From Candidatus Bathyarchaeota archaeon (lineage in GTDB: Archaea; Thermoproteota; Bathyarchaeia; Bathyarchaeales; Bathycorpusculaceae): DNA of 64,000 nucleotides. Below the pieces are notes generated by a model. That model ran no database searches. It saw nothing but the letters and a program-made list of their open reading frames with translations, and was not told the origin of the DNA. The stretch is from the NCBI GenBank assembly GCA_026014685.1, contig JAOZHW010000005.1:124001-188000 (forward strand), written 5' to 3'. The position numbers and the translations under genes are program-made. How positions within the stretch are numbered: position 1 is the stretch's first letter; every line of letters begins with the position of its first letter. Positions 1-64,000 of the stretch are shown piece by piece.

Positions 1-79
1 CAGAGATAAGCATTATAGCTGAAAGTACTGCTGCTGATGCGTAGATGCGTGTTTTTTTTGTGACTTCTTTTTGAACCAT
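1..79 (-). CDS. Partial protein with N-terminal signal or anchor segment
   Basis: An ATG at 77-79 opens a frame that runs off the window edge after about 26 codons. It is preceded by an AGGAG-type ribosome binding site about 10 bases upstream. The visible part is a short basic stretch (MVQKEVTKKTR) followed by a hydrophobic run rich in Ala, Val, Leu and Ile, as in a Sec signal peptide or membrane anchor. It lies downstream of the winged-helix membrane protein on the same strand and may be co-transcribed with it. Function cannot be told from the fragment. Confidence 0.6.
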   Translation of the reverse strand, partial: MVQKEVTKKTRIYASAAVLSAIMLIS

Positions 80-153
80 ATACCTGTTTCTCCTGTGATA
101 CCATATGTATGATTTTATTTTATGCTAAGCATGCGAACATACTGTTCTAACAT

Positions 154-648
154 TTAGAATGGTCTCATACCCCAAACTCGATAAGCTTCATACCAGAAAA
201 TACCACAAACAATGGCGCCAAATAAGATGATGAAGAGGTTGTCGCGGGTGAAACTGTGAACCATAAGCGCCAAATACAAGCCATAAAACAGGGTTGAAAA
301 CAGCGCATAGAAGAAGTATCTTGGAAACAGCATTTTTCCAAGCTTAACATAATGCCTCAAAACCCCAATTTTAACTTCGCCCACAAGTACGTAGTGTCCG
401 CCGACTTCTTGCTTTTCAACCAAACCCAACTCCCGTAGTTGTTCGAGATGGTGGAATGCGATGCTTGGGCTACTGAAGTGCAGTGCCCTCTGAACTTCGC
501 GGACGCCGACTGGGTTGCCGTTCTTTAGGAGGAACCAGTATACTTTCCATGCTTTGCCACGTAAGGCGTACTCTAACTCTGTTTCGTTGCTCCCGTTCAA
601 GCAGTGTGCCCCTGCACACATATCGAAGCATGAGACATATAAGTCCAA
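154..648 (-). CDS. Winged-helix DNA-binding protein with C-terminal membrane hairpin
   Basis: The protein is 164 residues. Residues about 28-95 form an ArsR/MarR-like winged helix, with a recognition-helix region (SSPSIAFHHLEQLRELGL) followed by a wing (GGHYVL). Two hydrophobic segments follow, at about 110-132 and 135-155, with a short charged loop between them. This is a recurrent archaeal layout for membrane-tethered transcription factors. A Cys-rich N-terminus (three Cys in the first 16 residues) is present if translation starts at 648; the Met at residue 10 is an alternative start. The target is unknown; the partial membrane or secreted gene directly downstream is a candidate partner. 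Confidence 0.7.
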   Translation of the reverse strand: MDLYVSCFDMCAGAHCLNGSNETELEYALRGKAWKVYWFLLKNGNPVGVREVQRALHFSSPSIAFHHLEQLRELGLVEKQEVGGHYVLVGEVKIGVLRHYVKLGKMLFPRYFFYALFSTLFYGLYLALMVHSFTRDNLFIILFGAIVCGIFWYEAYRVWGMRPF

Positions 649-754
649 GCATTAGAACAGCATGCTTTGCGAGCGTTTCTGTAAAAATCATGTACCATTT
701 TTAGTTGTTCAGTTTATGGCGGTTTTTGCAGCATCAGTTACATTGCAGGAAAAT

Positions 755-763
755 TTTTTATAC
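755..763 (+). promoter_or_regulatory. TATA box for the secreted protein at 798
   Basis: A TTTTTATAC-type box lies about 35 bases before the ATG at 798, so transcription would start near 785-790 with a very short leader. This spacing also argues against the upstream in-frame ATG at 705, which precedes the box. Confidence 0.55.
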
Positions 764-797
764 TTTAAGTCTGGCAATTCTCTGTAAGGTAAAGAAA

Positions 798-1517
798 ATG
801 CTAAGCGCTCCAGCAAAATTAGCCATAATCGCTACAGTAGCCATAGCTGTAATTGCCTCCGCTTATGTGGCAAATCTATCTTTGAATTCTTCCGTAGACC
901 CTAATCTTGCCACTCCAACGCCAAGCGCGGCCGTTTCGGCGAATCCTTCTGCAAGCAAAACGCCTTCACCCTCTCAACACAACGAATCAGCGATTATTAC
1001 GTTCACTGTAACGCCGACCATAACCAGTTATGAATCCTACTGGAATGACTCCAAAAAGCTACTACAGACCACGTTCTGCGTGAATGCACAAATAACTTGG
1101 GACAAAAACCAAGCCCCCTACGTAAGGTACTATGAAATAACGCCTCATTTTAACGGCAACACTCAGCCAACCCAGAATGTGTGGGGCGGCACTGCAGAAT
1201 TTCGAGAATGGGGCATTAAACCTTGGGCAACGCTATCAAAATCCAACTGGGTAGAGAACGAAGTTTACTATTTAGGTCCTGGCTCCATAGATTACCCAGA
1301 CCCAAGTCACTTTGTGGGAATATACGATAATAACATTGAGTGGAAAAACCAAGGATTACATGGTGTGGTTATTGGGAGTATGACTACTACTTACGATTGG
1401 GTTTTTGATGATGCCGGCGCTACTACGGGGGATTTGGCAAAAACAGAGCAAGCAATGCTTGAATTTGCTCAGAGTTACTTCAAAGGCTGGACATTCACAG
1501 TGAAGCCAGTGAGCTAA
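798..1517 (+). CDS. Secreted or membrane-anchored protein with Ser/Thr/Pro linker
   Basis: The chosen start at 798 gives 239 residues. The N-terminus is a basic-hydrophobic signal or anchor (KLAIIATVAIAVIASAYVA). It is followed by a low-complexity Ser/Thr/Pro/Ala linker at about residues 38-62 and a globular domain of about 175 residues rich in Trp, Tyr and Asn. The linker resembles those of exported archaeal surface proteins and is probably glycosylated (inference). No known domain is recognised. An upstream in-frame ATG at 705 would add 31 residues but lies ahead of the probable TATA box. Confidence 0.75.
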   Translation: MLSAPAKLAIIATVAIAVIASAYVANLSLNSSVDPNLATPTPSAAVSANPSASKTPSPSQHNESAIITFTVTPTITSYESYWNDSKKLLQTTFCVNAQITWDKNQAPYVRYYEITPHFNGNTQPTQNVWGGTAEFREWGIKPWATLSKSNWVENEVYYLGPGSIDYPDPSHFVGIYDNNIEWKNQGLHGVVIGSMTTTYDWVFDDAGATTGDLAKTEQAMLEFAQSYFKGWTFTVKPVS

Positions 1518-1544
1518 CTCTTTTGCCTTCTCTTTTAGAAAGCG

Positions 1545-1676
1545 CTAATGTCCTGAGTGTGTGAAGAGGATACGCATGCCGCATTTGGGGCATTGATGGA
1601 AAATGAGTCTTCCGTTTTTGTCACAAACAGGCTTCATTTCAACGTAGCAGTCAGGGCATAAACGCGGGGTATTCAT
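1545..1676 (-). CDS. Small zinc-ribbon protein, 43 residues
   Basis: A 43-residue frame with two metal knuckles, CPDC at residues 7-10 and CPKC at 29-32, separated by a short beta-like stretch, typical of a rubredoxin-like zinc ribbon. The ATG at 1674-1676 has an AAGGAG ribosome binding site at ideal spacing. It sits between two secreted-protein genes on the opposite strand. Such mini-ribbons often bind nucleic acid or act as partner subunits, but nothing here fixes the role. Confidence 0.7.
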   Translation of the reverse strand: MNTPRLCPDCYVEMKPVCDKNGRLIFHQCPKCGMRILFTHSGH

Positions 1677-1888
1677 AGCTTCTCCTTAGAGATAGCGGTG
1701 TTTTGCAGATATAACCGTTACCCAAAGCTGGCTTACCCAAGTAGTAGCCAAACAGTAGCCGCTCGTTGCGCAGTCATGATTAGGCTTGGTTGCCATAATA
1801 TCTATTAATGCTACGCTATTATTTTCCTTAGGTAACTGCTTTTTTGCGAGGTCTCCTTTTGCTTGGTTTTTTGCCTTTTTGGAATTCT

Positions 1889-4800
1889 TTGAAAAAAGCG
1901 TTCCTTGTACTAAGCATCACAATCTTGATCCTGTCATGTTTACCGCTGTTTACTCTTCCAAAATTCGCCGCAGCAGACACCACGCCAATTTTCTCAGACG
2001 ACTTTGAAACTGGCAACCTTAACGCATGGACGGGCACGAGCTCGTATAGGTCCGGTGTAACTTCAACGATCCAAAGCAGCCTTGTCAACGGCGGTTCTTA
2101 TGCAATGAAAATTGCTGTCGCTGACGACACAGGCGAAGCGGGGGTTTGCGTTTACAAAAATTTGGGAGGCACTTACACAGCAATCAACGCCAGAATTTAC
2201 ATGCAGTTAAGCGCCAAACCAGCAAACGGCGCGACTCTGGAAGTCTTTGGTTTTTCCAGTGACGGTTGGTTGCCTAACGCAGTTGGAACACGGATAGACA
2301 TAGTTAACAACGATGGAATGCTGCAGTGGCGGCTCAACTATTACAATGGCGGGTGGCAGAGTGCGTATGCTGGGCAAGTCAGTTTGAACACTTGGTATTG
2401 CGTAGAAACTAAACTGGTAATAAACGCCGGTTCGGGTGAAAGTCGCCTCTACGTTGACGGCATCGAGTTAATCAGTAAAACGTCTTTATCGAATACGGCT
2501 CCTGGTGCGTCTGTAAGGTATTTTTCTTTGGGCATAGACGATGAAAAGGGGAGCAACACATTCAACGCATTCTTTGACTCTGTGGTAGTATCAAGTGTCT
2601 ATATTGGACCTGAACCGACGCCAACGCCATCTCCAACCGCGACGCCTACACCGACTCCCAGCCCATCGCCCACACCAACACCAACTCCAACTACAACACC
2701 AACGCCGACCCCAAGCCCTTCCCCATCGCTTTCACCTACGCCAAGTCCGACTCCAACCCCCACGCTGACTCCTACGCCCTCCCCCACTCCACCACCAACG
2801 GCAACTCCAACTCCCTCTCCAACGCCTACACAAACCGCAACTCCGACCCCAACGCCATCACCAACTCCAACACCATCACCCACGCCTAGCCCAACCCCTA
2901 CTTCCACGCCAACACCAAGCCCAACGCCAACCTTAACACCCTCTCCGACGCCCCTGACATACCTTTTCAGCGACGGATTTGAAAGCGGAAACACAAACGC
3001 ATGGTCAGGAACAGCGACGGTTGCAACAGGTGTTACCTCGAGTGTACAGTCCACCACGGCGTACAACGGCACATATGCCCTAAAAATTGCAGTCGATGAC
3101 GGCGCCAGAGAAAGCGGCAGATGGCTATACCGAGACCTAGGCGGAACCTACAGTACTGTTGATGCCAGAGTGTATGTGCGCCTCAGCGCTAAGCCAAATA
3201 TTGGGTCTACTTTTGAGGTTTTTGGATTCTGCAGTGGTGGCTGGATGCCAAACGCAGTCGGAACAAGAGTTGACATCCAAAACATCAATGGGACAGTTCA
3301 GTGGAGATTGAACTACCTAAACGGCGGCTGGCAAGAAGCGGTTGTGGGAGCTGTTAACTTAGAAACATGGTACTGCGTCGAAGTTAGGTTGGTGATGGGT
3401 AGCGGCAATGGGGAAACCCGCCTCTACGTCAACGGCAATGAATTGGTCGCCAAAACGGGCTTAACAAACACTGCAGCAGGAAGCACCGTGCGCTACTTCG
3501 CACTGGGTGTTGACGACGAAGTAGGCAGTAACAGTCTAAACGTTTTCCTCGACGACGCTGCAGTAGCTCAAGGCTACATCGGACAGATAACGCCTTCACC
3601 CACGCCAACACCAACGCCGACCCCGACCGCAACGCCTACTCCAACGGCAACGCCAACCCTTACTCCAAGCCCTACACCTTTACCTTCAGCCACTCCAACC
3701 CCAACACCTAAACCCACCACAACACCAACCCCCACACCGACGCCGCAACCTACCACCACACCAACCACCCCGCCGACAGACAAAGAAACCACCGTATCGA
3801 AGCAGATTCAGGCAAGCTGGATAAGCAGCAGCGGCACCGTCTATGCAGGCGTAAGTAGCACACTTTACAAAAGTTACGATCGTGGGGTTACTTGGCAGCC
3901 ACTCATCACCTTCAACAGCTCCACCAATCCCGTCCGAATAAGTTTGGTGTATGTTAACCAGTTGGGTTACGTTTTTGCGGTGCCCAACACGGATGCTATT
4001 GGAAGCTCGTTGGGTGTTTGGCGGAGTGTTGATGGCGGCGTGTCATGGAAAAGGGTGTTGACGATGGGAACGGGGTGTACGTCGATTTCTATGACGGAGA
4101 ACGCAGCGGGCGTCTTGTACTTGGGAATTTACACGACAGGGTTAACAGGCAACGCAAGCATCTGTAAAAGCGTTGACGGAGGCGCCCACTGGGAAACAGT
4201 TTACTACGACTCTGAGGCGCGCCACGTGCACTGTGTTACGGCGGATTTGGCGAACGGCTACGTTTATGCCACTGTTGGTGACCAACGGGTTTGGCCATGG
4301 TACAATTCATACGTCATTCGCTCGACTGATGGCGGGGCAAGTTGGAAGCAGATTTTGAGTTTGCCGCAAATGTTAGCCGTGATGGCAGTGGATAGCGTAG
4401 CAGCGGATGGATCTTTGGTGCCTTCAGCGCGGTTGTTTGCAACAGACTACGATAACGGATTGATTTACCGCACAGTGGACGACGCCAACTTCAACGTGGT
4501 CTTGAACACTGGAACGCAATGTTACGGTTTCTGGATACGCCAGAACAGCTTAAACGGCAACATCTATGCCAGTTTCGTCGCAGGTGAACACCCTGAAACG
4601 TGGATGGCGGCGATTTATGTGAGCAGCAACGGCGGATTAGCGTGGACGCCGTTTCACACTAACAGCGTTCACACGGCGTATTTCGGGTCGGATTCAGCAA
4701 GCAACTTCCAAAACGGGTACTTATACTATGATTTGCAACTCGACAGCGGTTGGCAACTCGGCAGACAAATCTACCCCAGCTGGAATGAAGCAACAGCAGG

Positions 4801-5017
4801 ATTAAATTCATTGGCGGTTTTAGGTTGGACAGCGTTGGCTTGGGGCGGTTTGCTATCGTGGGCGACGTCGTTTTTGCTTGTACGTAAAATTGTAGTGCCA
4901 AAAAAAGGGATGCATTTACAGATAAAGAAAAAGAAAAGATGGAGAAATAAGGCTAAGTTTGGGTTTTGCTTGCCGTGCCAGGCATTCCCGGTGGTAGGTC
5001 GGGGAAGTTTGCGCTGA
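1889..5017 (+). CDS. Large surface protein: two LamG-like domains, Thr-Pro linkers, Asp-box repeats, C-terminal anchor
   Basis: A TTG at 1889 places a clean signal peptide ([16 protein letters not shown]) at the N-terminus; an upstream TTG at 1844 would give 1057 residues. Two homologous domains of about 210 residues begin [13 protein letters not shown] and [13 protein letters not shown] and look like concanavalin/LamG-type jelly rolls. Each is followed by a Thr-Pro-Ser linker (DNA about 2608-2955 and 3589-3780). The C-terminal third carries at least four sortilin/BNR-like Asp boxes (such as YDRGVTW, VDGGVSW, TDGGASW). A hydrophobic segment near the end and a basic tail suggest cell-envelope anchoring. 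The final 37 codons overlap the convergent ESCRT-III gene and may reflect a frameshift in an A7 run at 4900-4906. The ligand is unknown; sugar binding is an inference from the fold type. Confidence 0.8.
2608..2955 (+). repeat. Thr-Pro-Ser coding tandem repeat, first linker
   Basis: A degenerate six-base periodicity (ACN CCN with occasional TCN) encodes an unbroken Thr-Pro/Ser-Pro linker of about 115 residues between two surface domains. Its complement gives a spurious Gly-Val frame on the other strand. Such tracts are prone to length variation. Confidence 0.85.
3589..3780 (+). repeat. Thr-Pro-Ser coding tandem repeat, second linker
   Basis: A second, shorter linker of about 64 residues with the same Thr-Pro/Ala/Ser pattern separates the second lectin-like domain from the Asp-box region. 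Confidence 0.85.
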
Positions 5018-5600
5018 CGCGTTGTTCTGCTACGGTTGCTGCTTCGGCAAGGATTTTTGAGGCGTCCTCGTTGACGTTTTCAAAGTTCAGTGACATGCCG
5101 CTTGAAGTGCCTGCTTCAAACATTAGTCCGCTTAGCATGTTGCCTATGTCGCATAATTCACCTTCAGCTTCAGGCAGTACACCACCTATTCCTGAGCTTA
5201 CACTGCGTAGAACACCGATGCATGGTCCAAGCATTGCACATACGTCGCCCAATTCGGAGACGGTTTTGATTCTGAGTGAAACTTGGTCAAGTGCCAGGCG
5301 TGCGTTCATGATGAGTCGGCTCATTTTGCGTATTTCAGCCAGTTCAGTTGCGTAGATGTTAGCGTGGGCCTGGTCGTGGTTGGTGTAGGCTGCGACGAGT
5401 TTGGCGAAGAGTGCTTTGTCTTTTTGTGTGAACCGTTCGTTGGCTTGGTCTAGCTTGTTTATTTGCATGTCAAGTTTTCGAACAGCGAAGTCTAAGCGTG
5501 GTTTTAGCGGGGGTTCAGGTTGTACGGTTTGTTTTATTGTGTTTATGAAAGTGTCGTCCTCTTTTTTTGCTTCCCATTTTTTTGCAAATCGTTCAGACAT
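4953..5600 (-). CDS. ESCRT-III-like (Snf7/CdvB family) protein
   Basis: The chosen ATG at 5600 has an AGAGGA site about 8 bases upstream and gives 215 residues; a longer frame from 5657 lacks support. The protein is almost entirely helical and charged: a basic N-terminal helical hairpin ([17 protein letters not shown]) is followed by helices resembling the ESCRT-III core of archaeal CdvB proteins. An acidic C-terminal helix then ends in a proline-rich tail ([10 protein letters not shown]) that could act like an MIM2 motif binding the Vps4/CdvC ATPase (inference). The winged-helix domain found after the core in canonical CdvB is not evident, so this looks like a CdvB paralogue. Probable role: membrane remodelling in division or vesicle budding. 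Confidence 0.75.
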
Positions 5601-5814
5601 GTAAACATCCTCTTGATAGGCGATACATCGGTTTGGGCTTTTATTTGTTGCTAACATGGAGGTATATACGTTAGAGTTTTTTGACCAAAGTTGTGCCCCA
5701 AAAAGTGGCTAAACACATCAACTACCTGCAGAATCGTGTTTTGGTTCTGTTTTGTTGAGGGTTTATGTACGGATTGCTTCCTGGTTGGGGATTGCGCCAT
5801 AAGTATTGTGTGGT

Positions 5815-6663
5815 TTATCTGATGACCCCAAATATGTAAGCCAACAAACCGAACAGAAACAGTAGTAGAACCATTTTCTTAATTTTACGTGCCTTCTCCC
5901 GTGAAGGTTCACGTAACAAAATCACTGAACACACAATCAACCCTACATCGGTGACTAAAACAAACGGTATAAACCAGAAACCAACCAACCCCAAAAACCA
6001 CGTCAGAGGTGTTAGGGCAACCGCTGTCAAGTAGAAAGCCACCGCAGCCACGGCAGCCTTCCTCTCTCCGAATCGTACCGCCAAAGTTTTTACCCCTTCT
6101 GCGCGGTCACCTTTCGTGTCAACTATGCCCTTGGTGATTTCTCGTCCAGTGTTCGACAGGAAAGCCATAAGCGCAAACAGCAAAACATTGAGTTGCAGCG
6201 AACCTGTGACTGCTATGCTTCCGTAGATGAAGGGGATGGCGACGCATGTGCTGACTAAAAAGTTGCCCGGTAACCCACTTCTTTTTCCAACAGTTACATA
6301 GGTTACGGTTATAATCCAAGAGGCGACCGCGACAAACAGACACAGCAAACTGGTAAAATAGGCGAAAACTAAGCCAACAGCAGTCAACAATAAAACAAAC
6401 ATCAACGCAGCTTTTGGGCTGATTAAACCGCTTGGTATGGGTCGGGTTGGCTCGTTTACGGCGTCAATAGCTCGGTCGTAGTAGTCGTTGATGACCATGG
6501 CGGCGGCGCAGAGCAGAAACCCTGTGAAAAAACCGTAAACAATGTAGAGCCAGTTCGGCATGGGCAGAGACGCCGCGAGTAATGCGCCTACGAAGACTGC
6601 GAAGCCCATCATTGCGCAGTTTACTGGACGCATTAAGCGTATGTAGCCGCGGAGTTTGTTCAT
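5815..6663 (-). CDS. UbiA-family prenyltransferase, probable digeranylgeranylglyceryl phosphate synthase
   Basis: A membrane protein of 282 residues with about eight to nine hydrophobic segments. The two Asp-rich UbiA motifs are present: NDYYDRAIDAVNEP near residue 62 and DTKGDRAEG near residue 185, which bind Mg-diphosphate. The archaeal family member adds the second geranylgeranyl chain to geranylgeranylglyceryl phosphate in ether-lipid synthesis, and that assignment fits length and motif spelling. Other UbiA substrates cannot be excluded. The ATG at 6663 (MNKLRGYIRLMRPVN) is preferred over the one at 6669. Confidence 0.82.
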   Translation of the reverse strand: MNKLRGYIRLMRPVNCAMMGFAVFVGALLAASLPMPNWLYIVYGFFTGFLLCAAAMVINDYYDRAIDAVNEPTRPIPSGLISPKAALMFVLLLTAVGLVFAYFTSLLCLFVAVASWIITVTYVTVGKRSGLPGNFLVSTCVAIPFIYGSIAVTGSLQLNVLLFALMAFLSNTGREITKGIVDTKGDRAEGVKTLAVRFGERKAAVAAVAFYLTAVALTPLTWFLGLVGFWFIPFVLVTDVGLIVCSVILLREPSREKARKIKKMVLLLFLFGLLAYIFGVIR

Positions 6664-6700
6664 GCACATAACCGTTTGGTATCCTATGTTGGGGGAGGTT

Positions 6701-6711
6701 GGTTATAAAAA
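6701..6711 (-). promoter_or_regulatory. TATA box for the UbiA-family gene
   Basis: On the minus strand this reads TTTTTATAACC. It lies about 40 bases before the start at 6663 and within the short divergent region shared with the DUF454 gene at 6767. Confidence 0.5.
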
Positions 6712-6766
6712 TTCATTTTTTCCGCAACGATTTTATTATTCATAATTAATTTAGCATTGAGTTAAC

Positions 6767-7183
6767 ATGAGTAACGATGTCCCTCCATCAAAAATTAAGA
6801 AGCAACGAGTAGTCAGGGCACTGTTACTTGCTGCAGGCACCATCTGTGTTGTGCTGGGTGCAATCGGCATCTTTTTGCCAATTCTGCCTACAACGCCGTT
6901 TCTTTTGCTCGCAGCCGCATGCTACCTCCGCAGTTCCGAGCGGATGCATAAATGGTTGCTGGGTAACCGATGGTTTGGCGAATACATCAAAAACTATCAA
7001 GCAGGCAGAGGTATACCGATGAAAACCAAGATTGTCGCCATAAGTGTGTTGTGGCTGGCTATTCTGTTTTCGATGTTTTTTATGGTTAGCGAGATTTTAA
7101 TCGCGCAAATTGTACTGTTCGGTATCGCAGTGGGGGTTACTGTGCATTTAGTTAGGTTGCCCACGTTTAAGAAGCAACTTTAA
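6767..7183 (+). CDS. DUF454 (YbaN-like) inner-membrane protein
   Basis: A protein of 138 residues with a basic N-terminus and three to four hydrophobic segments. The conserved family core is plain: a first membrane helix running into FLPILPTTPFLLLAAACY, then SSERMHKWLLGNRWFGEYI and a later hydrophobic pair. DUF454 proteins are widespread in bacteria and some archaea, and their function is not established. It is divergent from the lipid prenyltransferase. The start ATG is at 6767. Confidence 0.85.
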   Translation: MSNDVPPSKIKKQRVVRALLLAAGTICVVLGAIGIFLPILPTTPFLLLAAACYLRSSERMHKWLLGNRWFGEYIKNYQAGRGIPMKTKIVAISVLWLAILFSMFFMVSEILIAQIVLFGIAVGVTVHLVRLPTFKKQL

Positions 7184-7269
7184 AAGGCTTTGGGCGTAGA
7201 GGCAACTAATGAGAAACGTTAAAAGCATTAACTGACCCTATCAACATAGCATCTTATTTGGTGAAGCCC

Positions 7270-8565
7270 GTGAGTGACAACTACGCCCCATTAGTAGGTG
7301 ATAATTATTCCCCTGACAAAATCCGCGTCATCATCCCCGTCGGCGGAAAAGCCACAAGACTTTTGCCCTTAACCGCTGAGACCAGCAAAGCCTGCCTGCG
7401 CCTGCTAAATCGCCCACTGGTTGAATTTTCGCTTTTGTCTTTGGCAAGTCAGGGAATTAGGAACTTTATCTTCGGCGTAAAAGGCTACACCAACTACCGT
7501 GACCTCACAGACTACTTTGAATCGGGTTACGGCGTCTCCGCGAAATACTGCATAAAACCCCGCATACACATCAAATATCAACCCAACGTTCCAGACCTTG
7601 GAAGCGCTGATTCTGCCCGCATAAATATGGATTACTATGAACTCAACAACCCCATCTTTGCGGTACAGGGCGACAACATATTTGACATAAAAGTCAAACA
7701 ACTCCTTGACTTCCATAAAGAAAAAGAAGCTTGCTTAACCATCGTGCTTCGTGAAGTAGAGAATGTGGAAGGTTTAGGAATAGCAGACATCGGCAAAGAC
7801 GGATGCATAAACAAATTCGTCGAAAAACCAGCCCCAAAAGACGCACCAAGCAACCTCGCCAACACAGGGTTGTATGTTTTGTCGCCTGAGGTTCGAAAAA
7901 TTTTCCAAGAAGACGGAGTAAAAAAGATAATCAAAGAAAAGAACCGCCTTGACTTCGGGTACGATTTTATCCCTTACGTTATCTCGACTGGTCGGCGAGT
8001 CTATGGTTACACGCTTAAAGGCAGCTGGTTTGATGTCGGCACCCCCAAAAACTACTTAGAAGCCATGAAAAACCTTTTGCACGGCGGCTTCTCAACGTTA
8101 AACGATTTCGGCGGCAGACTAAGTCAAAACGAACAGATATGGGTTCAGGGCGACAGTACAGACTCGGAGAAGCGACGCCAAGAAACCATCTGCAAAATTA
8201 AACAGAAAAAGATCGAGGTGGAAGGCGCGGTTCTGATTGGTCGACACTGCCAAATCGAAGATGGCGCTCGAATCGCCAACAGTTGCATCGACAACTTTAC
8301 ACGTATAGGCAAAAACGTTGTGATCAAGAACTCAGCTATAATGGATAGAGTAATCATCGGCGACAACGCGGAAATCTATGACAGCATCATAGGCAGACAC
8401 GTGGTTGTGAATTCAAGCTGCAATAAACCCACTAAAATCAGCGGTGTAAGCGTAATAGCAGACGACGTTACCCTTGAAGAAGGCTGCTCACTTGTTACCA
8501 CAAAAGTTTACCCACACCAGCAGATAAGAGGCGAATTCCAAAACCAAACAATAATCGCCAACTAA
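7270..8565 (+). CDS. Sugar-phosphate nucleotidyltransferase with left-handed beta-helix domain
   Basis: Consecutive TTG and GTG codons (7258, 7261, 7270) could start this gene. The GTG at 7270 is chosen because GGTG lies seven bases before it, giving 431 residues. The N-terminal half is a nucleotidyltransferase fold: a glycine-rich motif (VIIPVGGKATRLLPLT), a metal-binding Asp (VQGDNIFD), FVEKP, and a late GSWFDVGTPKNY. The C-terminal third has hexapeptide-like repeats (GRHCQIEDGARIANS) typical of GlmU and mannose-1-phosphate guanylyltransferase relatives. It should charge a sugar-1-phosphate with an NTP; the sugar and base are undetermined. A nearby galT and GT39 transferase suggest surface-glycan supply. 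Confidence 0.85.
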   Translation: MSDNYAPLVGDNYSPDKIRVIIPVGGKATRLLPLTAETSKACLRLLNRPLVEFSLLSLASQGIRNFIFGVKGYTNYRDLTDYFESGYGVSAKYCIKPRIHIKYQPNVPDLGSADSARINMDYYELNNPIFAVQGDNIFDIKVKQLLDFHKEKEACLTIVLREVENVEGLGIADIGKDGCINKFVEKPAPKDAPSNLANTGLYVLSPEVRKIFQEDGVKKIIKEKNRLDFGYDFIPYVISTGRRVYGYTLKGSWFDVGTPKNYLEAMKNLLHGGFSTLNDFGGRLSQNEQIWVQGDSTDSEKRRQETICKIKQKKIEVEGAVLIGRHCQIEDGARIANSCIDNFTRIGKNVVIKNSAIMDRVIIGDNAEIYDSIIGRHVVVNSSCNKPTKISGVSVIADDVTLEEGCSLVTTKVYPHQQIRGEFQNQTIIAN

Positions 8566-8571
8566 CAGCGC

Positions 8572-9039
8572 TTAGAAGGGTGCATCTCCGATTACTGTTT
8601 GGGTGCCGTGCTCAAAGTAAAGTGACTCTTTCTCAGCAGGCATTTTTCCCTTGTACTTATTGAACAGCGCCATCGCTATGACAGCGTATGGGCAAGTCAC
8701 GTCTTTGGTGTTTGCCAACTTGTGCACTTTTCCCGCGAAAACGCATCCTTCAACCCGAAGAACATATTGGTTTTCGTCCTGCTCTTGAAGGCTGAGGGAA
8801 TGCACAATTTTGCCGTTCTTTAAAAATTCCTCAAGTTTAGCTATGGCTTCCTCAAAGCTTTGGCTGTTAGCGAGCTGTAGTTTTCCTTGAGCTTCTATAC
8901 GAAGCAGAAATTCTAGCGTTGACTGCAAAACGTAGTTGCTGCCGCGTGATCCATGGTAGAGTCTTTGTGCTCGCTGATAGGAAAAAAGCAGGTCATGGTA
9001 GAGTGTACCTATGTCTAGGATGCTGTTGATTTCAGCCAA
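8572..9039 (-). CDS. Uncharacterised protein, 155 residues
   Basis: The start is TTG at 9039 with a GGGA-type site just upstream. The protein is soluble and helical in its first 85 residues, then has a short beta-rich part with two Cys (EGCVFAG, VTCPYAVIAMALF). The general look, with a late CP motif followed by a helix, recalls small sensor domains of the V4R or heme/FeS-binding type, but this is only resemblance. It is first in a minus-strand run with endA and the PhoU-like gene, though separated from endA by 63 bases. No function is proposed. Confidence 0.6.
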   Translation of the reverse strand: MAEINSILDIGTLYHDLLFSYQRAQRLYHGSRGSNYVLQSTLEFLLRIEAQGKLQLANSQSFEEAIAKLEEFLKNGKIVHSLSLQEQDENQYVLRVEGCVFAGKVHKLANTKDVTCPYAVIAMALFNKYKGKMPAEKESLYFEHGTQTVIGDAPF

Positions 9040-9102
9040 GTCAATCCCACATAACTAGTGAGGCGGAGTTTTGTTAAAAGAATTGTGAATCTCAACTACA
9101 GC

Positions 9103-9657
9103 TTAAGCTTTAAACCACTTAAACATCAAATACTTAATTTGCTTCGAAGCCAAATCGGGCACGGCGATTATGAAACGTTTACGAACCGTCGTGGCTAACC
9201 GCCCATTCTTAACTATTTCAGTGGCGGAGATTTCTGAACCCGCCTTCTTGACCGTCACCATATAAGGCGCATGCTCCACTCCGGGACCATACTTGTAGAC
9301 GGCAAAGTCGCAACCAAACTTTATGCCCGGTGTAACGATTAAACCGCTATCACGGAGGTCACGGTAAACGGCGTATTTCTCTTCAAATTCGTCGTAGAGT
9401 TGTTTGGCTTTGGTTCGCAGTTTTTTGAGACCAACTTTAGTTTGATTGGCGCTTTCGTAGATGTCGATTTTTTCTGTTTCCGCTAAGTAGAGCCCTTCCA
9501 TGAGATCCAAAACCAGAGGCACATCGAATTCGGGGATTTTTGGTTTAGGGATGCCGACGGGTTTGCCGTAGTAAGCGGTTTTGTAGAGTTGAGAGCCCTC
9601 GGCTGGGTTCCAGACTACCAGAAAGTTTTCGAGGAGTTCAACTTGGATTTTAGACAT
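9103..9657 (-). CDS. endA: tRNA-splicing endonuclease, catalytic-type subunit
   Basis: A protein of 184 residues. The C-terminal catalytic half has the EndA signature YRDLRDSGLIVTPGIKFGCD, the Tyr of FAVYKYG, the His of EHAPYMV and a Lys in VRKRFIIAVP, giving the full Tyr-His-Lys set for cleavage of bulge-helix-bulge introns. The N-terminal half (about residues 1-90) is the divergent structural domain. A second paralogue at 21512-22066 lacks the His, so the enzyme is probably the alpha2beta2 type seen in Crenarchaeota. This gene lies 11 bases downstream of the PhoU-like gene. Confidence 0.9.
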   Translation of the reverse strand: MSKIQVELLENFLVVWNPAEGSQLYKTAYYGKPVGIPKPKIPEFDVPLVLDLMEGLYLAETEKIDIYESANQTKVGLKKLRTKAKQLYDEFEEKYAVYRDLRDSGLIVTPGIKFGCDFAVYKYGPGVEHAPYMVTVKKAGSEISATEIVKNGRLATTVRKRFIIAVPDLASKQIKYLMFKWFKA

Positions 9658-9668
9658 ACCTTAGCCTG

Positions 9669-10328
9669 CTACATTATCATTGAGACCATGCGGGCTGCGT
9701 CTGCTGCGTCCTCAGCTTTGTCCGCCGAGTTTTCCAGCAACTGCAACACGTCGCGGAGTAGCAGCAAAACGGGTGTGTCAAGTTTACTGGATAAGACTTT
9801 GATTGTAAGGGCACGGTATTGATCGTCGACTATGCGTTCAGCGATTTCTACATCTTTGGCGCGTTCCAGAGTTTTCTGGGAGCCATAGTTGAGCACCATA
9901 AGGGTTTCACGTAGCTTAAGCGTGGCGTCCAAGGTTGCTAAGCTGAGTTTTAGGAGGTCTTTTTTTATGTCTGAGGGGATTGTCCAGTTGTGCTCCATGA
10001 TTTCAAGCAGGTAGTAGGCGATGCCTTCGCTGAAGTCGGCGATTTCGCTTGAGAGGTTGGTGAATCTGAGAAAGTCTTCGCGGGCGTAGAGTATGGCGCC
10101 GATTTCTGCTAGTTCTTGGCTGACCATGCGGCGGGCTTTGATGACTTCTTCTTCGCCTGCTTTGATTTCTGTGAATAGTTTGCGGACTGAGGCTTTGTCT
10201 CCGCTGGCGAAGAACTCAACCAGTTGCGGGATTTTCCTTGAGACATCGACTACTTTACGTAGGTTATCTTGACAAGCGTTGAGCGCACGCCGCTTCACGC
10301 GCTCTTCTGTTTCTGAAGGTAGTACCAT
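9669..10328 (-). CDS. DUF47/PhoU-like protein
   Basis: An all-helical protein of 219 residues with the DUF47 pattern: an early segment with a conserved Glu cluster (EEEVIKARRMV), LSSEIADFSEGIAYYLLEI in the middle, and a C-terminal segment ending in ENSADKAEDAADAARM, where acidic residues form the PhoU-type metal sites. DUF47 proteins are usually partners of low-affinity phosphate (Pit-type) transporters and act as regulators. No transporter is visible in the window. It is immediately upstream of endA on the same strand. Confidence 0.85.
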   Translation of the reverse strand: MVLPSETEERVKRRALNACQDNLRKVVDVSRKIPQLVEFFASGDKASVRKLFTEIKAGEEEVIKARRMVSQELAEIGAILYAREDFLRFTNLSSEIADFSEGIAYYLLEIMEHNWTIPSDIKKDLLKLSLATLDATLKLRETLMVLNYGSQKTLERAKDVEIAERIVDDQYRALTIKVLSSKLDTPVLLLLRDVLQLLENSADKAEDAADAARMVSMIM

Positions 10329-10399
10329 ACTGTTTATCCCCTGTTATAATCTGCCCTGTTTTTCAATCAAATTAACACTGTGTTTATTAAAAAAGGTAG

Positions 10400-12175
10400 C
10401 TACTTAACCTTTATTGATTCACCTAAGCTTTCGAAGTTGATTTTGCCCTCAAAGTACTGATGAAGCAGTTTTGGCAACTCTGCGATTGCGGTTCGGACTT
10501 GCTGCCAACTGTCGCGGTCGCGGATGGTGACTGTGCCGTCGCTTAGGGTGTCGTAGTCTATGGTTATGCCGAGTTGTATGCCTGCTTCGTCTGCACGCGC
10601 GTAGCGTCTGCCGATGGAGCCTGTTTCGTCGTATTCCGTCATGAAGCCTTCACATGCGAGGAGTTTTTGCACTTCTTTGGCTTTGGTGTCCATGCCGTCT
10701 TTGCTCATCAACGGGTAAACGCCAACTTGGATTGGCGCAATGCTTCTTGGGAAACTCAGAACGACACGGTCGTCTTTTACACCGTAAGCATATTCAAGTG
10801 CAACGTAGAATAGGCGGTCGCAGCCAAAACTGGGCTCCACCACATGAGGCACAAAGCGTTTGCCTCGCACGGTGGTTTTCTGTTTGCCTATTTCAACTTG
10901 TTCTTTAAAGATTTGGTAGCCTTCAACTAGGATACTGCCGTCTTTTTCCATGGCTTCCGCCACCTGCTGGGCGGGGAGTTTGGCAAGTGCAGCGGCGGCT
11001 TTGGCTGCTTCGCCCTTGTAGACTGGACCAAGCTTGGCCATAAGCGGTTTAACTACCAATTCCTCGGTTTCTACGGGGTTGGGGAATTCTTTGTAGACGG
11101 TCATGTCGACGCCGCTTGCTTTCATGTGGCAAGTTAAGTCATAATCCGTGCGGTAAGCGTGCCCGCTGACTTCCACCCAGCCCCAACGGTCAACCATCAC
11201 TTCTTGGTCGAAGCTCTGAGTGCTGTAGTGGGCTTTTTCCCACGTCAATTTTTCGAGAAAACGCTGTTTGCTTGCGGGTACGCCCAGCTCGGTTAGGAGG
11301 CGTTTGGCTTGCGCCATAAAGTATGCTTGCCACTCGTTTTTGATGACACCTTTGTCAAGTGCTTCTCGCACAGTAAAGTTGGTTACGTCTTCGCATTCTT
11401 TAAGCCGCGTATCGCAAAGAAGAATCGGCAAAACCTCGTTTTCCACCTCAGCAAGCCTTTCACATGCAGGCTCTTCAGGGTCAAAGAAAAACTCCAAATC
11501 CGCAATGGTGAATTCTCTGAGGCGAATCAAGCCTTGACGGGGAGAGATTTCGTTGCGCAGGGCTTTGCCGATGGTTATGCAGCCAAAAGGTAAACGTTCG
11601 CGGGCGACGTTGTAGAGGCGGTTGAATTCAACGAATATGTTCTGGGCTGCTTCGGGTCTACCGTAACCGACTGAGCCGCTGTATGGGCCGATGGTGGTTT
11701 CGAACATGGTTAAGTAGCGTGTGGGGTCGCCGAATTTGCCTTTGCAGTCGGGACAGATGACTTCGTGGCGTTCGAGTTCGACTTTGATTTCGTCGAGGCT
11801 CATTTTTTCTGCTTCAGCGCTGCTAATGCCCTTTTCTTCGAGGAGATGGTCAGCCCGGAAGCGGGTGTGGCATTTTTGGCATTCCACCATTGGTTCCTTG
11901 AAGTGCGCCACGTGACCTGAAGCTTCAAAGACTTTGCCGGGGGCAATGACTGAGGACTCCATCTCGTAGATGCCGATTTTTTTAACCACAAGTTCCCTCA
12001 GTTTTGCTTCTACGTTCTGTTTTAGGCGTGCGCCGAGTGGGCCGTATGTGACAAAGCCGCCGCTTCCGCCGTAGATTTCGAAACTGGGCCAGAAGAAGCC
12101 TCGGCGTTTGGCGAGTTCGTTGACTGCTACGAACTTGTCGCATTCTGTTTTGCTGCATTTAGCTTCGCTGCTCAA
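10400..12175 (-). CDS. glyS: Glycyl-tRNA synthetase, archaeal/eukaryotic homodimer type
   Basis: A protein of 591 residues that charges tRNA-Gly. Class II features are clear: motif 1 region GGSGGFVTYGPLGARLKQN, motif 2 (QGLIRLREFTIADLEFFFDP), and a motif 3 Arg in DDRVVLSFPRSIAPIQVG. A zinc knuckle pair (CQKCHTRF and CPDCKGKF) is inserted near residues 98-145. The C-terminal anticodon-binding domain ends in TIRDRDSWQQVR. The start is read as TTG at 12175, with AGGT upstream. The gene stands alone between the endA/PhoU pair and a 318-base gap. Confidence 0.95.
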   Translation of the reverse strand: MSSEAKCSKTECDKFVAVNELAKRRGFFWPSFEIYGGSGGFVTYGPLGARLKQNVEAKLRELVVKKIGIYEMESSVIAPGKVFEASGHVAHFKEPMVECQKCHTRFRADHLLEEKGISSAEAEKMSLDEIKVELERHEVICPDCKGKFGDPTRYLTMFETTIGPYSGSVGYGRPEAAQNIFVEFNRLYNVARERLPFGCITIGKALRNEISPRQGLIRLREFTIADLEFFFDPEEPACERLAEVENEVLPILLCDTRLKECEDVTNFTVREALDKGVIKNEWQAYFMAQAKRLLTELGVPASKQRFLEKLTWEKAHYSTQSFDQEVMVDRWGWVEVSGHAYRTDYDLTCHMKASGVDMTVYKEFPNPVETEELVVKPLMAKLGPVYKGEAAKAAAALAKLPAQQVAEAMEKDGSILVEGYQIFKEQVEIGKQKTTVRGKRFVPHVVEPSFGCDRLFYVALEYAYGVKDDRVVLSFPRSIAPIQVGVYPLMSKDGMDTKAKEVQKLLACEGFMTEYDETGSIGRRYARADEAGIQLGITIDYDTLSDGTVTIRDRDSWQQVRTAIAELPKLLHQYFEGKINFESLGESIKVK

Positions 12176-12493
12176 AGATCATTACCTGTTTTATCCCTTT
12201 AGATGGCATTAACAATTAAAACGTTACCATGCCCAATTGATTTACTGATTTATGGACGATTGTTTTCTTTTAAATAGTTGCTAAAAGAAACTACGCTAAC
12301 ACATCATCTAGCGGCGCTTGATTGGCAACGCAGCAAAGTGCAGTTTTTCTGCCTTTAAATAAGGGAGGGGAGGTAGACGCTGAGACGTCGCGTGGTTCCA
12401 ACATCTTCTATCACATCAACAAATGGTCACTCTACTCGGCTGCTGTTTATTGTTGCCGTTAGCCTTTGCTGAATATGTTAGTTTGATGAGGGG
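12176..12493. other. Intergenic region with a plus-strand TATA/G-rich element
   Basis: This 318-base stretch contains the glyS leader and, at 12354-12376, one copy of the TATA plus G-rich element. The plus strand after the element runs about 115 bases before the convergent end of the glycosyltransferase gene, enough for a small RNA. No tRNA, convincing reading frame or strong hairpin was seen. Confidence 0.5.
12354..12376 (+). promoter_or_regulatory. TATA plus G-rich element, copy A
   Basis: TTTAAAT followed at once by a run of Gs and As (GGGAGGGGAGG). The same design occurs at 26195-26214, 44342-44391 and, inverted, 31811-31860. It shares GCAGTTTTT and TTTAAATAAGG with copy B. No protein gene starts at a sensible distance downstream, so it may drive a small RNA. 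Confidence 0.5.
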
Positions 12494-14104
12494 TTATCCT
12501 GTGAATTCTAGTATGAATATTCTTCTTGGGTTTTCACCGAAAGTAGCGTTCTCGTTGATGTGGGTAAAGTTGCCTGACGCGTAAAGTTGCTGATACACCT
12601 GCTGCAGGTTCAGCGTCGTGTTGAAGTAGGGCACTATACCGCCATACTCGTAAGTAAACACATACTGAACTTGCAAAACTTTACACAGATGAATAAGTTC
12701 CGTTATGTTGAATTTTGGTGTGTAGGTGTCTACTGGTTGGCGGGGGTACTGGAAAACGGGGATTTGATTGTCTCCGTCTGCCCAAAGGTAGAACCGCACC
12801 ATCTCGCGGCTAAAAAAGTTAAACGGACACAACACCATGATAGACTTGTTGAAGCCTATGTTGTTGTAGGCGTATTCGGTGGCGCCTTTTATGTCGATGC
12901 TTATGTGGTATTTGGAAACGTAATCGTAGGTGTCATAGACACTAACAGCTACAGAACCAACCATCAAGGCAACAAGCAACAAGGAAGCCGCCTTGAAGTA
13001 GCGTCTCTTCTGGATGTTGGCATGTGTTTTCCATGCCCTCTCCAAGCGCCCATACATCGCAAAGAAAGCAACCGAAGCAGCAATAGCCACAGTGGGAAAC
13101 AAAGGCAAAACGTATCGCCACTCTTTGTTAAAGATCAAAGTAAAGAACACGTAAATGACCGCAAACCAGATTAGTATAAATTTGTCTTCGCGGCGGCGTC
13201 TCCACGCAAAAAACACCAGCCCCGCTATGCCTGCGAGGTAGATGAATAGAGATATTGGGTGGAGGGTGTCGTAGGGCCAAACCATCTCGATTAAGTAAAA
13301 GATGGGCAGGGGGAAGCGTTCACTGTAGAGTGACCGTTCGGGGTTGCCGACTTGTAGCGCGTAGAGCCATTGATTCAAAATTTGATCTGCATACACTTGA
13401 AAAGCAATTATCACCCATGGAGCCACCACAAGCGCCGCTGTCACAAAGGTTAAGCTCACTTTTTTTAGGACAAAACGAATTTGGTTTCTAGCCAAAAACA
13501 AGACACACAACAGAATTATAATCGCCGCCACAACCATCTGGTACTTCGTCAACAACCCCAACCCAAGCATTAAACCGCTAAAAACCAGCAAACGGTCTTG
13601 ACGAGACGACAACCACTTAATGAAGAACAGAAGCGAAGCGGCAGTAAAGAAAACCAATGCCGTTTCAAGCAGAGAAAGGGTCGAGAGCCAAAAAAACCCA
13701 GGCATCACACCTAAAAAAACAACTGAAAGCAACGCAACTCTGCCGCCGTAGAGGTGATAGGCTAACTCGAAAACTGCCCAAAGCGAAAGCAGGGAGAACA
13801 TGACGGGGACGAGGCGGGCTACGAAGAGGCTTACGCCGAGGACTTCAAAAAAACCGAAAGTTATGACATCGAACAGCGGCGGGTAGAATGCGTTTACGAC
13901 GAATTTGTCATAGTTGCCCCATGACAGAAATGAGCCTGCGTTTAGGTGTATGACTTCGTCCCATTGCATCGGGGGATACGCCAAGTCAGAGAGGAGTATG
14001 ATTAGGTACACTAAGAGGAAACCGAAAAGGAGGAGTCGCCACCGGTTTAAAGCCGCCCGCAGATTGGGTAACCGCTGCTTAATGTTTGGTTGGGCAATCG
14101 TCAT
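12494..14104 (-). CDS. GT39/ArnT-type membrane glycosyltransferase
   Basis: A protein of 536 residues with about eleven hydrophobic segments. The first periplasmic-side loop holds QWDEVIHLNAG, matching the catalytic acidic pair of the PMT/ArnT family (GT39/GT83), followed by YPPLFD and an LLTKYQ motif typical of the fold. The C-terminal part after the last helix is a soluble domain of roughly 100 residues. These enzymes use polyprenyl-phosphate sugars to glycosylate proteins or lipids outside the membrane. The ATG at 14104 fits the TATA box at 14138-14148 better than the TTG at 14116. It is divergent from galT. Confidence 0.8.
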   Translation of the reverse strand: MTIAQPNIKQRLPNLRAALNRWRLLLFGFLLVYLIILLSDLAYPPMQWDEVIHLNAGSFLSWGNYDKFVVNAFYPPLFDVITFGFFEVLGVSLFVARLVPVMFSLLSLWAVFELAYHLYGGRVALLSVVFLGVMPGFFWLSTLSLLETALVFFTAASLLFFIKWLSSRQDRLLVFSGLMLGLGLLTKYQMVVAAIIILLCVLFLARNQIRFVLKKVSLTFVTAALVVAPWVIIAFQVYADQILNQWLYALQVGNPERSLYSERFPLPIFYLIEMVWPYDTLHPISLFIYLAGIAGLVFFAWRRRREDKFILIWFAVIYVFFTLIFNKEWRYVLPLFPTVAIAASVAFFAMYGRLERAWKTHANIQKRRYFKAASLLLVALMVGSVAVSVYDTYDYVSKYHISIDIKGATEYAYNNIGFNKSIMVLCPFNFFSREMVRFYLWADGDNQIPVFQYPRQPVDTYTPKFNITELIHLCKVLQVQYVFTYEYGGIVPYFNTTLNLQQVYQQLYASGNFTHINENATFGENPRRIFILEFTG

Positions 14105-14137
14105 TTCAGCAAACAACCAAACCTATGCGCCGTTTTG

Positions 14138-14148
14138 GATATAAAACT
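14138..14148 (-). promoter_or_regulatory. TATA box for the GT39-type glycosyltransferase
   Basis: The minus strand reads AGTTTTATATC, about 35 bases before the ATG at 14104, predicting a leader of roughly 10-15 bases. Confidence 0.5.
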
Positions 14149-14219
14149 TAACCAACCCCCGCCGCTTTAGTTTTAGAAACGCTAAAAAGCACCCAACTAC
14201 TTTTCCATTAAAGAAGTCC

Positions 14220-15263
14220 ATGCCCCACAACGAACTAAGAAAAGATTACCTGCTAAACCGCTGGGTAGTAATCGCCACAGAGCGCAGCCGTCGACCCACC
14301 GACCTCGCCAAACCTCGCCCAGAAAACCCAAAAACCGCCAACTGCCCGCTTTGCGTCGGCAACGAACATATGACTCCACCCGCCGTGCTACTCCTCCAGA
14401 AAGTGAACGGCAAAATCAAGCGTTCACAAGACCCCAAAAGCGGGGCGCGCCCCCAAAACTGGCTTGTCCGAACCATCCCCAACCTGTACCCCGCCTTCAC
14501 TCAGCCTGCATCGTCACAGAATTTGGAGCAGGTTTTTAGTGCAGAAAACCTGGGTTGCGCGGTTGGGTATCATGAGGTTGTGGTTGAATCTCCAAACCAC
14601 GACGAGGACCCAGCAGATGCTGAACTGGCTCAGTTGGAACTGGTTATAGGCGCATACATCTACCGTTACCGCGAATTAACTGGCAAACCCTACGTCAAGT
14701 ATGTTTCCATCTTCCGAAACTATGGCTTAGAAGCAGGCGCATCACTTTCCCACGCGCATAGCCAAATCATCGCAACACCCATAGTTCCCCCAACCGTCCA
14801 AGCGGAACTAGACGCAAGCAAAACCTACCAACTAAAACATGGCAGATGCGCCTTCTGCGACATAATCGAGCGCGAATCGAAGGGTCCGCGGCTAATTTTA
14901 GAAAACAGGGATTTCGTGGTTTTTGCGCCGTACGCAAGCCTTAACCCGATGGAGTTCTGGATTGCCCCCAAAAAGCACGCCGCCAACTTCGCGGACTTAA
15001 CAAAGGCGAAACAGGCGTCCTTGGCAAAAACGCTCAAAGCCAGCCTGAGCGCCCTCAAAACCGTCGTAAACGACCCACCCTACAACTACGGATTCCACCT
15101 CTCACATAACCCCTTAGACAGCGACTCATACCATTGGCACCTCGAAGTTTACCCGAAGCTGGCAACTTGGGCAGGGTTTGAAAAGAACACAGGCATCTAC
15201 ATCAACACAGTGCCGCCTGAAAAGGCAGCCGAAAGCCTAAAAAAAGCCTTACAAGACAACTAG
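14220..15263 (+). CDS. galT: Galactose-1-phosphate uridylyltransferase
   Basis: A protein of 347 residues of the HIT superfamily. The start region LRKDYLLNRWVVIATERSRR is the GalT signature, followed by a zinc knuckle (CPLCVGNEH). The mid-domain HAHSQIIATP and the second zinc site (CAFCDI) are present, and YHWHLEVYPKL supplies the second-domain metal/HxH motif. It exchanges UMP between UDP-glucose and galactose-1-phosphate in the Leloir pathway; some archaeal relatives act on other sugar-1-phosphates. It ends convergently with the debranching enzyme, the two stop codons sharing CTAG. Confidence 0.9.
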   Translation: MPHNELRKDYLLNRWVVIATERSRRPTDLAKPRPENPKTANCPLCVGNEHMTPPAVLLLQKVNGKIKRSQDPKSGARPQNWLVRTIPNLYPAFTQPASSQNLEQVFSAENLGCAVGYHEVVVESPNHDEDPADAELAQLELVIGAYIYRYRELTGKPYVKYVSIFRNYGLEAGASLSHAHSQIIATPIVPPTVQAELDASKTYQLKHGRCAFCDIIERESKGPRLILENRDFVVFAPYASLNPMEFWIAPKKHAANFADLTKAKQASLAKTLKASLSALKTVVNDPPYNYGFHLSHNPLDSDSYHWHLEVYPKLATWAGFEKNTGIYINTVPPEKAAESLKKALQDN

Positions 15264-17335
15264 TTTCCCAAGATTTCTTTTGAATACTTGGGTTTGATGC
15301 CTAAAACGTCTTCAACGTACGCGCGTAGCGGCTCCGCAACGCTCCACGCCTGCGAGATGCAACCGCGGGGGGTGTTTGGCGCGTCGCAGTCGTAGATTTC
15401 ACTTATGGTGCCTAACCCGCCGTTTTCGATGCCGACCTTAAAGAGCGGCTGAATCAGCTCCTCTAAAGCTATTTTGCGTGATTTTGCAACATACTCGCGG
15501 GCTTTTAGGTACGCAGAAATGTAGGGCCCCAACAACCACGGCCAAATGGTGCCGTTGTGGTAGGCTCTGTCTCGGGCGTTTCGGTCTCCGGAGTAGGTGC
15601 CGATAAACTTGGGGTCATCTAAAGACAATGTTCTCAGTCCATAGGGCGTTACTAGTTCATGGGTGACTACGTCGATGATTTCTATGCAGCGGTTTTTGTC
15701 AAGCATACAGAAGTCTAGTGAGGCAGCAAAAATCTGGTTTGGACGTATTGCGGCGTCGGCTGCTTTGTGGTCTATTACGTCAAAAAGGCAGTTGCGTTTG
15801 GGGTTCCAGAATTTTTGGTTAAAGCTTTCTTTGGCTTGATCAGCCATCGAAGCGTATTTTTCGCTTAGTTTGGGTTCTTGATACTTTTTTGCCAAGATTT
15901 CCATGGTTTTTAATGCATTATACCATAATGCTTGGATTTCCACGGCTTTTCCCGCACGCGGAGTAACCATATCGCCTTCGACGGAGGCATCCATCCACGT
16001 CAATCTGGAACCATGCATCAATAAACCATCAGAATCAACATGAATATCAAACAAAGTGCCCTTTTGATGGTACTCAATTATCGCCTTTAGGTTGTCCCAC
16101 AAATTAGTGTGCACAAACACAAAATCGTTAGTATACTTCAGGTACTGAAGAACAGCGTTAACATACCAAAGCGTGCCGTCAACGGTATTGTATGCGGGGA
16201 CACCAGTTTTGTCGGCAACGAAATTTGGAATCAAACCGTTTTCGCAGTACCGCATAAAATTCTGCAGAATATTCTTTGCAACGCTAAACCTGCCCGTAAC
16301 CAGCAAAAGCCCAGGCAACGAGATGAAGCTGTCTCTGCCCCACGGCTCAAACCAATGGTACCCCGCGATTATGGCTTTTCTACCGAGGTCGCTTTCAACG
16401 ATGAAAGAGTCAGCAGCCAGTACAATCCAGTTTAGCCAATCACTGAGGGGAACTTCAGGCTGCGTCTGTGAAAAATTCTCAAGGACCGCGACGCGGTCAG
16501 CTATTTCACGCCTAAGTGTTTCCTTCACTGTGTCGATGTTAACTCCGACGTAGTCGAGGGCGCGTTTTGCGTCCTGACTTTGACGGCTTAGAGCAGCGCT
16601 TACCGCAAAATCCATCTCTTTTTTGGATGGTACTTTTAGTTCGAAGAAACCTGGTTGAAAACAGTCATCTACTGCGGCTTCACCTCGTTGAGCTTCTTCA
16701 CGGTAAAATAAGTGGTCAATCCATTTGCGGTTATCAGTGAAGTGGCCTTCTGTTATTCGACAAAAAAGAGTTGATTGAGGGTGTTGAAAAGTCACCTTAA
16801 AAGTGTCATCGTTAGCTTCTATAGTAAAATCAAGTGGCGTTCTGTGGCGGTCGATCACGTTGTGGAAGTATCGGCAAGTCAGAAGCGGATAGAGCCGAAC
16901 GGCTGCCTCAGAATCAGTGTTATTTACTAACCGATAAATCACTGCGACGGCGCTTTTGTTTCTGGGCAAAACGATGGTTTTTTCAAGGCACAAATTCCCT
17001 GCCTCATAGGTGTATGTGGGAAAAGGCGAAATCGAAAACTGTTTAGTCAGTTTGTAGCCCTGTGGGAAGATGGCGTCTTGGAACTCGTTTGAGCCAAACC
17101 GATAGATGTCGTCGCCTACAATCACGTCTTCGTCGACTTTCGAGAGGCAAACAGTGCGCTCTCCCGGCGGATTTAGAGCTGCAACCAGTAATCCGTGATA
17201 TTTTCTTGTATTGATTCCTGCAACCGTGGATGAAGCATAACTGCCTGAGACGTTTGTTACAATCCACTCTTTATTTACAACAGTGCCAAAATTTGAAAAC
17301 ACATCTTTTGGGTATGTGATGGCGGGCAAGTACAT
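15260..17335 (-). CDS. Glycogen debranching enzyme (GDE family)
   Basis: A protein of 691 residues. The N-terminal domain opens with EWIVTNVSGSYASSTVAG and NTRKYHGLLV, typical of archaeal amylo-alpha-1,6-glucosidase-type GDE. The C-terminal (alpha/alpha)6 barrel holds YHWFEPWGRDSFISLPGLLL, WMDASVEGDMVTPRAGKAVE and the late GTIWPWLLGPYI, carrying the expected acidic catalytic residues. It should remove alpha-1,6 branches from glycogen-like polymers. Its ATG lies one base after the stop of the DUF89 gene, so it is the third gene of a tpiA-DUF89-GDE operon. Confidence 0.9.
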   Translation of the reverse strand: MYLPAITYPKDVFSNFGTVVNKEWIVTNVSGSYASSTVAGINTRKYHGLLVAALNPPGERTVCLSKVDEDVIVGDDIYRFGSNEFQDAIFPQGYKLTKQFSISPFPTYTYEAGNLCLEKTIVLPRNKSAVAVIYRLVNNTDSEAAVRLYPLLTCRYFHNVIDRHRTPLDFTIEANDDTFKVTFQHPQSTLFCRITEGHFTDNRKWIDHLFYREEAQRGEAAVDDCFQPGFFELKVPSKKEMDFAVSAALSRQSQDAKRALDYVGVNIDTVKETLRREIADRVAVLENFSQTQPEVPLSDWLNWIVLAADSFIVESDLGRKAIIAGYHWFEPWGRDSFISLPGLLLVTGRFSVAKNILQNFMRYCENGLIPNFVADKTGVPAYNTVDGTLWYVNAVLQYLKYTNDFVFVHTNLWDNLKAIIEYHQKGTLFDIHVDSDGLLMHGSRLTWMDASVEGDMVTPRAGKAVEIQALWYNALKTMEILAKKYQEPKLSEKYASMADQAKESFNQKFWNPKRNCLFDVIDHKAADAAIRPNQIFAASLDFCMLDKNRCIEIIDVVTHELVTPYGLRTLSLDDPKFIGTYSGDRNARDRAYHNGTIWPWLLGPYISAYLKAREYVAKSRKIALEELIQPLFKVGIENGGLGTISEIYDCDAPNTPRGCISQAWSVAEPLRAYVEDVLGIKPKYSKEILGN

Positions 17336-17336
17336 G

Positions 17337-18218
17337 CTAGGGCATCAACTTTGCTATGTTCTTATCGCGTGGAACACAGAAAAAGTTTGCTACTGGCGTA
17401 CATTTGGTTCTAAACATCAGGAAATGAGGTTTTGTTAGTTTATATTCGGTTAAGGTTTCGGCGTACCCCATGCCTTTTGCGAAGACAAGTTCTGCTTCTT
17501 CGTAGACTTTAAGGAATTCTTTAGAGACTTCTTTCTTTTGCAAGCCCACAGCATCGGCGCCTGTTGTTATGACTTCATCAGCCAGTTTATCCATGTTGCA
17601 GATTTCCGCATCCTCCATGGTGGCGTCGTTGATAACGGGGCCCCCTTTTACTACATAGGTTACTTTTAAGCCCATATTCTTAAGTTGCTCAACTAAGAGT
17701 GTGTCAAAGACGATTTCGCCCGCGTTATCCGCCAAATACAGCACACTGTGGGCTTTTTTGGCTAACTCGTATGCTGCATCGATATCGTCTATGACGAGGT
17801 CTTTGCTGGCTTCACGCATAACCGTAGCCAAACTGTTTAAGGAAAATTTGCTTCCTGGAATATCAAACTCCATAATGTTGCCTACGATGGCGCAGAGGCA
17901 GGCTTTTTTGAAACGTTCCTGCTGAGTGTACCCTGATTCAACTACTTTCTTCACGCGCGGCAGCATTTTTAGAGCTTTCTGGTTGGCTAATTTCTTGTTG
18001 TACTTGTATGGATCGTCGCAGCCTGTTAATTTGCGGATAATGCGGTCGCGTTTGGTGCCTAATTCGGCAGCGCATGAAGTGGGCTTAAACTCTTTGTTTA
18101 AGAGTTTAACAATCTCAGCTAAACATCTAAACCGTAAAGCAGGGTTAGTGGTAGCTTGGTATGTTTGGATTTGCGCCCGACTAAGTAGGCAGGCTTCGCA
18201 TTCAGGTTCAACCTTCAA
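17337..18218 (-). CDS. DUF89 metal-dependent phosphatase (damage-control type)
   Basis: A protein of 293 residues starting at TTG 18218. The N-terminal Cys pair (ECEACLLSRA) and the central YLADNAGEIVFDTLL, GGPVINDATMEDA and later KGMGYAETL match the archaeal DUF89/ARMT1-like family. In this family the Asp-Asn pair binds a divalent metal for hydrolysis of sugar or nucleotide phosphates. The family is thought to clear damaged phosphometabolites. Its place between triosephosphate isomerase and a debranching enzyme suggests a sugar-phosphate substrate (inference). Confidence 0.85.
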   Translation of the reverse strand: MKVEPECEACLLSRAQIQTYQATTNPALRFRCLAEIVKLLNKEFKPTSCAAELGTKRDRIIRKLTGCDDPYKYNKKLANQKALKMLPRVKKVVESGYTQQERFKKACLCAIVGNIMEFDIPGSKFSLNSLATVMREASKDLVIDDIDAAYELAKKAHSVLYLADNAGEIVFDTLLVEQLKNMGLKVTYVVKGGPVINDATMEDAEICNMDKLADEVITTGADAVGLQKKEVSKEFLKVYEEAELVFAKGMGYAETLTEYKLTKPHFLMFRTKCTPVANFFCVPRDKNIAKLMP

Positions 18219-18234
18219 GTACGGTCACGTGAGG

Positions 18235-18930
<696 letters not shown>

Positions 18931-18998
18931 TTAGCTTGCTTAGCTGCGCTAATAATCTTTGCTTTTTTAAAAATAAAATAGCCGAAATCTGAACTCAA

Positions 18999-20678
18999 TT
19001 ACACTGCGGTTTTTATTGGAATGGCGGCTTTTTTGGCGGCTTCTTCTGTGAGCATCCCAATTAATTGACCATTTTTGACTATCGCCGCTCGCTTGAACCC
19101 CTTATCTGCCATCAACTTCATCGCTGTCACCATAGACTCATCGCCCTGCAGAATAATTAGCGGCGTGAATTTGAGGTCTTTTGCAAGGGTTTTGTGTGGA
19201 TTTTTACGGGCATCTATGATTTCTTTCAGTATTTCGCGGTCGTTGATGACGCCGACGGGTTTATTGCGCTCGGTGATAAGCACAGAATTCACGTTACAAA
19301 AAAGCATCTGCTTAACTACATCTGCAACGGTGTCGTTTGCTTCAACTTCGACTGTAGGCAGTTTTGTGCCTGCTTGACTGCTGATTTCGGTGATGTCTAT
19401 GCCGCGTTTCCAGATGTCGTTGAGCATTTCGCTGGTGCGTTCAATTTGGCTAGTGTCAGTGGAGTAGAAGGTGTCAGGTAAATAGAAGGCGGATTCGGAG
19501 GAGAAGTCGCTGAGCGGTGGAGTTTTGAACATGAAGAGGTGTTTGTTGTCTACCAACATCATGGTCAGGTAGCTTATGGGTACATGTTTGATTTCGTAGT
19601 GTTCAGCGAGTTTCTGGGCTGGCTCCAAGTTGTCAAGGTCGATAGATGCCATTAAGCGGATCTTTAATCCCTTTTTAAAGAAGTTGATTAAGGGGTCGTC
19701 TTCGGCGAGGCGGTTAACACTCTGCGAAGAAGTGATGATAACCACGTCATTCTTTGCGGACTCCAGCACTTTGGTCACTTTGTTCCAAGCCTCTTCAGCG
19801 CCTTTAATCACTAAGGTTTCGCCAATTGGGATGCCGCTTTTAAGCTCATCAATGCGTCTTGAAGCGTCTACGCCGCTATGCCACATCTGAACAAAAAACG
19901 CCTTCAAAACAGAAATGAACATTTTATCGTTAATCCAAAGCCCCTCATCCTCCAAGTTGAGCACGGAAGCTTCGTTGCCAAAAGGCGCGTAGAGGATGGC
20001 TTCTTCCTCGTCTTTGATTAGGAAGCGGGGGAAGAATTTAGCGCCCATGTTGACGTGGCGGAGTTTTATGTTAAGTTCCTGGTTGGTTATGCTGCGATCG
20101 AGGCGTTCAGCGACTTTGAGGTTCTCGTTGGATACGTCGGTTATGATTTGAACTTGCACATCGCGGTCCTTTGATATGTCCATCGCTGTATCAAAGACGC
20201 CTGCGATGTCTTCCTGAATAAGCCCCAACGCAGTGGTTAAGATGATAACTTCAGATTTGGATTCCTCGATCATGTTGAGCATTTTTGAATGGATTTTTTT
20301 CTTGCCTGTTATGATGGAGAATTTGGCGACGGGGTACTCTGATTCGGGCGCGCTTATGGATTCCCAGGCTGTGAGGAGAGTCTGTTTCTGCTCGTTTAAA
20401 GTTGCGACCTCGTTCTTTTTGGCAGTGATAAAGTTGTCTACCAACGCGGCGAAGGGCACAATGGTGAAGCGTGTGGGCCGCTCAAGGGTTGCTTCGATGA
20501 AGCCTTTTTCTTGGAGTTTTTTAAACGTGCGGTAAGCTTGCACGCGTTCCATCTTGAGGCGTTTGGCGACGAAACTGGTGGATTGGACACCGCTTTTGGC
20601 GAGAAACATGTAGACTTGGATTTCTCTTTTTGAGAGACCTAAAAGTTGAAGGAAGCGGGTTATGTCTTTCTCGCTCAT
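18999..20678 (-). CDS. TrmB-type regulator fused to a CBS pair
   Basis: A protein of 559 residues. Residues about 1-85 are a TrmB winged helix (LGLSKREIQVYMFLAKSG then RVQAYRTFKKLQEKGF). A coiled stretch follows, then two PLD-like effector modules beginning FSIITGKKKIHSKML and VLESAKNDVVIITSS, as in TrmB sugar or phospholipase-like sensor domains. Residues about 440-555 form two CBS motifs (VNSVLITERNKPVGVINDRE and GFKRAAIVKNGQLIGMLTEE), which usually bind adenosyl ligands. The fusion suggests one factor reading both a metabolite and adenylate state. The start is ATG at 20678; it may control the adjacent glycolytic genes (inference). Confidence 0.85.
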   Translation of the reverse strand: MSEKDITRFLQLLGLSKREIQVYMFLAKSGVQSTSFVAKRLKMERVQAYRTFKKLQEKGFIEATLERPTRFTIVPFAALVDNFITAKKNEVATLNEQKQTLLTAWESISAPESEYPVAKFSIITGKKKIHSKMLNMIEESKSEVIILTTALGLIQEDIAGVFDTAMDISKDRDVQVQIITDVSNENLKVAERLDRSITNQELNIKLRHVNMGAKFFPRFLIKDEEEAILYAPFGNEASVLNLEDEGLWINDKMFISVLKAFFVQMWHSGVDASRRIDELKSGIPIGETLVIKGAEEAWNKVTKVLESAKNDVVIITSSQSVNRLAEDDPLINFFKKGLKIRLMASIDLDNLEPAQKLAEHYEIKHVPISYLTMMLVDNKHLFMFKTPPLSDFSSESAFYLPDTFYSTDTSQIERTSEMLNDIWKRGIDITEISSQAGTKLPTVEVEANDTVADVVKQMLFCNVNSVLITERNKPVGVINDREILKEIIDARKNPHKTLAKDLKFTPLIILQGDESMVTAMKLMADKGFKRAAIVKNGQLIGMLTEEAAKKAAIPIKTAV

Positions 20679-20782
20679 CAATTAACCGCCGTGTAAAACG
20701 CCGCATTAACATTTGTAAAGTAGGTTGAGGCACCTAATAAATTGTATCTTTTTTGACACAACAAAACACAATAAGTATGGAT

Positions 20783-21448
20783 TTAAACAAGCGTCCGCTG
20801 CCTACTGCCATGCTCAGCCTTCACACGTCGGGCTGGCTCCCAAGACTTCCGCACACAACTCGGATAACAACCCCCATTCTCACAAAGCAACCGCTCAAGA
20901 AACCCCATAGTCTTTTCGTCGGTTAAGTAGCCGCTCCCAAAGTCGCCATACGTAACCTTTAGCGCCTCAATTTCACGGTCTCGCTCGACCTTAGCAATGA
21001 CCGAAGCAGCTGAAACCACAGGAAAGGTGCGGTCGGCTTTATGCTTCGAAATTATGACAGTTTGGATTGTGAGGCACTCTTTGATGTGTTCACCGAAGCG
21101 CTCTTGTCGCACGTCAGCAGCGTCCACGTAGGCTTCGTCGGGCTTTAGCTCTTGGATGACTTTTGCCATCGTTTGAGCTTCCAGACGGTTGAGTTTGTAG
21201 AGTGCACGTTTACTACGGACGGCTTTGTCGATGAGGTAAGGCAAGACTTTTATGACGTGATAGCTGCTTACGAGTTTTAGAATTTCTGGGTAGAGAGCTT
21301 CACGCTTTTTGGGTGTCAGCAGCTTTGAATCTTTAACGCCTAACTCTGCGAGTTGGGGCAGATTATCTGAATGCACACAAACGCCCGCCACCACCAAAGG
21401 TCCGATTACGCATCCACGTCCCGCCTCATCTACCCCCGCAATCAGCAT
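20783..21448 (-). CDS. rnhB: Ribonuclease HII
   Basis: A protein of 221 residues from the ATG at 21448 (GAGGA site about 9 bases upstream); an ATG at 21472 is less likely. The active site is complete: IAGVDEAGRGCVIGPLV, GVKDSKLLTPKKRE, EAYVDAADV and the late VVSAASVIAKVERD with the final DFGSGYLTDEKT. It removes RNA from RNA-DNA hybrids, including Okazaki primers and misincorporated ribonucleotides. It ends in a short Arg-rich tail. Confidence 0.95.
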   Translation of the reverse strand: MLIAGVDEAGRGCVIGPLVVAGVCVHSDNLPQLAELGVKDSKLLTPKKREALYPEILKLVSSYHVIKVLPYLIDKAVRSKRALYKLNRLEAQTMAKVIQELKPDEAYVDAADVRQERFGEHIKECLTIQTVIISKHKADRTFPVVSAASVIAKVERDREIEALKVTYGDFGSGYLTDEKTMGFLERLLCENGGCYPSCVRKSWEPARRVKAEHGSRQRTLV

Positions 21449-21511
21449 AGATGTTTCCTCGTGAATGTGCATCAGTTTTCTAGGCTATATTGCTTTTCCA
21501 AAATAGCAGAG

Positions 21512-22066
21512 CTACACGGGCAAGTGCATTTCGCCCACAGAGTAATGCACGATTTCGCCTCGGCGGTTCATAACAGCCAAAACCAACTCTTTCTTTTGAC
21601 TCTGACACTTCTGCAACGCAGCCACCAAGTCGCCGATAGGCAAAGGTTTGCCCTCTTGTGTCACCAAAATCAGATACGGCGCAGTATCCTTGCCGTATGC
21701 CCCGCGCTCATAGATGCGGAAGTCGATGCCTGCACCGAACCCCTCACGCACCACGTACCCGCGGCTTCGCAGGTCACGGTAAACAAGGTAGTTTACCCAA
21801 GCGTTCTCGTTTTGTGTTTCGTAGCAATGGAGGACAACTTGAAAAGTCATGGATGTGCCGTCTTTGTCTTGGACTTCAAGCATGCCCTTGTCTTGCAGAT
21901 AGAGAGCCTCAAAAAAAGCCAACGTGAAAACCTTGCCCTCAACAGTGCCGTACCCGCGGCTGGTAAGCTGGTCGATGCTGCTCTGCTCAGAAACCACTAC
22001 ACCCTTCTCTGCGATAGTTCCTGTGGTTCGGAACTCTACAGGTGCCGCTTTTTTTTGTTCACTCAT
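21512..22066 (-). CDS. tRNA-splicing endonuclease, structural-type subunit
   Basis: The ATG at 22066 (MSEQKKAAPVEF) gives 184 residues, the same length as the subunit at 9103; the longer frame would run into mtnA. The family signature YLVYRDLRSRGYVVREGFGAG and the Tyr of DFRIYERG are present, and a Lys pair sits in QKKELVLAV. The position of the catalytic His is Asp-Thr (GKDTAPYLILV). It is therefore probably the non-catalytic beta partner in a heterotetrameric EndA. It lies just downstream of mtnA on the same strand. Confidence 0.85.
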   Translation of the reverse strand: MSEQKKAAPVEFRTTGTIAEKGVVVSEQSSIDQLTSRGYGTVEGKVFTLAFFEALYLQDKGMLEVQDKDGTSMTFQVVLHCYETQNENAWVNYLVYRDLRSRGYVVREGFGAGIDFRIYERGAYGKDTAPYLILVTQEGKPLPIGDLVAALQKCQSQKKELVLAVMNRRGEIVHYSVGEMHLPV

Positions 22067-22091
22067 AATTATCCGCTTCACAGGGGGTATG

Positions 22092-23114
22092 TTATAGTTT
22101 TCCTTTCTTGAAGGCGGAAAAGTCTTTGCTGTAGTAGACTTTTGTTTCGCAGATAATAGCAGTAACATACTTCAGGGGCGTGGCGTCAAAAGCGGGGTTG
22201 TAGACGGCGACGCCGTCGGGAGCGGTTTGCTGGCAGCCGACATGGGTGACTTCGTCGGGTTTGCGTTCCTCTATGGTTACATCTGCGGCTTTGCATGATA
22301 AATCGAATGTGGATTTCGGTGCGGCGACGTAGAAGGGGATCTTGTGTTCATGCGCCAAAACCGCCACTCCATAAGTGCCGATTTTGTTGAAAACTGCGTC
22401 CTGCACGATGCGGTCAGCGCCCACGATGACTTTGTTTACCATGCCTTTGCTCATGACATGTGCAGCCATGTTGTCGGTAATTAGCGTGACGGGTATGCCG
22501 TCGCGTTTCAACTCGTAAGCCGTCAACCGTGCACCCTGCAGCAGAGGCCGCGTTTCATCAGCTATAACTTTGATTTTTTTACCCTGCTCCCATGCTGCCC
22601 GTATGACACCAAGTGCAGTGCCGTATTCAACCGTCGCAAGTTCACCTGCGTTGCAGTGAGTCAAAATCGTGTCCCCATCTTCAATGAGGACAGAACCGTT
22701 TTTGCCAATCGCACGGTTCTGGGCGGCATCTTCGTCAGCAATTCTCTGTGCTTCCTCGACAACCACAGCTTTGAGCTCATCTACACCACCCGAGACGGTC
22801 TTCGCCTTGCCCAACACGCGGTCAACGCCCCAAAACAAGTTAACTGCAGTAGGCCGCTGAGCCTTAATGAGTACCCCCGCTGCTTCGAGTTCTGCGAGTA
22901 ACTGCTGGGGGGTTTTTGCTTTGGATTTGTAGGCTGCAATAGCTATGCCAAACCCTGCCGCTGCCCCTAAAAGCGGTGCACCTCGAACGCGAAGCATCTT
23001 TATGGCTTCTGCCATTTGCTCGACGGTTTTGATTTCTAAGGTGACTTCTTGGAGGGGTAGTTTGGTTTGGTCAGGAGTTATTACTGTACCATTTTGCCAC
23101 TTGATCATCCGCAT
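22092..23114 (-). CDS. mtnA: Methylthioribose-1-phosphate isomerase
   Basis: A protein of 340 residues of the eIF2B/MtnA superfamily. Motifs include RVRGAPLLGAAAGF near residue 43, THCNAGELATVEYGTALG, VIADETRPLLQGARLTAYEL and VIVGADRIVQDAVFNKIGT, which carry the Cys and Asp used in the aldose-ketose isomerisation. MTR-1-P isomerase belongs to the methionine salvage pathway. The close relative ribose-1,5-bisphosphate isomerase of the archaeal AMP pathway is less likely given the MtnA-type CNAG and DETRP strings. AGAGGA lies before the ATG at 23114. Confidence 0.88.
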   Translation of the reverse strand: MRMIKWQNGTVITPDQTKLPLQEVTLEIKTVEQMAEAIKMLRVRGAPLLGAAAGFGIAIAAYKSKAKTPQQLLAELEAAGVLIKAQRPTAVNLFWGVDRVLGKAKTVSGGVDELKAVVVEEAQRIADEDAAQNRAIGKNGSVLIEDGDTILTHCNAGELATVEYGTALGVIRAAWEQGKKIKVIADETRPLLQGARLTAYELKRDGIPVTLITDNMAAHVMSKGMVNKVIVGADRIVQDAVFNKIGTYGVAVLAHEHKIPFYVAAPKSTFDLSCKAADVTIEERKPDEVTHVGCQQTAPDGVAVYNPAFDATPLKYVTAIICETKVYYSKDFSAFKKGKL

Positions 23115-23135
23115 GTATGGTTCCTCTTTGGCGGT

Positions 23136-23885
23136 TTAGCTGCGGTCAAAAGGAGACTTGAGGTGGGTAACGACTTCGACGGGCGAGTCTTCACCTGACT
23201 TTAGGCGCTTCTTCCACTCTTCGCCCACCGCGATAAGCGAGAATATACCTGAAACTTCGGCTTTAGATTTCTTCACCAAATTAACCAGCGCCTCCTGCGT
23301 CTCGCCACTCTTAATCATGTCATCTACTACGAGCACACTATCGCGTTTTTTGATGGAGTCCTTAGGAATGTAGAGCGTTACGGTTACGCCGCTGTCACGT
23401 CCCAAAATGTAGGTTTCTTCAAGAAAAGCTTTGACGCCGACTTCCTTGTTACGCTTCGCAACGATAAGGTTGACGCCTAACGCGTTGGCAACCATAGTGG
23501 CTAATGGGATGCCGTCGGTTGCAGCGGTCAAAATTTTTGTAACACGTTTCCCTGCAAAGTTTGCTAGGGCATGGTTGGCAGCTTGTTGAAGTATGTTGTA
23601 GTCTCCGACGATTTCGGTGTTGTCAAAGTAGCCGATGTCGTCGAATTTGATTCTGCTGCGAAGTTCTGCTTCGAGGCCGACGAGTTTGGTGAGCACACGC
23701 CAAAGCTGTTTGGCGCGGGTGGTGTTGGGCAAAACGTGACCTTTGGCGTAGCGGCTTAGTACTGTGACTGGTAAGCCTGTTTTTGAGGCTAACTCGCGGT
23801 AGGTGATGTTTCGTTTGTATTTTGCTGTGCGTAGAAGCTCGATGGTCATTAGTCGAAGTTTTAGGTCTTCTGCGTGAGTGCTCAA
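23136..23885 (-). CDS. GfcR-like regulator: HTH plus phosphoribosyltransferase domain
   Basis: A protein of 249 residues from TTG 23885. Residues about 20-80 form a helix-turn-helix (YRELASKTGLPVTVLSRYAK). Residues about 90-240 are a type I phosphoribosyltransferase fold with the PRPP loop SVLVVDDMIKSGETQEAL. This matches the archaeal GfcR/PurR-like group of regulators that were annotated as orotate phosphoribosyltransferase-like. It probably responds to a phosphosugar or PRPP and controls nucleotide or sugar genes. It lies 21 bases upstream of mtnA. Confidence 0.82.
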   Translation of the reverse strand: MSTHAEDLKLRLMTIELLRTAKYKRNITYRELASKTGLPVTVLSRYAKGHVLPNTTRAKQLWRVLTKLVGLEAELRSRIKFDDIGYFDNTEIVGDYNILQQAANHALANFAGKRVTKILTAATDGIPLATMVANALGVNLIVAKRNKEVGVKAFLEETYILGRDSGVTVTLYIPKDSIKKRDSVLVVDDMIKSGETQEALVNLVKKSKAEVSGIFSLIAVGEEWKKRLKSGEDSPVEVVTHLKSPFDRS

Positions 23886-23915
23886 CTTCCCTTTCCCTCA
23901 ATTTACACATATACG

Positions 23916-23931
23916 TCAATTAATATATTGA
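23916..23931. promoter_or_regulatory. Palindromic AT-rich element upstream of the GfcR-like gene
   Basis: A 16-base inverted repeat with TCAAT and ATTGA arms around an AT-rich centre lies 31-46 bases before the regulator start, where the TATA box belongs. It could be an autoregulatory operator or simply the promoter core. Confidence 0.35.
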
Positions 23932-24014
23932 TACCTACTATTGCAGGTTGAAGATTTATAACTTTCCGTTAAAAAACCAGAGTTAAAAAATGCAACATTC
24001 AAAAGAAGAGGATT

Positions 24015-24407
24015 TTAGGTTGAGTATTTTGTGAAGTAGATTACACCGTTTTCTTTGAAACCACGCAGCAACTCGCAATGACGTAGTACAGCGAATTCCC
24101 TCTCCAAAACTTGCGGAGTAAGGTTGAGGATTTTCATGACATCTTCACGACTGATAGGCCCTTTATTCGCGATAAGGTCATAGATTCTTTTCTGCAACTC
24201 ACTCAAGCCCTCAGTGCCTGTCTGCCCAAGCTGTTTACGCACCATCAACGTAGAAGAGACCGCGGTCGGATCACAGGTTCTGGGCGGATTCATCAAGTCA
24301 AAACAGCAATCCTCACAGAGAGATTTACCTTGATAGAGAGTAACTTCGTTTTCAGCTAATTCTACCCCGCAAAGCTCACACTTCACACTAACCGCCTCAA
24401 ACGTCAT
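24015..24407 (-). CDS. Zinc-finger plus winged-helix protein
   Basis: A protein of 130 residues. The N-terminal 40 residues hold a LIM-like pair of Cys pairs (CELCGVEL and CEDCCFDL) likely to bind zinc. Residues about 62-128 form a winged helix (LQKRIYDLIANKGPISREDV then LEREFAVLRHCELL). No direct functional family is recognised; a transcription regulator is the simplest reading. It is divergent from the membrane transporter-like gene at 24505, which is a candidate target. Confidence 0.7.
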   Translation of the reverse strand: MTFEAVSVKCELCGVELAENEVTLYQGKSLCEDCCFDLMNPPRTCDPTAVSSTLMVRKQLGQTGTEGLSELQKRIYDLIANKGPISREDVMKILNLTPQVLEREFAVLRHCELLRGFKENGVIYFTKYST

Positions 24408-24449
24408 ACTGCCAACCGGCTTATTTTCTGTTTCGCAGCCACCGCTGAG

Positions 24450-24460
24450 AATATATGTTT
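24450..24460 (+). promoter_or_regulatory. TATA box for the ECF-type membrane protein
   Basis: AATATATGTTT lies 45-55 bases before the ATG at 24505. A transcript starting about 25 bases downstream would begin after the upstream ATG at 24466, favouring 24505 as the true start. Confidence 0.5.
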
Positions 24461-24504
24461 TTAAAATGGAAAAGAGACTGCTAATAGCAAACGGGGTTAA
24501 TGGG

Positions 24505-25056
24505 ATGCAAAGGCTTCAAAGGCTATTCATACTCGCCTTGTTCGGCTCAATCATCTTTGTCGCCAACATCTTCCTACCGCCACCGTTTAACTACCTCATG
24601 ATGGTCATCCAAGCCGTATTTCTAGCATTAAGCGCGCTTTTCATCAAAAAAGCAGGAGCCATGTACGCTGGTGCAATCGGCGGACTACTAACCGCACTAC
24701 TAAGCGGTTCCGCGCTTGGACCCTTCACATTCTTCTTCAGTTTCCTCTTCGGCGTCTACGTAGACCTGTTCATATTCTTTTTCAGAATAAAAGGCACCCG
24801 AGAAGGAGTAAACCGCAACCGCCTCATAGCCGCAATGACGCTGAGCACCCTTTTGATTGCAGTTTCAAGCTACTCTGCCTTTGCATTACTCCCACAATCG
24901 TTTAATCTGGAAAGAATCGCTTTTGTCAGCCTTTTCGTACAGCCAAGCCCAATGTTAACTGCGTTAGTGTTGTTTATGGGTCCCGCAACAGGTGCAGTGG
25001 CAGGATACGCCGCAGCTTACCTCTGGAACAAGTACCTGCGCTACCTCAGCCCTTAG
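24505..25056 (+). CDS. Small membrane protein resembling an ECF transporter S component
   Basis: A protein of 183 residues with about six hydrophobic segments and a glycine-rich central part (AGAIGGLLTALLSGSALGPF), then FFSFLFGVYVDLFIFFF. Length, topology and the Gly-rich loop resemble substrate-binding S components of ECF vitamin transporters, without a diagnostic substrate motif. The start is set at ATG 24505 from the TATA position and the upstream GGGGT. It ends convergently with the PIN-like gene, with stops overlapping in TTAG. No ECF ATPase or T component is nearby. Confidence 0.65.
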   Translation: MQRLQRLFILALFGSIIFVANIFLPPPFNYLMMVIQAVFLALSALFIKKAGAMYAGAIGGLLTALLSGSALGPFTFFFSFLFGVYVDLFIFFFRIKGTREGVNRNRLIAAMTLSTLLIAVSSYSAFALLPQSFNLERIAFVSLFVQPSPMLTALVLFMGPATGAVAGYAAAYLWNKYLRYLSP

Positions 25057-25328
25057 AAGCCTTTGAATTCAGCTTTGATTTTTTCGTCTACAAGTTTAGC
25101 GATCATCAAGCTCGAAATAAACACACACCTAACGCCCAACAATTCTGCCAGTTCCGCAGGTTTCTGATCTTGAGTAACCAGCAACAAATCATGCTTAAGC
25201 GCGTATTCAACTACATCGCGGTCTTTAGCTGCCTTCAACCCTGCTTCCTGAGCGGTCAAAACCTCGTAGCCCAAAGTCTCAAAATACTCTTTCAACCCCG
25301 CGTACATCTCGTCAAGTAGAAGCTTCAT
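25053..25328 (-). CDS. DUF5615-type PIN-like protein
   Basis: A protein of 91 residues: KLLLDEMYAGLKEYFETLGY at the start, then AKDRDVVEYALKHDLLLVTQD. This is the compact PIN-like (Mut7-C/DUF5615) layout, with acidic residues in the first strand and the late TQD. Relatives are predicted RNases and often toxins, but no antitoxin gene is adjacent. It may equally be a housekeeping nuclease. It begins with ATG at 25328. Confidence 0.75.
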   Translation of the reverse strand: MKLLLDEMYAGLKEYFETLGYEVLTAQEAGLKAAKDRDVVEYALKHDLLLVTQDQKPAELAELLGVRCVFISSLMIAKLVDEKIKAEFKGF

Positions 25329-25384
25329 AGTAACCGCTTACTCACTGAAAGGAAAAATATTTAGGGTTTACCCAAAAACGGGGG

Positions 25385-26017
25385 TTAATCTATGAGCAAC
25401 AAGGCAAAGGAGTCAGCGCTCTTCGTGAACGGGAAAGTGAATGCTATACCCGCATTGGCAGCGGTTTTCTTCACATTTACGCCAATAGCGTCCTCGGACA
25501 TACGTGCCAGTTCAGGATGTCTGCAGATTTTGGTTTCGGTATTGCATTTTTCGCAGAGTTGACAATGCCCCGAAATAAACGCTATAGCAAGCGAATAACC
25601 CTTGTTCATAGCTGCCTTTTCCAAGCCCACGACGCTTTCAAGCATCTGACGTTTGGAGTCTTTCCAGCCCTGCCAGAACTTAGCCGCTTTTTCTTTAATA
25701 TCCTTGGGCACAGTGGGGTCGGTTTCATAAGTCATTAGGTACTTGTAGACCTCTGGTTCGGCACTTGCGTTAGTAGTGAATTTCATAAACATGGCGTAGC
25801 TGTATTCGGAGACGATTTTTCGGAATTGCTCAGCGGTGGGCGTGTAGGGTGGGCAGGCGAGAGTTTTGCCGTAATGGTTGCAGCCGACTTTGCACTTTAA
25901 GACGACACGGTCTTCAACGACGACTTTGCTGGTTGGGATGATTTTGGCGTCTGCGGCGCCTTTTTCGAGAGCTAACTTGACGAGGAATTCGAATTTTTTA
26001 GCATCATGCTCAGGCAT
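25385..26017 (-). CDS. DUF2284 Cys-rich metal-binding protein
   Basis: A protein of 210 residues from ATG 26017. The family pattern is clear: KCKVGCNHYGKTLACPPYTP near residue 45, and a late cluster HCQLCEKCNTETKICRHPEL, giving seven Cys in two groups likely to bind an iron-sulfur cluster or other metal. The C-terminal half ends in a short beta region. DUF2284 proteins are common in anaerobes, often near methyltransferase or corrinoid genes, but their role is not established. The promoter on the minus strand is at about 26047-26058 (TTTATATC), giving a short leader. Confidence 0.85.
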   Translation of the reverse strand: MPEHDAKKFEFLVKLALEKGAADAKIIPTSKVVVEDRVVLKCKVGCNHYGKTLACPPYTPTAEQFRKIVSEYSYAMFMKFTTNASAEPEVYKYLMTYETDPTVPKDIKEKAAKFWQGWKDSKRQMLESVVGLEKAAMNKGYSLAIAFISGHCQLCEKCNTETKICRHPELARMSEDAIGVNVKKTAANAGIAFTFPFTKSADSFALLLID

Positions 26018-26194
26018 AAAGGTCACTGGTTTGGGCTTGAAGAGCGTCTTTTGATATAAACGTTTAGCGACCTACACGATTTTGTGACGATTTATGTCGC
26101 AGTAACTCTGAAGTGGGAGTCTATCGAATGTTTTAAATATTTGCGGGAGTGCATGGTTTGACTTTCACATAACTGGAAAAGCAGTTTTTAGCTC

Positions 26195-26214
26195 TTTAAA
26201 TAAGGGGAGGGGTC
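26195..26214 (+). promoter_or_regulatory. TATA plus G-rich element, copy B
   Basis: TTTAAATAAGGGGAGGGG, preceded by GCAGTTTTT as in copy A. It points toward the convergent 3' end of cheR only about 40 bases away, so no protein gene is served. Confidence 0.45.
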
Positions 26215-26255
26215 TATAGGAAAGCCGCAAAAAGTTGGTTAGATGCATTTATACT

Positions 26256-27113
26256 TTAGAATAGCGGTTTGGCTGGTTTTTGGTAGACTCTTGTGACGTA
26301 GTCTAATGCTGTGAATACTTGTGCGGGTTCACCTGAGAGGATTTCGCTTTTGCCTGTTATGAAGTAGCCGCCGTCTCGAAGCGCACGGTAGAAGTTCATG
26401 TGTATGTGTTGTTGTCCTTCTTTGCTAAAGTATATCATGACGTTGCGGCATAAGATGAGGTCTAAGTTGACGTGCATAGGGGTTTTCATGAGGTCGAATT
26501 GTTCGAATTTGATTATGCTTTTAAGAAAATCTTTGACGTGGTAGTTTTCGCCTTCTTTGGTGAAGTACTTCTCGATGGTGCGTTGATCCATTGTGCTAAG
26601 TTGACGGGCAGTGTAAACTCCGTTTTGTGCCTTAGTTAAAGCGTCTTTGTCTATGTCGGAAGCAAAAATCGTCACAGGGTTACGGCTCAACGAGGGACCA
26701 AAAACCTTATGAACCAAAATCGAAAGCGAGTAAGGTTCTTCCCCTGAAGCACAACCCGCACTCCAAATCTTAACGGGATTTTTCGAGAAGAGAAACTTGG
26801 GTAACAACTTTTTTTCTATGTACTGGTAGACATCTCCGTCTCTGAAAAAGGTTGTATAGTTGATTGTTAGGTCGTTGAGTAGGTTAGTGAATTCTTCTGG
26901 GTGTTTTTTGAGGTAGATGATATAGCGGGCGTATGTGTTAGTCCCTGTTGCACGGAGGCGGATTTCGAATCGGCGCTTAAGGTATTCGTCGCGGTAGCCC
27001 GAAGTGTTTAAACCTGCAGATTCGGTGATCATGCGTTTGACTTTGTTGAAGGCGCTTTCTTCCAGATAATTCTGGAGGACTTCAGGTTTCTGTGTTTGCT
27101 CCAACACCATCAA
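26256..27113 (-). CDS. cheR: Chemotaxis protein methyltransferase CheR
   Basis: A protein of 285 residues. The N-terminal helical domain (residues about 18-85) includes GYRDEYLKRRFEIRLRATG. The SAM-binding domain has WSAGCASGEEPYSLSI near residue 118, IFASDIDKDAL and LILCRNVMIYFSKEGQ. It methylates Glu on chemoreceptors. There is no C-terminal TPR extension, so it is the plain CheR type. It is the last gene of the cheY-cheD-cheC-cheR operon. No receptor, CheA, CheB or CheW gene occurs in the window. Confidence 0.95.
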   Translation of the reverse strand: MMVLEQTQKPEVLQNYLEESAFNKVKRMITESAGLNTSGYRDEYLKRRFEIRLRATGTNTYARYIIYLKKHPEEFTNLLNDLTINYTTFFRDGDVYQYIEKKLLPKFLFSKNPVKIWSAGCASGEEPYSLSILVHKVFGPSLSRNPVTIFASDIDKDALTKAQNGVYTARQLSTMDQRTIEKYFTKEGENYHVKDFLKSIIKFEQFDLMKTPMHVNLDLILCRNVMIYFSKEGQQHIHMNFYRALRDGGYFITGKSEILSGEPAQVFTALDYVTRVYQKPAKPLF

Positions 27114-27130
27114 ACACCAATACCGTTGCT

Positions 27131-27787
27131 TTAGACCTGCGCCATCGCTTTAGATTTCTCTACAAGGAGGTCTTTGAGTTCCTGTGTTGGAAAGAGCATC
27201 AGTATTGACTTTGCGTCTTCGCCGTTTCGTTTGAAGCGGGTTTCAAAGATGAGGGCATTGTCGCTTACCATTGATTGTTTTATGAGGAAGTTGTCGATTA
27301 TTGCATCGAAAGTGTCTGTGACGGTCTGGGGGGTTGTGGGCATCAATCCAACGCCTGCAAAGTCAGAAATCGAAGTTAAGAATGAACCGATTAGTATGTT
27401 TGCCAGTTCTTGCAATGCCGAAGTTTCCATGGTTTGATCTAATTCATCTACTGATGAAACCATGTTCATCATGGCCGCGATTTTTCTTGCCTCAGTGTAT
27501 TCGAATGTGAGCAGTATGTCGCAACCGTATTTGTCGTTCAACTGTAAGAGTATGGCAGTGGTTTTGACATCATGCAGGTTGTAGAATTGTGGAATCAGGT
27601 AGGGCTTTACGTTGTGGATTTTGGGTACCTCAATCGATATCGGCTCTTGCAAAACATCAGATAACGATGTTGCTGCATGACCTGCACCTATACTTCCTAA
27701 TTCAAGCAGAATACCTAGATTGATGTCGTCATTCTCAGTAATCTGCCCTGTTGTAGTTGTTGCTTTTAAGTCTGTTTGTGAACTCAT
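27131..27787 (-). CDS. cheC: CheC-type CheY-P phosphatase
   Basis: A protein of 218 residues with the duplicated CheC fold. The second phosphatase motif is intact (LQELANILIGSF, Glu and Asn in place). The first reads LELGSIGAGHAA, where the usual Asn is Ser, so probably only one site is active. CheC also binds CheD and lowers CheY-P. Its ATG overlaps the cheD stop by 4 bases. The N-terminal 20 residues are polar and disordered-looking. Confidence 0.9.
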   Translation of the reverse strand: MSSQTDLKATTTTGQITENDDINLGILLELGSIGAGHAATSLSDVLQEPISIEVPKIHNVKPYLIPQFYNLHDVKTTAILLQLNDKYGCDILLTFEYTEARKIAAMMNMVSSVDELDQTMETSALQELANILIGSFLTSISDFAGVGLMPTTPQTVTDTFDAIIDNFLIKQSMVSDNALIFETRFKRNGEDAKSILMLFPTQELKDLLVEKSKAMAQV

Positions 27788-28386
27788 AGTATTCTTGTCT
27801 CTCCATTATGTAATCGTATAGTTATTACGCCAGAGGTTAAGTTGAAACTGATTCGCCTGCCATGAGAACCCCCTACATCCTCTGCAACCAACTTTATTTT
27901 ATGTAAGGCAAGGGTTTCACGGACGGCCTTAATGTTTTTCTGTCCAATGTCAAGTCCATTGGCCGTGGTGTTGGCAAACATGTTAGCGCCTCCAGCAATT
28001 TTCGCCGACAACTTTGCCTCAACCCCAGTCATCCCCCTGATACCAGCAGCCAACGCGGGGATAGCGGTGTCAGCGTATTTTGATGGAAGAGGCTCAAGTG
28101 GACCTAGACTGGAGTGCGGCAGCATGATGTGAGCTAACCCCCCACATTTATGCGCTGAGTCATACAGGCAGATGCCGACACATGACCCAACGTTTGTTAA
28201 TAGCTCAACTGGTCTGCTGTCTACTTTCATTCCAGCCATGTCCACTCGAACCTCTTCCAAACGCGGATGTGTGTTTGTGTTAGTATCTATGACGATTTGA
28301 GGCTCTAACTGTTGGTAAGCACCTACACGTTTCGGCAGGGGGGTGCATGCTCCACTGAAATTTCTGCTTACACCGAGATAGAGCAC
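27784..28386 (-). CDS. cheD: Chemoreceptor glutamine deamidase CheD
   Basis: A protein of 200 residues if read from GTG 28386, which has GAGGA eight bases upstream. Homology to CheD begins only near residue 46 (EVRVDMAGMKV), so a start near 28239 is possible. The catalytic Cys sits in LLTNVGSCVGICLYD and the His in GGLAHIMLPH. It deamidates receptor glutamines and is regulated by CheC. The order cheY-cheD-cheC-cheR places the adaptation enzymes together. Confidence 0.9.
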   Translation of the reverse strand: MLYLGVSRNFSGACTPLPKRVGAYQQLEPQIVIDTNTNTHPRLEEVRVDMAGMKVDSRPVELLTNVGSCVGICLYDSAHKCGGLAHIMLPHSSLGPLEPLPSKYADTAIPALAAGIRGMTGVEAKLSAKIAGGANMFANTTANGLDIGQKNIKAVRETLALHKIKLVAEDVGGSHGRRISFNLTSGVITIRLHNGETRIL

Positions 28387-28396
28387 AACAGTTTCC

Positions 28397-28765
28397 TCAA
28401 GCGTACTTTGATAGAACTTCCAAGACCTTCTGGGGCTGGAAAGGTTTAATCACGAAATCCTTAGCGCCGGACTTTATAGCCTCAGCAATCAACGCCTGCT
28501 GACCCATAGAGCTACACATGACAACCTTAGCCGAGGGATCACAAGCGACGATCTGCCTCAAGGCCTCAATGCCGTCCTTAGCTTTCGGGCCAGGAGGCAT
28601 AATAATGTCCATTAAAACCAGATCAGGATGCACTGCCTGAAACTGCGAAATTGCCTCATCGCCATTTCCGGCTTCGGCGACTACCTCGTGACCTGCTGAT
28701 AGCACAATCTTCTTAAGTACCGCTCGCATAAACGAAGCGTCGTCAACTATCATTATTGTTCCCAT
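28397..28765 (-). CDS. cheY: Response regulator CheY
   Basis: A 122-residue receiver domain from ATG 28765; the longer frame from 28897 runs into the promoter. Acidic pocket residues are in IMIVDDASFMR, the phosphorylated Asp in LVLMDIIMPP, the Thr/Ser switch near VVMCSSMGQ and the Lys in FVIKPFQP. After the phospho-Asp the loop reads MPPGPKAKDG, several residues longer than the usual MPxMDG. It is the first gene of the operon. Confidence 0.92.
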   Translation of the reverse strand: MGTIMIVDDASFMRAVLKKIVLSAGHEVVAEAGNGDEAISQFQAVHPDLVLMDIIMPPGPKAKDGIEALRQIVACDPSAKVVMCSSMGQQALIAEAIKSGAKDFVIKPFQPQKVLEVLSKYA

Positions 28766-28800
28766 ATCAGTTTGCCTCTTATATCGTAATTCTTGCGATA

Positions 28801-28810
28801 CATATAAAAA
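28801..28810 (-). promoter_or_regulatory. TATA box for the cheYDCR operon
   Basis: TTTTTATATG on the minus strand lies about 36 bases before the cheY ATG at 28765, and marks transcription from the region divergent to the MoxR gene. Confidence 0.55.
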
Positions 28811-28951
28811 TCTTGTGGAGCCGGAGACCATATTTGAGTTTTTTGCAGGGTTTTTGGGTTTTTTGGTGGTGTAATGAGTGTATTGAGTAGTAAACAATAA
28901 GACTTAATAAGTTAGTGAGTTAACCAATATTCGTCTTAGAGGCGACACTGT

Positions 28952-29974
28952 ATGAGTTATGGACATCAAGGCTTACGAGAAAAAGCGGCGGCAAGCAGAA
29001 TACAGGAAGTTTCCTCACTTAAAAGAGACAAATTCAAAGTCACCGTATCCCTAGACAAAGAACGCCCCATGTCCACCTCGCCACTCTACTACAAATACAA
29101 CATCCAACGCTTCGACTTACACCCCAACTACAGCTTCGCACACCTCGACGACATGATACCCAAAGGCACCCCCGAATACCTCGACCACGGATTTAACTAC
29201 GTCGAGCGCATCGTACGCGCACTCTACTACTTCAAGCAATGCAGCTTAATCGGACCTTCAGGCACAGGAAAAACCCACATCGTCTACCTCGTTGCGGAAT
29301 TGACGGGACTGCCGATTTGGGAAGTCAACTGTGGACTTAGCACCAGCAGCTTCGACTTAATCGGGCGTTTCATCGGTTTAGGCAAAGAAAACTGGGTCGA
29401 CGGCTTACTCACTCAGTGGCTACGTAAAGGCGGCATCATGTACCTCGACGAAGCCAACATGATGAAACAAGACGTAGCCACAAGACTCAACCCCGTACTA
29501 GACACCAGAGGCCACCTCGTCTTAAACGAGAAAGACAGCGAAGTCATCGAACGCCACAAATACGGCTACATGATCATTAGCATGAACCCAGCCACCGCCG
29601 AATTCAGCGGCACCAAACCGCTCAACGCAGCGATGCGGCGACGTATGGCCGTTTGGATCAACTTTGACTTCCTCAGCGTCGGCGAAAAGATTTCTCCGCA
29701 CGAAGTGGAAATGCTGCGTAAAAGAACCAAAGTTTCCCAAGAAGTCGCTTACGGCATCATACAGGCAGGCGCAGAACTACGTCGCCAATACAAAGCTGGC
29801 GATTTGCCTTATGGGCCCTCCCTTGGTGACCTCATCAACTGGGCAACGCTTGTCTACGATGGCATGACTCCGATGGAAGCTGCGGAAGAAACAATCATCG
29901 GCTTAACCAGCGACAGCCCCGAAGTGCAGGCGGATGTGCGCAGAATCCTTGAGGCCGTTTTCGTAAAATCATAG
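28952..29974 (+). CDS. MoxR-type AAA+ ATPase
   Basis: A protein of 340 residues. Walker A is CSLIGPSGTGKTHIV near residue 100, Walker B is GGIMYLDEANMM, and sensor/Arg-finger regions appear as YMIISMNPATAEF and AMRRRMAVWINFDF. The closest family type is MoxR/CoxD-like chaperones, which act with a VWA protein to mature or insert cofactors into enzymes. It is followed 17 bases later by just such a VWA protein. GAGG lies before the ATG at 28952. Confidence 0.88.
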   Translation: MSYGHQGLREKAAASRIQEVSSLKRDKFKVTVSLDKERPMSTSPLYYKYNIQRFDLHPNYSFAHLDDMIPKGTPEYLDHGFNYVERIVRALYYFKQCSLIGPSGTGKTHIVYLVAELTGLPIWEVNCGLSTSSFDLIGRFIGLGKENWVDGLLTQWLRKGGIMYLDEANMMKQDVATRLNPVLDTRGHLVLNEKDSEVIERHKYGYMIISMNPATAEFSGTKPLNAAMRRRMAVWINFDFLSVGEKISPHEVEMLRKRTKVSQEVAYGIIQAGAELRRQYKAGDLPYGPSLGDLINWATLVYDGMTPMEAAEETIIGLTSDSPEVQADVRRILEAVFVKS

Positions 29975-29991
29975 GCCGCAGAGGCTCAATC

Positions 29992-31713
29992 ATGGGTTTC
30001 ATCGATTATGCTTGGGCAGCTTCACTGCAAAAAGACAACACCAAAGTGAAGATTCTGCAAGATGAAACTCTAGAGCAACCCGTCTTACTCGATGACCCCT
30101 ATGGTTTTACACTAAAATTTCCCACCGTCAGCATTCTCAAGGATGGCACCATCTCCTTTTTAGGTCACAAGTTTCCAGGAACCAATGCGGGGAAAGCCAA
30201 AGTCGGTCGCTTATTTCGTGCTTCAGTGGTACACTTAACCACTCACACCTTGGCGCCGTTTTCAAAGGATAGAGTAATCCCTTCAGAGAAAGATTCCCTT
30301 CTAACTAGCTACGCTAAACGCTTGGTAAACGATACCTACAATAACGCCTACATCGGAGCATGGTACCCCGACAGATTTTTTGACATAGCATACGCTAACG
30401 CATTGGCATATCAGAAAATCAAGAAGTCAGAACACATTTTTACCCAATCCACTCGCATCATGTCAGCTGTTTTGACTCAAGTTAATCTTGGTTCCGTAAA
30501 GGGCACATTGCAACCTGAGGAACAGCAGGTCGTTGACCGAATCGCGGCAGAGTTGAGTTCACTCAAAGAAACGCTTATGATGGTGATCGCGGGGGACACC
30601 ACTGATGTGAACAAACTCTTCGATGAAAAGGTAAAGGCGATTAAGGATGCGCTTGATCCTTTTGGTCCCTTTTTAGAGGTGCCTTCATTGCGGCATACTG
30701 AAGCTGTTGGTCGATGTAGTATTTACAGCGCAGTAGAGGATTCAGCGGGTGATTTTGAAGGTTCTTTTGTTCAATCTTTAATGGCTTTGGGTTCAGATGT
30801 GCCGACTGTGGATAACATTGACCAGCTTTGGCGCTCCGAGCAGGAATCAGAATCGCTTCAAGCCTTTAACTCAGACATGTACCAAAAGCAGCGTAACGAG
30901 AAAATCCTCGCTAAACTTTCACCATACTTAAGTTGGACGCGATTCAAAAAAATCACTATCCCCGAAGAAGACTATACGCAGTACTTACGTGCGCGCAGTT
31001 TAGTGCAAGGTACCAGTAGGCGTTTGCTGGATATTTTGCGTTCAGCCTTTAACTATTTAGATGAAGACCCACGTCAAGAAATGGGGCAACTCGATTTAAC
31101 AGCAGTTATTCAATCATTAGCGGCGAATAAGCCCGCAACCGACGTATTCAACTTAGATGAGTACCTAAAGCCCAGTTTTGCTTGGTCATTACTGCTTGAT
31201 GTCAGTCGTAGCATGCAGGTAAAGGGCGAGTTCGGGAGGGCTTTGGCTATTTCTGTTGGGGAAGCAGCTCGTGAGTTGATGACTGACCCCACATCTTGGA
31301 CATTCTTTGGCTTCAGCGACCAACTCTACGTTATTAAAGATAGCACGGAGGCATATTCGCGGCGGGTGCGGGCAAGAATCGGCGGGTTACGTTTCGAAGG
31401 ATTAACATACATTCCTGACGCGATCACAATTGCAGGCAAGATGCTGGCTAAACGTTTTGAGGAGCAACGGGTGCTTGTAGTAATTTCCGATGGTTGGCCG
31501 TATGGTTACCCCAACATGCCGCTCTCTCTTAAAGAAACTGTAGACAGTCTAGTCAGAAAGAACGTTATAGTCCTCGGTATAGGCGTTGAAACTAACCGCA
31601 TGGGCAACTTTTTCCACTTCCACTCAGCCATCTATTCACCCAAAGACATCTACAAACGATTCGGCAACCTCTACGCAGAAGCATCAGCAAAAGCACTCGA
31701 AGGCGAAGCCTAA
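29992..31713 (+). CDS. VWA-domain protein partner of MoxR ATPase
   Basis: A protein of 573 residues. The C-terminal VWA/CoxE-like domain from about residue 395 has an intact MIDAS: DVSRSM, a downstream Thr (GLTYIPDA) and VVISDGWPYGY. The N-terminal 380 residues are helical and unrecognised, with a region near residue 215 resembling a variable linker (DTTDVNKLFDEKVKAIKDAL). The pair probably forms a chaperone for a metalloenzyme or complex. No client gene is visible next to it. Confidence 0.85.
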   Translation: MGFIDYAWAASLQKDNTKVKILQDETLEQPVLLDDPYGFTLKFPTVSILKDGTISFLGHKFPGTNAGKAKVGRLFRASVVHLTTHTLAPFSKDRVIPSEKDSLLTSYAKRLVNDTYNNAYIGAWYPDRFFDIAYANALAYQKIKKSEHIFTQSTRIMSAVLTQVNLGSVKGTLQPEEQQVVDRIAAELSSLKETLMMVIAGDTTDVNKLFDEKVKAIKDALDPFGPFLEVPSLRHTEAVGRCSIYSAVEDSAGDFEGSFVQSLMALGSDVPTVDNIDQLWRSEQESESLQAFNSDMYQKQRNEKILAKLSPYLSWTRFKKITIPEEDYTQYLRARSLVQGTSRRLLDILRSAFNYLDEDPRQEMGQLDLTAVIQSLAANKPATDVFNLDEYLKPSFAWSLLLDVSRSMQVKGEFGRALAISVGEAARELMTDPTSWTFFGFSDQLYVIKDSTEAYSRRVRARIGGLRFEGLTYIPDAITIAGKMLAKRFEEQRVLVVISDGWPYGYPNMPLSLKETVDSLVRKNVIVLGIGVETNRMGNFFHFHSAIYSPKDIYKRFGNLYAEASAKALEGEA

Positions 31714-32232
31714 GATACTTTTGCTTTGCCATAGACCCCCTCCTTATGTAGATTAGCAAGCAGAAGTTCAACCACCAGTTCACTAAACAAACAAGCAACA
31801 TCAAAAATCGCGTTGCCCCTCTGCTGCTACCTCCCCTTCCCTTATATAAACTCGGATTGGCACGGCAAGAAAGCTGCTGTTGGTCGGGAATTCCGCCATA
31901 CTCAGAATAGCGACGTCAGTGCAACCGATAAAGCAGCCAACTTGACCCCTGCGTTTCGTATAGAAGCACTTGTTGTAGGCATGGAGCAATCACAATTTTA
32001 TTGAGCTGCCAAAAGATGGCTAACGTAGAAATCAAGTCACATGAAACTTAGCTGGCGGTTTGACCATGGTACATAGACTTTTTTAGCCGCTGAATTGCCA
32101 CCTAAGCTTTTTAAAACGGCTTTTTGGGGTAAATCCCTGTTTTCCTTTATCTGCCCCTCTTTTTTAAAGAGAAAAGTTTAAGGGCAAATACCTCTTTTAC
32201 ATGCGAGTACTCTATCTTTGAGGGTTTGTGGT
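31714..32232. other. Intergenic region with an inverted TATA/G-rich element
   Basis: This 519-base gap contains the MoxR/VWA 3' end, copy D of the element on the minus strand at 31811-31860, and the rpoH promoter. Frames in it on both strands are short and mutually overlapping, and I do not support them as genes. Confidence 0.5.
31811..31860 (-). promoter_or_regulatory. TATA plus G-rich element, copy D
   Basis: On the minus strand it reads CCAATCCGAGT-TTATATAA followed by GGGAAGGGGAGGTAGC and, a little further on, GCAACG. It is near-identical to copy C at 44342-44391. It points toward the 3' end of the VWA gene, in antisense. Confidence 0.55.
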
Positions 32233-32784
32233 TTGAGCACTAATCTCTTAACAATCGAAGAACGCAAAGCTGAAGTCCTAATTAAACTAAGAAAGTATAA
32301 GCTTGTAGAAAAACAGAAATACGAAGGCGCATACGCCTACATAATCGATATTCCACAGGAGAAGGAACGCGCCATAGTCTGGTGTATCCTTGGTGAAGCT
32401 ACTGTGGGCATTGCGGCGATGAACACCCTCTACAAGATTATGAAAGAAAAAGAAATCGACCGCGCAATCGTTGTTACCGAAGGACGTTATACGCACGCCG
32501 TTAAATTGGGCGCAAAAAAGAAAAACGTCGAGTTGCTTCCTAAATCGTTCCCCGTATTTGACATTTTTGAGCACGCCTTGGTTCCTTATCATGAGATTTT
32601 AAGTGAGAAGGAAAAGAAAGAACTCTTAGCACACTTCAAAGTTCAGCCTTACCAGATGCCTCAGATCCGCTCAGGTGACCCCGCAGTGAAAGCCATCGGC
32701 GCACAACCAGGCGACGTACTAAAAATCACTCGTAAAAGTCAGACTGCAGGCGAACACGTAACTTATCGCTACGTAGTCGAATAA
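32233..32784 (+). CDS. rpoH: RNA polymerase subunit H (Rpo5) with RPB5-like N-terminal domain
   Basis: The TTG at 32233 has GAGGGT about 8 bases upstream and gives 183 residues (TTG 32218 is an alternative). Residues about 108-183 are the universal archaeal RpoH domain: [52 protein letters not shown]. Residues 1-105 form an extra domain with [20 protein letters not shown] and [16 protein letters not shown]. This matches the order and spacing of the eukaryotic RPB5 jaw domain as I recall it. Typical archaeal RpoH is only about 75-85 residues. It stands apart from any rpoB/rpoA operon. Function: core transcription, with jaw contact to downstream DNA expected. Confidence 0.9.
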
Positions 32785-32787
32785 ACA

Positions 32788-32812
32788 ATTTTTTATTTTT
32801 AATTCTTTTCTA
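32788..32812 (+). terminator. T-rich terminator after rpoH
   Basis: Immediately after the stop codon the plus strand has several T runs (CAATTTTTTATTTTTAATTC), the usual archaeal intrinsic termination signal, with no hairpin needed. Confidence 0.5.
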
Positions 32813-32859
32813 AAACGTCTAACTTAAGTTTTCATGCTTACAAAAACATCTCGAGCTTG

Positions 32860-33159
32860 CTATGTGGTTTGCTGAGTTGACATTGATTGGTTTTTCTTTG
32901 CTTCTTTTAACTCTTCAAGAATGACCAATGCTTCACCCAGAGGCATACCCAAGCGCTCCTTAAGCTCCACTGGGGAGACATCGGGTTTTTGGGGCAGAAT
33001 CGAGTCTCGAACATACGCTTTATGCGAAGGGTACATCACTGACGCGTGGACGGCGTCAACGAGCAGTTGCCAAAGCTTCTCTTTACTGTACTCTTCAAAG
33101 TTCAAACGAGATGCACCGACCGCTAAATAGTTGCGAACACACATAAAAACAGTAAACAT
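32860..33159 (-). CDS. Uncharacterised small helical protein
   Basis: A frame of up to 99 residues; the ATG at 33144 (MCVRNYLAVGAS) or a later TTG may be the real start. The middle has NFEEYSKEKLWQLLVDAVHA, then a PSHKAYVRDSILPQKPDVSP segment and VELKERLGMPLGEALVILEE, the last resembling a recognition-like helix-turn-helix. It overlaps the longest reading of the divergent dehydrogenase frame, so both starts are probably internal to the annotated maximum. Function unknown. Confidence 0.55.
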   Translation of the reverse strand: MFTVFMCVRNYLAVGASRLNFEEYSKEKLWQLLVDAVHASVMYPSHKAYVRDSILPQKPDVSPVELKERLGMPLGEALVILEELKEAKKNQSMSTQQTT

Positions 33160-33187
33160 AAATCAAGCTTCCGCCGCCTACTTATCA

Positions 33188-34171
33188 GTGATATTTTTGA
33201 AAGCCGCAGTCTACACTGGACCACACAAAATCTGCCTCCAAGAAGTCCCAGAACCCAAAGTTAAACCCAACAATGTGCTTGTCCACTTTAAGGCGGGCAG
33301 CATCTGCGGAACCGACATGCACTTCTACCGCGGGGAGTGGCGTTGGATGAAGAAGGGCAGAATCATAGGACACGACGCCTGCGGAGTCCGCGACGACACT
33401 GGCGAGCGAGTGGTTATGGTTCCAATAGTGAACTGTGGGCACTGCTACTTCTGCTTACGCGGTTACTCGACGTACTGCACCGCAGGCAAGTTTTACGGTT
33501 TAACTCGTGACGGCTTTTTTGCTGAGCGCAAAGCTATGCTGCCCCGCAGCCTAATTTCAGTGCCCTCAAACGTTAGCGATGAAGAGGGAGCTAATGTGGA
33601 GCCTGTGGCTTTGGCTTTGCGTGTATTGAATCATTTGCAGCCTAACTTGGGTGATTGGGTTACGGTGGTTGGGCAGGGTGCGATTGGTTTGTTGATGACT
33701 CAAATAGCGCGGCTGAAGGGTTGCCGTGTCATAGCTATTGATGTGGCGGATTATCGGCTGGAGCTCGCCCAAAAATACGGTGCAGAAGTAGCGATAAATG
33801 CCCAAAAGGAAGAGCCAATCAAGGCGGTGCGGAAGTTGACTAAGCTTGGTTCAGATTTTGTCATCGAAGCGGCAGGCACTAAAGAAACGGTGGAGCAGAC
33901 GCCTTTTTTGGTTAGAAAAACGGGTAAAGTGGCGCTTATCGGTGAATCCAAAGGTTACCTTAACTTGGAAGATGCGGATGAGGCACAGTTTTTTACTATG
34001 TACATTTCGCCTCTGGAGTATCCCTCTGCAGTGGAGTTGATTTCTCGGCGACTGGTGGATGTTAAGGGGTTGGTTACGCATCGGTTTAGGTTTGAAGAGT
34101 TCGAAAAGGCAATCAAAACCTTCGCTGATCCTGCTGAGAAAGCTATCCGCGTAGTCGTTTCGGACAACTGA
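33188..34171 (+). CDS. Zinc-dependent medium-chain alcohol/sugar dehydrogenase
   Basis: From GTG 33188 it is 327 residues; TTG 33197 is also possible. GroES-like catalytic domain: ICGTDMHFYRGEW (catalytic zinc Cys), IIGHDACGV, and NCGHCYFCLRGYSTYC for the structural zinc. The Rossmann part has VVGQGAIGLLMTQIARLKG and an Asp after the second strand (VIAIDVADY), pointing to NAD preference. This looks like a threonine/sorbitol dehydrogenase-type enzyme; the substrate cannot be told. Confidence 0.88.
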   Translation: MIFLKAAVYTGPHKICLQEVPEPKVKPNNVLVHFKAGSICGTDMHFYRGEWRWMKKGRIIGHDACGVRDDTGERVVMVPIVNCGHCYFCLRGYSTYCTAGKFYGLTRDGFFAERKAMLPRSLISVPSNVSDEEGANVEPVALALRVLNHLQPNLGDWVTVVGQGAIGLLMTQIARLKGCRVIAIDVADYRLELAQKYGAEVAINAQKEEPIKAVRKLTKLGSDFVIEAAGTKETVEQTPFLVRKTGKVALIGESKGYLNLEDADEAQFFTMYISPLEYPSAVELISRRLVDVKGLVTHRFRFEEFEKAIKTFADPAEKAIRVVVSDN

Positions 34172-34212
34172 ACCTGCGGATTCACAGACCACAAAGTATA
34201 TGTCTGTTAGCG

Positions 34213-34938
34213 ATGTGTAAACCCCAAACCCACCTAAACCTTAGGGAGCTAGCAGCATTGCCTATTGAAGCAGTTATATTCGATTTAGACGGAACGTTAG
34301 CCGCCTTCAACTTGGATTACAAAGCCTTACGTGGAGAAGTCAGAGAATACCTCATACATGTTGGTGTTCCTGCATCAGTGCTGAAACCAAACGAAAGTAT
34401 CTTTGATATGATGCAGAAAACTGAAATTTACTTTAAAAACAGCAGCAAAAACGGCGAAGCGTTCACCGCTATCCGCGCCCAGTGCTTAGTCATAGCTGAA
34501 AAGTACGAGATGGAAGCAGCCACCACCACGACGCTACTGACAGGCGCAGTTGAAACGCTAAAAGAACTCCAGAAGATGAAGCTAAAAATCGGTTTATGCA
34601 CAACCAGCAGCGAAAAAGCAGTCAACTACATCCTAAACCGTTTCAAAATCCAAGAATATTTCCAAGTCGTTGTTCCCCGCGACAAAGTCAAGAATGTTAA
34701 ACCTGACCCTGAACAGTTCATGTTGGCACTCAAAACTTTGGGAGTTCGCCCAAACGCGGCGGTGATTGTTGGTGACAGCAAAGTGGACATGCAGAGCGCC
34801 AAAGAACTCAAAACCATCGCAGTCGGGTTACCCGCAGGCGTCTCCACCACTGAACAGCTAATGGAAAGCGGAGCACACTACATAATTACTACGTTGATTG
34901 ATTTGCCTGTTTTGGTAAAAAAGTTGGATAAGGCTTAG
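34213..34938 (+). CDS. HAD-superfamily phosphatase, phosphoglycolate phosphatase-like
   Basis: A protein of 241 residues. Motif I is VIFDLDGTLAAF, motif II GLCTTSSEKAVNYIL, motif III a Lys in VKPDPEQ, motif IV VGDSKVDMQSAKE. The helical cap between motif I and II is of the subclass IA type. The substrate is unknown. The stop codon overlaps the stop of the giant helicase on the other strand (TTAG). A TATA-like box (AAGTATATG) precedes the start by about 15 bases. Confidence 0.85.
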   Translation: MCKPQTHLNLRELAALPIEAVIFDLDGTLAAFNLDYKALRGEVREYLIHVGVPASVLKPNESIFDMMQKTEIYFKNSSKNGEAFTAIRAQCLVIAEKYEMEAATTTTLLTGAVETLKELQKMKLKIGLCTTSSEKAVNYILNRFKIQEYFQVVVPRDKVKNVKPDPEQFMLALKTLGVRPNAAVIVGDSKVDMQSAKELKTIAVGLPAGVSTTEQLMESGAHYIITTLIDLPVLVKKLDKA

Positions 34939-37900
34939 GCGACGACTATTGTGCCGTCGTCTTTTTGAATCAGTTTTCTTTCCCTGATTAGCCTTTTTAG
35001 GACTTCACTGAAGGCTTCTTTTGAGCCTTCACCCGCGTGGTTTACGCCGAATATTTTGGCTGTTTCCGCAATCAAAGATTCGCCACTTATGCCCAACGCG
35101 TATTGAGCGACGAGTTTCATCGCGGCTTCAACTTCTTCTGGGGCGATGTATTTGGGTTTGCGTTTGGATTCGGGGATGCCCTTCACTGGGATGCGGATGG
35201 GGGTTTCTTTGAGTCCAGCGGGCCAGATGAAGCTGCCTTTGATGGCGACTTTTTGTTCGCGGATGAGGTTGTTTAGGGCTTCTTTGACGGCGTGGCTAAT
35301 TTTTGGGGTAACTGTTTTGATGTTCCATGTGGCAGCTAAGCGTTCAGCGGCGTAGTCAAAGTGGATGGGGCCTTCGTTTGCCACGAGTTCGCCGAGAAGT
35401 TTGGTTTGGTTTTCTCGGTTTTCTGGGAAGTGGAACTCGTTTTTGGTCTTAGAGTCTACGGTTGTTCGGCCGTTGGGGACTTTGATGTAGGGGTTGTATG
35501 TGGCTTTGAGCGGGTAGATCTTGTAGGGCACGGCGAGTTTTTCTATACCGCTGAAATGGTTCTTTTGTACATCAGTAGCTGGCGCGGTGATAGGTGTGTG
35601 GCTGTCTTGCTCGATTTGCTGCTTGTGGGCTTGTTCGAGGGCTTCTTTTAGGCGGCGAATTTCGCTGTCCCGCCTCGCCACCCAAGCGGGAGCCCAGATG
35701 CGGTGGATACGCCAGCCCAGTTGCCGCAGAACCTGTTCTCGGAGGCGGTCGCGGTCACGTGCGCTGCTGCTGGACTTGTAGGTTGCGCCGTCACATTCCA
35801 CACCGAGCAGGAAACAGCCTTTGTTAACGGGGTCTACGACGCCTATGTCGATTTTGTAGACGCTGCAGCCTACTTCAGGGATTACTTCGTAGCCGAGTTT
35901 CTTGATTTCATTAGCTACATCTTCATCAAGCGGCGACTCGAATACGCCTTGTTGGCATCTGCCGTCTTTAACAGAGTCAGTACCGTGTTCGGCGTAGTCA
36001 AGGTAGCTTCGTAGGGTTTGTACGCCGAGTGCTTGGGTGTCAGCGTCGATGTCGGAGGCTTTTATCGAGGAGATTAAAACGACTTTTTCTCGAGCACGGG
36101 TAACTGCTACGTTGAGTCGGCGTTCTCCTCCAGGTTTGTTGAGGGGCCCAAAGTTCATGGTGATCTGACGGTTTTGGTCGTAACCGTAGCCGACACTGAA
36201 GAATATGACGTCACGTTCGTCTCCCTGTACGTTTTCAAGGTTCTTCACGAAAAAGCCGCCCAAACGGTCTTCTTTGAAGAACTGCTCAAACTCTGGGTGC
36301 TCCAAGAGGCGACGTGCGATGGCTTCTTGCACGGTTTCCATCTGCGCGATGCTGAAGGTAACGACGCCAAGGGTTTTTTGGGGGTAGGTTTTGAAGTGTT
36401 CAAAGACTAGGTCGGCGACTTTTTCGGCTTCGATGGGGTTGTCGCGTTTGCCTCCGCGGTCGTAGATTCCGTCTGGGACGTAGATGAGTTTGACGCCTAA
36501 GCTGTCGGTTTCGGCTTTGGCTGCGGGGAAAGTAATCATTGCGCCGTCGTAGAATTGCATGTTGGAGAAAGCGATTAAGCCCTCATGCTTGCTTCGATAG
36601 TGCCACTTTAGCGTCTTCACTGGTAACCCGATGCCTAAACACTCGTCAAGGATGCTGTCGAAGACTTCTACGTCTTCGTCGGTTAATTCATCCCAGTCTT
36701 TGTCGTCAAGCAGGTTCTTCTGGAAAAACGAAGTCGGCGGCAACTGCTTATTGTCACCTGCAACCACAATGGTCTTGCCGCGGTAAATTGCTCCAATTGC
36801 GTCTTCAGGCACCAACTGAGATGCCTCGTCGAAGAGAACCAAGTCGAATTTGGCTTCAGGCGGCAGGAATTGGCTTACTGAGATGGGACTCATGAGCAGG
36901 CAGGGTTTGAGTTTGACGAGTAGGTTGGGGATTTTTTGGAAGAGGGTGCGGATGGGCATGAGGCGTCGTTTTTTGGCGGCTTCTTTGGAGAGGATGGCGG
37001 CTTCGGTGTCGGCTGCTTGGATGAGTATGTCTTGGGGTTTTCGGCTGTTGGCGGCGTCGATGACCATGGCGGAGGTTAAGCGGATGAGGTCTTGGTCAAG
37101 TTTGCGGAAATCTGCGATTAGTTGCTCGTGGTTTTCTCGGCGGAAGCGACCCAGCGTGGGGTCTTCGTTGTAGAGGTTGTTTATCCACTCTTGGTAGGCG
37201 CTTTTGCGGAACAGCGGCACCAAGTCCGCGGCAGGCAACTTCGCCTCCACTAGGCGGTTGAAGAAGCCGTCTAAGCCGAGCAGAGTGAAACGGTTCTTTG
37301 TGTCCTTGAAGTCAATCCAGACTTGCAAGTCGTCCACCCTTTCACGCAACGCCTGAATGCGTTCTATGATGACTTTGATGTCTAAATCAACCAGTTTCTG
37401 GTCTTGGTATCGCAATTCAGTTTCAAAACGCTTCTCAAAAGCCGCCAAAACCTTCAGGGCAGCGTCGCGCTTACAGATTAAATCTGTGTTAGATACTGCG
37501 GCGGATGGGCCTTTGGAGGCGATTTCGGCGTACAGTTCTGGAACGGGTAAGTCGCCGAATGCCGCTTGCACCTTCTGCACCCATTCAAGCACTGAGACTA
37601 TGTCTTGCCAGTCGGTCTCTAATTCTTGGAAGCGGGCGCCAAATTTTTCTTTAAGTTGAGCTTTTTCGCCTGCGATTTGGGCTTCTTTTTTGCGGATTTC
37701 CTCAGCGTTTTTGAGGTCCGCTATGAGTTGCTGGTAGGTTTGGGGTTCGGTTTTAGCTACGGTAAGAGTGTTATTGGTTAAGGTGTTTAGTTTGGTGAGT
37801 TGTCTGTCGGCTTCTGATGCCCATTCCTCCAATGCGGGCAGGGGGGTTTGGGTGATTGCTGCGTCAGATTTCGCTAGTTTCTGCGGCAGCAGCAACTCGA

Positions 37901-40601
37901 CATCTTTGGCTTGGGTTTCCCACTTTTCCACTGAAAACTTGAGTTCCTGACCCAAGTTCTTAATCATCGGCGAAGGCGTAGCAGGATTCGTGAGCAGTTT
38001 AAGGAGGGTTTCAGGAATTTGGGTTGCCCAACCGAACGCTTTAACTTCCTGAGCAAGAGCTATGGCTTTTTCTGCGCCGTTGAAGTCCGTTCTGCTCTTG
38101 TGATAGTAATGCCCAAGCAGGGTGCGGACGGTTTCAGCTGAGTCCTCGATTTTTTTGGCCAGTTTGTTGACCTTGCGGGCATCGATTAAGTCTTGCAGTA
38201 TGGTTTTGGGGACTTTGCCGTCGTGAGCTAGTTTAGCGATGCGTTTCTGGTCGCTACGGTAGCCGCTGTTGAAAAATTTCATGCCGCTTTGGTAGGGACC
38301 ACTGTAGTTGGCGATGAGTGTATCGAGGTCAAGTTCGAAGAAGCCGTCGCTGTAGGTTTCTTCTAAGCGGCTCTTGAGCAGGTTGTGTTCTTGGTAGAGG
38401 TCTTTGGCTTTATTCACTGTTTCCTGCACTTGCTCAAGGTATTTAGCGTCAAACCACTGTGCCTCAGGCTTATCCTCCGCGAAACACAAAAGCGCCATGC
38501 GAGAGAGCTGCTTTAGCTGGGTGATGGTGAAGTCGCCGTTGTCCAGCCCCAGCGCCTGAGCCAGAGCTTTTGCGGTTTCACGCCACTTCTGAGCCGCCGC
38601 CTGTGTGCCTCTGATGAATGAGAGTAACCTTTCCCGCTTAGCAAGAAATTCGCCCTCCAAGATTGATGTTCCTACTGCTTTGGCTGCGTCAGTTACGGCT
38701 TGCTTCAACTCCACCGACCGCGTCAAAGGCAAATCATAGAGCGCGGGAGTGTAGCGTTCTTGGAGGTTTTCGCGGGTGAATTTTATCCAGTTAGCGGTTT
38801 CAAGGTAAGCCTTCGCCTCCGCCAACAGCTTATCTAAGGCGGTGTTGGTCATCCAAGCCTGTTCGGGTTTGGGGCTGTCAAACAAAAAGTTGCTCACATC
38901 CAGCAGCCACTGAATACGCTGGAAGGTTTCTGGCGGGAAAACGCCGAGTTTAGCCGAGAAAGCCTCAGCTTCCAACTCCAACTCACGGAAGGTTTCATTA
39001 ATCGCTTCCAAGGTGGTGAGGAGTTCGCTTCGGATTTCAAGGTTGTACTTGTCTGCGCGGTAACCCACCCATGGAAAATCAGGTTCCTCTACAACCTGCC
39101 AAACCTTGCTAAGCTGACTCACTAAATCTTCTAGTTCACGCATCTTTTGTGGGGTAAGCGTGGAAAGTTCGGTTAAACCGACAGGGACAAAGGGCACCCG
39201 CTCCAAGCTGGATATTATGCTGAGAACTTCGTAGACGCTTCTCTGCATGTAAGGCCGTTTATCATGCAACGCCACAACGTAACCATTGAGGGCGTCACGG
39301 TACTCGGTTAATCGGTCAAATTCATGCTGGGAGGGTAGTTTGCGGGGGACGAGGTTTTCGTCGAGACTGCGCTTGAGTTCCGCCACAACCTGCTGCTTAT
39401 TGGCTTTGCTGCTATGCAGTTCAAGGCAGAAATGCGCCAACCCCACCTCACTAAGTCGCTTGTAGACGACTTCGAGCGCTGCCATCTTGTCACTGACGAA
39501 GAGTACGCTTTTGCCGTTGGCGATGCACTCCGCAATCATGTTCGCGATGGTTTGGCTCTTGCCCGTGCCAGGCGGCCCCTTCATAACAAAACTCTGACCG
39601 CGCAGGGCGTATTCGATGCTTAGGCGTTGGCTGCTGTCGGCGTCGAGGACTTGGTAGGTTTTGGCAGGCAACTCAATTTTGTCCACGTCCTTCTCATCTG
39701 GCAAACCAGTTAGGATGAGGTTGTCTTCTTTTATGCCTGCAATGGCGCGGATGATGGGGTGCTGGGTTACTATGGCAGCGTTGGATTCAAGGTCTTTGTA
39801 TATGACGAGTTTCTGGAACGAAAACAACCCCAAATGTACTGCATTTTCGGTTTTCCAGCCCATCTCGGAGACTGCCTGCTCAACTTGGGCATAGAAGTCG
39901 GCGAGGCTGGTGCCTTCCCACTCCTCAGGCAACAAGGGCAAATCAAGGCGATAATCGTTTTTTAGTTTAGCCTGCAACGCGGGATTCAAAACCGCTTCAT
40001 CCTCAACAGGCGGCACCCCGATGCTGTAGGGGGCGCGGATAGTTTCTTTGCCCAACTCCAAAGGCACTAAAATCAGCGGAGACTGAACCTTCTCCTTGGT
40101 CTCAGCATCCACCCAATTCAGCAACCCAAACGCAGCGTAGAGGATGCGGACACCGCGTTCACGATAATCCAAAAGTGAGCGACGCTCAAGGGCTTTGAGA
40201 GCGCTATCCAATTCTTGACCCGAAAGATCACCACAGACGAGTTGAGTGCCTGTTGGGCGTTTGGGTTCTTCTGTGGTGGCGGCTTTTACTGGGGCTTTTG
40301 CAGTGGTTGCCGCGGGGGTTTCTTTAGTTTTTTTTCCTCTGCCTTTTTTTGGCTTTTCAGCCTCTGCCTTCGCAGGCGCAGCGGCATCGGGTGGCGTGTA
40401 GAATTCTATGCGTACCTTCTTAACCACCAACTGGTCAAAAATTTTCTGTGCCTCAGGCTGCGTGATGGTGAGGTTTCCGCGTTTAGCTTTGCGGAAGTAT
40501 AGCAAGTTATTCTTTTTTGACAAATCGATTAATCTGGATTTCCAATCTTCGACCCTTTTCATGGGAGTCGACTGCGGAACAAATTCAACTGATTCAGCCA
40601 T
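34935..40601 (-). CDS. Giant DUF4011-SF1 helicase-Vsr nuclease-DUF3320 protein
   Basis: From ATG 40601 it is 1888 residues. The DUF4011 N-terminus starts RVEDWKSRLIDLSKKNNLLY and is interrupted near residue 75-120 by an Ala/Lys/Pro-rich linker. SF1 helicase motifs follow: Walker A GPPGTGKSQTIANMI near residue 340, Walker B LVLFDEASQLVP near 1255, VVAGDNKQLPP, ENVQGDERDVI and NVAVTRAREKV. Between Walker A and B lies a long coiled-coil insertion. A Vsr/MTES_1575-type nuclease domain comes near residue 1600 (GVECDGATYKSS, RIHRIWAPAW), then DUF3320 to the end. Proteins of this build are known or predicted antiphage defence factors; no partner genes accompany it here. Confidence 0.88.
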   Translation of the reverse strand: MAESVEFVPQSTPMKRVEDWKSRLIDLSKKNNLLYFRKAKRGNLTITQPEAQKIFDQLVVKKVRIEFYTPPDAAAPAKAEAEKPKKGRGKKTKETPAATTAKAPVKAATTEEPKRPTGTQLVCGDLSGQELDSALKALERRSLLDYRERGVRILYAAFGLLNWVDAETKEKVQSPLILVPLELGKETIRAPYSIGVPPVEDEAVLNPALQAKLKNDYRLDLPLLPEEWEGTSLADFYAQVEQAVSEMGWKTENAVHLGLFSFQKLVIYKDLESNAAIVTQHPIIRAIAGIKEDNLILTGLPDEKDVDKIELPAKTYQVLDADSSQRLSIEYALRGQSFVMKGPPGTGKSQTIANMIAECIANGKSVLFVSDKMAALEVVYKRLSEVGLAHFCLELHSSKANKQQVVAELKRSLDENLVPRKLPSQHEFDRLTEYRDALNGYVVALHDKRPYMQRSVYEVLSIISSLERVPFVPVGLTELSTLTPQKMRELEDLVSQLSKVWQVVEEPDFPWVGYRADKYNLEIRSELLTTLEAINETFRELELEAEAFSAKLGVFPPETFQRIQWLLDVSNFLFDSPKPEQAWMTNTALDKLLAEAKAYLETANWIKFTRENLQERYTPALYDLPLTRSVELKQAVTDAAKAVGTSILEGEFLAKRERLLSFIRGTQAAAQKWRETAKALAQALGLDNGDFTITQLKQLSRMALLCFAEDKPEAQWFDAKYLEQVQETVNKAKDLYQEHNLLKSRLEETYSDGFFELDLDTLIANYSGPYQSGMKFFNSGYRSDQKRIAKLAHDGKVPKTILQDLIDARKVNKLAKKIEDSAETVRTLLGHYYHKSRTDFNGAEKAIALAQEVKAFGWATQIPETLLKLLTNPATPSPMIKNLGQELKFSVEKWETQAKDVELLLPQKLAKSDAAITQTPLPALEEWASEADRQLTKLNTLTNNTLTVAKTEPQTYQQLIADLKNAEEIRKKEAQIAGEKAQLKEKFGARFQELETDWQDIVSVLEWVQKVQAAFGDLPVPELYAEIASKGPSAAVSNTDLICKRDAALKVLAAFEKRFETELRYQDQKLVDLDIKVIIERIQALRERVDDLQVWIDFKDTKNRFTLLGLDGFFNRLVEAKLPAADLVPLFRKSAYQEWINNLYNEDPTLGRFRRENHEQLIADFRKLDQDLIRLTSAMVIDAANSRKPQDILIQAADTEAAILSKEAAKKRRLMPIRTLFQKIPNLLVKLKPCLLMSPISVSQFLPPEAKFDLVLFDEASQLVPEDAIGAIYRGKTIVVAGDNKQLPPTSFFQKNLLDDKDWDELTDEDVEVFDSILDECLGIGLPVKTLKWHYRSKHEGLIAFSNMQFYDGAMITFPAAKAETDSLGVKLIYVPDGIYDRGGKRDNPIEAEKVADLVFEHFKTYPQKTLGVVTFSIAQMETVQEAIARRLLEHPEFEQFFKEDRLGGFFVKNLENVQGDERDVIFFSVGYGYDQNRQITMNFGPLNKPGGERRLNVAVTRAREKVVLISSIKASDIDADTQALGVQTLRSYLDYAEHGTDSVKDGRCQQGVFESPLDEDVANEIKKLGYEVIPEVGCSVYKIDIGVVDPVNKGCFLLGVECDGATYKSSSSARDRDRLREQVLRQLGWRIHRIWAPAWVARRDSEIRRLKEALEQAHKQQIEQDSHTPITAPATDVQKNHFSGIEKLAVPYKIYPLKATYNPYIKVPNGRTTVDSKTKNEFHFPENRENQTKLLGELVANEGPIHFDYAAERLAATWNIKTVTPKISHAVKEALNNLIREQKVAIKGSFIWPAGLKETPIRIPVKGIPESKRKPKYIAPEEVEAAMKLVAQYALGISGESLIAETAKIFGVNHAGEGSKEAFSEVLKRLIRERKLIQKDDGTIVVA

Positions 40602-40718
40602 TCTACAGCACATCCGCTAGGTTCAGCTTAGCTTATAGGCTGTATCATTCTTTAATATTTGCGGTATTTTACAAACCCATCAACCAATCACATAGCCACC
40701 TTTGAGGATTGAATTATG

Positions 40719-41342
40719 TTACTTGATACGAGAGGCATGGTTAATTGCATCCATAACCACCGCCAAAACCCCATCGGTGCCGATGAAACGTGTTTCGAGC
40801 ACCTTAAGGTTCATACCTGACCTCGCCAACGCCTCCCTACAGCGCTCCGCATCCCCACAGGTATCAAGCAGCACTATACCCTTGATTCCGCTAAACATCC
40901 CCGCAAACGCCGCATCATCCACACCCTGCCGCTTGAGGTTCTCTTTCATGTCGGCGAAGAACTCTATCATGCCGGGCCCCATAAACATCAAGTTATGGTT
41001 TGGGTCCGCGGAGAGAAAAACGCCTTTGCCTCCCATTTGGCAGTCAATGCAGTTAACCGCGTCTATCTTGGCTACGCCGTATTCTTGGGCGAGTTTTTTC
41101 ATTTCCCCCTCCTGCCCCAAACAGAGGTCTCCGTAGACGAGCACGATTTTACCTTTGAACCGCTTCTTTGTATGCTCCAAAACGTTGCGGACGTTACTCT
41201 CAAGCGCAGCGTAATCAACATGGAAGTTTTTACTCACAAAAACCACCTCAGCGTCCAGTTTGCCCTCCTTAACCAGCTGCTGTAGTTCCCGTTTTAAGAC
41301 GCTGCAGGCTACAAGGCAGGTTTTCTCTTTCTCTTTTGCCAT
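40719..41342 (-). CDS. DUF1638 family protein
   Basis: A protein of 207 residues. The family has Cys near the start (LVACSVLKRELQQL), a mid-protein VYGDLCLGQEGE and NCIDCQMGGKG, and a late LLDTCGDAERC. The Cys residues suggest a metal or cluster site. DUF1638 members commonly lie near corrinoid methyltransferase genes in methylotrophic archaea, but none is near here. Function not established. The ATG is at 41342. Confidence 0.82.
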   Translation of the reverse strand: MAKEKEKTCLVACSVLKRELQQLVKEGKLDAEVVFVSKNFHVDYAALESNVRNVLEHTKKRFKGKIVLVYGDLCLGQEGEMKKLAQEYGVAKIDAVNCIDCQMGGKGVFLSADPNHNLMFMGPGMIEFFADMKENLKRQGVDDAAFAGMFSGIKGIVLLDTCGDAERCREALARSGMNLKVLETRFIGTDGVLAVVMDAINHASRIK

Positions 41343-41574
41343 AAATTTCAGCTAAAACCATATGGGTTGTAGGTAAAATAGACTTTTCTGAGGTGTAAAG
41401 CCAAAATTTAAATCAAGCAAGCTATCATTTACTCGTTTGGTGAGATCTCTGCGGGTTGGTTGGGGTTTTCCTCTCTTCCTGAAAATTGGGGTTTTTCTCC
41501 AACCATCAAGCGGAGAAACCTCACCAATAAGTAGTTCCGAGAGATTCTGAATTAGAATTTCTAGATTATTGGCA

Positions 41575-41586
41575 AAAATATATACC
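41575..41586 (+). promoter_or_regulatory. TATA box for the lone membrane protein at 41624
   Basis: AAAATATATACC lies about 40 bases before the ATG, followed by a GAGAGGCGTGGG ribosome-binding stretch. The rest of the 281-base gap upstream of it shows no gene. Confidence 0.55.
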
Positions 41587-41623
41587 CATTAACAGTTAAC
41601 CCTCGATAATAGAGAGGCGTGGG

Positions 41624-42544
41624 ATGAGCAACAAAAAAAGTCACCATGAATACTTAGTAGAATCATCTAATAAAATGGTAGAGACTGAAGAAAAGGACTC
41701 GAAAGAATGCCGTGATAATTCAAAAGATAGTTTTCAAAATGCGCTTCACGAAATCAGCATCCATCAAGAAAGGGCGTTTTTAAATTATCAGATTATTCTT
41801 TTCGTGTTCGTTGGCGCTATCACAGTAAGCATTTTAGCATCTGCTTTTTTCGATTTTTTCCAAGAGTTATGGTTGGCAAATGGGTTGCTAACTTCTAAAG
41901 GAGTTATAGATTTAGTCTTTATTGGACTGTCAGCAGTTATTTCCTTCACTGTTTACATTCTGTTTCGTCGAAAAATGCGGGTGTATATACCTTCTAAACC
42001 TATCCTGACTTTTTTAATGACCCCGAAGGACACAAAACCTTTCGTAGATGATTCGAGATTTTCAGATATTCAGAATTATTTATTCAAGGGAAATCTTCAA
42101 AATTTCAAGATTTTTGGAGATGCTTTTTTCAGGAATTATTCAAGTTGGTTCCCCGCTTTGTTTGGTGAAAAAATAGCAGTAAAACAAGTTTACGAAGAGG
42201 AAAATTATCTGTATCCTGACCCCTATTATAAAGAGAGCTTCCCAGAAATCCGAAAAGAATATGACATCACGCAGATAAGACCTTACGGCGTCAAAGCGTA
42301 TCTTGAAGTCGTTCTTGCTCCCGATGTCAAGCACATTCTGATTAGAGGTGAAGGAGATAAAACAGCCGCATATGGTTTCAATTTAGTTTTTTTCCTTAGA
42401 ATAGACAATCCTGTATCGCCCAACGCCAGCAAATTTTTAAATGAATTTTATCTTTTGTATGTGCCACGAGTCGTCAAATTTTCTAGTTATGCCCTTGATA
42501 CAGCCTTTAAGGAAACAGGACTACCAATTAAGGCAACCTTTTGA
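41624..42544 (+). CDS. Uncharacterised two-helix membrane protein
   Basis: A protein of 306 residues. A charged N-terminal region of about 50 residues is followed by two hydrophobic helices (IILFVFVGAITVSILAS and VFIGLSAVISFTVYILF), then a long soluble C-terminal domain rich in Tyr and Phe. The codon choice is more AT-rich than in neighbouring genes, suggesting a recent arrival (impression, not measured). It is flanked by genes on the opposite strand and has its own promoter. No family recognised. Confidence 0.65.
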   Translation: MSNKKSHHEYLVESSNKMVETEEKDSKECRDNSKDSFQNALHEISIHQERAFLNYQIILFVFVGAITVSILASAFFDFFQELWLANGLLTSKGVIDLVFIGLSAVISFTVYILFRRKMRVYIPSKPILTFLMTPKDTKPFVDDSRFSDIQNYLFKGNLQNFKIFGDAFFRNYSSWFPALFGEKIAVKQVYEEENYLYPDPYYKESFPEIRKEYDITQIRPYGVKAYLEVVLAPDVKHILIRGEGDKTAAYGFNLVFFLRIDNPVSPNASKFLNEFYLLYVPRVVKFSSYALDTAFKETGLPIKATF

Positions 42545-42655
42545 GTATCCTTACGGAATTCCCTTAACAAGTTAGAACTGAGCAGTTTATTTTTTTAACA
42601 CTATACCAGTGACACCAACAATTGTTTTTTAAAAATCAAAAAGGGTGGCGTTAGC

Positions 42656-43054
42656 TCAGGGTTTGAAGCAGTATCGGGGCCAAACGGGCCACTGTTGAGG
42701 TGCACTGCAGGTGCCAAAGTCCAGTGTGAGTTCCATGCCGATTTTAAGTTGTTCCTGTTTGATGTCCTGTATCATGCCAGGGATTTTCAGCCCATTTTCG
42801 AGTTCAACGATGCCCACGGCGTATGGAGCGAGAGCTTGGAACTGCGCTGGAGCTACGTTGATAACGGTGTACGTGACGAGTTTGCCTTTGCCTGAAACTT
42901 GAATCCAGCTAAACTCTTGTGAGTAGCAATTGTCGCAGAGCGGGCGGGGTGGAAGATGGATTTTGCCGCATTTTTGGCATTTACCAGCCATCAACTTGCC
43001 TTGCTGAAGGAACTTGTAGAACTGCTCAATCGTAAAAGGCTCAGCTGTGCTCAT
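42656..43054 (-). CDS. DUF35 zinc-ribbon/OB-fold protein, thiolase partner
   Basis: A protein of 132 residues: an N-terminal zinc ribbon (CQKCGKIHLPPRPLCDNC) and an OB-fold (GKGKLVTYTVINVAP, AVGIVELENGLKIPGMI). Archaeal DUF35 proteins bind thiolase and channel acetyl-CoA condensation, normally with HMG-CoA synthase for mevalonate synthesis. The gene overlaps the thiolase stop by one base, so the two are translated together. Confidence 0.9.
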   Translation of the reverse strand: MSTAEPFTIEQFYKFLQQGKLMAGKCQKCGKIHLPPRPLCDNCYSQEFSWIQVSGKGKLVTYTVINVAPAQFQALAPYAVGIVELENGLKIPGMIQDIKQEQLKIGMELTLDFGTCSAPQQWPVWPRYCFKP

Positions 43055-44259
43055 TATTGGTCTCTCCTGTAGATGTGGACTGCTGCGGTTGCTCCTGAAC
43101 CGCCAATGTTATGAGTTAAACCGATTTGGGCGTCTTTAACTTGACGTCGGTCGGCTTGGTCAGTGAGTTGAAGATACATTTCATAAGCCTGCGCTGTGCC
43201 TGTTGCACCGACAGGGTGCCCTTTGGATTTCAAGCCACCACTAGTGTTAACGGGTATTCGACCGCCGAGACGCGTTTCATTGCGTTCGACGAGTTTGCCG
43301 CCTTCTCCAACCTTGCAGAAGCCAAGGTCTTCGTAATGCATGATTTCAGCAAACGTGAAACAGTCATGAACTTCGGCGAGGTTGATTTGGTCAGGTGTAA
43401 CATTTGCCATTTCGTAGGCTGATTTGGCAGCGAGTTTGGTCGATTGCAACGAAGTTAAGGTTTTGCGTTCGTAGAGCCCGATAGTGTCGCTTGCTTGTCC
43501 TGTACCGACTATGTGGACGGGTTGGTCGGTGTATTTTTTGGCAAGGTCAGGCTTGGTTAGTATAACACAGCTTGCCCCGTCAGTTATAAGTGAGCAATCG
43601 TAGAGTTTCAGCGGCCACGCCACATACTTCGAAGCCAAAACGTTCTGCAGCGACACCTCTTTTTGCATCTGAGCTTTAGGGTTGAGGCTACCATGGTAGT
43701 GATTTTTAACTGCTACCATGCCGATTTGCTCTTCAGTGGTGCCGTAAGCGTGCATATGAGCATTCGCCATCAACGCAAAAAGCCCAGGAAAAGTAATACC
43801 GTGAAACTGCTCAAACGGGAAGTCAGACGCCATCGCCAAGTACTCAGTGACTTCTGCAGTTGTGCGATGAGTCATCTTTTCAACACCACCAACAATAACC
43901 ACGTCCGCGAGTCCTGAAAGAACCGCATAGATCCCTGAGCGCAAGGCAACGCCTGAGCTACCGCATGCAGCTTCGGTACGGGTGGCGGGAATGCCTGCGA
44001 GTCCAGCCCAATCCGCCAAGGTACTGCCAGTGTGACCCTGATGTTCGTATGCTTCGCCCATGTGTCCGATGAACATGGCTTTTATGTCTTGTTTAGGTTG
44101 CAGTTTGGGGCAGCGGCTGAAGGCTTCAGCGGCGGCTTGTGCGAATAGTTCGCGTGTGAGTAAGCCGTCGTGTTTGCCGAATTTGCTCATGCCTGCGCTG
44201 ATTATGCTGACCAGTGGTTTTCCATTCAACCAGGTGTTCCTCTCTTGTAAGCTATACAT
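43054..44259 (-). CDS. Thiolase (acetyl-CoA acetyltransferase family)
   Basis: A protein of 401 residues of the archaeal SCP-x-like thiolase type. The nucleophile Cys is in RTEAACGSSGVAL, and the later motifs are AEVHDCFTFAEIM, GGLKSKGHPVGATGTAQ and a C-terminal His in LTHNIGGSGA. It would form acetoacetyl-CoA with the DUF35 partner encoded next. HMG-CoA synthase, usually in the same cluster, is not in this window. A start further in (MSKFGKHDG) is possible; 44259 is kept. Confidence 0.9.
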   Translation of the reverse strand: MYSLQERNTWLNGKPLVSIISAGMSKFGKHDGLLTRELFAQAAAEAFSRCPKLQPKQDIKAMFIGHMGEAYEHQGHTGSTLADWAGLAGIPATRTEAACGSSGVALRSGIYAVLSGLADVVIVGGVEKMTHRTTAEVTEYLAMASDFPFEQFHGITFPGLFALMANAHMHAYGTTEEQIGMVAVKNHYHGSLNPKAQMQKEVSLQNVLASKYVAWPLKLYDCSLITDGASCVILTKPDLAKKYTDQPVHIVGTGQASDTIGLYERKTLTSLQSTKLAAKSAYEMANVTPDQINLAEVHDCFTFAEIMHYEDLGFCKVGEGGKLVERNETRLGGRIPVNTSGGLKSKGHPVGATGTAQAYEMYLQLTDQADRRQVKDAQIGLTHNIGGSGATAAVHIYRRDQ

Positions 44260-44553
44260 TGATGATGCGGCAGAATAAAAACCATTACAGCAAAACAGGC
44301 ATGGGATGTTTGGGATTTTTCAACCTCAAATCGCGTAGTCGCCAATCCGAGTATATATAAGGGAGGGGAGGTAGCGGCAAAGTAGCAACGTCTGCGGTTA
44401 GGGAAACGTATGCGCTATTATGGAGAACCCCTCAACGCCCAGCGGCCCAAACAGAAACAATCACGGAAGGCAAACCATTTTAAATGAAGAGGCTCGAGAC
44501 AGAAAATGACATAAATCGCTTTTTACATACGGCAACATCACAAGTGAACAAAC
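44260..44553. other. Intergenic region between thiolase and XPF-type nuclease
   Basis: Just under 300 bases, containing copy C of the TATA/G-rich element and a possible 25-codon frame at 44410-44487 that I do not rate as a gene. The thiolase promoter lies on the other strand. Confidence 0.45.
44342..44391 (+). promoter_or_regulatory. TATA plus G-rich element, copy C
   Basis: CCAATCCGAGT, TATATAA, then GGGAGGGGAGGTAGC and GCAACG, nearly base-for-base the same as copy D. It faces the nuclease gene about 190 bases downstream, so it could be its promoter with a long leader or drive a small RNA. Confidence 0.55.
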
Positions 44554-45297
44554 ATGGCTAAAGATGGATCCCTTCTTCCATACGTTAAGGACAAAAAAAG
44601 TGGCGTAGAACCAACCATAATCATGGATAGCCGTGAAGCAAGCAGCGCCAAAAAAATCGCCACAGGCTTAACCGAGAAAGGCGCCACTGTAAAAACTGAG
44701 GTTCTCGAAAAAGGCGACTACATACTCTCTGATCAGTGCGCAGTCGAACGCAAAACCGTAAACGACTTCGTCTACACCCTCACAAGGCGATACCTCTTTG
44801 AGCAACTGTTCCGCCTAAAAGACGTCTACCCAAAATCGCTCATAGTGTTAGAAGGCTACTTGCCCATTATCTACAAGTATAGCAGTATACAGCCGCAGTC
44901 AGTGTGGGGCGCCATGTTTAACCTCGCCAAAAATGGCATAGCCATCGTTAACACCGCCAGCCAAAAAGAAACCGTCGATTTCCTCTACACTGCAGCGCGT
45001 CAAGAGCAGGTTGTGGAGAAACGTAGTGCAGTGGTGCATGCATTTAAGAAGTGTGATACGCTTTCTGATGCGCAGGTTTATTTTGTCGCTAGTTTGCCCA
45101 GTATTGGGCGGGAGAAGGCCACGGCAATTTTGGAGTCTTATCAAACTCCTATGAATGCTTTGATTAACGTGGATGATTGGGAGAAGGCGGTGCATGGATT
45201 GGGGCCGGTAATTACGAATCGTGTCAAAGATGTCTTAAACACGCCATATAGTAACAACGATGTGCAAACAAAAGAATGCCACGAAACCCCACCTTAA
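44554..45297 (+). CDS. XPF/ERCC4-type structure-specific nuclease
   Basis: A protein of 247 residues. The nuclease core has IMDSREASSAKK, GDYILSDQCAVERKTVNDFV (the GD-x-ERK-x3-D signature) and SLIVLEGYL. A helix-hairpin-helix tandem follows at about residues 165-235 (VASLPSIGREKATAILES, VHGLGPVITNRVKDVL). This short, helicase-free form is the crenarchaeal XPF type, which cuts 3'-flap and branched DNA, usually with PCNA. A PIP box is not evident at the C-terminus. Confidence 0.9.
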   Translation: MAKDGSLLPYVKDKKSGVEPTIIMDSREASSAKKIATGLTEKGATVKTEVLEKGDYILSDQCAVERKTVNDFVYTLTRRYLFEQLFRLKDVYPKSLIVLEGYLPIIYKYSSIQPQSVWGAMFNLAKNGIAIVNTASQKETVDFLYTAARQEQVVEKRSAVVHAFKKCDTLSDAQVYFVASLPSIGREKATAILESYQTPMNALINVDDWEKAVHGLGPVITNRVKDVLNTPYSNNDVQTKECHETPP

Positions 45298-45338
45298 CTG
45301 CATTAAAGCGAGGAGGACTTTTATCTAACAAGAGTCCA

Positions 45339-45773
45339 CTATTTTTTCCAGTTACTGCCCTGCGACCATTTATAGAAGCTTGTCGGAGTGATTTTGATTA
45401 TAGGGAGATCGCCTTCTTTCCAGCCACCGTCCTCAGTTCGGTACTCAGGATATTTTTCTTTTAAGAGTTCATGAGCGTAGCGGTATTCTTCGCCATTCCA
45501 CATGATTTCAGCTTCACCCTGAACACGGATACCCTTTGTGTTTGACCAGTTGTTTCTGTCGTAATCGTCAATAACCAGCGATACTTGGGGGTTGGCTTCG
45601 ATGTGTTCAAGTTTTGGTGTGTCTGGGTCGGAGGCGATGTAGAAGTATACGCCGTCAAAGACTGGCCAAACAGGTCGAACTACGGGTTCACAGTCTTCTG
45701 TTGCTGTTGCGAGTCGTCCAACTGGTAATTCGGATATGAAGGTTTTATCGGCTTTTGTGAGTTTTATTCCCAT
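45339..45773 (-). CDS. PPOX/F420-binding-type split-barrel oxidoreductase
   Basis: A 144-residue split beta-barrel protein from ATG 45773 (GGTGTG upstream). The fold is shown by GRLATATEDCEPVVRPVWPV, FYIASDPDTPKLEHIEANPQ and VSLVIDDYD. Pyridoxamine-phosphate oxidase-like proteins in archaea bind FMN, F420 or heme; the sequence does not decide. It stands alone, convergent to the nuclease. Confidence 0.8.
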   Translation of the reverse strand: MGIKLTKADKTFISELPVGRLATATEDCEPVVRPVWPVFDGVYFYIASDPDTPKLEHIEANPQVSLVIDDYDRNNWSNTKGIRVQGEAEIMWNGEEYRYAHELLKEKYPEYRTEDGGWKEGDLPIIKITPTSFYKWSQGSNWKK

Positions 45774-46165
45774 TTGACACACCAAGCTTGCAATTAATTT
45801 AGCTGCAGAGAATACTTAATTTGTCAACCTTTTAAAACTTAATGCTTCTACGCTCCAACAGTTTATACTACGTTAATGTAGTGATTTGGCAACAGCAGAA
45901 CCGCGTGCAGAGGGGGGCTAAAAGCTTTGTATGTGTAGGTTTGTTGACAAACGTTTCTGTACGTCTGGATAGGTCAAACACAAAACCGCATTTAAAGCCA
46001 CATTTATTAACAAAATTTTTTATTTTTAAAATAATTTTACCTCAATTAAAGTGCTATTTTGAATATGAATTAGTAATTCAGATCGCAAAGTCGCAACCGT
46101 ATTATATATTTTCAGTCTAAATCGGTTAACAACACCCCCTAAAAGGGAAAGGATGAACCCCCACA
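45774..46165. other. AT-rich intergenic region with inverted repeat and TrmB promoter
   Basis: A 392-base gap. It holds a short perfect inverted repeat (GTTTGTTGACAAAC) at 45939-45952 and the TATA box ATTATATATT at 46101-46110 for the downstream TrmB gene. No reading frame in it looks coding. Confidence 0.45.
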
Positions 46166-47038
46166 ATGGCACTAGCAATGGAAAACGTGATGAAGGTCTA
46201 CAACAAGCAGACCGACGCATATAAAATGGTAAAAATGGATCAAACAGTAACCAAGCAATTAAGCACCATCGAGGAGACACTTGCACGCTTCGGCTTACTC
46301 AAAAACGAAATACGCGTGTACCTCTACCTCGCTCGTGCAGGCGAAAAAAAGGCAGGCGAAATCGCTGAAGCAATCGCGTTGCATCGAACCGAAACCTACC
46401 GAATTCTTCGCGACCTCGAAAAGAAAGGCATCGTTTTCAGCATATTCGAAAAACCATTAAAATTCACCGCCGTTCCACTCGACAAAGCAATCGACCTACT
46501 CGTAGACGCACAAAAAATCAAAATCAAAATGCTTGAACAAGAAAAACCCAGCTTGGTGGAACTCTGGCAAAGCATGCCTCAGGCTAAAACAGAAGTCGCC
46601 AAAAAAGAGTTATTCCAGATGCTAGAAGGCGAACAACAAGTGCTGATGAAAGCAAACGAGCTGCTAGAAAAAGCAGAAGAAAGCTTCCAGATTTTTGCCG
46701 CCGCAGACTACCTTAGCGAACTATACTACAGCGATTTCAGCGATAAACTCAAAGCGCAAGCCAACAAAATCGAAGTCTCAGTCGTCACCGATACCAGCGT
46801 TAAAAGCGCCTACTTCCTTGGACAGATGAAGTGGCTTGGAGGCGGACACCGCGTCAGTGAGGAAGGCAACTTGCCATGTTTCATGATCGCCGACAACAAA
46901 GAAGTCCTGATTGCATTCCACGAAAAAATCCAAGACGGCGAAGCAGGCAAAAAGAAGTACCGCACCGCAGCTATTTGGACCAACTACGCTGCATTAGTGA
47001 ATACCCTGCAGATTCTCTTCTCTAAACTGCAGAATTAA
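46166..47038 (+). CDS. TrmB-family transcription regulator
   Basis: A protein of 290 residues. The N-terminal 35 residues are variable, followed by a winged helix (FGLLKNEIRVYLYLARAGEK, then ALHRTETYRILRDLEKKGIV). A helical linker follows, then a C-terminal sensor-like region from about residue 125 (LFQMLEGEQQVLMKANELL). TATA box at 46101-46110. It is shorter than TrmB proper and has no CBS or sugar-binding C-terminus. It lies convergent with the beta-propeller end of the pilus locus and could regulate it (inference only). Confidence 0.85.
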   Translation: MALAMENVMKVYNKQTDAYKMVKMDQTVTKQLSTIEETLARFGLLKNEIRVYLYLARAGEKKAGEIAEAIALHRTETYRILRDLEKKGIVFSIFEKPLKFTAVPLDKAIDLLVDAQKIKIKMLEQEKPSLVELWQSMPQAKTEVAKKELFQMLEGEQQVLMKANELLEKAEESFQIFAAADYLSELYYSDFSDKLKAQANKIEVSVVTDTSVKSAYFLGQMKWLGGGHRVSEEGNLPCFMIADNKEVLIAFHEKIQDGEAGKKKYRTAAIWTNYAALVNTLQILFSKLQN

Positions 47039-47067
47039 GCCAAACCCTTTTTTTGGTTTTTCCCTCT

Positions 47068-48417
47068 TCAATTTTTTGTTTTTCTCTTTCTAAAGAGCAC
47101 AAATAGAGCCACTAAAACCGCAGCTATCCCCACCGCAAAAGCCACAATTAAATGCATGGTCGAGAGGCTTGGTTGTTGGGTTACGTTGATTTCCACTATC
47201 CAAAAGTCGTAGGTTGCTTTTCCGACCAGTTCAGGTTGCCCCGCGGGGTCAGTCCAGCCAGCCAAGAAGTATCGGTCGCCGCCTAAATCCACTACGCCAT
47301 AAGCCTCCTGAAAGGCAGAGTCGCCCAATGCACAGCTAAACAAAACTTGCCCCTCAGAGCTGATTTTAAACAGCCAAAAATCACGCTGTCCCGCGCCGAA
47401 ACTAAAAGTAAAACCACAAACCAGAAAGCCTCCATCTCTTGCAGGGATAATGCTGGAAGCTGAGTCAGCACCCGCTCCGCCGACGCTTTTGCTCCAGAGC
47501 AGTTTTCCGTCGAAGTCCACTTTGACGACTAAGGCATCCCCGTCGGTTTGCACGTTGTGGGATTCACCTGCTAAAACGTAGCCGTCTTGGATAATGGCCA
47601 TTGAGTAAGCTTTTTCGCTGTCAGTGCCACCGTAGGTTTGGTTCCATATTTGTGTGCCGTCTGAGGAGATTTTTAGGAGATAGAAGTCGTAGTTACCTTG
47701 ACCTGTGGGGTCTGTGTAGCCTGCTGCGACGTAGCCGTCTCCGGTGTTGATTGCGGAGCGCAAAGCCGTGTCTTGGCTTTGGCCGTAGATTTTCTGCCAA
47801 ACCACCCCTCCGTCTGCGTCGAGTTTGACAGCCCAACCTGCAGATTTAGCGCTGTTGCCATCTGGAAAAGTTAACCCAAAAACCGTCACGTCTCCATTGC
47901 TGTCTGCTACGCCAGCGAAGAGTTTGTCTATGTTTTCTCCTCCGACAATTGTTGTCCACACAATTTTTCCGTCCCGGTCGGTTTTGGCTATGTAGCCGTT
48001 GACGTCGCCTGCTAAGAGTTGGTTACCGATCAACAGGAAACCGTCAGGTAAGCTTATGGCGTAGCGGAGTTCGGTGCCTGTGCCTTCTCGATAAGTGCGG
48101 TTCCAGACCATATTGCCGCTGCTGTTTAACAGAAGCGCCCAGCCCTCGGTGGCGTCAGAGTGAGATTTTGTGGAGCCGACTACTAAAAAGCCACTTTCTA
48201 ACGGTAAAGTGTAGAGGGCGCGGTCGTCGCCTGAGCCACCGTAGATTTTTTCCCAGTTCAGGGTTCCAGTGGAGTCTGATGCTACATTGTTATCAAATTG
48301 GATTGAGGGGTTAATTTGTGCTGCAGAAGTGTTTGTAAGAAGCATAGCTGAAGTTAACAGCAAAACTGCATTGATCGTCAACGATTTTATAGTTGTTTTT
48401 ATCCTGTGAGTGTGCAT
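47068..48417 (-). CDS. Secreted membrane-anchored seven-repeat beta-propeller
   Basis: A protein of 449 residues: signal peptide (INAVLLLTSAMLLTNTSAA), then seven repeats of about 50 residues, each ending in a Trp-x-x-x-Tyr-Gly-Gly type blade edge (LNWEKIYGGSGDD, VVWQKIYGQ, QIWNQTYGG, LLWSKSVGG and others). It ends with a transmembrane helix (HLIVAFAVGIAAVLVALFVLF) and a basic tail. An AGGAG site precedes the ATG at 48417, which overlaps the previous gene by 19 bases. It is the last gene of the pilus operon, probably an outer-surface receptor or tip-associated protein (inference). Confidence 0.82.
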   Translation of the reverse strand: MHTHRIKTTIKSLTINAVLLLTSAMLLTNTSAAQINPSIQFDNNVASDSTGTLNWEKIYGGSGDDRALYTLPLESGFLVVGSTKSHSDATEGWALLLNSSGNMVWNRTYREGTGTELRYAISLPDGFLLIGNQLLAGDVNGYIAKTDRDGKIVWTTIVGGENIDKLFAGVADSNGDVTVFGLTFPDGNSAKSAGWAVKLDADGGVVWQKIYGQSQDTALRSAINTGDGYVAAGYTDPTGQGNYDFYLLKISSDGTQIWNQTYGGTDSEKAYSMAIIQDGYVLAGESHNVQTDGDALVVKVDFDGKLLWSKSVGGAGADSASSIIPARDGGFLVCGFTFSFGAGQRDFWLFKISSEGQVLFSCALGDSAFQEAYGVVDLGGDRYFLAGWTDPAGQPELVGKATYDFWIVEINVTQQPSLSTMHLIVAFAVGIAAVLVALFVLFRKRKTKN

Positions 48418-49178
48418 GTCGCTTCTGCTCCTATGAGTATTCCACGTTTATCTTGACATAAAAGCGAAACTATGACGGGGCTGGTTCTTTCAGCTGTATC
48501 TTCCACGAACGATACCCTATATGTCCCGTTTCCGAAGTCGACAACGTTTGGAGAAGTTATTTCAACCCAATCAACAGTCGATGTTGTTCCATCATGGTCT
48601 ATGTAAACGGTAAAGTTTTGCGCCAAGGCAGGGGTTCCTTCGTTTAGGACTTTTATGGTTAGGGTGACCTGTTTTGCGTTGTCAGCCAACCTTATGTATG
48701 TACCTGAATACTCCAAGGCGGATGTTACGTTTAGAGCAAACTGCAACTCTGATGACCCAGACAAGCCAGACGCACTTAAATCAAAACTTGAACTGACACT
48801 GGAAACGCCCTTTCCGTTTGTGCCCCAAGAAATCCAGAAACCATCCGAGTAGGGAGCATTATTTTGGGTGCTGTATTCGATTGTGAGCATTGCTTTGTAA
48901 GAGTGAGCAAGGATCGTTGCTTTGAGTGCGGATAAATCGGTAGATAAAACGTTGCGGTCTCCGCCGCCTGTGACGTTGGCTAAGGCGCTGATTAATGCGC
49001 TTCTAAAACTCGTCTTATAAACTGCAAAAGAGGTACCCTCCACCTGCTGAGCTTCGGGCACGTTTTTCCCGACTTCAATCACGTAGATAGCCGTTGAAAG
49101 CAAGAGCAAAGCCACCAACAAAGCGGTGACGACGAGCACTTGACCGCGGCAATTGCTTTTGAAACTTCGCTTTGCCAT
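48399..49178 (-). CDS. Pilin-like secreted protein
   Basis: From ATG 49178 (one base after the preceding stop) it is 259 residues. The N-terminus NCRGQVLVVTALLVALLLLS has a pilin- or TadE-like hydrophobic helix after a short basic leader; cleavage type is uncertain. The rest is beta-rich with Ser/Thr-Asn patterns (possible glycosylation sites). It is one of three pilin-like genes downstream of the membrane platform. Confidence 0.7.
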   Translation of the reverse strand: MAKRSFKSNCRGQVLVVTALLVALLLLSTAIYVIEVGKNVPEAQQVEGTSFAVYKTSFRSALISALANVTGGGDRNVLSTDLSALKATILAHSYKAMLTIEYSTQNNAPYSDGFWISWGTNGKGVSSVSSSFDLSASGLSGSSELQFALNVTSALEYSGTYIRLADNAKQVTLTIKVLNEGTPALAQNFTVYIDHDGTTSTVDWVEITSPNVVDFGNGTYRVSFVEDTAERTSPVIVSLLCQDKRGILIGAEATCTLTG

Positions 49179-49179
49179 C

Positions 49180-49611
49180 TCAGTCCACCTTCGCCAACTG
49201 TAACTGTAACACATAAACCGCAAACGTACTGGAAGGGCTAACGCAAACGTATTCTACAGAGGCGATTTTGTTGCTTACGGCGCCGCCGTTACAGATTGGA
49301 TAAGTGTTCAATGCTTCGCCGTCAGCGTTGTAGACTGTTAAGTTAAACCACACCATAAGGGGCAATGCTGCTTCGATGCAGGCACTAAGGTTTGTCCAGT
49401 CGCGGGAGTCAATCAATTTCGATAACTGTCCATCGCTGTTTAAGCTTAAAAGCGCATTCTCAGCCATAGACTCCAAGTTATCGTTACCTGCAGAGACATT
49501 CTGAAAGTTGCTTTGGGCAGGGATAAGGGTCAAGCAGGAAAGCAAAAGCATAGACGCTAAAAATGCTTCAATAACGCGTGCTTGTCCTCTTCGGTCCTTA
49601 AGCAGTCTCAA
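49180..49611 (-). CDS. Small pilin-like protein
   Basis: A protein of 143 residues starting at TTG 49611, whose codon overlaps the preceding gene's stop (TTGA). A basic leader (RLLKDRRGQAR) leads into VIEAFLASMLLLSCLTLIP, a class-III-like hydrophobic helix; the remainder has three Cys residues beyond the helix and mixed structure. Probably a minor pilin or pseudopilin. Confidence 0.7.
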   Translation of the reverse strand: MRLLKDRRGQARVIEAFLASMLLLSCLTLIPAQSNFQNVSAGNDNLESMAENALLSLNSDGQLSKLIDSRDWTNLSACIEAALPLMVWFNLTVYNADGEALNTYPICNGGAVSNKIASVEYVCVSPSSTFAVYVLQLQLAKVD

Positions 49612-50645
49612 GGGTTCAGGTCTCCTAAACTTACGTCAAGCTTGTACAGTACACCGTTAACGGTCACCATATAGGAGAATACGTTACGTTCAGAATTAGC
49701 GAAACTTGACCCCACGGATAGGGGAATTTGTGGGTAACTTGTCCATTCTTGGAAGTATTGCCCTTCCACTTCGCCGCATACAATCATTACTATGGGGCTG
49801 TGGTCGATGAGTTGTGGGATGGCACATTCGCCGCCTTGCGAAGTTGTGATGTACTGGTGCAGGTAACTAAACGTGTACATTTTCTGAATCAAGGCACCCC
49901 CAGATTGGTTGAAACTTAAAGTGTAATTCAAGGGGCTAAGCGATAGAGCGGTGCTGGCAGGCGTTGTTTCTTGTTGGCCGCTGGCAAAATTGTAAACTGC
50001 ATACGAGGTTACACGTTCATCAAAAGGCGCCCTAGCAAAAACGACCACTAAAGCATCATCCGCGGAAATAGTGGGGTAATGGAAGACTACTTCTGTGGTG
50101 CCTGACGTGGTGATTGTGGCGGTGGCGTTGTATTGATAGTTTTGGGCCACGAGGTAGCATTGCAGGTTGGCTTTGGAGGGTTTAGACTCGATTGCGGTGG
50201 AAACCGCCAATGTTGTGTAGGTGTCGTCTCCTGCGGTGTAGGTGTTTGTTTGCTCTAAACTAATAGTTAGGGTTTGTGAGAGCGATATCCCCATGGCTAT
50301 ATTGGTTAATTTTGAAGCAACAGCTAAATCTACATGTGACAATGAGTGGGAGTTCAGAGTAGATAGACGACATATTTTATCGATGTCCAATTCGTAGATT
50401 CTGGTGGCGGTATTCAATGCCAAACCGAAGTCAACGGGTACAACATTGGTTTTACCCCAATCCACTGGACTACCCGCGTATGTTACCATCCTGTCAGCTA
50501 AAGCTCTAAGATAACTGTCTTTATTCGCATCCTGCGAACTTTCAATACGCGCATGCAGAGTTGTACCCAGAAAAGCCGTCGCTATCAAAGCTACAGCAAC
50601 GATGATCGTGCATGCAAAGAAAGTGTCGAAGGTGGTTGAAGGCAG
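49608..50645 (-). CDS. Pilin-like protein with predicted CTG start
   Basis: The conventional frame would begin with TTG at 50588, inside the hydrophobic helix. Upstream in the same frame the only options after the preceding stops are a CTG at 50645 (9 bases after a perfect GGAGGT) and an ATC. With CTG the protein is 345 residues and gains FDTFFACTIIVAVALIATAF, a complete membrane helix. The remainder is beta-rich with many Thr/Ser. I place the start at CTG by this reasoning, with moderate certainty. It is translationally coupled to the platform protein. Confidence 0.6.
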   Translation of the reverse strand: MPSTTFDTFFACTIIVAVALIATAFLGTTLHARIESSQDANKDSYLRALADRMVTYAGSPVDWGKTNVVPVDFGLALNTATRIYELDIDKICRLSTLNSHSLSHVDLAVASKLTNIAMGISLSQTLTISLEQTNTYTAGDDTYTTLAVSTAIESKPSKANLQCYLVAQNYQYNATATITTSGTTEVVFHYPTISADDALVVVFARAPFDERVTSYAVYNFASGQQETTPASTALSLSPLNYTLSFNQSGGALIQKMYTFSYLHQYITTSQGGECAIPQLIDHSPIVMIVCGEVEGQYFQEWTSYPQIPLSVGSSFANSERNVFSYMVTVNGVLYKLDVSLGDLNP

Positions 50646-50648
50646 CTA

Positions 50649-52166
50649 TCATAAACCTCCAGGTTTAACTATACTGAATGTATCCGCCAGCAACACCTGA
50701 GAAAGCACCAGCGAAAGGTAAGCAGTTGCAGCTAGCATCGCAGCAATTTTGAAGCCTGCACCAAAGTTGCCTTCGCTGATTTTTCCGATGAAGAACCCGG
50801 AGATCCAACATTGAATTATAATGCCTACAGAGAACACTTTGAGTTGGTCTTGCATGGCGATCATGGCTACTGAGGAAAGATCGGAGCTTACGATGCCAGT
50901 CATCATCGTCGTGGTTAAGGCTACGATAGTAGTAGTCACTGCAATTAATGCGCTCCACATGAATGCCAAAAGAATGTAGGGCTTCAATAGCGCTCTACGG
51001 TTAACCTGTAATTCGCGCTCTTTTTCACTGTACTCTGAGAGGATCTCAAGGGATTGGATAGAGTTCCCACCGATTTCAAGGGTTTCTACCATCATGGCAA
51101 AGTTTACGATGACAAACCAGCTGCGAATTTCTTTCTTCAAATTCTCAAAAGTCTTCCGCAAAGGAATACCCCATTCAATCTGGCTTCGTATCAAAACGAG
51201 GAATTTTGAAAAGCTTCCGTAGTCTTTGCGTTTGGTGGCTTGAATGATACTTTTTTCTGGGGACAGACCTGTTTTTTGGGATTCAGTGATGTCGCGTATG
51301 AAGCTTGGAATTGATTCTTCAGCGTTGTAGTTGATTTTCGAAATACGATAATATTGGATGGCAATTGGCAGTGATGTGGCGACGAGGGCGATTGTCGTTA
51401 TTTCAGCGAGGCCAAGAGGTTTGATGGCGTCCTGAAGCGACTTTACAGCGCCAAATGCACCGATCACTACGAACGCGGGAACAGTGAAGATTATTGCTTT
51501 TTTATAAAGGTCCTTTAGGTCAGGAAAAGCGCTTCGTTGCATGTTATGCGCCATCAAAATAAAGATACCTGACATCACAGGCATAATTACAAACGCTATA
51601 ATGTAGGACATTGAAGGAGAAATTGAAATGGAAGTGCTTGCTAAAAGGTCCATAACACTCGACGAGGAAAATACCACGAAGAGGATGTAGGTGCACAAAA
51701 CCACTATTAACATAACTGAGTATGCTTCAACCAAAGCAGCAATCCGCTCGATTGAGCGGTTTAAGTTAATGTAACGCAACTCAAAGATTGATTTAAGCTG
51801 GCTTTTCATGTAGTCAACAAGTTTGCCTCCGCTGCGAACTGACGAGACAAAACCGCCTAAAAAGTTACGATAAAGCTTAGACTGGGTTGCCTCAGCACGT
51901 TGATACATAACAGTCAAGGGGTCTTTACCCAACACCTCAACTTGCCGCACAACCTCGTCAGCCTCCTTCTTGAACACAGGCAAAAAGGTTAGTTTACGCA
52001 TCTTCTTCCAGCTATCATACGGAGATATCCCGCTTGCAGCCATAAGCGTAAAAATCATGACTGCAAAAGGCAGCTCAGCCTCAGTTTTTTCACGTTCTTC
52101 ACTAGTAGCTTTGTTGAGTTCACCGAATAATTTGCCTAAAAAACCGCTACGTGGTTTTTTCTGCAT
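50649..52166 (-). CDS. ArlJ/TadC-type pilus membrane platform protein
   Basis: A protein of 505 residues with the T2SSF/ArlJ layout: two copies of a helical cytoplasmic module (GFVSSVRSGGKLVDYMKSQL and ITESQKTGLSPEKSIIQAT) and about seven to nine hydrophobic segments. The N-terminus lacks any signal peptide. The platform pairs with the ATPase encoded 4 bases upstream. It would extrude and anchor pilin subunits. Confidence 0.88.
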   Translation of the reverse strand: MQKKPRSGFLGKLFGELNKATSEEREKTEAELPFAVMIFTLMAASGISPYDSWKKMRKLTFLPVFKKEADEVVRQVEVLGKDPLTVMYQRAEATQSKLYRNFLGGFVSSVRSGGKLVDYMKSQLKSIFELRYINLNRSIERIAALVEAYSVMLIVVLCTYILFVVFSSSSVMDLLASTSISISPSMSYIIAFVIMPVMSGIFILMAHNMQRSAFPDLKDLYKKAIIFTVPAFVVIGAFGAVKSLQDAIKPLGLAEITTIALVATSLPIAIQYYRISKINYNAEESIPSFIRDITESQKTGLSPEKSIIQATKRKDYGSFSKFLVLIRSQIEWGIPLRKTFENLKKEIRSWFVIVNFAMMVETLEIGGNSIQSLEILSEYSEKERELQVNRRALLKPYILLAFMWSALIAVTTTIVALTTTMMTGIVSSDLSSVAMIAMQDQLKVFSVGIIIQCWISGFFIGKISEGNFGAGFKIAAMLAATAYLSLVLSQVLLADTFSIVKPGGL

Positions 52167-52170
52167 CTTT

Positions 52171-53751
52171 CTACGGTACCTCAGCGACCTCTTGGTTTAG
52201 CGCTTCAAGGTTCAGTGAACTGTTTAGAGCTTTGTGAACGCTTCGGAAGTCACGCAGGTTGTGCTCAACCATGCTTAACAAGATTTTCTTTCGGCGCTCA
52301 AATTCCTGCATAACGACGCTGACGGGGACATCCACTGCTGTAGCGATTTTTTTGAACAGATAACTGTTAGACAAGTTGCTTTGGAAGGTGTCTGAGGAGA
52401 GTTGCCAAGTAAAGACGTCGTGGGATTGACCTGTGTTATCTATCTCGGCTATTTTGGTGAATTTACGAGTGGAACCTTTTCGATCATGCGGGTTAAAGCT
52501 GCTGTTTCTAACCTGTTTAACGACAATAACACAGTTCATCAATGAAAGAATCGTCGGAGGAATATTCATCGGAGGCTGAGTTAAACGTTTGACTACTGTT
52601 TCGACGTCGTCGGCGTGCATGGTACATAAACCGCCGTGACCTGTGGCAAGCGCTTGGAATAGCACGTACGCTTCTTCACCTCTGATTTCGCCTACAAGAA
52701 TCATGGTTGGTCTGTGCCGCACAGCTGATTTAATGAGATCGTAGAGTGTGACTTCTCCGTCGCTGTCTCCGCCGAATCCTGTTCGGGCTATGGTTGAGAC
52801 CCAGTTTTCCTGCGGCAGGTTGATTTCTTGAACTTCTTCTACGGAAATCATCTTGTAGTCGGGACGAACCAAACATGCAATAGCGTTTAAGGCGGTTGTC
52901 TTACCTGCACCTGTAGGACCAACGACCATAACTGACATCTTGTTTTCCATAAGCATCCAAAGATAGGCCCCGATAGATTCGTCGATGGTTTCGTTCATTA
53001 TCAAGTCAACGATGGTTAAGGGATCCTCTCTGAATTTTCTGATCGTGAAGCTGGTGCCTGCAGGTGTGGTTTCTTTTCCAAAAGAGACAGCCAGACGGTG
53101 CTTGCCTGGCAGGGTCAAGTCGACGATGGGGTGGGCGATGCTGACGTGTTTGCCTTGGCGGTGAACTATGCGTGTTATGAAGTCGTCGAGTTCTTCTTCG
53201 TTAGTGAAAGTTATGTTAGTTCGGGCGTTGTTATATTTGCGATGATAGATGTAGACGGGTTTGTTTATGCCTAAACAGCTAATGTCTTCGATGTAGGGGT
53301 CGTTTATGAGGCCGTCGATTCTGCCGTACCCGATAAGGTCTTTTTCGAGGTAGTAGATGATTTTTCTTTGCCCCACCTTGTTTGTTCCAGCCAGGGCTTC
53401 TTTGTGGTCTTGAAGAATCGCAGGTAATTGGCGACGGAAAGAATCAACAAGAGACTCATCTACACTTGGAGCTTTGAGTTCGTATTCAAGTATGCTTTTT
53501 AGGCGTTTGTAGGCTTCACGTTCTTCACGCGACATCGGCAACTCATCCACGACATAGAAGTAGCTGCCTTCGGCGTCGTCTTGGAACACCCAAGCATAGG
53601 AGAATGGAGGGTTAAGCGGGTAGCTTTCTACTTGTGTGTACCCTTCAGGTACTTGGTAGCCTTGGATGCCAAGGTACGCTATGAGTTCTTCATCTGGAGC
53701 TTGCTGTACGACTTGAACTTCTTGTTGTTTTTTCTTTCCAATTTTAGGCAT
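52171..53751 (-). CDS. GspE/ArlI/TadA-type pilus assembly ATPase
   Basis: From ATG 53751 it is 526 residues; GTG 53760 would add three. The N-terminal 130 residues are family-specific. The ATPase core shows VVGPTGAGKTTALN (Walker A), an Asp box (MISVEEVQEINLPQENW), MILVGEIRGEEAYVLFQAL (Walker B) and the His box HGGLCTMHADDVETV. It powers pilin assembly at the membrane platform. The tight overlap with the pilin-like gene upstream and the platform downstream supports one operon. Confidence 0.92.
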   Translation of the reverse strand: MPKIGKKKQQEVQVVQQAPDEELIAYLGIQGYQVPEGYTQVESYPLNPPFSYAWVFQDDAEGSYFYVVDELPMSREEREAYKRLKSILEYELKAPSVDESLVDSFRRQLPAILQDHKEALAGTNKVGQRKIIYYLEKDLIGYGRIDGLINDPYIEDISCLGINKPVYIYHRKYNNARTNITFTNEEELDDFITRIVHRQGKHVSIAHPIVDLTLPGKHRLAVSFGKETTPAGTSFTIRKFREDPLTIVDLIMNETIDESIGAYLWMLMENKMSVMVVGPTGAGKTTALNAIACLVRPDYKMISVEEVQEINLPQENWVSTIARTGFGGDSDGEVTLYDLIKSAVRHRPTMILVGEIRGEEAYVLFQALATGHGGLCTMHADDVETVVKRLTQPPMNIPPTILSLMNCVIVVKQVRNSSFNPHDRKGSTRKFTKIAEIDNTGQSHDVFTWQLSSDTFQSNLSNSYLFKKIATAVDVPVSVVMQEFERRKKILLSMVEHNLRDFRSVHKALNSSLNLEALNQEVAEVP

Positions 53752-53756
53752 AAATC

Positions 53757-54197
53757 TCACTCACTTGTTAATGTTAAAGTTGCAATCTGGTTTTCAACGT
53801 TGCATACCAAAACAGCGCGGCCGGTACTGCTGATAAAGCCACCCGATGCTGTGACCGCAGCAGGCAATTTCTCTTGCATACAGCTCGAGAGGGGGCTTGT
53901 TCCGAAACCCATCTCAACCCAAGCACTTGAGGAGTCGTTTGCGATTCGTATCCAGAAGGGTTGATTGCCCACCTGCGAGGGCATATCTAAGTACTGCTTA
54001 GTGTTCTGGCCGTTGCTGGTGCTTGAAATCAGAGCTAAACTCTGAGATGCTACATACTTTCCTATGTTTCTTAGTTGCTGCACTTCTGCGTCGGCTTTTA
54101 TGTTTGCAGCTGCTACACTACAACTGCAAACCACAATTACGCCCACAAGTAAAGCAGCAAACAGCGAATACACGTAACCTGGAACTATACTGGGCAT
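53757..54197 (-). CDS. Small pilin-like membrane protein
   Basis: A protein of 146 residues. The N-terminal helix (YSLFAALLVGVIVVCSCSV) comes within eight residues of the start, as in pilin-like proteins lacking a long leader. A coiled segment (DAEVQQLRNIGKYVASQSLA) and a beta-rich domain with a late Cys pair follow. An AGGTGGG site lies before the ATG at 54197. It overlaps the ATPase GTG reading by 4 bases. Confidence 0.68.
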   Translation of the reverse strand: MPSIVPGYVYSLFAALLVGVIVVCSCSVAAANIKADAEVQQLRNIGKYVASQSLALISSTSNGQNTKQYLDMPSQVGNQPFWIRIANDSSSAWVEMGFGTSPLSSCMQEKLPAAVTASGGFISSTGRAVLVCNVENQIATLTLTSE

Positions 54198-55034
54198 CTA
54201 TCTAACCCACCTCTCAAGTGACACGCTGCAAACAACCATCTCTAAGTTGATCTGGGCGCCCTGAGCAGCTGTGGTAACTGGTATAACCAAGCTTGTAACT
54301 GAGCCATCCAAGTCTGCGGTAACAGTTAATGAATCGACTGCTGAGGAAACTTGGAAGGTTTTAGTCGAGAACTCGGTTGCCTTACATGTAGCTTGGAGCG
54401 GCAGACCACCGTAGAGCGCTATGGCTTGGGATTGATTGAGGTTAACGATGTAGACGCGGATGTTGTTGATCGCTCTGCCGTCATCTACGCCTGTTACAGC
54501 GTAAGTTATACTTGGGCGGTACCGCAACTGGATTTCAGCGTATTCAACACCATTTGAGATGCAAAGTTGGCTTATTGAAGCACCACTTTGGTTGGTGATT
54601 GAGTTGCTGTCGCCTTTGAGGAATAGCCCTGTCTGGGAGGAGCTGGAATAGGGAAGTTGGTAGGTAACTTTGCCTATGGCGGAGTCAAATATGGTTTGGG
54701 AAATCTCAGCGTTGTTTATTTGCAGTCTGAGAGTGTTGTTTTGTGGTTCGATGAGTGTTTTGCCGCCTGAATCTGAAAGTTCATATGTCGCTGAGGAGCC
54801 GGGCTGCCAGAGAGTCGAAACTATGGCGGAATCTAGTGAGAGCATGTTTTGTTTGGCGGTGGAAACTTTGAGGTTTGTTCCTTGTGCACCGACACGTTCC
54901 ACTGAATAGTAGTAGGTGAAGGCAACGATCCCGAGCGTAGACACAAAGAGGATCAGGAATGTAACTGGCAGCGCAACGGCTAAGCGAGAGCGGAGAAATC
55001 TTTGCACATGATGATTGTGTCTATTAATTTTCAA
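54198..55034 (-). CDS. Pilin-like membrane protein
   Basis: A protein of 278 residues from TTG 55034 (GAGGA upstream); GTG 55007 is an alternative. The basic leader (VQRFLRSRLAV) runs into PVTFLILFVSTLGIVAFTY, then a large beta-rich domain with many Ser/Asn. It opens the second transcription block of the locus after a 513-base gap from the major pilins. Confidence 0.68.
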   Translation of the reverse strand: MKINRHNHHVQRFLRSRLAVALPVTFLILFVSTLGIVAFTYYYSVERVGAQGTNLKVSTAKQNMLSLDSAIVSTLWQPGSSATYELSDSGGKTLIEPQNNTLRLQINNAEISQTIFDSAIGKVTYQLPYSSSSQTGLFLKGDSNSITNQSGASISQLCISNGVEYAEIQLRYRPSITYAVTGVDDGRAINNIRVYIVNLNQSQAIALYGGLPLQATCKATEFSTKTFQVSSAVDSLTVTADLDGSVTSLVIPVTTAAQGAQINLEMVVCSVSLERWVR

Positions 55035-55303
55035 TCGGAATCCTCGGTACGCGTGTCTTTAATGTAGATGGATAGCGAAAATGATTATGACCGTTTGTGC
55101 GTAAAACAAAGTACACTTGCTAAACAGGACGCGGCCTTCGTGTTGGAGATTGATTGTATGATTCTAAAGGAGTAGTGTAGCGCGTTAAACATCCACTCCC
55201 TCAACATTTTGGTGTTTATTTGGTCCTTATGGCAGAAAATGTTTTCAAATTCACATGCCGCTGTTTCAACGTAGCGGTTGCGTTGTTATCGTGGAAAAAA
55301 TCC

Positions 55304-55326
55304 CAGTCCCTACCGAAAAGGGACTG
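55304..55326. other. Hairpin in the pilus intergenic gap
   Basis: CAGTCCCT and AGGGACTG form a perfect 8-bp stem with a seven-base loop. It is not followed by a T run on either strand close by, so it is not a clear terminator. Confidence 0.4.
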
Positions 55327-55479
55327 AATCTGGAGGAAAACACAAAATGCAACTACAACCCTTTGCAATCGTGCAGTGTACCAGGTTGCCGCATTCACAC
55401 AAAAAGTCGAAAAAACAAAATTAATTCTATAGTAAGCAAAAAATTATAAAATATTGTGCATTAGACGGATTTCATGATT

Positions 55480-55505
55480 TTAAAAAAGAAAAGATAAAAA
55501 AGAAA
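55480..55505 (-). terminator. T-tract terminator after the second major pilin
   Basis: On the minus strand the region about 45-65 bases past the stop codon is a series of T runs (TTTCTTTTTTATCTTTTC), the archaeal type of termination site. Confidence 0.5.
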
Positions 55506-55547
55506 TATTGTGGGGGGTTGGGGTTATGGTTTGTTAGTGTTTTTTGT

Positions 55548-56099
55548 TTAGCTTGCTTCTACGTTGGTTTCTTTGTAGTACATTGCTTGCGATGTGAAGA
55601 TGGTCTGTGCAACTGTTAGGCCGATGTCGTTGACGGTGATGCTGTCAGGGTTGTTGATATAGATTATCATGGTTTTACCTGATTCAAGTGTCAAGTCAGT
55701 AGATGCTGCAACGAACTCGTATGCTGTACTGCCGATAGTCATTGAGCCGCCCAAGTTTTCTTGGAAGGTTAAGTCTGCAGAGACAGAGTCAGTTGTGACG
55801 TTGTAGTATACGTTGCTCCATGCGCATTCTTGACCTCTGACGGTTAGTTTGTCAATGACTACGTCTCTACCGCCAGTGTTTATGATCATGATTGCTGCTT
55901 GACCAACATAGGTTGTACCGTTGGCTGCGTACCATACGTGCTGCTTTGTAAGGTGCAAGCTTTCTTCTTGAACGCGGGTGCTTGTGACGTTGATGGCAAA
56001 GTAGGTGACGACTCCTGCGAGTAGCACTGAAACGACGAGGATAATCAGCGTTGTTACGACTGTACTTAATGCATATCTATTTTTTAGTATGTTTCTCAT
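55548..56099 (-). CDS. Major type IV pilin, paralogue 2
   Basis: A protein of 183 residues. The class III signal is KNRYALSTVVTTLIILVVSV, with probable cleavage in the short basic leader, then a long hydrophobic helix. The soluble domain has a conserved TGGRDVVIDKLTVRGQECAW segment and NDIGLTV near the end. About 115 bases separate it from paralogue 1. The DUF1628 archaeal pilin/archaellin-like family is the best match. Confidence 0.82.
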   Translation of the reverse strand: MRNILKNRYALSTVVTTLIILVVSVLLAGVVTYFAINVTSTRVQEESLHLTKQHVWYAANGTTYVGQAAIMIINTGGRDVVIDKLTVRGQECAWSNVYYNVTTDSVSADLTFQENLGGSMTIGSTAYEFVAASTDLTLESGKTMIIYINNPDSITVNDIGLTVAQTIFTSQAMYYKETNVEAS

Positions 56100-56214
56100 T
56101 TTTTATGTCACTGAAAAATCAAATACACGATTTTTGGATATGTGATTGTGTGCGTAAAAAAAACTACACATATTTTTATAGAAAAGAGAAAGACAAAGAG
56201 AAAGGGGTTTATTT

Positions 56215-56835
56215 TTATGAGGATGATACTGCCTGCACGTTTGCTTCTCTGTAGTACATTGCCTGGGCTGTGTATAGTGTGATGCTAACTGTTAGACCGA
56301 TGTCGTTTATGGTGATTGAGTCAGGGTTAACGATGTAGATTAGCAGTGTGTAACCTGATTGGAGCACTAGGTCACTGTTTGCTACTTTAAAGTCATATGC
56401 TACGTTGTCGAATGTTATGCTGTTAGCTCCAGTAACGTTAAAGTTGTGGATGTATGACATGTCTGCCGATATCGGGTTGTTTGTTGTACAGTAGAGGACA
56501 AGTTGTTCGTTTGAACCGCCAGAGTTGTTCCATGCACATTCTTGACCTCGGACGGCTAATTTGTCTATGACGATGTCTCTACCACCAGTGTTAATCACCA
56601 TCAGAGAAGCCTGAGAGTAAGCGACGGACCCAGAAGTTGCAGTGGAGTTGTGCCAGATGTGTTGTTTGGTTAAGTGTAGGCTTTCTTCTTGGACACGAGT
56701 GCTGACGACGTTGATAGCGAAGTATGTGACTACGCTTGCCAACAGCACTGAAATGACCAGGATAATTAATGTTGTGACGACGGTGCTTAGTGCGTACTTG
56801 TTTTTCATCAAGCGGCGGTAAGTGTTGTAGTTCAT
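56215..56835 (-). CDS. Major type IV pilin, paralogue 1
   Basis: A protein of 206 residues closely related to the next gene: KNKYALSTVVTTLIILVISV helix, shared ESLHLTKQH and TGGRDIVIDKLAVRGQECAW. It has a strong GGAGGTGA ribosome binding site and its own TATA box at 56935-56945, with a leader of about 80 bases, fitting a highly expressed filament subunit. Confidence 0.85.
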   Translation of the reverse strand: MNYNTYRRLMKNKYALSTVVTTLIILVISVLLASVVTYFAINVVSTRVQEESLHLTKQHIWHNSTATSGSVAYSQASLMVINTGGRDIVIDKLAVRGQECAWNNSGGSNEQLVLYCTTNNPISADMSYIHNFNVTGANSITFDNVAYDFKVANSDLVLQSGYTLLIYIVNPDSITINDIGLTVSITLYTAQAMYYREANVQAVSSS

Positions 56836-56934
56836 TGTTTCATTTCACCTCCTAGGTGTGTGGGTCTGGGTTTAGTTTGAACTTGTGTGTCGTGTATCAT
56901 ACGATATCATCTTGAAAGCACATAGTGTGTTTTC

Positions 56935-56945
56935 TTTATAAATAT
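56935..56945 (-). promoter_or_regulatory. TATA box for the major pilin genes
   Basis: GATATTTATAAAG on the minus strand, 100-110 bases before the pilin start. The leader is long for an archaeal gene and ends in a perfect ribosome binding site. Confidence 0.55.
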
Positions 56946-57057
56946 CTTCTGTAGAGAGATTTAATACACACTATACTGCTTCAGAACACAACTTCAAAAT
57001 CTGAATCACCAATAAACAACAAAACAAAAAAAACACACCCACCCAAAGCAGGAAAAC

Positions 57058-57065
57058 CTTTAAAA
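57058..57065 (+). promoter_or_regulatory. TATA box for the methanofuran operon
   Basis: CTTTAAAA centred about 26 bases before the GTG at 57087, so the transcript would be leaderless. This supports the GTG as the start of mfnB. Confidence 0.5.
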
Positions 57066-57086
57066 CCTTCAAACAGCCGCATCATT

Positions 57087-57818
57087 GTGATACCCTTGAA
57101 ACTCCTCATCAGCCCCACAAACACATCAGAAGCCCAAGAAGCCATCACAGGAGGAGCAGACATAATCGACGTCAAAAACCCAAAAGAAGGCGCACTCGGA
57201 GCCAATTATCCATGGGTTATCCGAAAAATCAGGAAACTGACACCAAAAGGCATAGAGGTCAGCTGTACATTGGGCGATGTGCCAAACCTTCCCGGTTCTG
57301 TGTCGCTTGCAGCCCATGGTGCGGCATCGTTGGGAGTTGACTATGTTAAAGTTGGGCTCTACGGAGTAAAAACGCCCCACGAAGCAGTTTTTCTACTAAA
57401 ACAAGTTAATCGCGCCGTCAAGGAGTGTAACCCAAAAATCAAAGTCGTGGCCGCCGGCTACGCTGACGCAGAAAAAATAGGCACAATACAGCCCTCGCTT
57501 ATCCCGAAAATAGCCTACGATGCAGCGGTTGAGGTTGCAATGCTTGATACAGCCACAAAAGACGGCAAAAGCCTCTTTGACCACCAAACCCACACACAAC
57601 TCAAAACCTTCGTCGAAGCCGCCCACGGTTTTGGTTTGTCTGCAGCGTTGGCAGGGGCACTGCGAAAACAGGATTTACCAACAGTGTACAGTTTGGGCGC
57701 TGATATAGCGGGGTTGAGAGGCGCTGCATGCACAGGCAACGACCGCAACAAAGGGCAAATTACTAGTGAATTGGTGGCGGAATTGGCGGAAGCCGTGAAG
57801 AAGGCGAAGAGGGCTTAG
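57087..57818 (+). CDS. mfnB: (5-formylfuran-3-yl)methyl phosphate synthase MfnB
   Basis: A protein of 243 residues starting at GTG. MfnB condenses two glyceraldehyde-3-phosphates into the furan phosphate of methanofuran. The signature is DIIDVKNPKEGALGANYPWV with the catalytic Lys, then YVKVGLYG and later KVVAAGYADAEKIG and a phosphate-binding end (GADIAGLRGAAC). It is the first of five mfn genes, transcribed divergently from the pilins. Confidence 0.93.
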   Translation: MIPLKLLISPTNTSEAQEAITGGADIIDVKNPKEGALGANYPWVIRKIRKLTPKGIEVSCTLGDVPNLPGSVSLAAHGAASLGVDYVKVGLYGVKTPHEAVFLLKQVNRAVKECNPKIKVVAAGYADAEKIGTIQPSLIPKIAYDAAVEVAMLDTATKDGKSLFDHQTHTQLKTFVEAAHGFGLSAALAGALRKQDLPTVYSLGADIAGLRGAACTGNDRNKGQITSELVAELAEAVKKAKRA

Positions 57819-57819
57819 T

Positions 57820-58956
57820 TTGCAGCAGAAAAGTGTCAAACTCAAAGATGTAGTTGCAGAACTCAAAAAGAGGTGCGCCCTTGACCAGAAATACCGAGAT
57901 GGGCGAATTTTCTGTTCCATGTGCACCACGCCTCATCCCGTTGCGAAAAAAGCGTTTAAACTCTTTTTTGAATCAAACCTCGGTGACAGCGGGCTTTTCC
58001 CAGTCGCTGCACAGCTTGAGCGGGAAGTTGTTTCTCAACTGGCAACTCTTCTTGGTAGCGCGTCGGCTTGTGGCTTTATCGTTTCAGGCGGCACCGAAGC
58101 CAACTTGCTTGCAATTCTCGCCGCAAAAAACACCGCTAATAAGAAGCACCCCGAGGTTGTACTGCCGCAGTCTGCCCATTTTTCTTTTACAAAAATCTGC
58201 AACATGCTCAACATAAAACCCGTCTATGCTCCGCTGGACGATGCTTATCGGGTTAAGCCAGCCGCAGTTGAAGCGCTGATTAATAGAAACACGGTCGCCA
58301 TAGTTGGAACCGCTGGAACTTCTGAACTGGGCGCCGTTGACCCCATCGATGCACTTTCTACGATTGCATTGCGGCATGGGGTGCATTTGCATGTGGATGC
58401 GGCTTTCGGTGGTTTAGTCATCCCCTTCTTGGACGGAGTCAAACCATGCTTTGATTTCTCTTTGGAAGGCGTCAAAACAGTGACCGTTGACCCCCACAAA
58501 ATGGGGTTAGCTACGATCCCAGCAGGTGGCATCCTTTTCCGAGACCAAAAAATGCTTGACGTCCTCAAAACCGAAACTCCCTACTTAACCGACAGACACC
58601 AGTACACTTTCGTTGGCACGCGGGCGGGCGCTTCAGCGGCGTCTGCTTGGGCTGTTTTTAGAGTTTTAGGCAGAGAAGGCTTCCAGAAGATGGTGGCAAA
58701 ATGCATGAAAAACACCCGCTATTTAGCCAGAACCCTTGATAAAGAAGGCTTTAATCTTCTTTGTAAACCAACATTAAACGTAATCGGGTTCCGAGGAGAA
58801 AACACAAAGCACCTCGCCGACCAACTGCGGCATCGGGGATGGTTTGTTTCCTATATTTCACGCTATGACTGCATAAGAATCGTCGTAATGCCCCATATCA
58901 AACGCCGTGACGCGGTGGCTTTTATGCGGGACTTGAAAGAGGCGAAGGCGGTTTAG
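57820..58956 (+). CDS. mfnA: L-tyrosine decarboxylase MfnA (group II PLP)
   Basis: A protein of 378 residues starting at TTG, one base after the mfnB stop. The PLP fold shows FIVSGGTEANLLAILAAK, HVDAAFGGLVIPFLDG and the Lys of VDPHKMGLATIPAGG. The archaeal family decarboxylates tyrosine to tyramine for methanofuran, and in some species aspartate for coenzyme A; the operon context favours tyrosine. Confidence 0.9.
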   Translation: MQQKSVKLKDVVAELKKRCALDQKYRDGRIFCSMCTTPHPVAKKAFKLFFESNLGDSGLFPVAAQLEREVVSQLATLLGSASACGFIVSGGTEANLLAILAAKNTANKKHPEVVLPQSAHFSFTKICNMLNIKPVYAPLDDAYRVKPAAVEALINRNTVAIVGTAGTSELGAVDPIDALSTIALRHGVHLHVDAAFGGLVIPFLDGVKPCFDFSLEGVKTVTVDPHKMGLATIPAGGILFRDQKMLDVLKTETPYLTDRHQYTFVGTRAGASAASAWAVFRVLGREGFQKMVAKCMKNTRYLARTLDKEGFNLLCKPTLNVIGFRGENTKHLADQLRHRGWFVSYISRYDCIRIVVMPHIKRRDAVAFMRDLKEAKAV

Positions 58957-58957
58957 T

Positions 58958-60181
58958 ATGAGGATTTTTGTTTACGAGCATGTTTCAGGTGGTGGATACG
59001 CGGGGCAACCGTTGCCTGCGGGTGTTTTGGCGGAGGGGTTTGCTATGTTACGTTGTGTGGTTGCTGATTTTAGAGCTGCGGGGCACGAAGTCACAGTTTT
59101 GCTGGATGAGCGACTAGCCAAGGTTGATGCTCCAACAGGTGCCAACTACACTATGCAAGTACTCTATGCGCATGAACCAAAAAAGTTCCTGCAAAACGCC
59201 GCAAAAAACTATGATGCTTTCTATGTTGTTGCCCCTGAAACCGCAGGCGTCCTTGAGGGCTTCGTGAAAACGGTTGAAGGAACGGGAAAAACCTCCCTGA
59301 ATTGTCAAGCGGCTGCAATCGCGCAAGTTGCCGACAAGGCTGCATTAATGGAGACCTTGCAGAAAAATTGTGTTGCGACACCTAAAACTCTCACGCTAAA
59401 CGTACACGATACACCATCTGATATATCAAAAAAAATCTACGCCACACTCTCATATCCACTGGTTTTCAAGCCCTCAGACGGCACGAGCTGTAGCGGAATT
59501 AGCCTGCTCAACAACCCCGCAGACATCGAGGCTGCACTAAACAAAATAAAAACCCAAACTATCAACCCCCAGTTCCTCGCCCAAGAATTCACCCAAGGTA
59601 TACCGGCAAGCGTCAGCCTTATCTGCAACGGCAAAAAAGCGGTTGCCATAAGCCTAAACAAGCAACAAATCAACCTCACCCCACCTAAAGGTGAATCAAG
59701 CTATCTTGGCGGCTACGTCCCCTTCGATCACCCGCTGAAGCAGGCAGCGTTTGCTGTTGCTGAGAGGGTTGTGGAGGCGTTTTCTGGTTTGCGGGGCTAC
59801 GTTGGGGTGGATGTGGTTTTGGGGGCGAAGGAGGTTTTTGTGTTGGATGTTAATGCGCGGTTGACGACTTCGTACATAGGATTGCGCCAAGTCAGTGATT
59901 TAAACGTCGCCGAGACAATCATTAACGCAGCAATTGGTGGGAAACTACCTGAGAAACCACGAATTCGGGGTGTAGCTTGCTTCGAAAAGACGCTGACCCC
60001 AACTCCTTCATTGGGTGCTTATCGTCGAGCTATCAGAGTAAATGGGGTTGTTTCTCCGCCATTTCCCTTAGTGGACTCATCGGAAGCGGCAGCTTTTGTC
60101 ATGGGATACGGCGATACCGTTCAAGAAGCTGAGTCGGGTTTAGAAGAAGCTAAAAAGAGCCTTAGCAGAATTACGGGTTGA
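58958..60181 (+). CDS. mfnD: Tyramine-L-glutamate ligase MfnD (ATP-grasp)
   Basis: A protein of 407 residues with ATP-grasp features: VFKPSDGTSCSGISLL, FLAQEFTQGIPASVS and a late VDVVLGAKEVFVLDVNARLT. MfnD couples glutamate to tyramine to make gamma-glutamyltyramine. One base separates it from mfnA. The N-terminal third (FVYEHVSGGGYAGQPLP) is the usual archaeal opening of this family. Confidence 0.9.
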   Translation: MRIFVYEHVSGGGYAGQPLPAGVLAEGFAMLRCVVADFRAAGHEVTVLLDERLAKVDAPTGANYTMQVLYAHEPKKFLQNAAKNYDAFYVVAPETAGVLEGFVKTVEGTGKTSLNCQAAAIAQVADKAALMETLQKNCVATPKTLTLNVHDTPSDISKKIYATLSYPLVFKPSDGTSCSGISLLNNPADIEAALNKIKTQTINPQFLAQEFTQGIPASVSLICNGKKAVAISLNKQQINLTPPKGESSYLGGYVPFDHPLKQAAFAVAERVVEAFSGLRGYVGVDVVLGAKEVFVLDVNARLTTSYIGLRQVSDLNVAETIINAAIGGKLPEKPRIRGVACFEKTLTPTPSLGAYRRAIRVNGVVSPPFPLVDSSEAAAFVMGYGDTVQEAESGLEEAKKSLSRITG

Positions 60182-60190
60182 GGTGGAACT

Positions 60191-61258
60191 GTGGTTTACG
60201 CTTTGGGTTTTGATGTGGGGGGTGCGAATACAAAAGCCGCACTCATACGCAGTGAAGGCGATAAAGTGCTTGAGGTAAAGGTCGCCTCAGAATATTTTCC
60301 GATTTGGAAGAACCCACAGAAACTGCCCAGCGTACTTTTAACCCTCAAAGAGCAACTCGGCACATCAAGAATCGACGTTTTAGGCTTAACCATGACCGCT
60401 GAACTCTCCGACGCATACCAAACCAAACGCGAAGGAGTACACCACATTCTTTCCTGCGTAAAAACCGCTTTCCCCCACACAGTCATCAATGTATTGAATA
60501 CGGATGCGGCTTTTTCGTCGGTTGAAGAGGCAGAAGCAAAACCGCTTCGTGTGGCGGCGGCGAATTGGGCTGCAACGGGTTGGGTGGTAGCTCAGCACCT
60601 AAAAGACGCCGTTGTGATTGATGTAGGGAGCACAAGCACCAGCATCATACCCATCGCACACGGCAAAGTGGCGGCTCAGGGAAAAACTGATCTTGACAAA
60701 CTCTTCTGCGGTGAACTCGTCTACACAGGCAGCTTGCGAACAAACGTCGCAGTAATCGTCCAAGCCATTCCACTGCGAGGCGGCTTTGCAGGGGTGTCGT
60801 CAGAGCTTTTTGCCCAGTCAGGTGACGTGCACCGCGTTTTAGGTCACATTGATGAAATGAGTTATACTTCTGAAACTGCTGACGGGCGAGGCAAAAGCGT
60901 TGGCGAGGCTATGGCGAGGCTTGCGCGGGTGGTTTGTGCCGACACGGAAATGCTAACTGAATCAGAAATCAAAGAAATGGCACGCTACATCTATCAGCAG
61001 CAACTCAAACAAATCACAGAAGGCTTAAGCAGAGTTTACAAATTCACAAAAACCCTTACCCCTAACGAGGTGCCCATCGTGGTTACGGGGTTGGGTAAAG
61101 ACTTTCTTGCACGCAAAGCTGCCCAAAACGCAGGCGCCGACGCCATAATCGACTTGGAATCGTTGTTGCCTAAGCAGGCGGTTTTGGCGACTCCTGCAGT
61201 CGGCGTCGCGCTGATGGCGCTGACCAAATACACTGGAGAACCAATCAGATGGACTTAA
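60191..61258 (+). CDS. mfnF: MfnF: methanofuran-side ASKHA-type coupling enzyme
   Basis: A protein of 355 residues from GTG 60191. The first strand YALGFDVGGANTKAALI and a second phosphate loop (VVIDVGSTSTSIIPIAHG) mark the ASKHA fold of the hydantoinase/oxoprolinase-like family once annotated as H4MPT-linked C1 transfer protein. MfnF joins the furan diphosphate to gamma-glutamyltyramine. The last ten bases overlap mfnE. Confidence 0.88.
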   Translation: MVYALGFDVGGANTKAALIRSEGDKVLEVKVASEYFPIWKNPQKLPSVLLTLKEQLGTSRIDVLGLTMTAELSDAYQTKREGVHHILSCVKTAFPHTVINVLNTDAAFSSVEEAEAKPLRVAAANWAATGWVVAQHLKDAVVIDVGSTSTSIIPIAHGKVAAQGKTDLDKLFCGELVYTGSLRTNVAVIVQAIPLRGGFAGVSSELFAQSGDVHRVLGHIDEMSYTSETADGRGKSVGEAMARLARVVCADTEMLTESEIKEMARYIYQQQLKQITEGLSRVYKFTKTLTPNEVPIVVTGLGKDFLARKAAQNAGADAIIDLESLLPKQAVLATPAVGVALMALTKYTGEPIRWT

Positions 61259-61920
61259 CCGTAATAAAAGTCGGAGGCAGCCTCGCCGCAGAGCCACAAA
61301 AATTGCGCGCGCTATTCCAGAAACTGTGTGTTCTCTCAAAGGAGTATAAGTTGGTTGTAGTGCCGGGGGGCGCGGAATTCGCGGATACCGTGAGAGACGT
61401 GGATAAGCGGTTTGGGTTGTCGAATGTGGCTTCGCATCGGATGGCTGTTTTGGCGATGGATCAGTACGGGTTGCTTCTGGCAGATTTGGTTCTTGATTCT
61501 GTGGTTGTATGGGGGGTGGGCGACGTAAACTCCTCCATCGAGTCGGGTAAGTTGCCGATTTTTCTGCCTTCACAATTGATTTTCAAAGAGGACCCGCTGG
61601 AGAATTCTTGGGATGTCACCTCTGACTCCATCGCCCTCTACCTTGCCGCTCGGTTGGGAGCGAAGAGGGTTTTGTTTGTCACGGACGTTGACGGCGTCTT
61701 CACAAGCAACCCTAAAGTGGATAAAAAAGCCCAGCTAATCCAGAAACTAACGGCAGTCGATCTCTCAGAGTTGGGGCGAACCAGCGTCGATAAAGCCTTC
61801 CCCAAACTGCTACAGCAGTACCGAATCGACTGCTACGTACTCAACGGACAGCACCCAACGCGGGTTGAAGCAGTCTTGAAAAACAAAAAGACAATCTGCA
61901 CCCTAATTAGCAGCAGCTAA
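61249..61920 (+). CDS. mfnE: Aminomethylfuran phosphate kinase MfnE
   Basis: A protein of 223 residues of the amino-acid kinase fold: TVIKVGGSLAAEPQKL, VVPGGAEFADTVRD, DVTSDSIALYLAARLGAKRV and VTDVDGVFTSNPKV. MfnE phosphorylates 5-(aminomethyl)-3-furanmethanol phosphate to the diphosphate used by MfnF. It completes the operon. The 3' end overlaps the convergent winged-helix gene by 18 bases. Confidence 0.9.
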   Translation: MDLTVIKVGGSLAAEPQKLRALFQKLCVLSKEYKLVVVPGGAEFADTVRDVDKRFGLSNVASHRMAVLAMDQYGLLLADLVLDSVVVWGVGDVNSSIESGKLPIFLPSQLIFKEDPLENSWDVTSDSIALYLAARLGAKRVLFVTDVDGVFTSNPKVDKKAQLIQKLTAVDLSELGRTSVDKAFPKLLQQYRIDCYVLNGQHPTRVEAVLKNKKTICTLISSS

Positions 61921-62235
61921 CTGCATCTCTTTGCGCAGATAAACCCGATGCGGCAGTTGCTTGTTCTTTATCCCTGCCAAATTCTGCAACTCAAACCATT
62001 TCTCCAAAAACTCCTGCCCCCGCTGCGTAATCGCCCACTTCCTCAACCCATCAGCCCCGTCCACTTCCGACAGCCATTGCCTAACCCTCAGCTGCATAAG
62101 GCAACTCTGCAAAACCGAGTAGGAAACGCAGGTTTGGCGGCGTATGTAGGTTTGGGTTTGGGGGTTTCGGCAGGTGCAGAGGATGTCTGCGATGATTTGG
62201 ATGCGGTCCCGTTTGTGGTTGTGGTTGCTGGACAA
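61903..62235 (-). CDS. Small winged-helix regulator
   Basis: The TTG at 62235 lies 9 bases after GGAG and gives 110 residues; a longer frame from 62307 is unsupported. The pattern HKRDRIQIIADILCTC then RRQTCVSYSVLQSCLMQLRV and WAITQRGQEFLEKWFEL matches the short archaeal winged-helix family seen in crenarchaeal regulators and viruses. It sits convergent with the methanofuran operon and might sense it (inference). Confidence 0.7.
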   Translation of the reverse strand: MSSNHNHKRDRIQIIADILCTCRNPQTQTYIRRQTCVSYSVLQSCLMQLRVRQWLSEVDGADGLRKWAITQRGQEFLEKWFELQNLAGIKNKQLPHRVYLRKEMQLAAAN

Positions 62236-62371
62236 AAGTTTATTCTCCAAAGAGTTGGCGTTTAACCAAGCAATTAAACGTTTGTTGTAGGAACACCGCA
62301 ACCACAAAGAGGGTGCCCACAGCCTAAAAGCGACGTGAAAAAAGAAAAAAGAGATTTGGAAAAGGTGAGGT

Positions 62372-62536
62372 TTAGATCTTTTTCTTGTCTAAGACTTCAC
62401 GGAAAGTCTTACCGCAGCAGTCGTAGAGTGCGATGGTGAGCTGTGTTCTTTTTCCTTTTTTGTCTGGTTTCCCAGCCATTTTCCACGTTTTCTTTGCGTT
62501 TTTAACTTCTTTTCCACATGTGGGGCATTTTGCCAT
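62372..62536 (-). CDS. Small zinc-ribbon protein, 54 residues
   Basis: A protein of 54 residues with N-terminal AKCPTCGKEV, a highly basic middle (MAGKPDKKGKRTQL) and a C-terminal YDCCGKTFREVLDKKKI. Archaeal relatives end in CPKCGKTF; here the second knuckle is CC, so the metal site looks compacted or altered. A GAGG site precedes the ATG at 62536. Nucleic-acid or ribosome association is plausible but unproven. Confidence 0.78.
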   Translation of the reverse strand: MAKCPTCGKEVKNAKKTWKMAGKPDKKGKRTQLTIALYDCCGKTFREVLDKKKI

Positions 62537-62637
62537 GATTGTTTCCTCTGCGTGAACGTTATCGCATGTATCTATTTAAAACACTTTCGATGGTCAACAG
62601 TAAATACGGCTGATTTGGGCTTCTTTTAGGGGGTTTT

Positions 62638-63324
62638 ATGGAGAAAAAACGGTTTTTTTGGTCAGTAAGCAAGCGCTTGAGGCGCCATGCGCGGGGGCGC
62701 AACAAATTTTTAGCTCAGCAACCAAAGTCTGTTCAAATGACGATTGTAGGTTTAGACTTAGCAGGCGTACCAACCAGGCCAACGGGCTTCTGTAGCTTAA
62801 ACGGCTTCCAAGCAAAAACCAGCCTGCTCTTCGGTGACAGAGAAATAATCGAGGCAACCCTCCAATGCAACCCCACCATAATCGCCATAGACGCCCCGCT
62901 CTGTCTGCCGCCCGGACGGAAAACCATCGAGGAACGCACCGCAAACCACCTAAGAGACAGCGACCGCGCACTGCTCAAAATGGGCATAAAAATCTTCCCC
63001 GTTACACTTGGTCCCATGCGTAAACTCACCGTTCGTGGCATCAAGCTCAAAGAAACCTTCCAAACATGCGGTTACAGGGTGATTGAAGCGTACCCCGGCG
63101 GGGCACAAGACGTGTTGGGTATCCCACGAAAGCAGCGGGGGTTGGATGGGTTGCGGATGGGGTTGGAGAAGCTGGGCATCAGCGGCTTGGCCGACGCCAA
63201 AAGTGATCATGAATTGGACGCTGCCACATGTGCCTACGTTGCCAAACTCTACCTTGAGGGCGAAGCAGTCGTTTACGGTGACCAAGAAGCAGGAATCGTT
63301 ATGCCTAAAGGGAAAAAACTGTAG
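62638..63324 (+). CDS. DUF429 predicted nuclease-fold protein
   Basis: A protein of 228 residues with an RNase H-like DUF429 core: TIVGLDLAGVPTRPTGFCSL, IIAIDAPLCLPPG, GYRVIEAYPGG and the late SDHELDAATCAYVAKL, with the Asp/Glu positions of the family. The N-terminal 35 residues are basic. AGGGGG precedes the ATG. Function is unknown; nuclease activity is predicted from fold. Confidence 0.85.
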   Translation: MEKKRFFWSVSKRLRRHARGRNKFLAQQPKSVQMTIVGLDLAGVPTRPTGFCSLNGFQAKTSLLFGDREIIEATLQCNPTIIAIDAPLCLPPGRKTIEERTANHLRDSDRALLKMGIKIFPVTLGPMRKLTVRGIKLKETFQTCGYRVIEAYPGGAQDVLGIPRKQRGLDGLRMGLEKLGISGLADAKSDHELDAATCAYVAKLYLEGEAVVYGDQEAGIVMPKGKKL

Positions 63325-63335
63325 GCGAAAAACGC

Positions 63336-63890
63336 CTATTTGACCCATTTGATGATGTTGGGTTTTTGCCGTTTACCCTTACCCTGCGGGGTTTTAGGGT
63401 GACCGATGATGAAGGGCACCATCATCTCGCAGTTTTGTGGCACACCCAGCTTGCGCAGCACGTCGGGTTTGTTGTTTAGCAAGTTCACGAAACCCATGTA
63501 GCAGGTTCCCAACCCCAACTCGTAGGCTTTAAGAAACATATTCTGTGCGGCGAGGACGCAGTCTAGCAGATTCACGTTGCTCCACTGCGGGTCTTTCTCT
63601 GTGCATACCAGCACCAACACGGGTGCATTGTAGCAGATAACGTCTTTGCCGGTGGAGAACTGTGCGGCAAGAGGCGGCATAGCCTTCTTTGCGAGTTCTT
63701 TGGTTTCGTCGGAAACGAGTTTTATAAGTTGTTTGTCTTCGATTATGATGAAACGCCAGGGTTCGCGACCCATACCTGTTGGCGCCCATGTGCCTGCCTC
63801 CAAAACGGCTTCGATCTGTTCTTTGGAGACGGGTTCCTCTGTGTAGGCGCGTACACTTCTTCGTCCTTTGATGCAAACGTCAAGTTCCAA
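63336..63890 (-). CDS. Nitroreductase-family flavoprotein
   Basis: A protein of 184 residues starting at TTG (GAGGT upstream). FMN-binding strings are GRRSVRAYTEEPVSKEQI, GTWAPTGMGREPWRF, NLLDCVLAAQNMFLKAYELG and a late FIIGHPKTPQG. It is a single-domain oxidoreductase; the electron donor and substrate are not evident. TATA box on the minus strand near 63926-63934. Confidence 0.88.
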   Translation of the reverse strand: MELDVCIKGRRSVRAYTEEPVSKEQIEAVLEAGTWAPTGMGREPWRFIIIEDKQLIKLVSDETKELAKKAMPPLAAQFSTGKDVICYNAPVLVLVCTEKDPQWSNVNLLDCVLAAQNMFLKAYELGLGTCYMGFVNLLNNKPDVLRKLGVPQNCEMMVPFIIGHPKTPQGKGKRQKPNIIKWVK

Positions 63891-63925
63891 TTGTTTAACC
63901 TCTTAAATTTTGGAGACGAAGCCCG

Positions 63926-63934
63926 CTTATAAAG
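63926..63934 (-). promoter_or_regulatory. TATA box for the nitroreductase-family gene
   Basis: ACTTTATAAGC on the minus strand, about 36-46 bases before the TTG at 63890. Confidence 0.5.
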
Positions 63935-63979
63935 TAGCGCCATATTGGCTGCAGTGGTTGCGGGTGCGGGGTAACGTAA

Positions 63980-64000
63980 ATGATATACATCGCCTTGCCC
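63980..64000 (+). CDS. Possible start of a gene cut by the window end
   Basis: An ATG at 63980 with GGGGT about 8 bases upstream opens a frame (MIYIALP) that is still open at the last base. With only seven codons visible it is a candidate only. Confidence 0.3.

Follow-up and report, generated by a model that had tools for sequence, protein, structure and literature searches.

Results

The long rpoH gene and its surroundings

The stretch of DNA analysed here, referred to throughout as the window, comprises 64,000 nucleotides from a Candidatus Bathyarchaeota archaeon and contains a gene for an RNA polymerase subunit H (RpoH, or Rpo5). The standard archaeal Rpo5/RpoH (Sulfolobus, Pyrococcus, Methanocaldococcus type) is a jawless protein of approximately 80 residues, whereas the window protein shares with it the C-terminal 75 residues and carries in addition an N domain of 108 residues. 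The gene, its parts and its upstream elements are as follows, all on the forward strand:

32171..32184, + strand: BRE/TATA-like element GAAAAGTTTAAGGG, putative promoter, mostly conserved in congeners
32220..32224, + strand: Shine-Dalgarno-like GAGGG, putative ribosome-binding element 8 nt 5' of the TTG, mostly conserved in congeners
32233..32784, + strand: long rpoH gene (RPB5-like RNA polymerase subunit H), TTG start, stop at 32782-32784, 183 aa
32254..32556, + strand: N-terminal jaw domain, residues 8-108, predicted inactivated Mrr/PD-(D/E)XK fold and homologue of the RPB5 jaw
32380..32388, + strand: W50-C51-I52, at the position of the catalytic (Q/E)-x-K of Mrr nucleases
32491..32502, + strand: T87-H-A-V90, by alignment the equivalent of TPSA, the motif with which RPB5 contacts DNA
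32527..32574, + strand: 16-residue junction V99-H114, running from the final strand of the jaw into the EH of the assembly domain
32557..32781, + strand: RpoH assembly domain, residues 109-183 (PF01191)

Conservation of the two upstream elements was judged by eye from the upstream regions of 13 same-genus genomes. An initial annotation, made from the sequence without database searches, had described the C-terminal 75 residues as ordinary archaeal RpoH; these residues match PF01191 at 5e-30 and the protein attains 106 bits against the NCBIfam model for subunit H (PRK09570), for which the equivalog cut-off is 83. The further residues that it had placed ahead of this part belong to the same open reading frame and form the N domain (residues 8-108).

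Elsewhere in the window, two distinct tRNA-splicing endonuclease subunits are encoded at 9103-9657 (-) and 21512-22168 (-), each with PF01974 and PF02778, which suggests a heteromeric enzyme. An ORF of 1892 aa at 34935-40613 (-) contains the helicase-like motifs GPPGTGKSQT and DEASQ and appears by eye to be of the DNA2/NAM7 kind. A type IV pilus/archaellum-like cluster occupies 49180-56835 (-), with a FlaI/TadA-like ATPase at 52171-53760 and two similar pilin-like ORFs in tandem (55548-56099 and 56215-56835).

Selection on the N domain

Among 14 congeners, the first, second and third codon positions of the N domain differ in 9.6, 3.1 and 47.7% of codons, the corresponding values for the C domain being 10.2, 6.4 and 47.2%. 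The N domain is thus at least as constrained as the RpoH part and changes no faster among these same-genus genomes. Strong purifying selection of this kind answers the question, raised with the initial annotation, of whether the extension is translated at all.

The N domain as a predicted inactive Mrr-type fold

In Pfam the N domain of the window protein is matched by NA-iREase1 (PF22722, 4e-7) and Mrr_cat (PF04471, 3e-6; 27.6 bits against a cut-off of 21). Both families are also matched by the N domains of all 21 diverse relatives examined, at values down to 1.2e-11. Since these matches extend from the window protein to its relatives, the N domain can be assigned by sequence to the restriction-endonuclease (PD-(D/E)XK) fold. 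The matches to the Mrr-type nucleases and NA-iREase1 cover the core of the fold, but the window N domain differs from these proteins in that it has neither the catalytic Asp nor the catalytic Lys, is accompanied by no DNA-binding or helicase partner and is fused to a polymerase subunit. At the position of the catalytic Lys, a lysine is present in none of 27 archaeal jaws and in none of four eukaryotic jaws; in the catalytic Asp column, Asp is not among the common residues of the archaeal jaws, while 24 of 24 Mrr domains have it. Archaeal and eukaryotic jaws alike carry a tryptophan or another aromatic residue in place of the catalytic Q/E. That the RPB5 jaw is a restriction-endonuclease fold without catalytic residues was already known (PMC551604).

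Several further proteins with related domains were observed. A family of approximately 180-245 aa from the same class (L130, L131, L132, L139 and L140) possesses a jaw-like domain without an RpoH domain, and its C-terminal part contains cysteines. This sister family retains the catalytic Asp, whereas Q/E and K are replaced by R and I, respectively; its jaw-like domain reaches a profile score of 100.7 to the RpoH jaws, which places it nearer to them than the Mrr domains are. Three small Mrr-like proteins of approximately 113-160 aa (L143, L144 and L169) have Trp at the catalytic Q/E position, as do many RpoH jaws and yeast RPB5. One long RpoH (L010; genome G060, - strand, 1033-1728) harbours a zinc-ribbon-like insert of approximately 30 residues (CEHCGH...CPKC) inside the jaw, just before its last strand, which its congener L015 lacks.

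Homology to the jaw of RPB5

The central claim of the initial annotation, an archaeal RpoH that carries an RPB5-like jaw, finds support in profile searches in both directions, in the inactivated catalytic positions and in a collinear junction of equal length. A full-length phmmer search of the PDB found eukaryotic RPB5 at values down to 1e-20, with residues 54-182 aligned to 73-205 and the alignment thus running into the jaw. The N domain alone, searched against the 177,635 PDB sequences, gave a single match, again to RPB5 and weak (0.38). With an N-domain profile, the best seven PDB matches were all RPB5 (4e-4 to 0.023), the next, unrelated chain standing at 0.41. Conversely, when 137 whole genomes from the class were searched with a profile of four eukaryotic jaws, the best 17 matches were N domains of long RpoH proteins, the top one at 1.9e-6. 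Comparison of the eukaryotic with the archaeal jaw profile yielded P values of 5e-7 to 1.4e-6 and a score of 42.8, against at most 16.6 for 100 column-shuffled controls and 11.2 for a reversed control, and the motif resemblance therefore exceeds chance. The eukaryotic jaw profile scores 41.6 to the Mrr nucleases, about equal to its score to the archaeal RpoH jaw.

In contrast to these reciprocal profile matches, the Pfam model of the RPB5 jaw itself (RNA_pol_Rpb5_N, PF03871) found no match in the window protein. This model spans only yeast residues 6-99 and, ending where it does, misses much of the shared stretch.

The window protein resembles RPB5/RPABC1 (yeast ABC27) in the order of jaw and assembly domain and, as predicted from its sequence, in having a catalytically dead restriction-endonuclease jaw (PMC551604). 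Within the jaw, RGY after helix 1, the VG(I/V) helix, the A-I/L-V-V strand and the T-x-x-A loop follow one another in the same order and at nearly the same spacing. From VGI to the threonine of T-x-x-A there are 30 residues, without gaps, in the window protein and in mammalian RPB5 alike. The motifs of the initial annotation and their order are thus real, while the distance from VGI to the EH(A/E)LVP motif, which it had given as identical, is 55 residues in the window protein and 59 in mammalian RPB5. From the last jaw strand (VE/IE/LE) to the EH of the assembly domain, the distance is 16 residues, free of gaps, in RPB5 of yeast and mammal as well as in the window protein. The window jaw is shorter than that of RPB5 (approximately 105 against approximately 140 residues), the archaeal jaw having no insert after the RGY strand; this eukaryotic insert excepted, the homology to the jaw of RPB5 (residues 1-142) runs end to end. 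Of the 27 archaeal jaws, 23 have T and 22 have A at the counterpart of TPSA. The proline of this motif (Pro118) is rare, L099 alone having it among the archaeal jaws listed, and Pro86 is not conserved in the archaeal jaws.

Structure prediction added less. A single-sequence AlphaFold model of the N domain (pLDDT 70) has the order helix-strand-strand-strand-helix-strand that is expected of the fold, and Foldseek found no significant fold match for this N-domain-only model in the PDB. The full-length single-sequence model (pLDDT 58) retrieved RPB5 chains at approximately 1e-6 with low TM-scores, a match that the RpoH domain may drive. On the profile evidence, the N domain is supported as a homologue of the jaw of eukaryotic RPB5 with an inactivated Mrr/PD-(D/E)XK fold.

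Copy number and position of the gene

PF01191 matches only one protein in the window genome (2.3 Mb, 99% complete), the long RpoH, and nothing RpoH-like lies upstream of rpoB; the second, short rpoH next to rpoB for which the initial annotation had proposed to look does not exist in this genome. The rpoB gene is on contig C8 and the long rpoH on contig C5. The long form is likewise the sole RpoH in the single-contig genomes G048, G284, G288 and G405, and in G048 it is situated 0.8 Mb away from rpoB. A short rpoH was found directly upstream of rpoB in ten of ten short-form genomes checked in the same class, whereas the long rpoH never adjoined rpoB in the long-form genomes checked. Neighbour analysis of the long rpoH genes revealed no operon common to all of them. 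The short rpoH next to rpoB most likely gave way to the long gene; the probable course is that a relocated rpoH copy gained the jaw domain and that the copy in the rpoB operon was lost.

Some genomes contain more than one long rpoH. Three paralogues are present in G455 (L133, L134 and L135) and two each in G040 (L014 and L066) and G043 (L006 and L065), one of the G040 copies being of a divergent type also found in L167 and L168; such paralogues suggest alternative polymerase subunits. On contig C11 of G061, a second long rpoH (L141) is in pieces, in different frames and with a stop, alongside the intact copy L142, and is apparently a decaying pseudogene.

Distribution of the long form

The class concerned is most likely Bathyarchaeia and the phylum probably Thermoproteota in GTDB terms. 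In the order to which the window genome belongs (families f1-f9), every intact RpoH found was long. The long form also occurs in families f14, f17, f18 and f72 of the same class, while families f10, f11, f12, f13, f15, f16, f68, f69 and f70 of this class have the short one. In the phylum sample outside this class, no RpoH with a jaw was found, and the other families showed either a short RpoH or no match to the N domain. Within the sampled phylum the form is thus lineage-specific; the two origins considered in the initial annotation, an ancient RPB5 and a lineage-specific fusion, are weighed in the Discussion. Weak N-domain matches elsewhere in the phylum were considered as RpoH jaws and rejected, those fetched being Mrr-type proteins, several with a catalytic QCK motif and some membrane-anchored. 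With the window protein as query, a viral contig collection yielded no relative; a search with yeast actin, aimed at Asgard genomes, retrieved actin-like genes solely from bacterial assemblies.

In an RpoB phylogeny that included 25 outgroups, a tree constrained to group the long forms in one clade surpassed the result of the free quick search by 12.8 log units (p-AU 0.78). A single clade comprising all long forms is not rejected.

Discussion

Concerning the origin of this architecture, we slightly favour a parallel fusion inside the archaeal class over a single ancient fusion. In the latter case, full-length RPB5 would predate eukaryotes, the class would have kept the two-domain subunit or donated it to the eukaryotic stem, and the short RpoH of other archaea would be a reduced form that has lost the jaw; we regard this as possible, if on the doubtful side. 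The jaw tree speaks for it, as eukaryotic jaws, archaeal RpoH jaws and the sister family group together with the Mrr nucleases outside (98/96) and the eukaryotic jaws fall beside the divergent type of L066, L167 and L168 (81/98), and so do the equal junction in yeast, mammal and window protein and the aromatic residue that both sets of jaws have in place of the catalytic Q/E. In AU tests on 113 columns, however, neither the placement of the eukaryotic jaws outside the archaeal ones (p 0.34) nor that with Mrr (p 0.33) was rejected, and the eukaryotic jaw profile is about as near to Mrr as to the archaeal jaw. In the tree of the C domain, long-form RpoH groups with the short RpoHs of its own class and not with eukaryotes, and forcing the eukaryotic and long-form C domains together is 34.7 log units worse (p-AU 0.056). 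A single ancient fusion would furthermore require very many independent losses in the phylum sample, which does not include Asgard archaea, and it is the short form that holds the position in the rpoB operon. Parsimony therefore leans to two fusions, while the jaw tree and the gap-free junction lean to one.

All archaeal and eukaryotic polymerases have the C-terminal domain of this subunit docked on the large subunit. Because the long RpoH is the only candidate in its genome, it is probably a core polymerase subunit, and one equipped with an RPB5-type N-terminal lower jaw. In Pol II, residues Thr117-Pro118-Ser119 of TPSA bring the jaw into contact with the downstream duplex, 15-20 nt in front of the fork; the P118T substitution in RPB5 causes no growth defect, and archaeal RpoH lies near downstream DNA and is important for open-complex formation (PMC6690254). 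Given these contacts of the RPB5 jaw and the retention of the T and A of the loop in the long form, we propose a DNA-gripping lower jaw. By analogy with RPB5, the N domain would be located at the downstream end of the DNA cleft, where it may touch duplex DNA approximately 15-20 nt beyond the active site via the T-x-x-A loop, and would steady the downstream DNA during open-complex formation and elongation; it might perhaps also offer a docking surface for factors, as the RPB5 jaw does. The position of the domain in the polymerase, its DNA contact and its function are in this respect all read across from the eukaryotic enzyme. Rpo13 of the Sulfolobales offers a partial parallel as an archaeal addition at a locus partly filled by the RPB5 jaw (PMC2675907), but it is a separate small helix-turn-helix subunit and not a fused REase-fold domain.

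A convergent fusion with a different job, in which the inactive Mrr-like domain would act as a general nucleic-acid or defence-type sensor and not as a lower jaw, appears improbable. It would accord with the best Pfam matches being NA-iREase1/Mrr_cat and not RPB5_N, and with the existence in the same class of the sister family, in which the same domain is present without an RpoH part. Nevertheless, both the point of attachment to the only RpoH, a core subunit, and the length of the junction are those seen in RPB5, and the domain is at least as well conserved as the RpoH part.

These archaea are very unlikely to have acquired a complete RPB5 gene from a eukaryote or a large DNA virus: the eukaryote-like architecture at a displaced locus would fit such an event, but the C domain is archaeal in sequence, unlike that of RPB5, and its grouping with the short RpoHs of its own class argues against whole-gene transfer, as do the missing eukaryote-specific insert after the RGY strand and the failure to find a relative of the window protein on viral contigs. 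That the extension might be untranslated, or the product of an assembly or frame artefact, has the TTG start codon to recommend it and can be set aside almost entirely, since numerous independent assemblies, single-contig genomes among them, show the region open, colinear and under strong purifying selection.

The RPB5 jaw has been described as a eukaryotic feature that is missing from archaeal RpoH (PMC3906176, PMC6690254, PMC2675907), and the parts seen of a 2026 survey of archaeal polymerase small subunits make no mention of a jaw on Rpo5 (PMC13257274). We found no report of an archaeal RpoH jaw in the open literature; as this search covered neither subscription papers nor preprints, priority is not proven. 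With an RpoH that bears a jaw in an entire archaeal order and four other families, the list of differences considered specific to the eukaryotic polymerase becomes shorter by one. The Mrr-type nucleases emerge as relatives of the jaw by sequence and not by fold alone, and the long RpoH is a small system for studying the contribution of the jaw to an archaeal enzyme. Its history is either a case in which one fusion evolved twice in parallel or a direct source of evidence for how the polymerase of the ancestor of eukaryotes was built.
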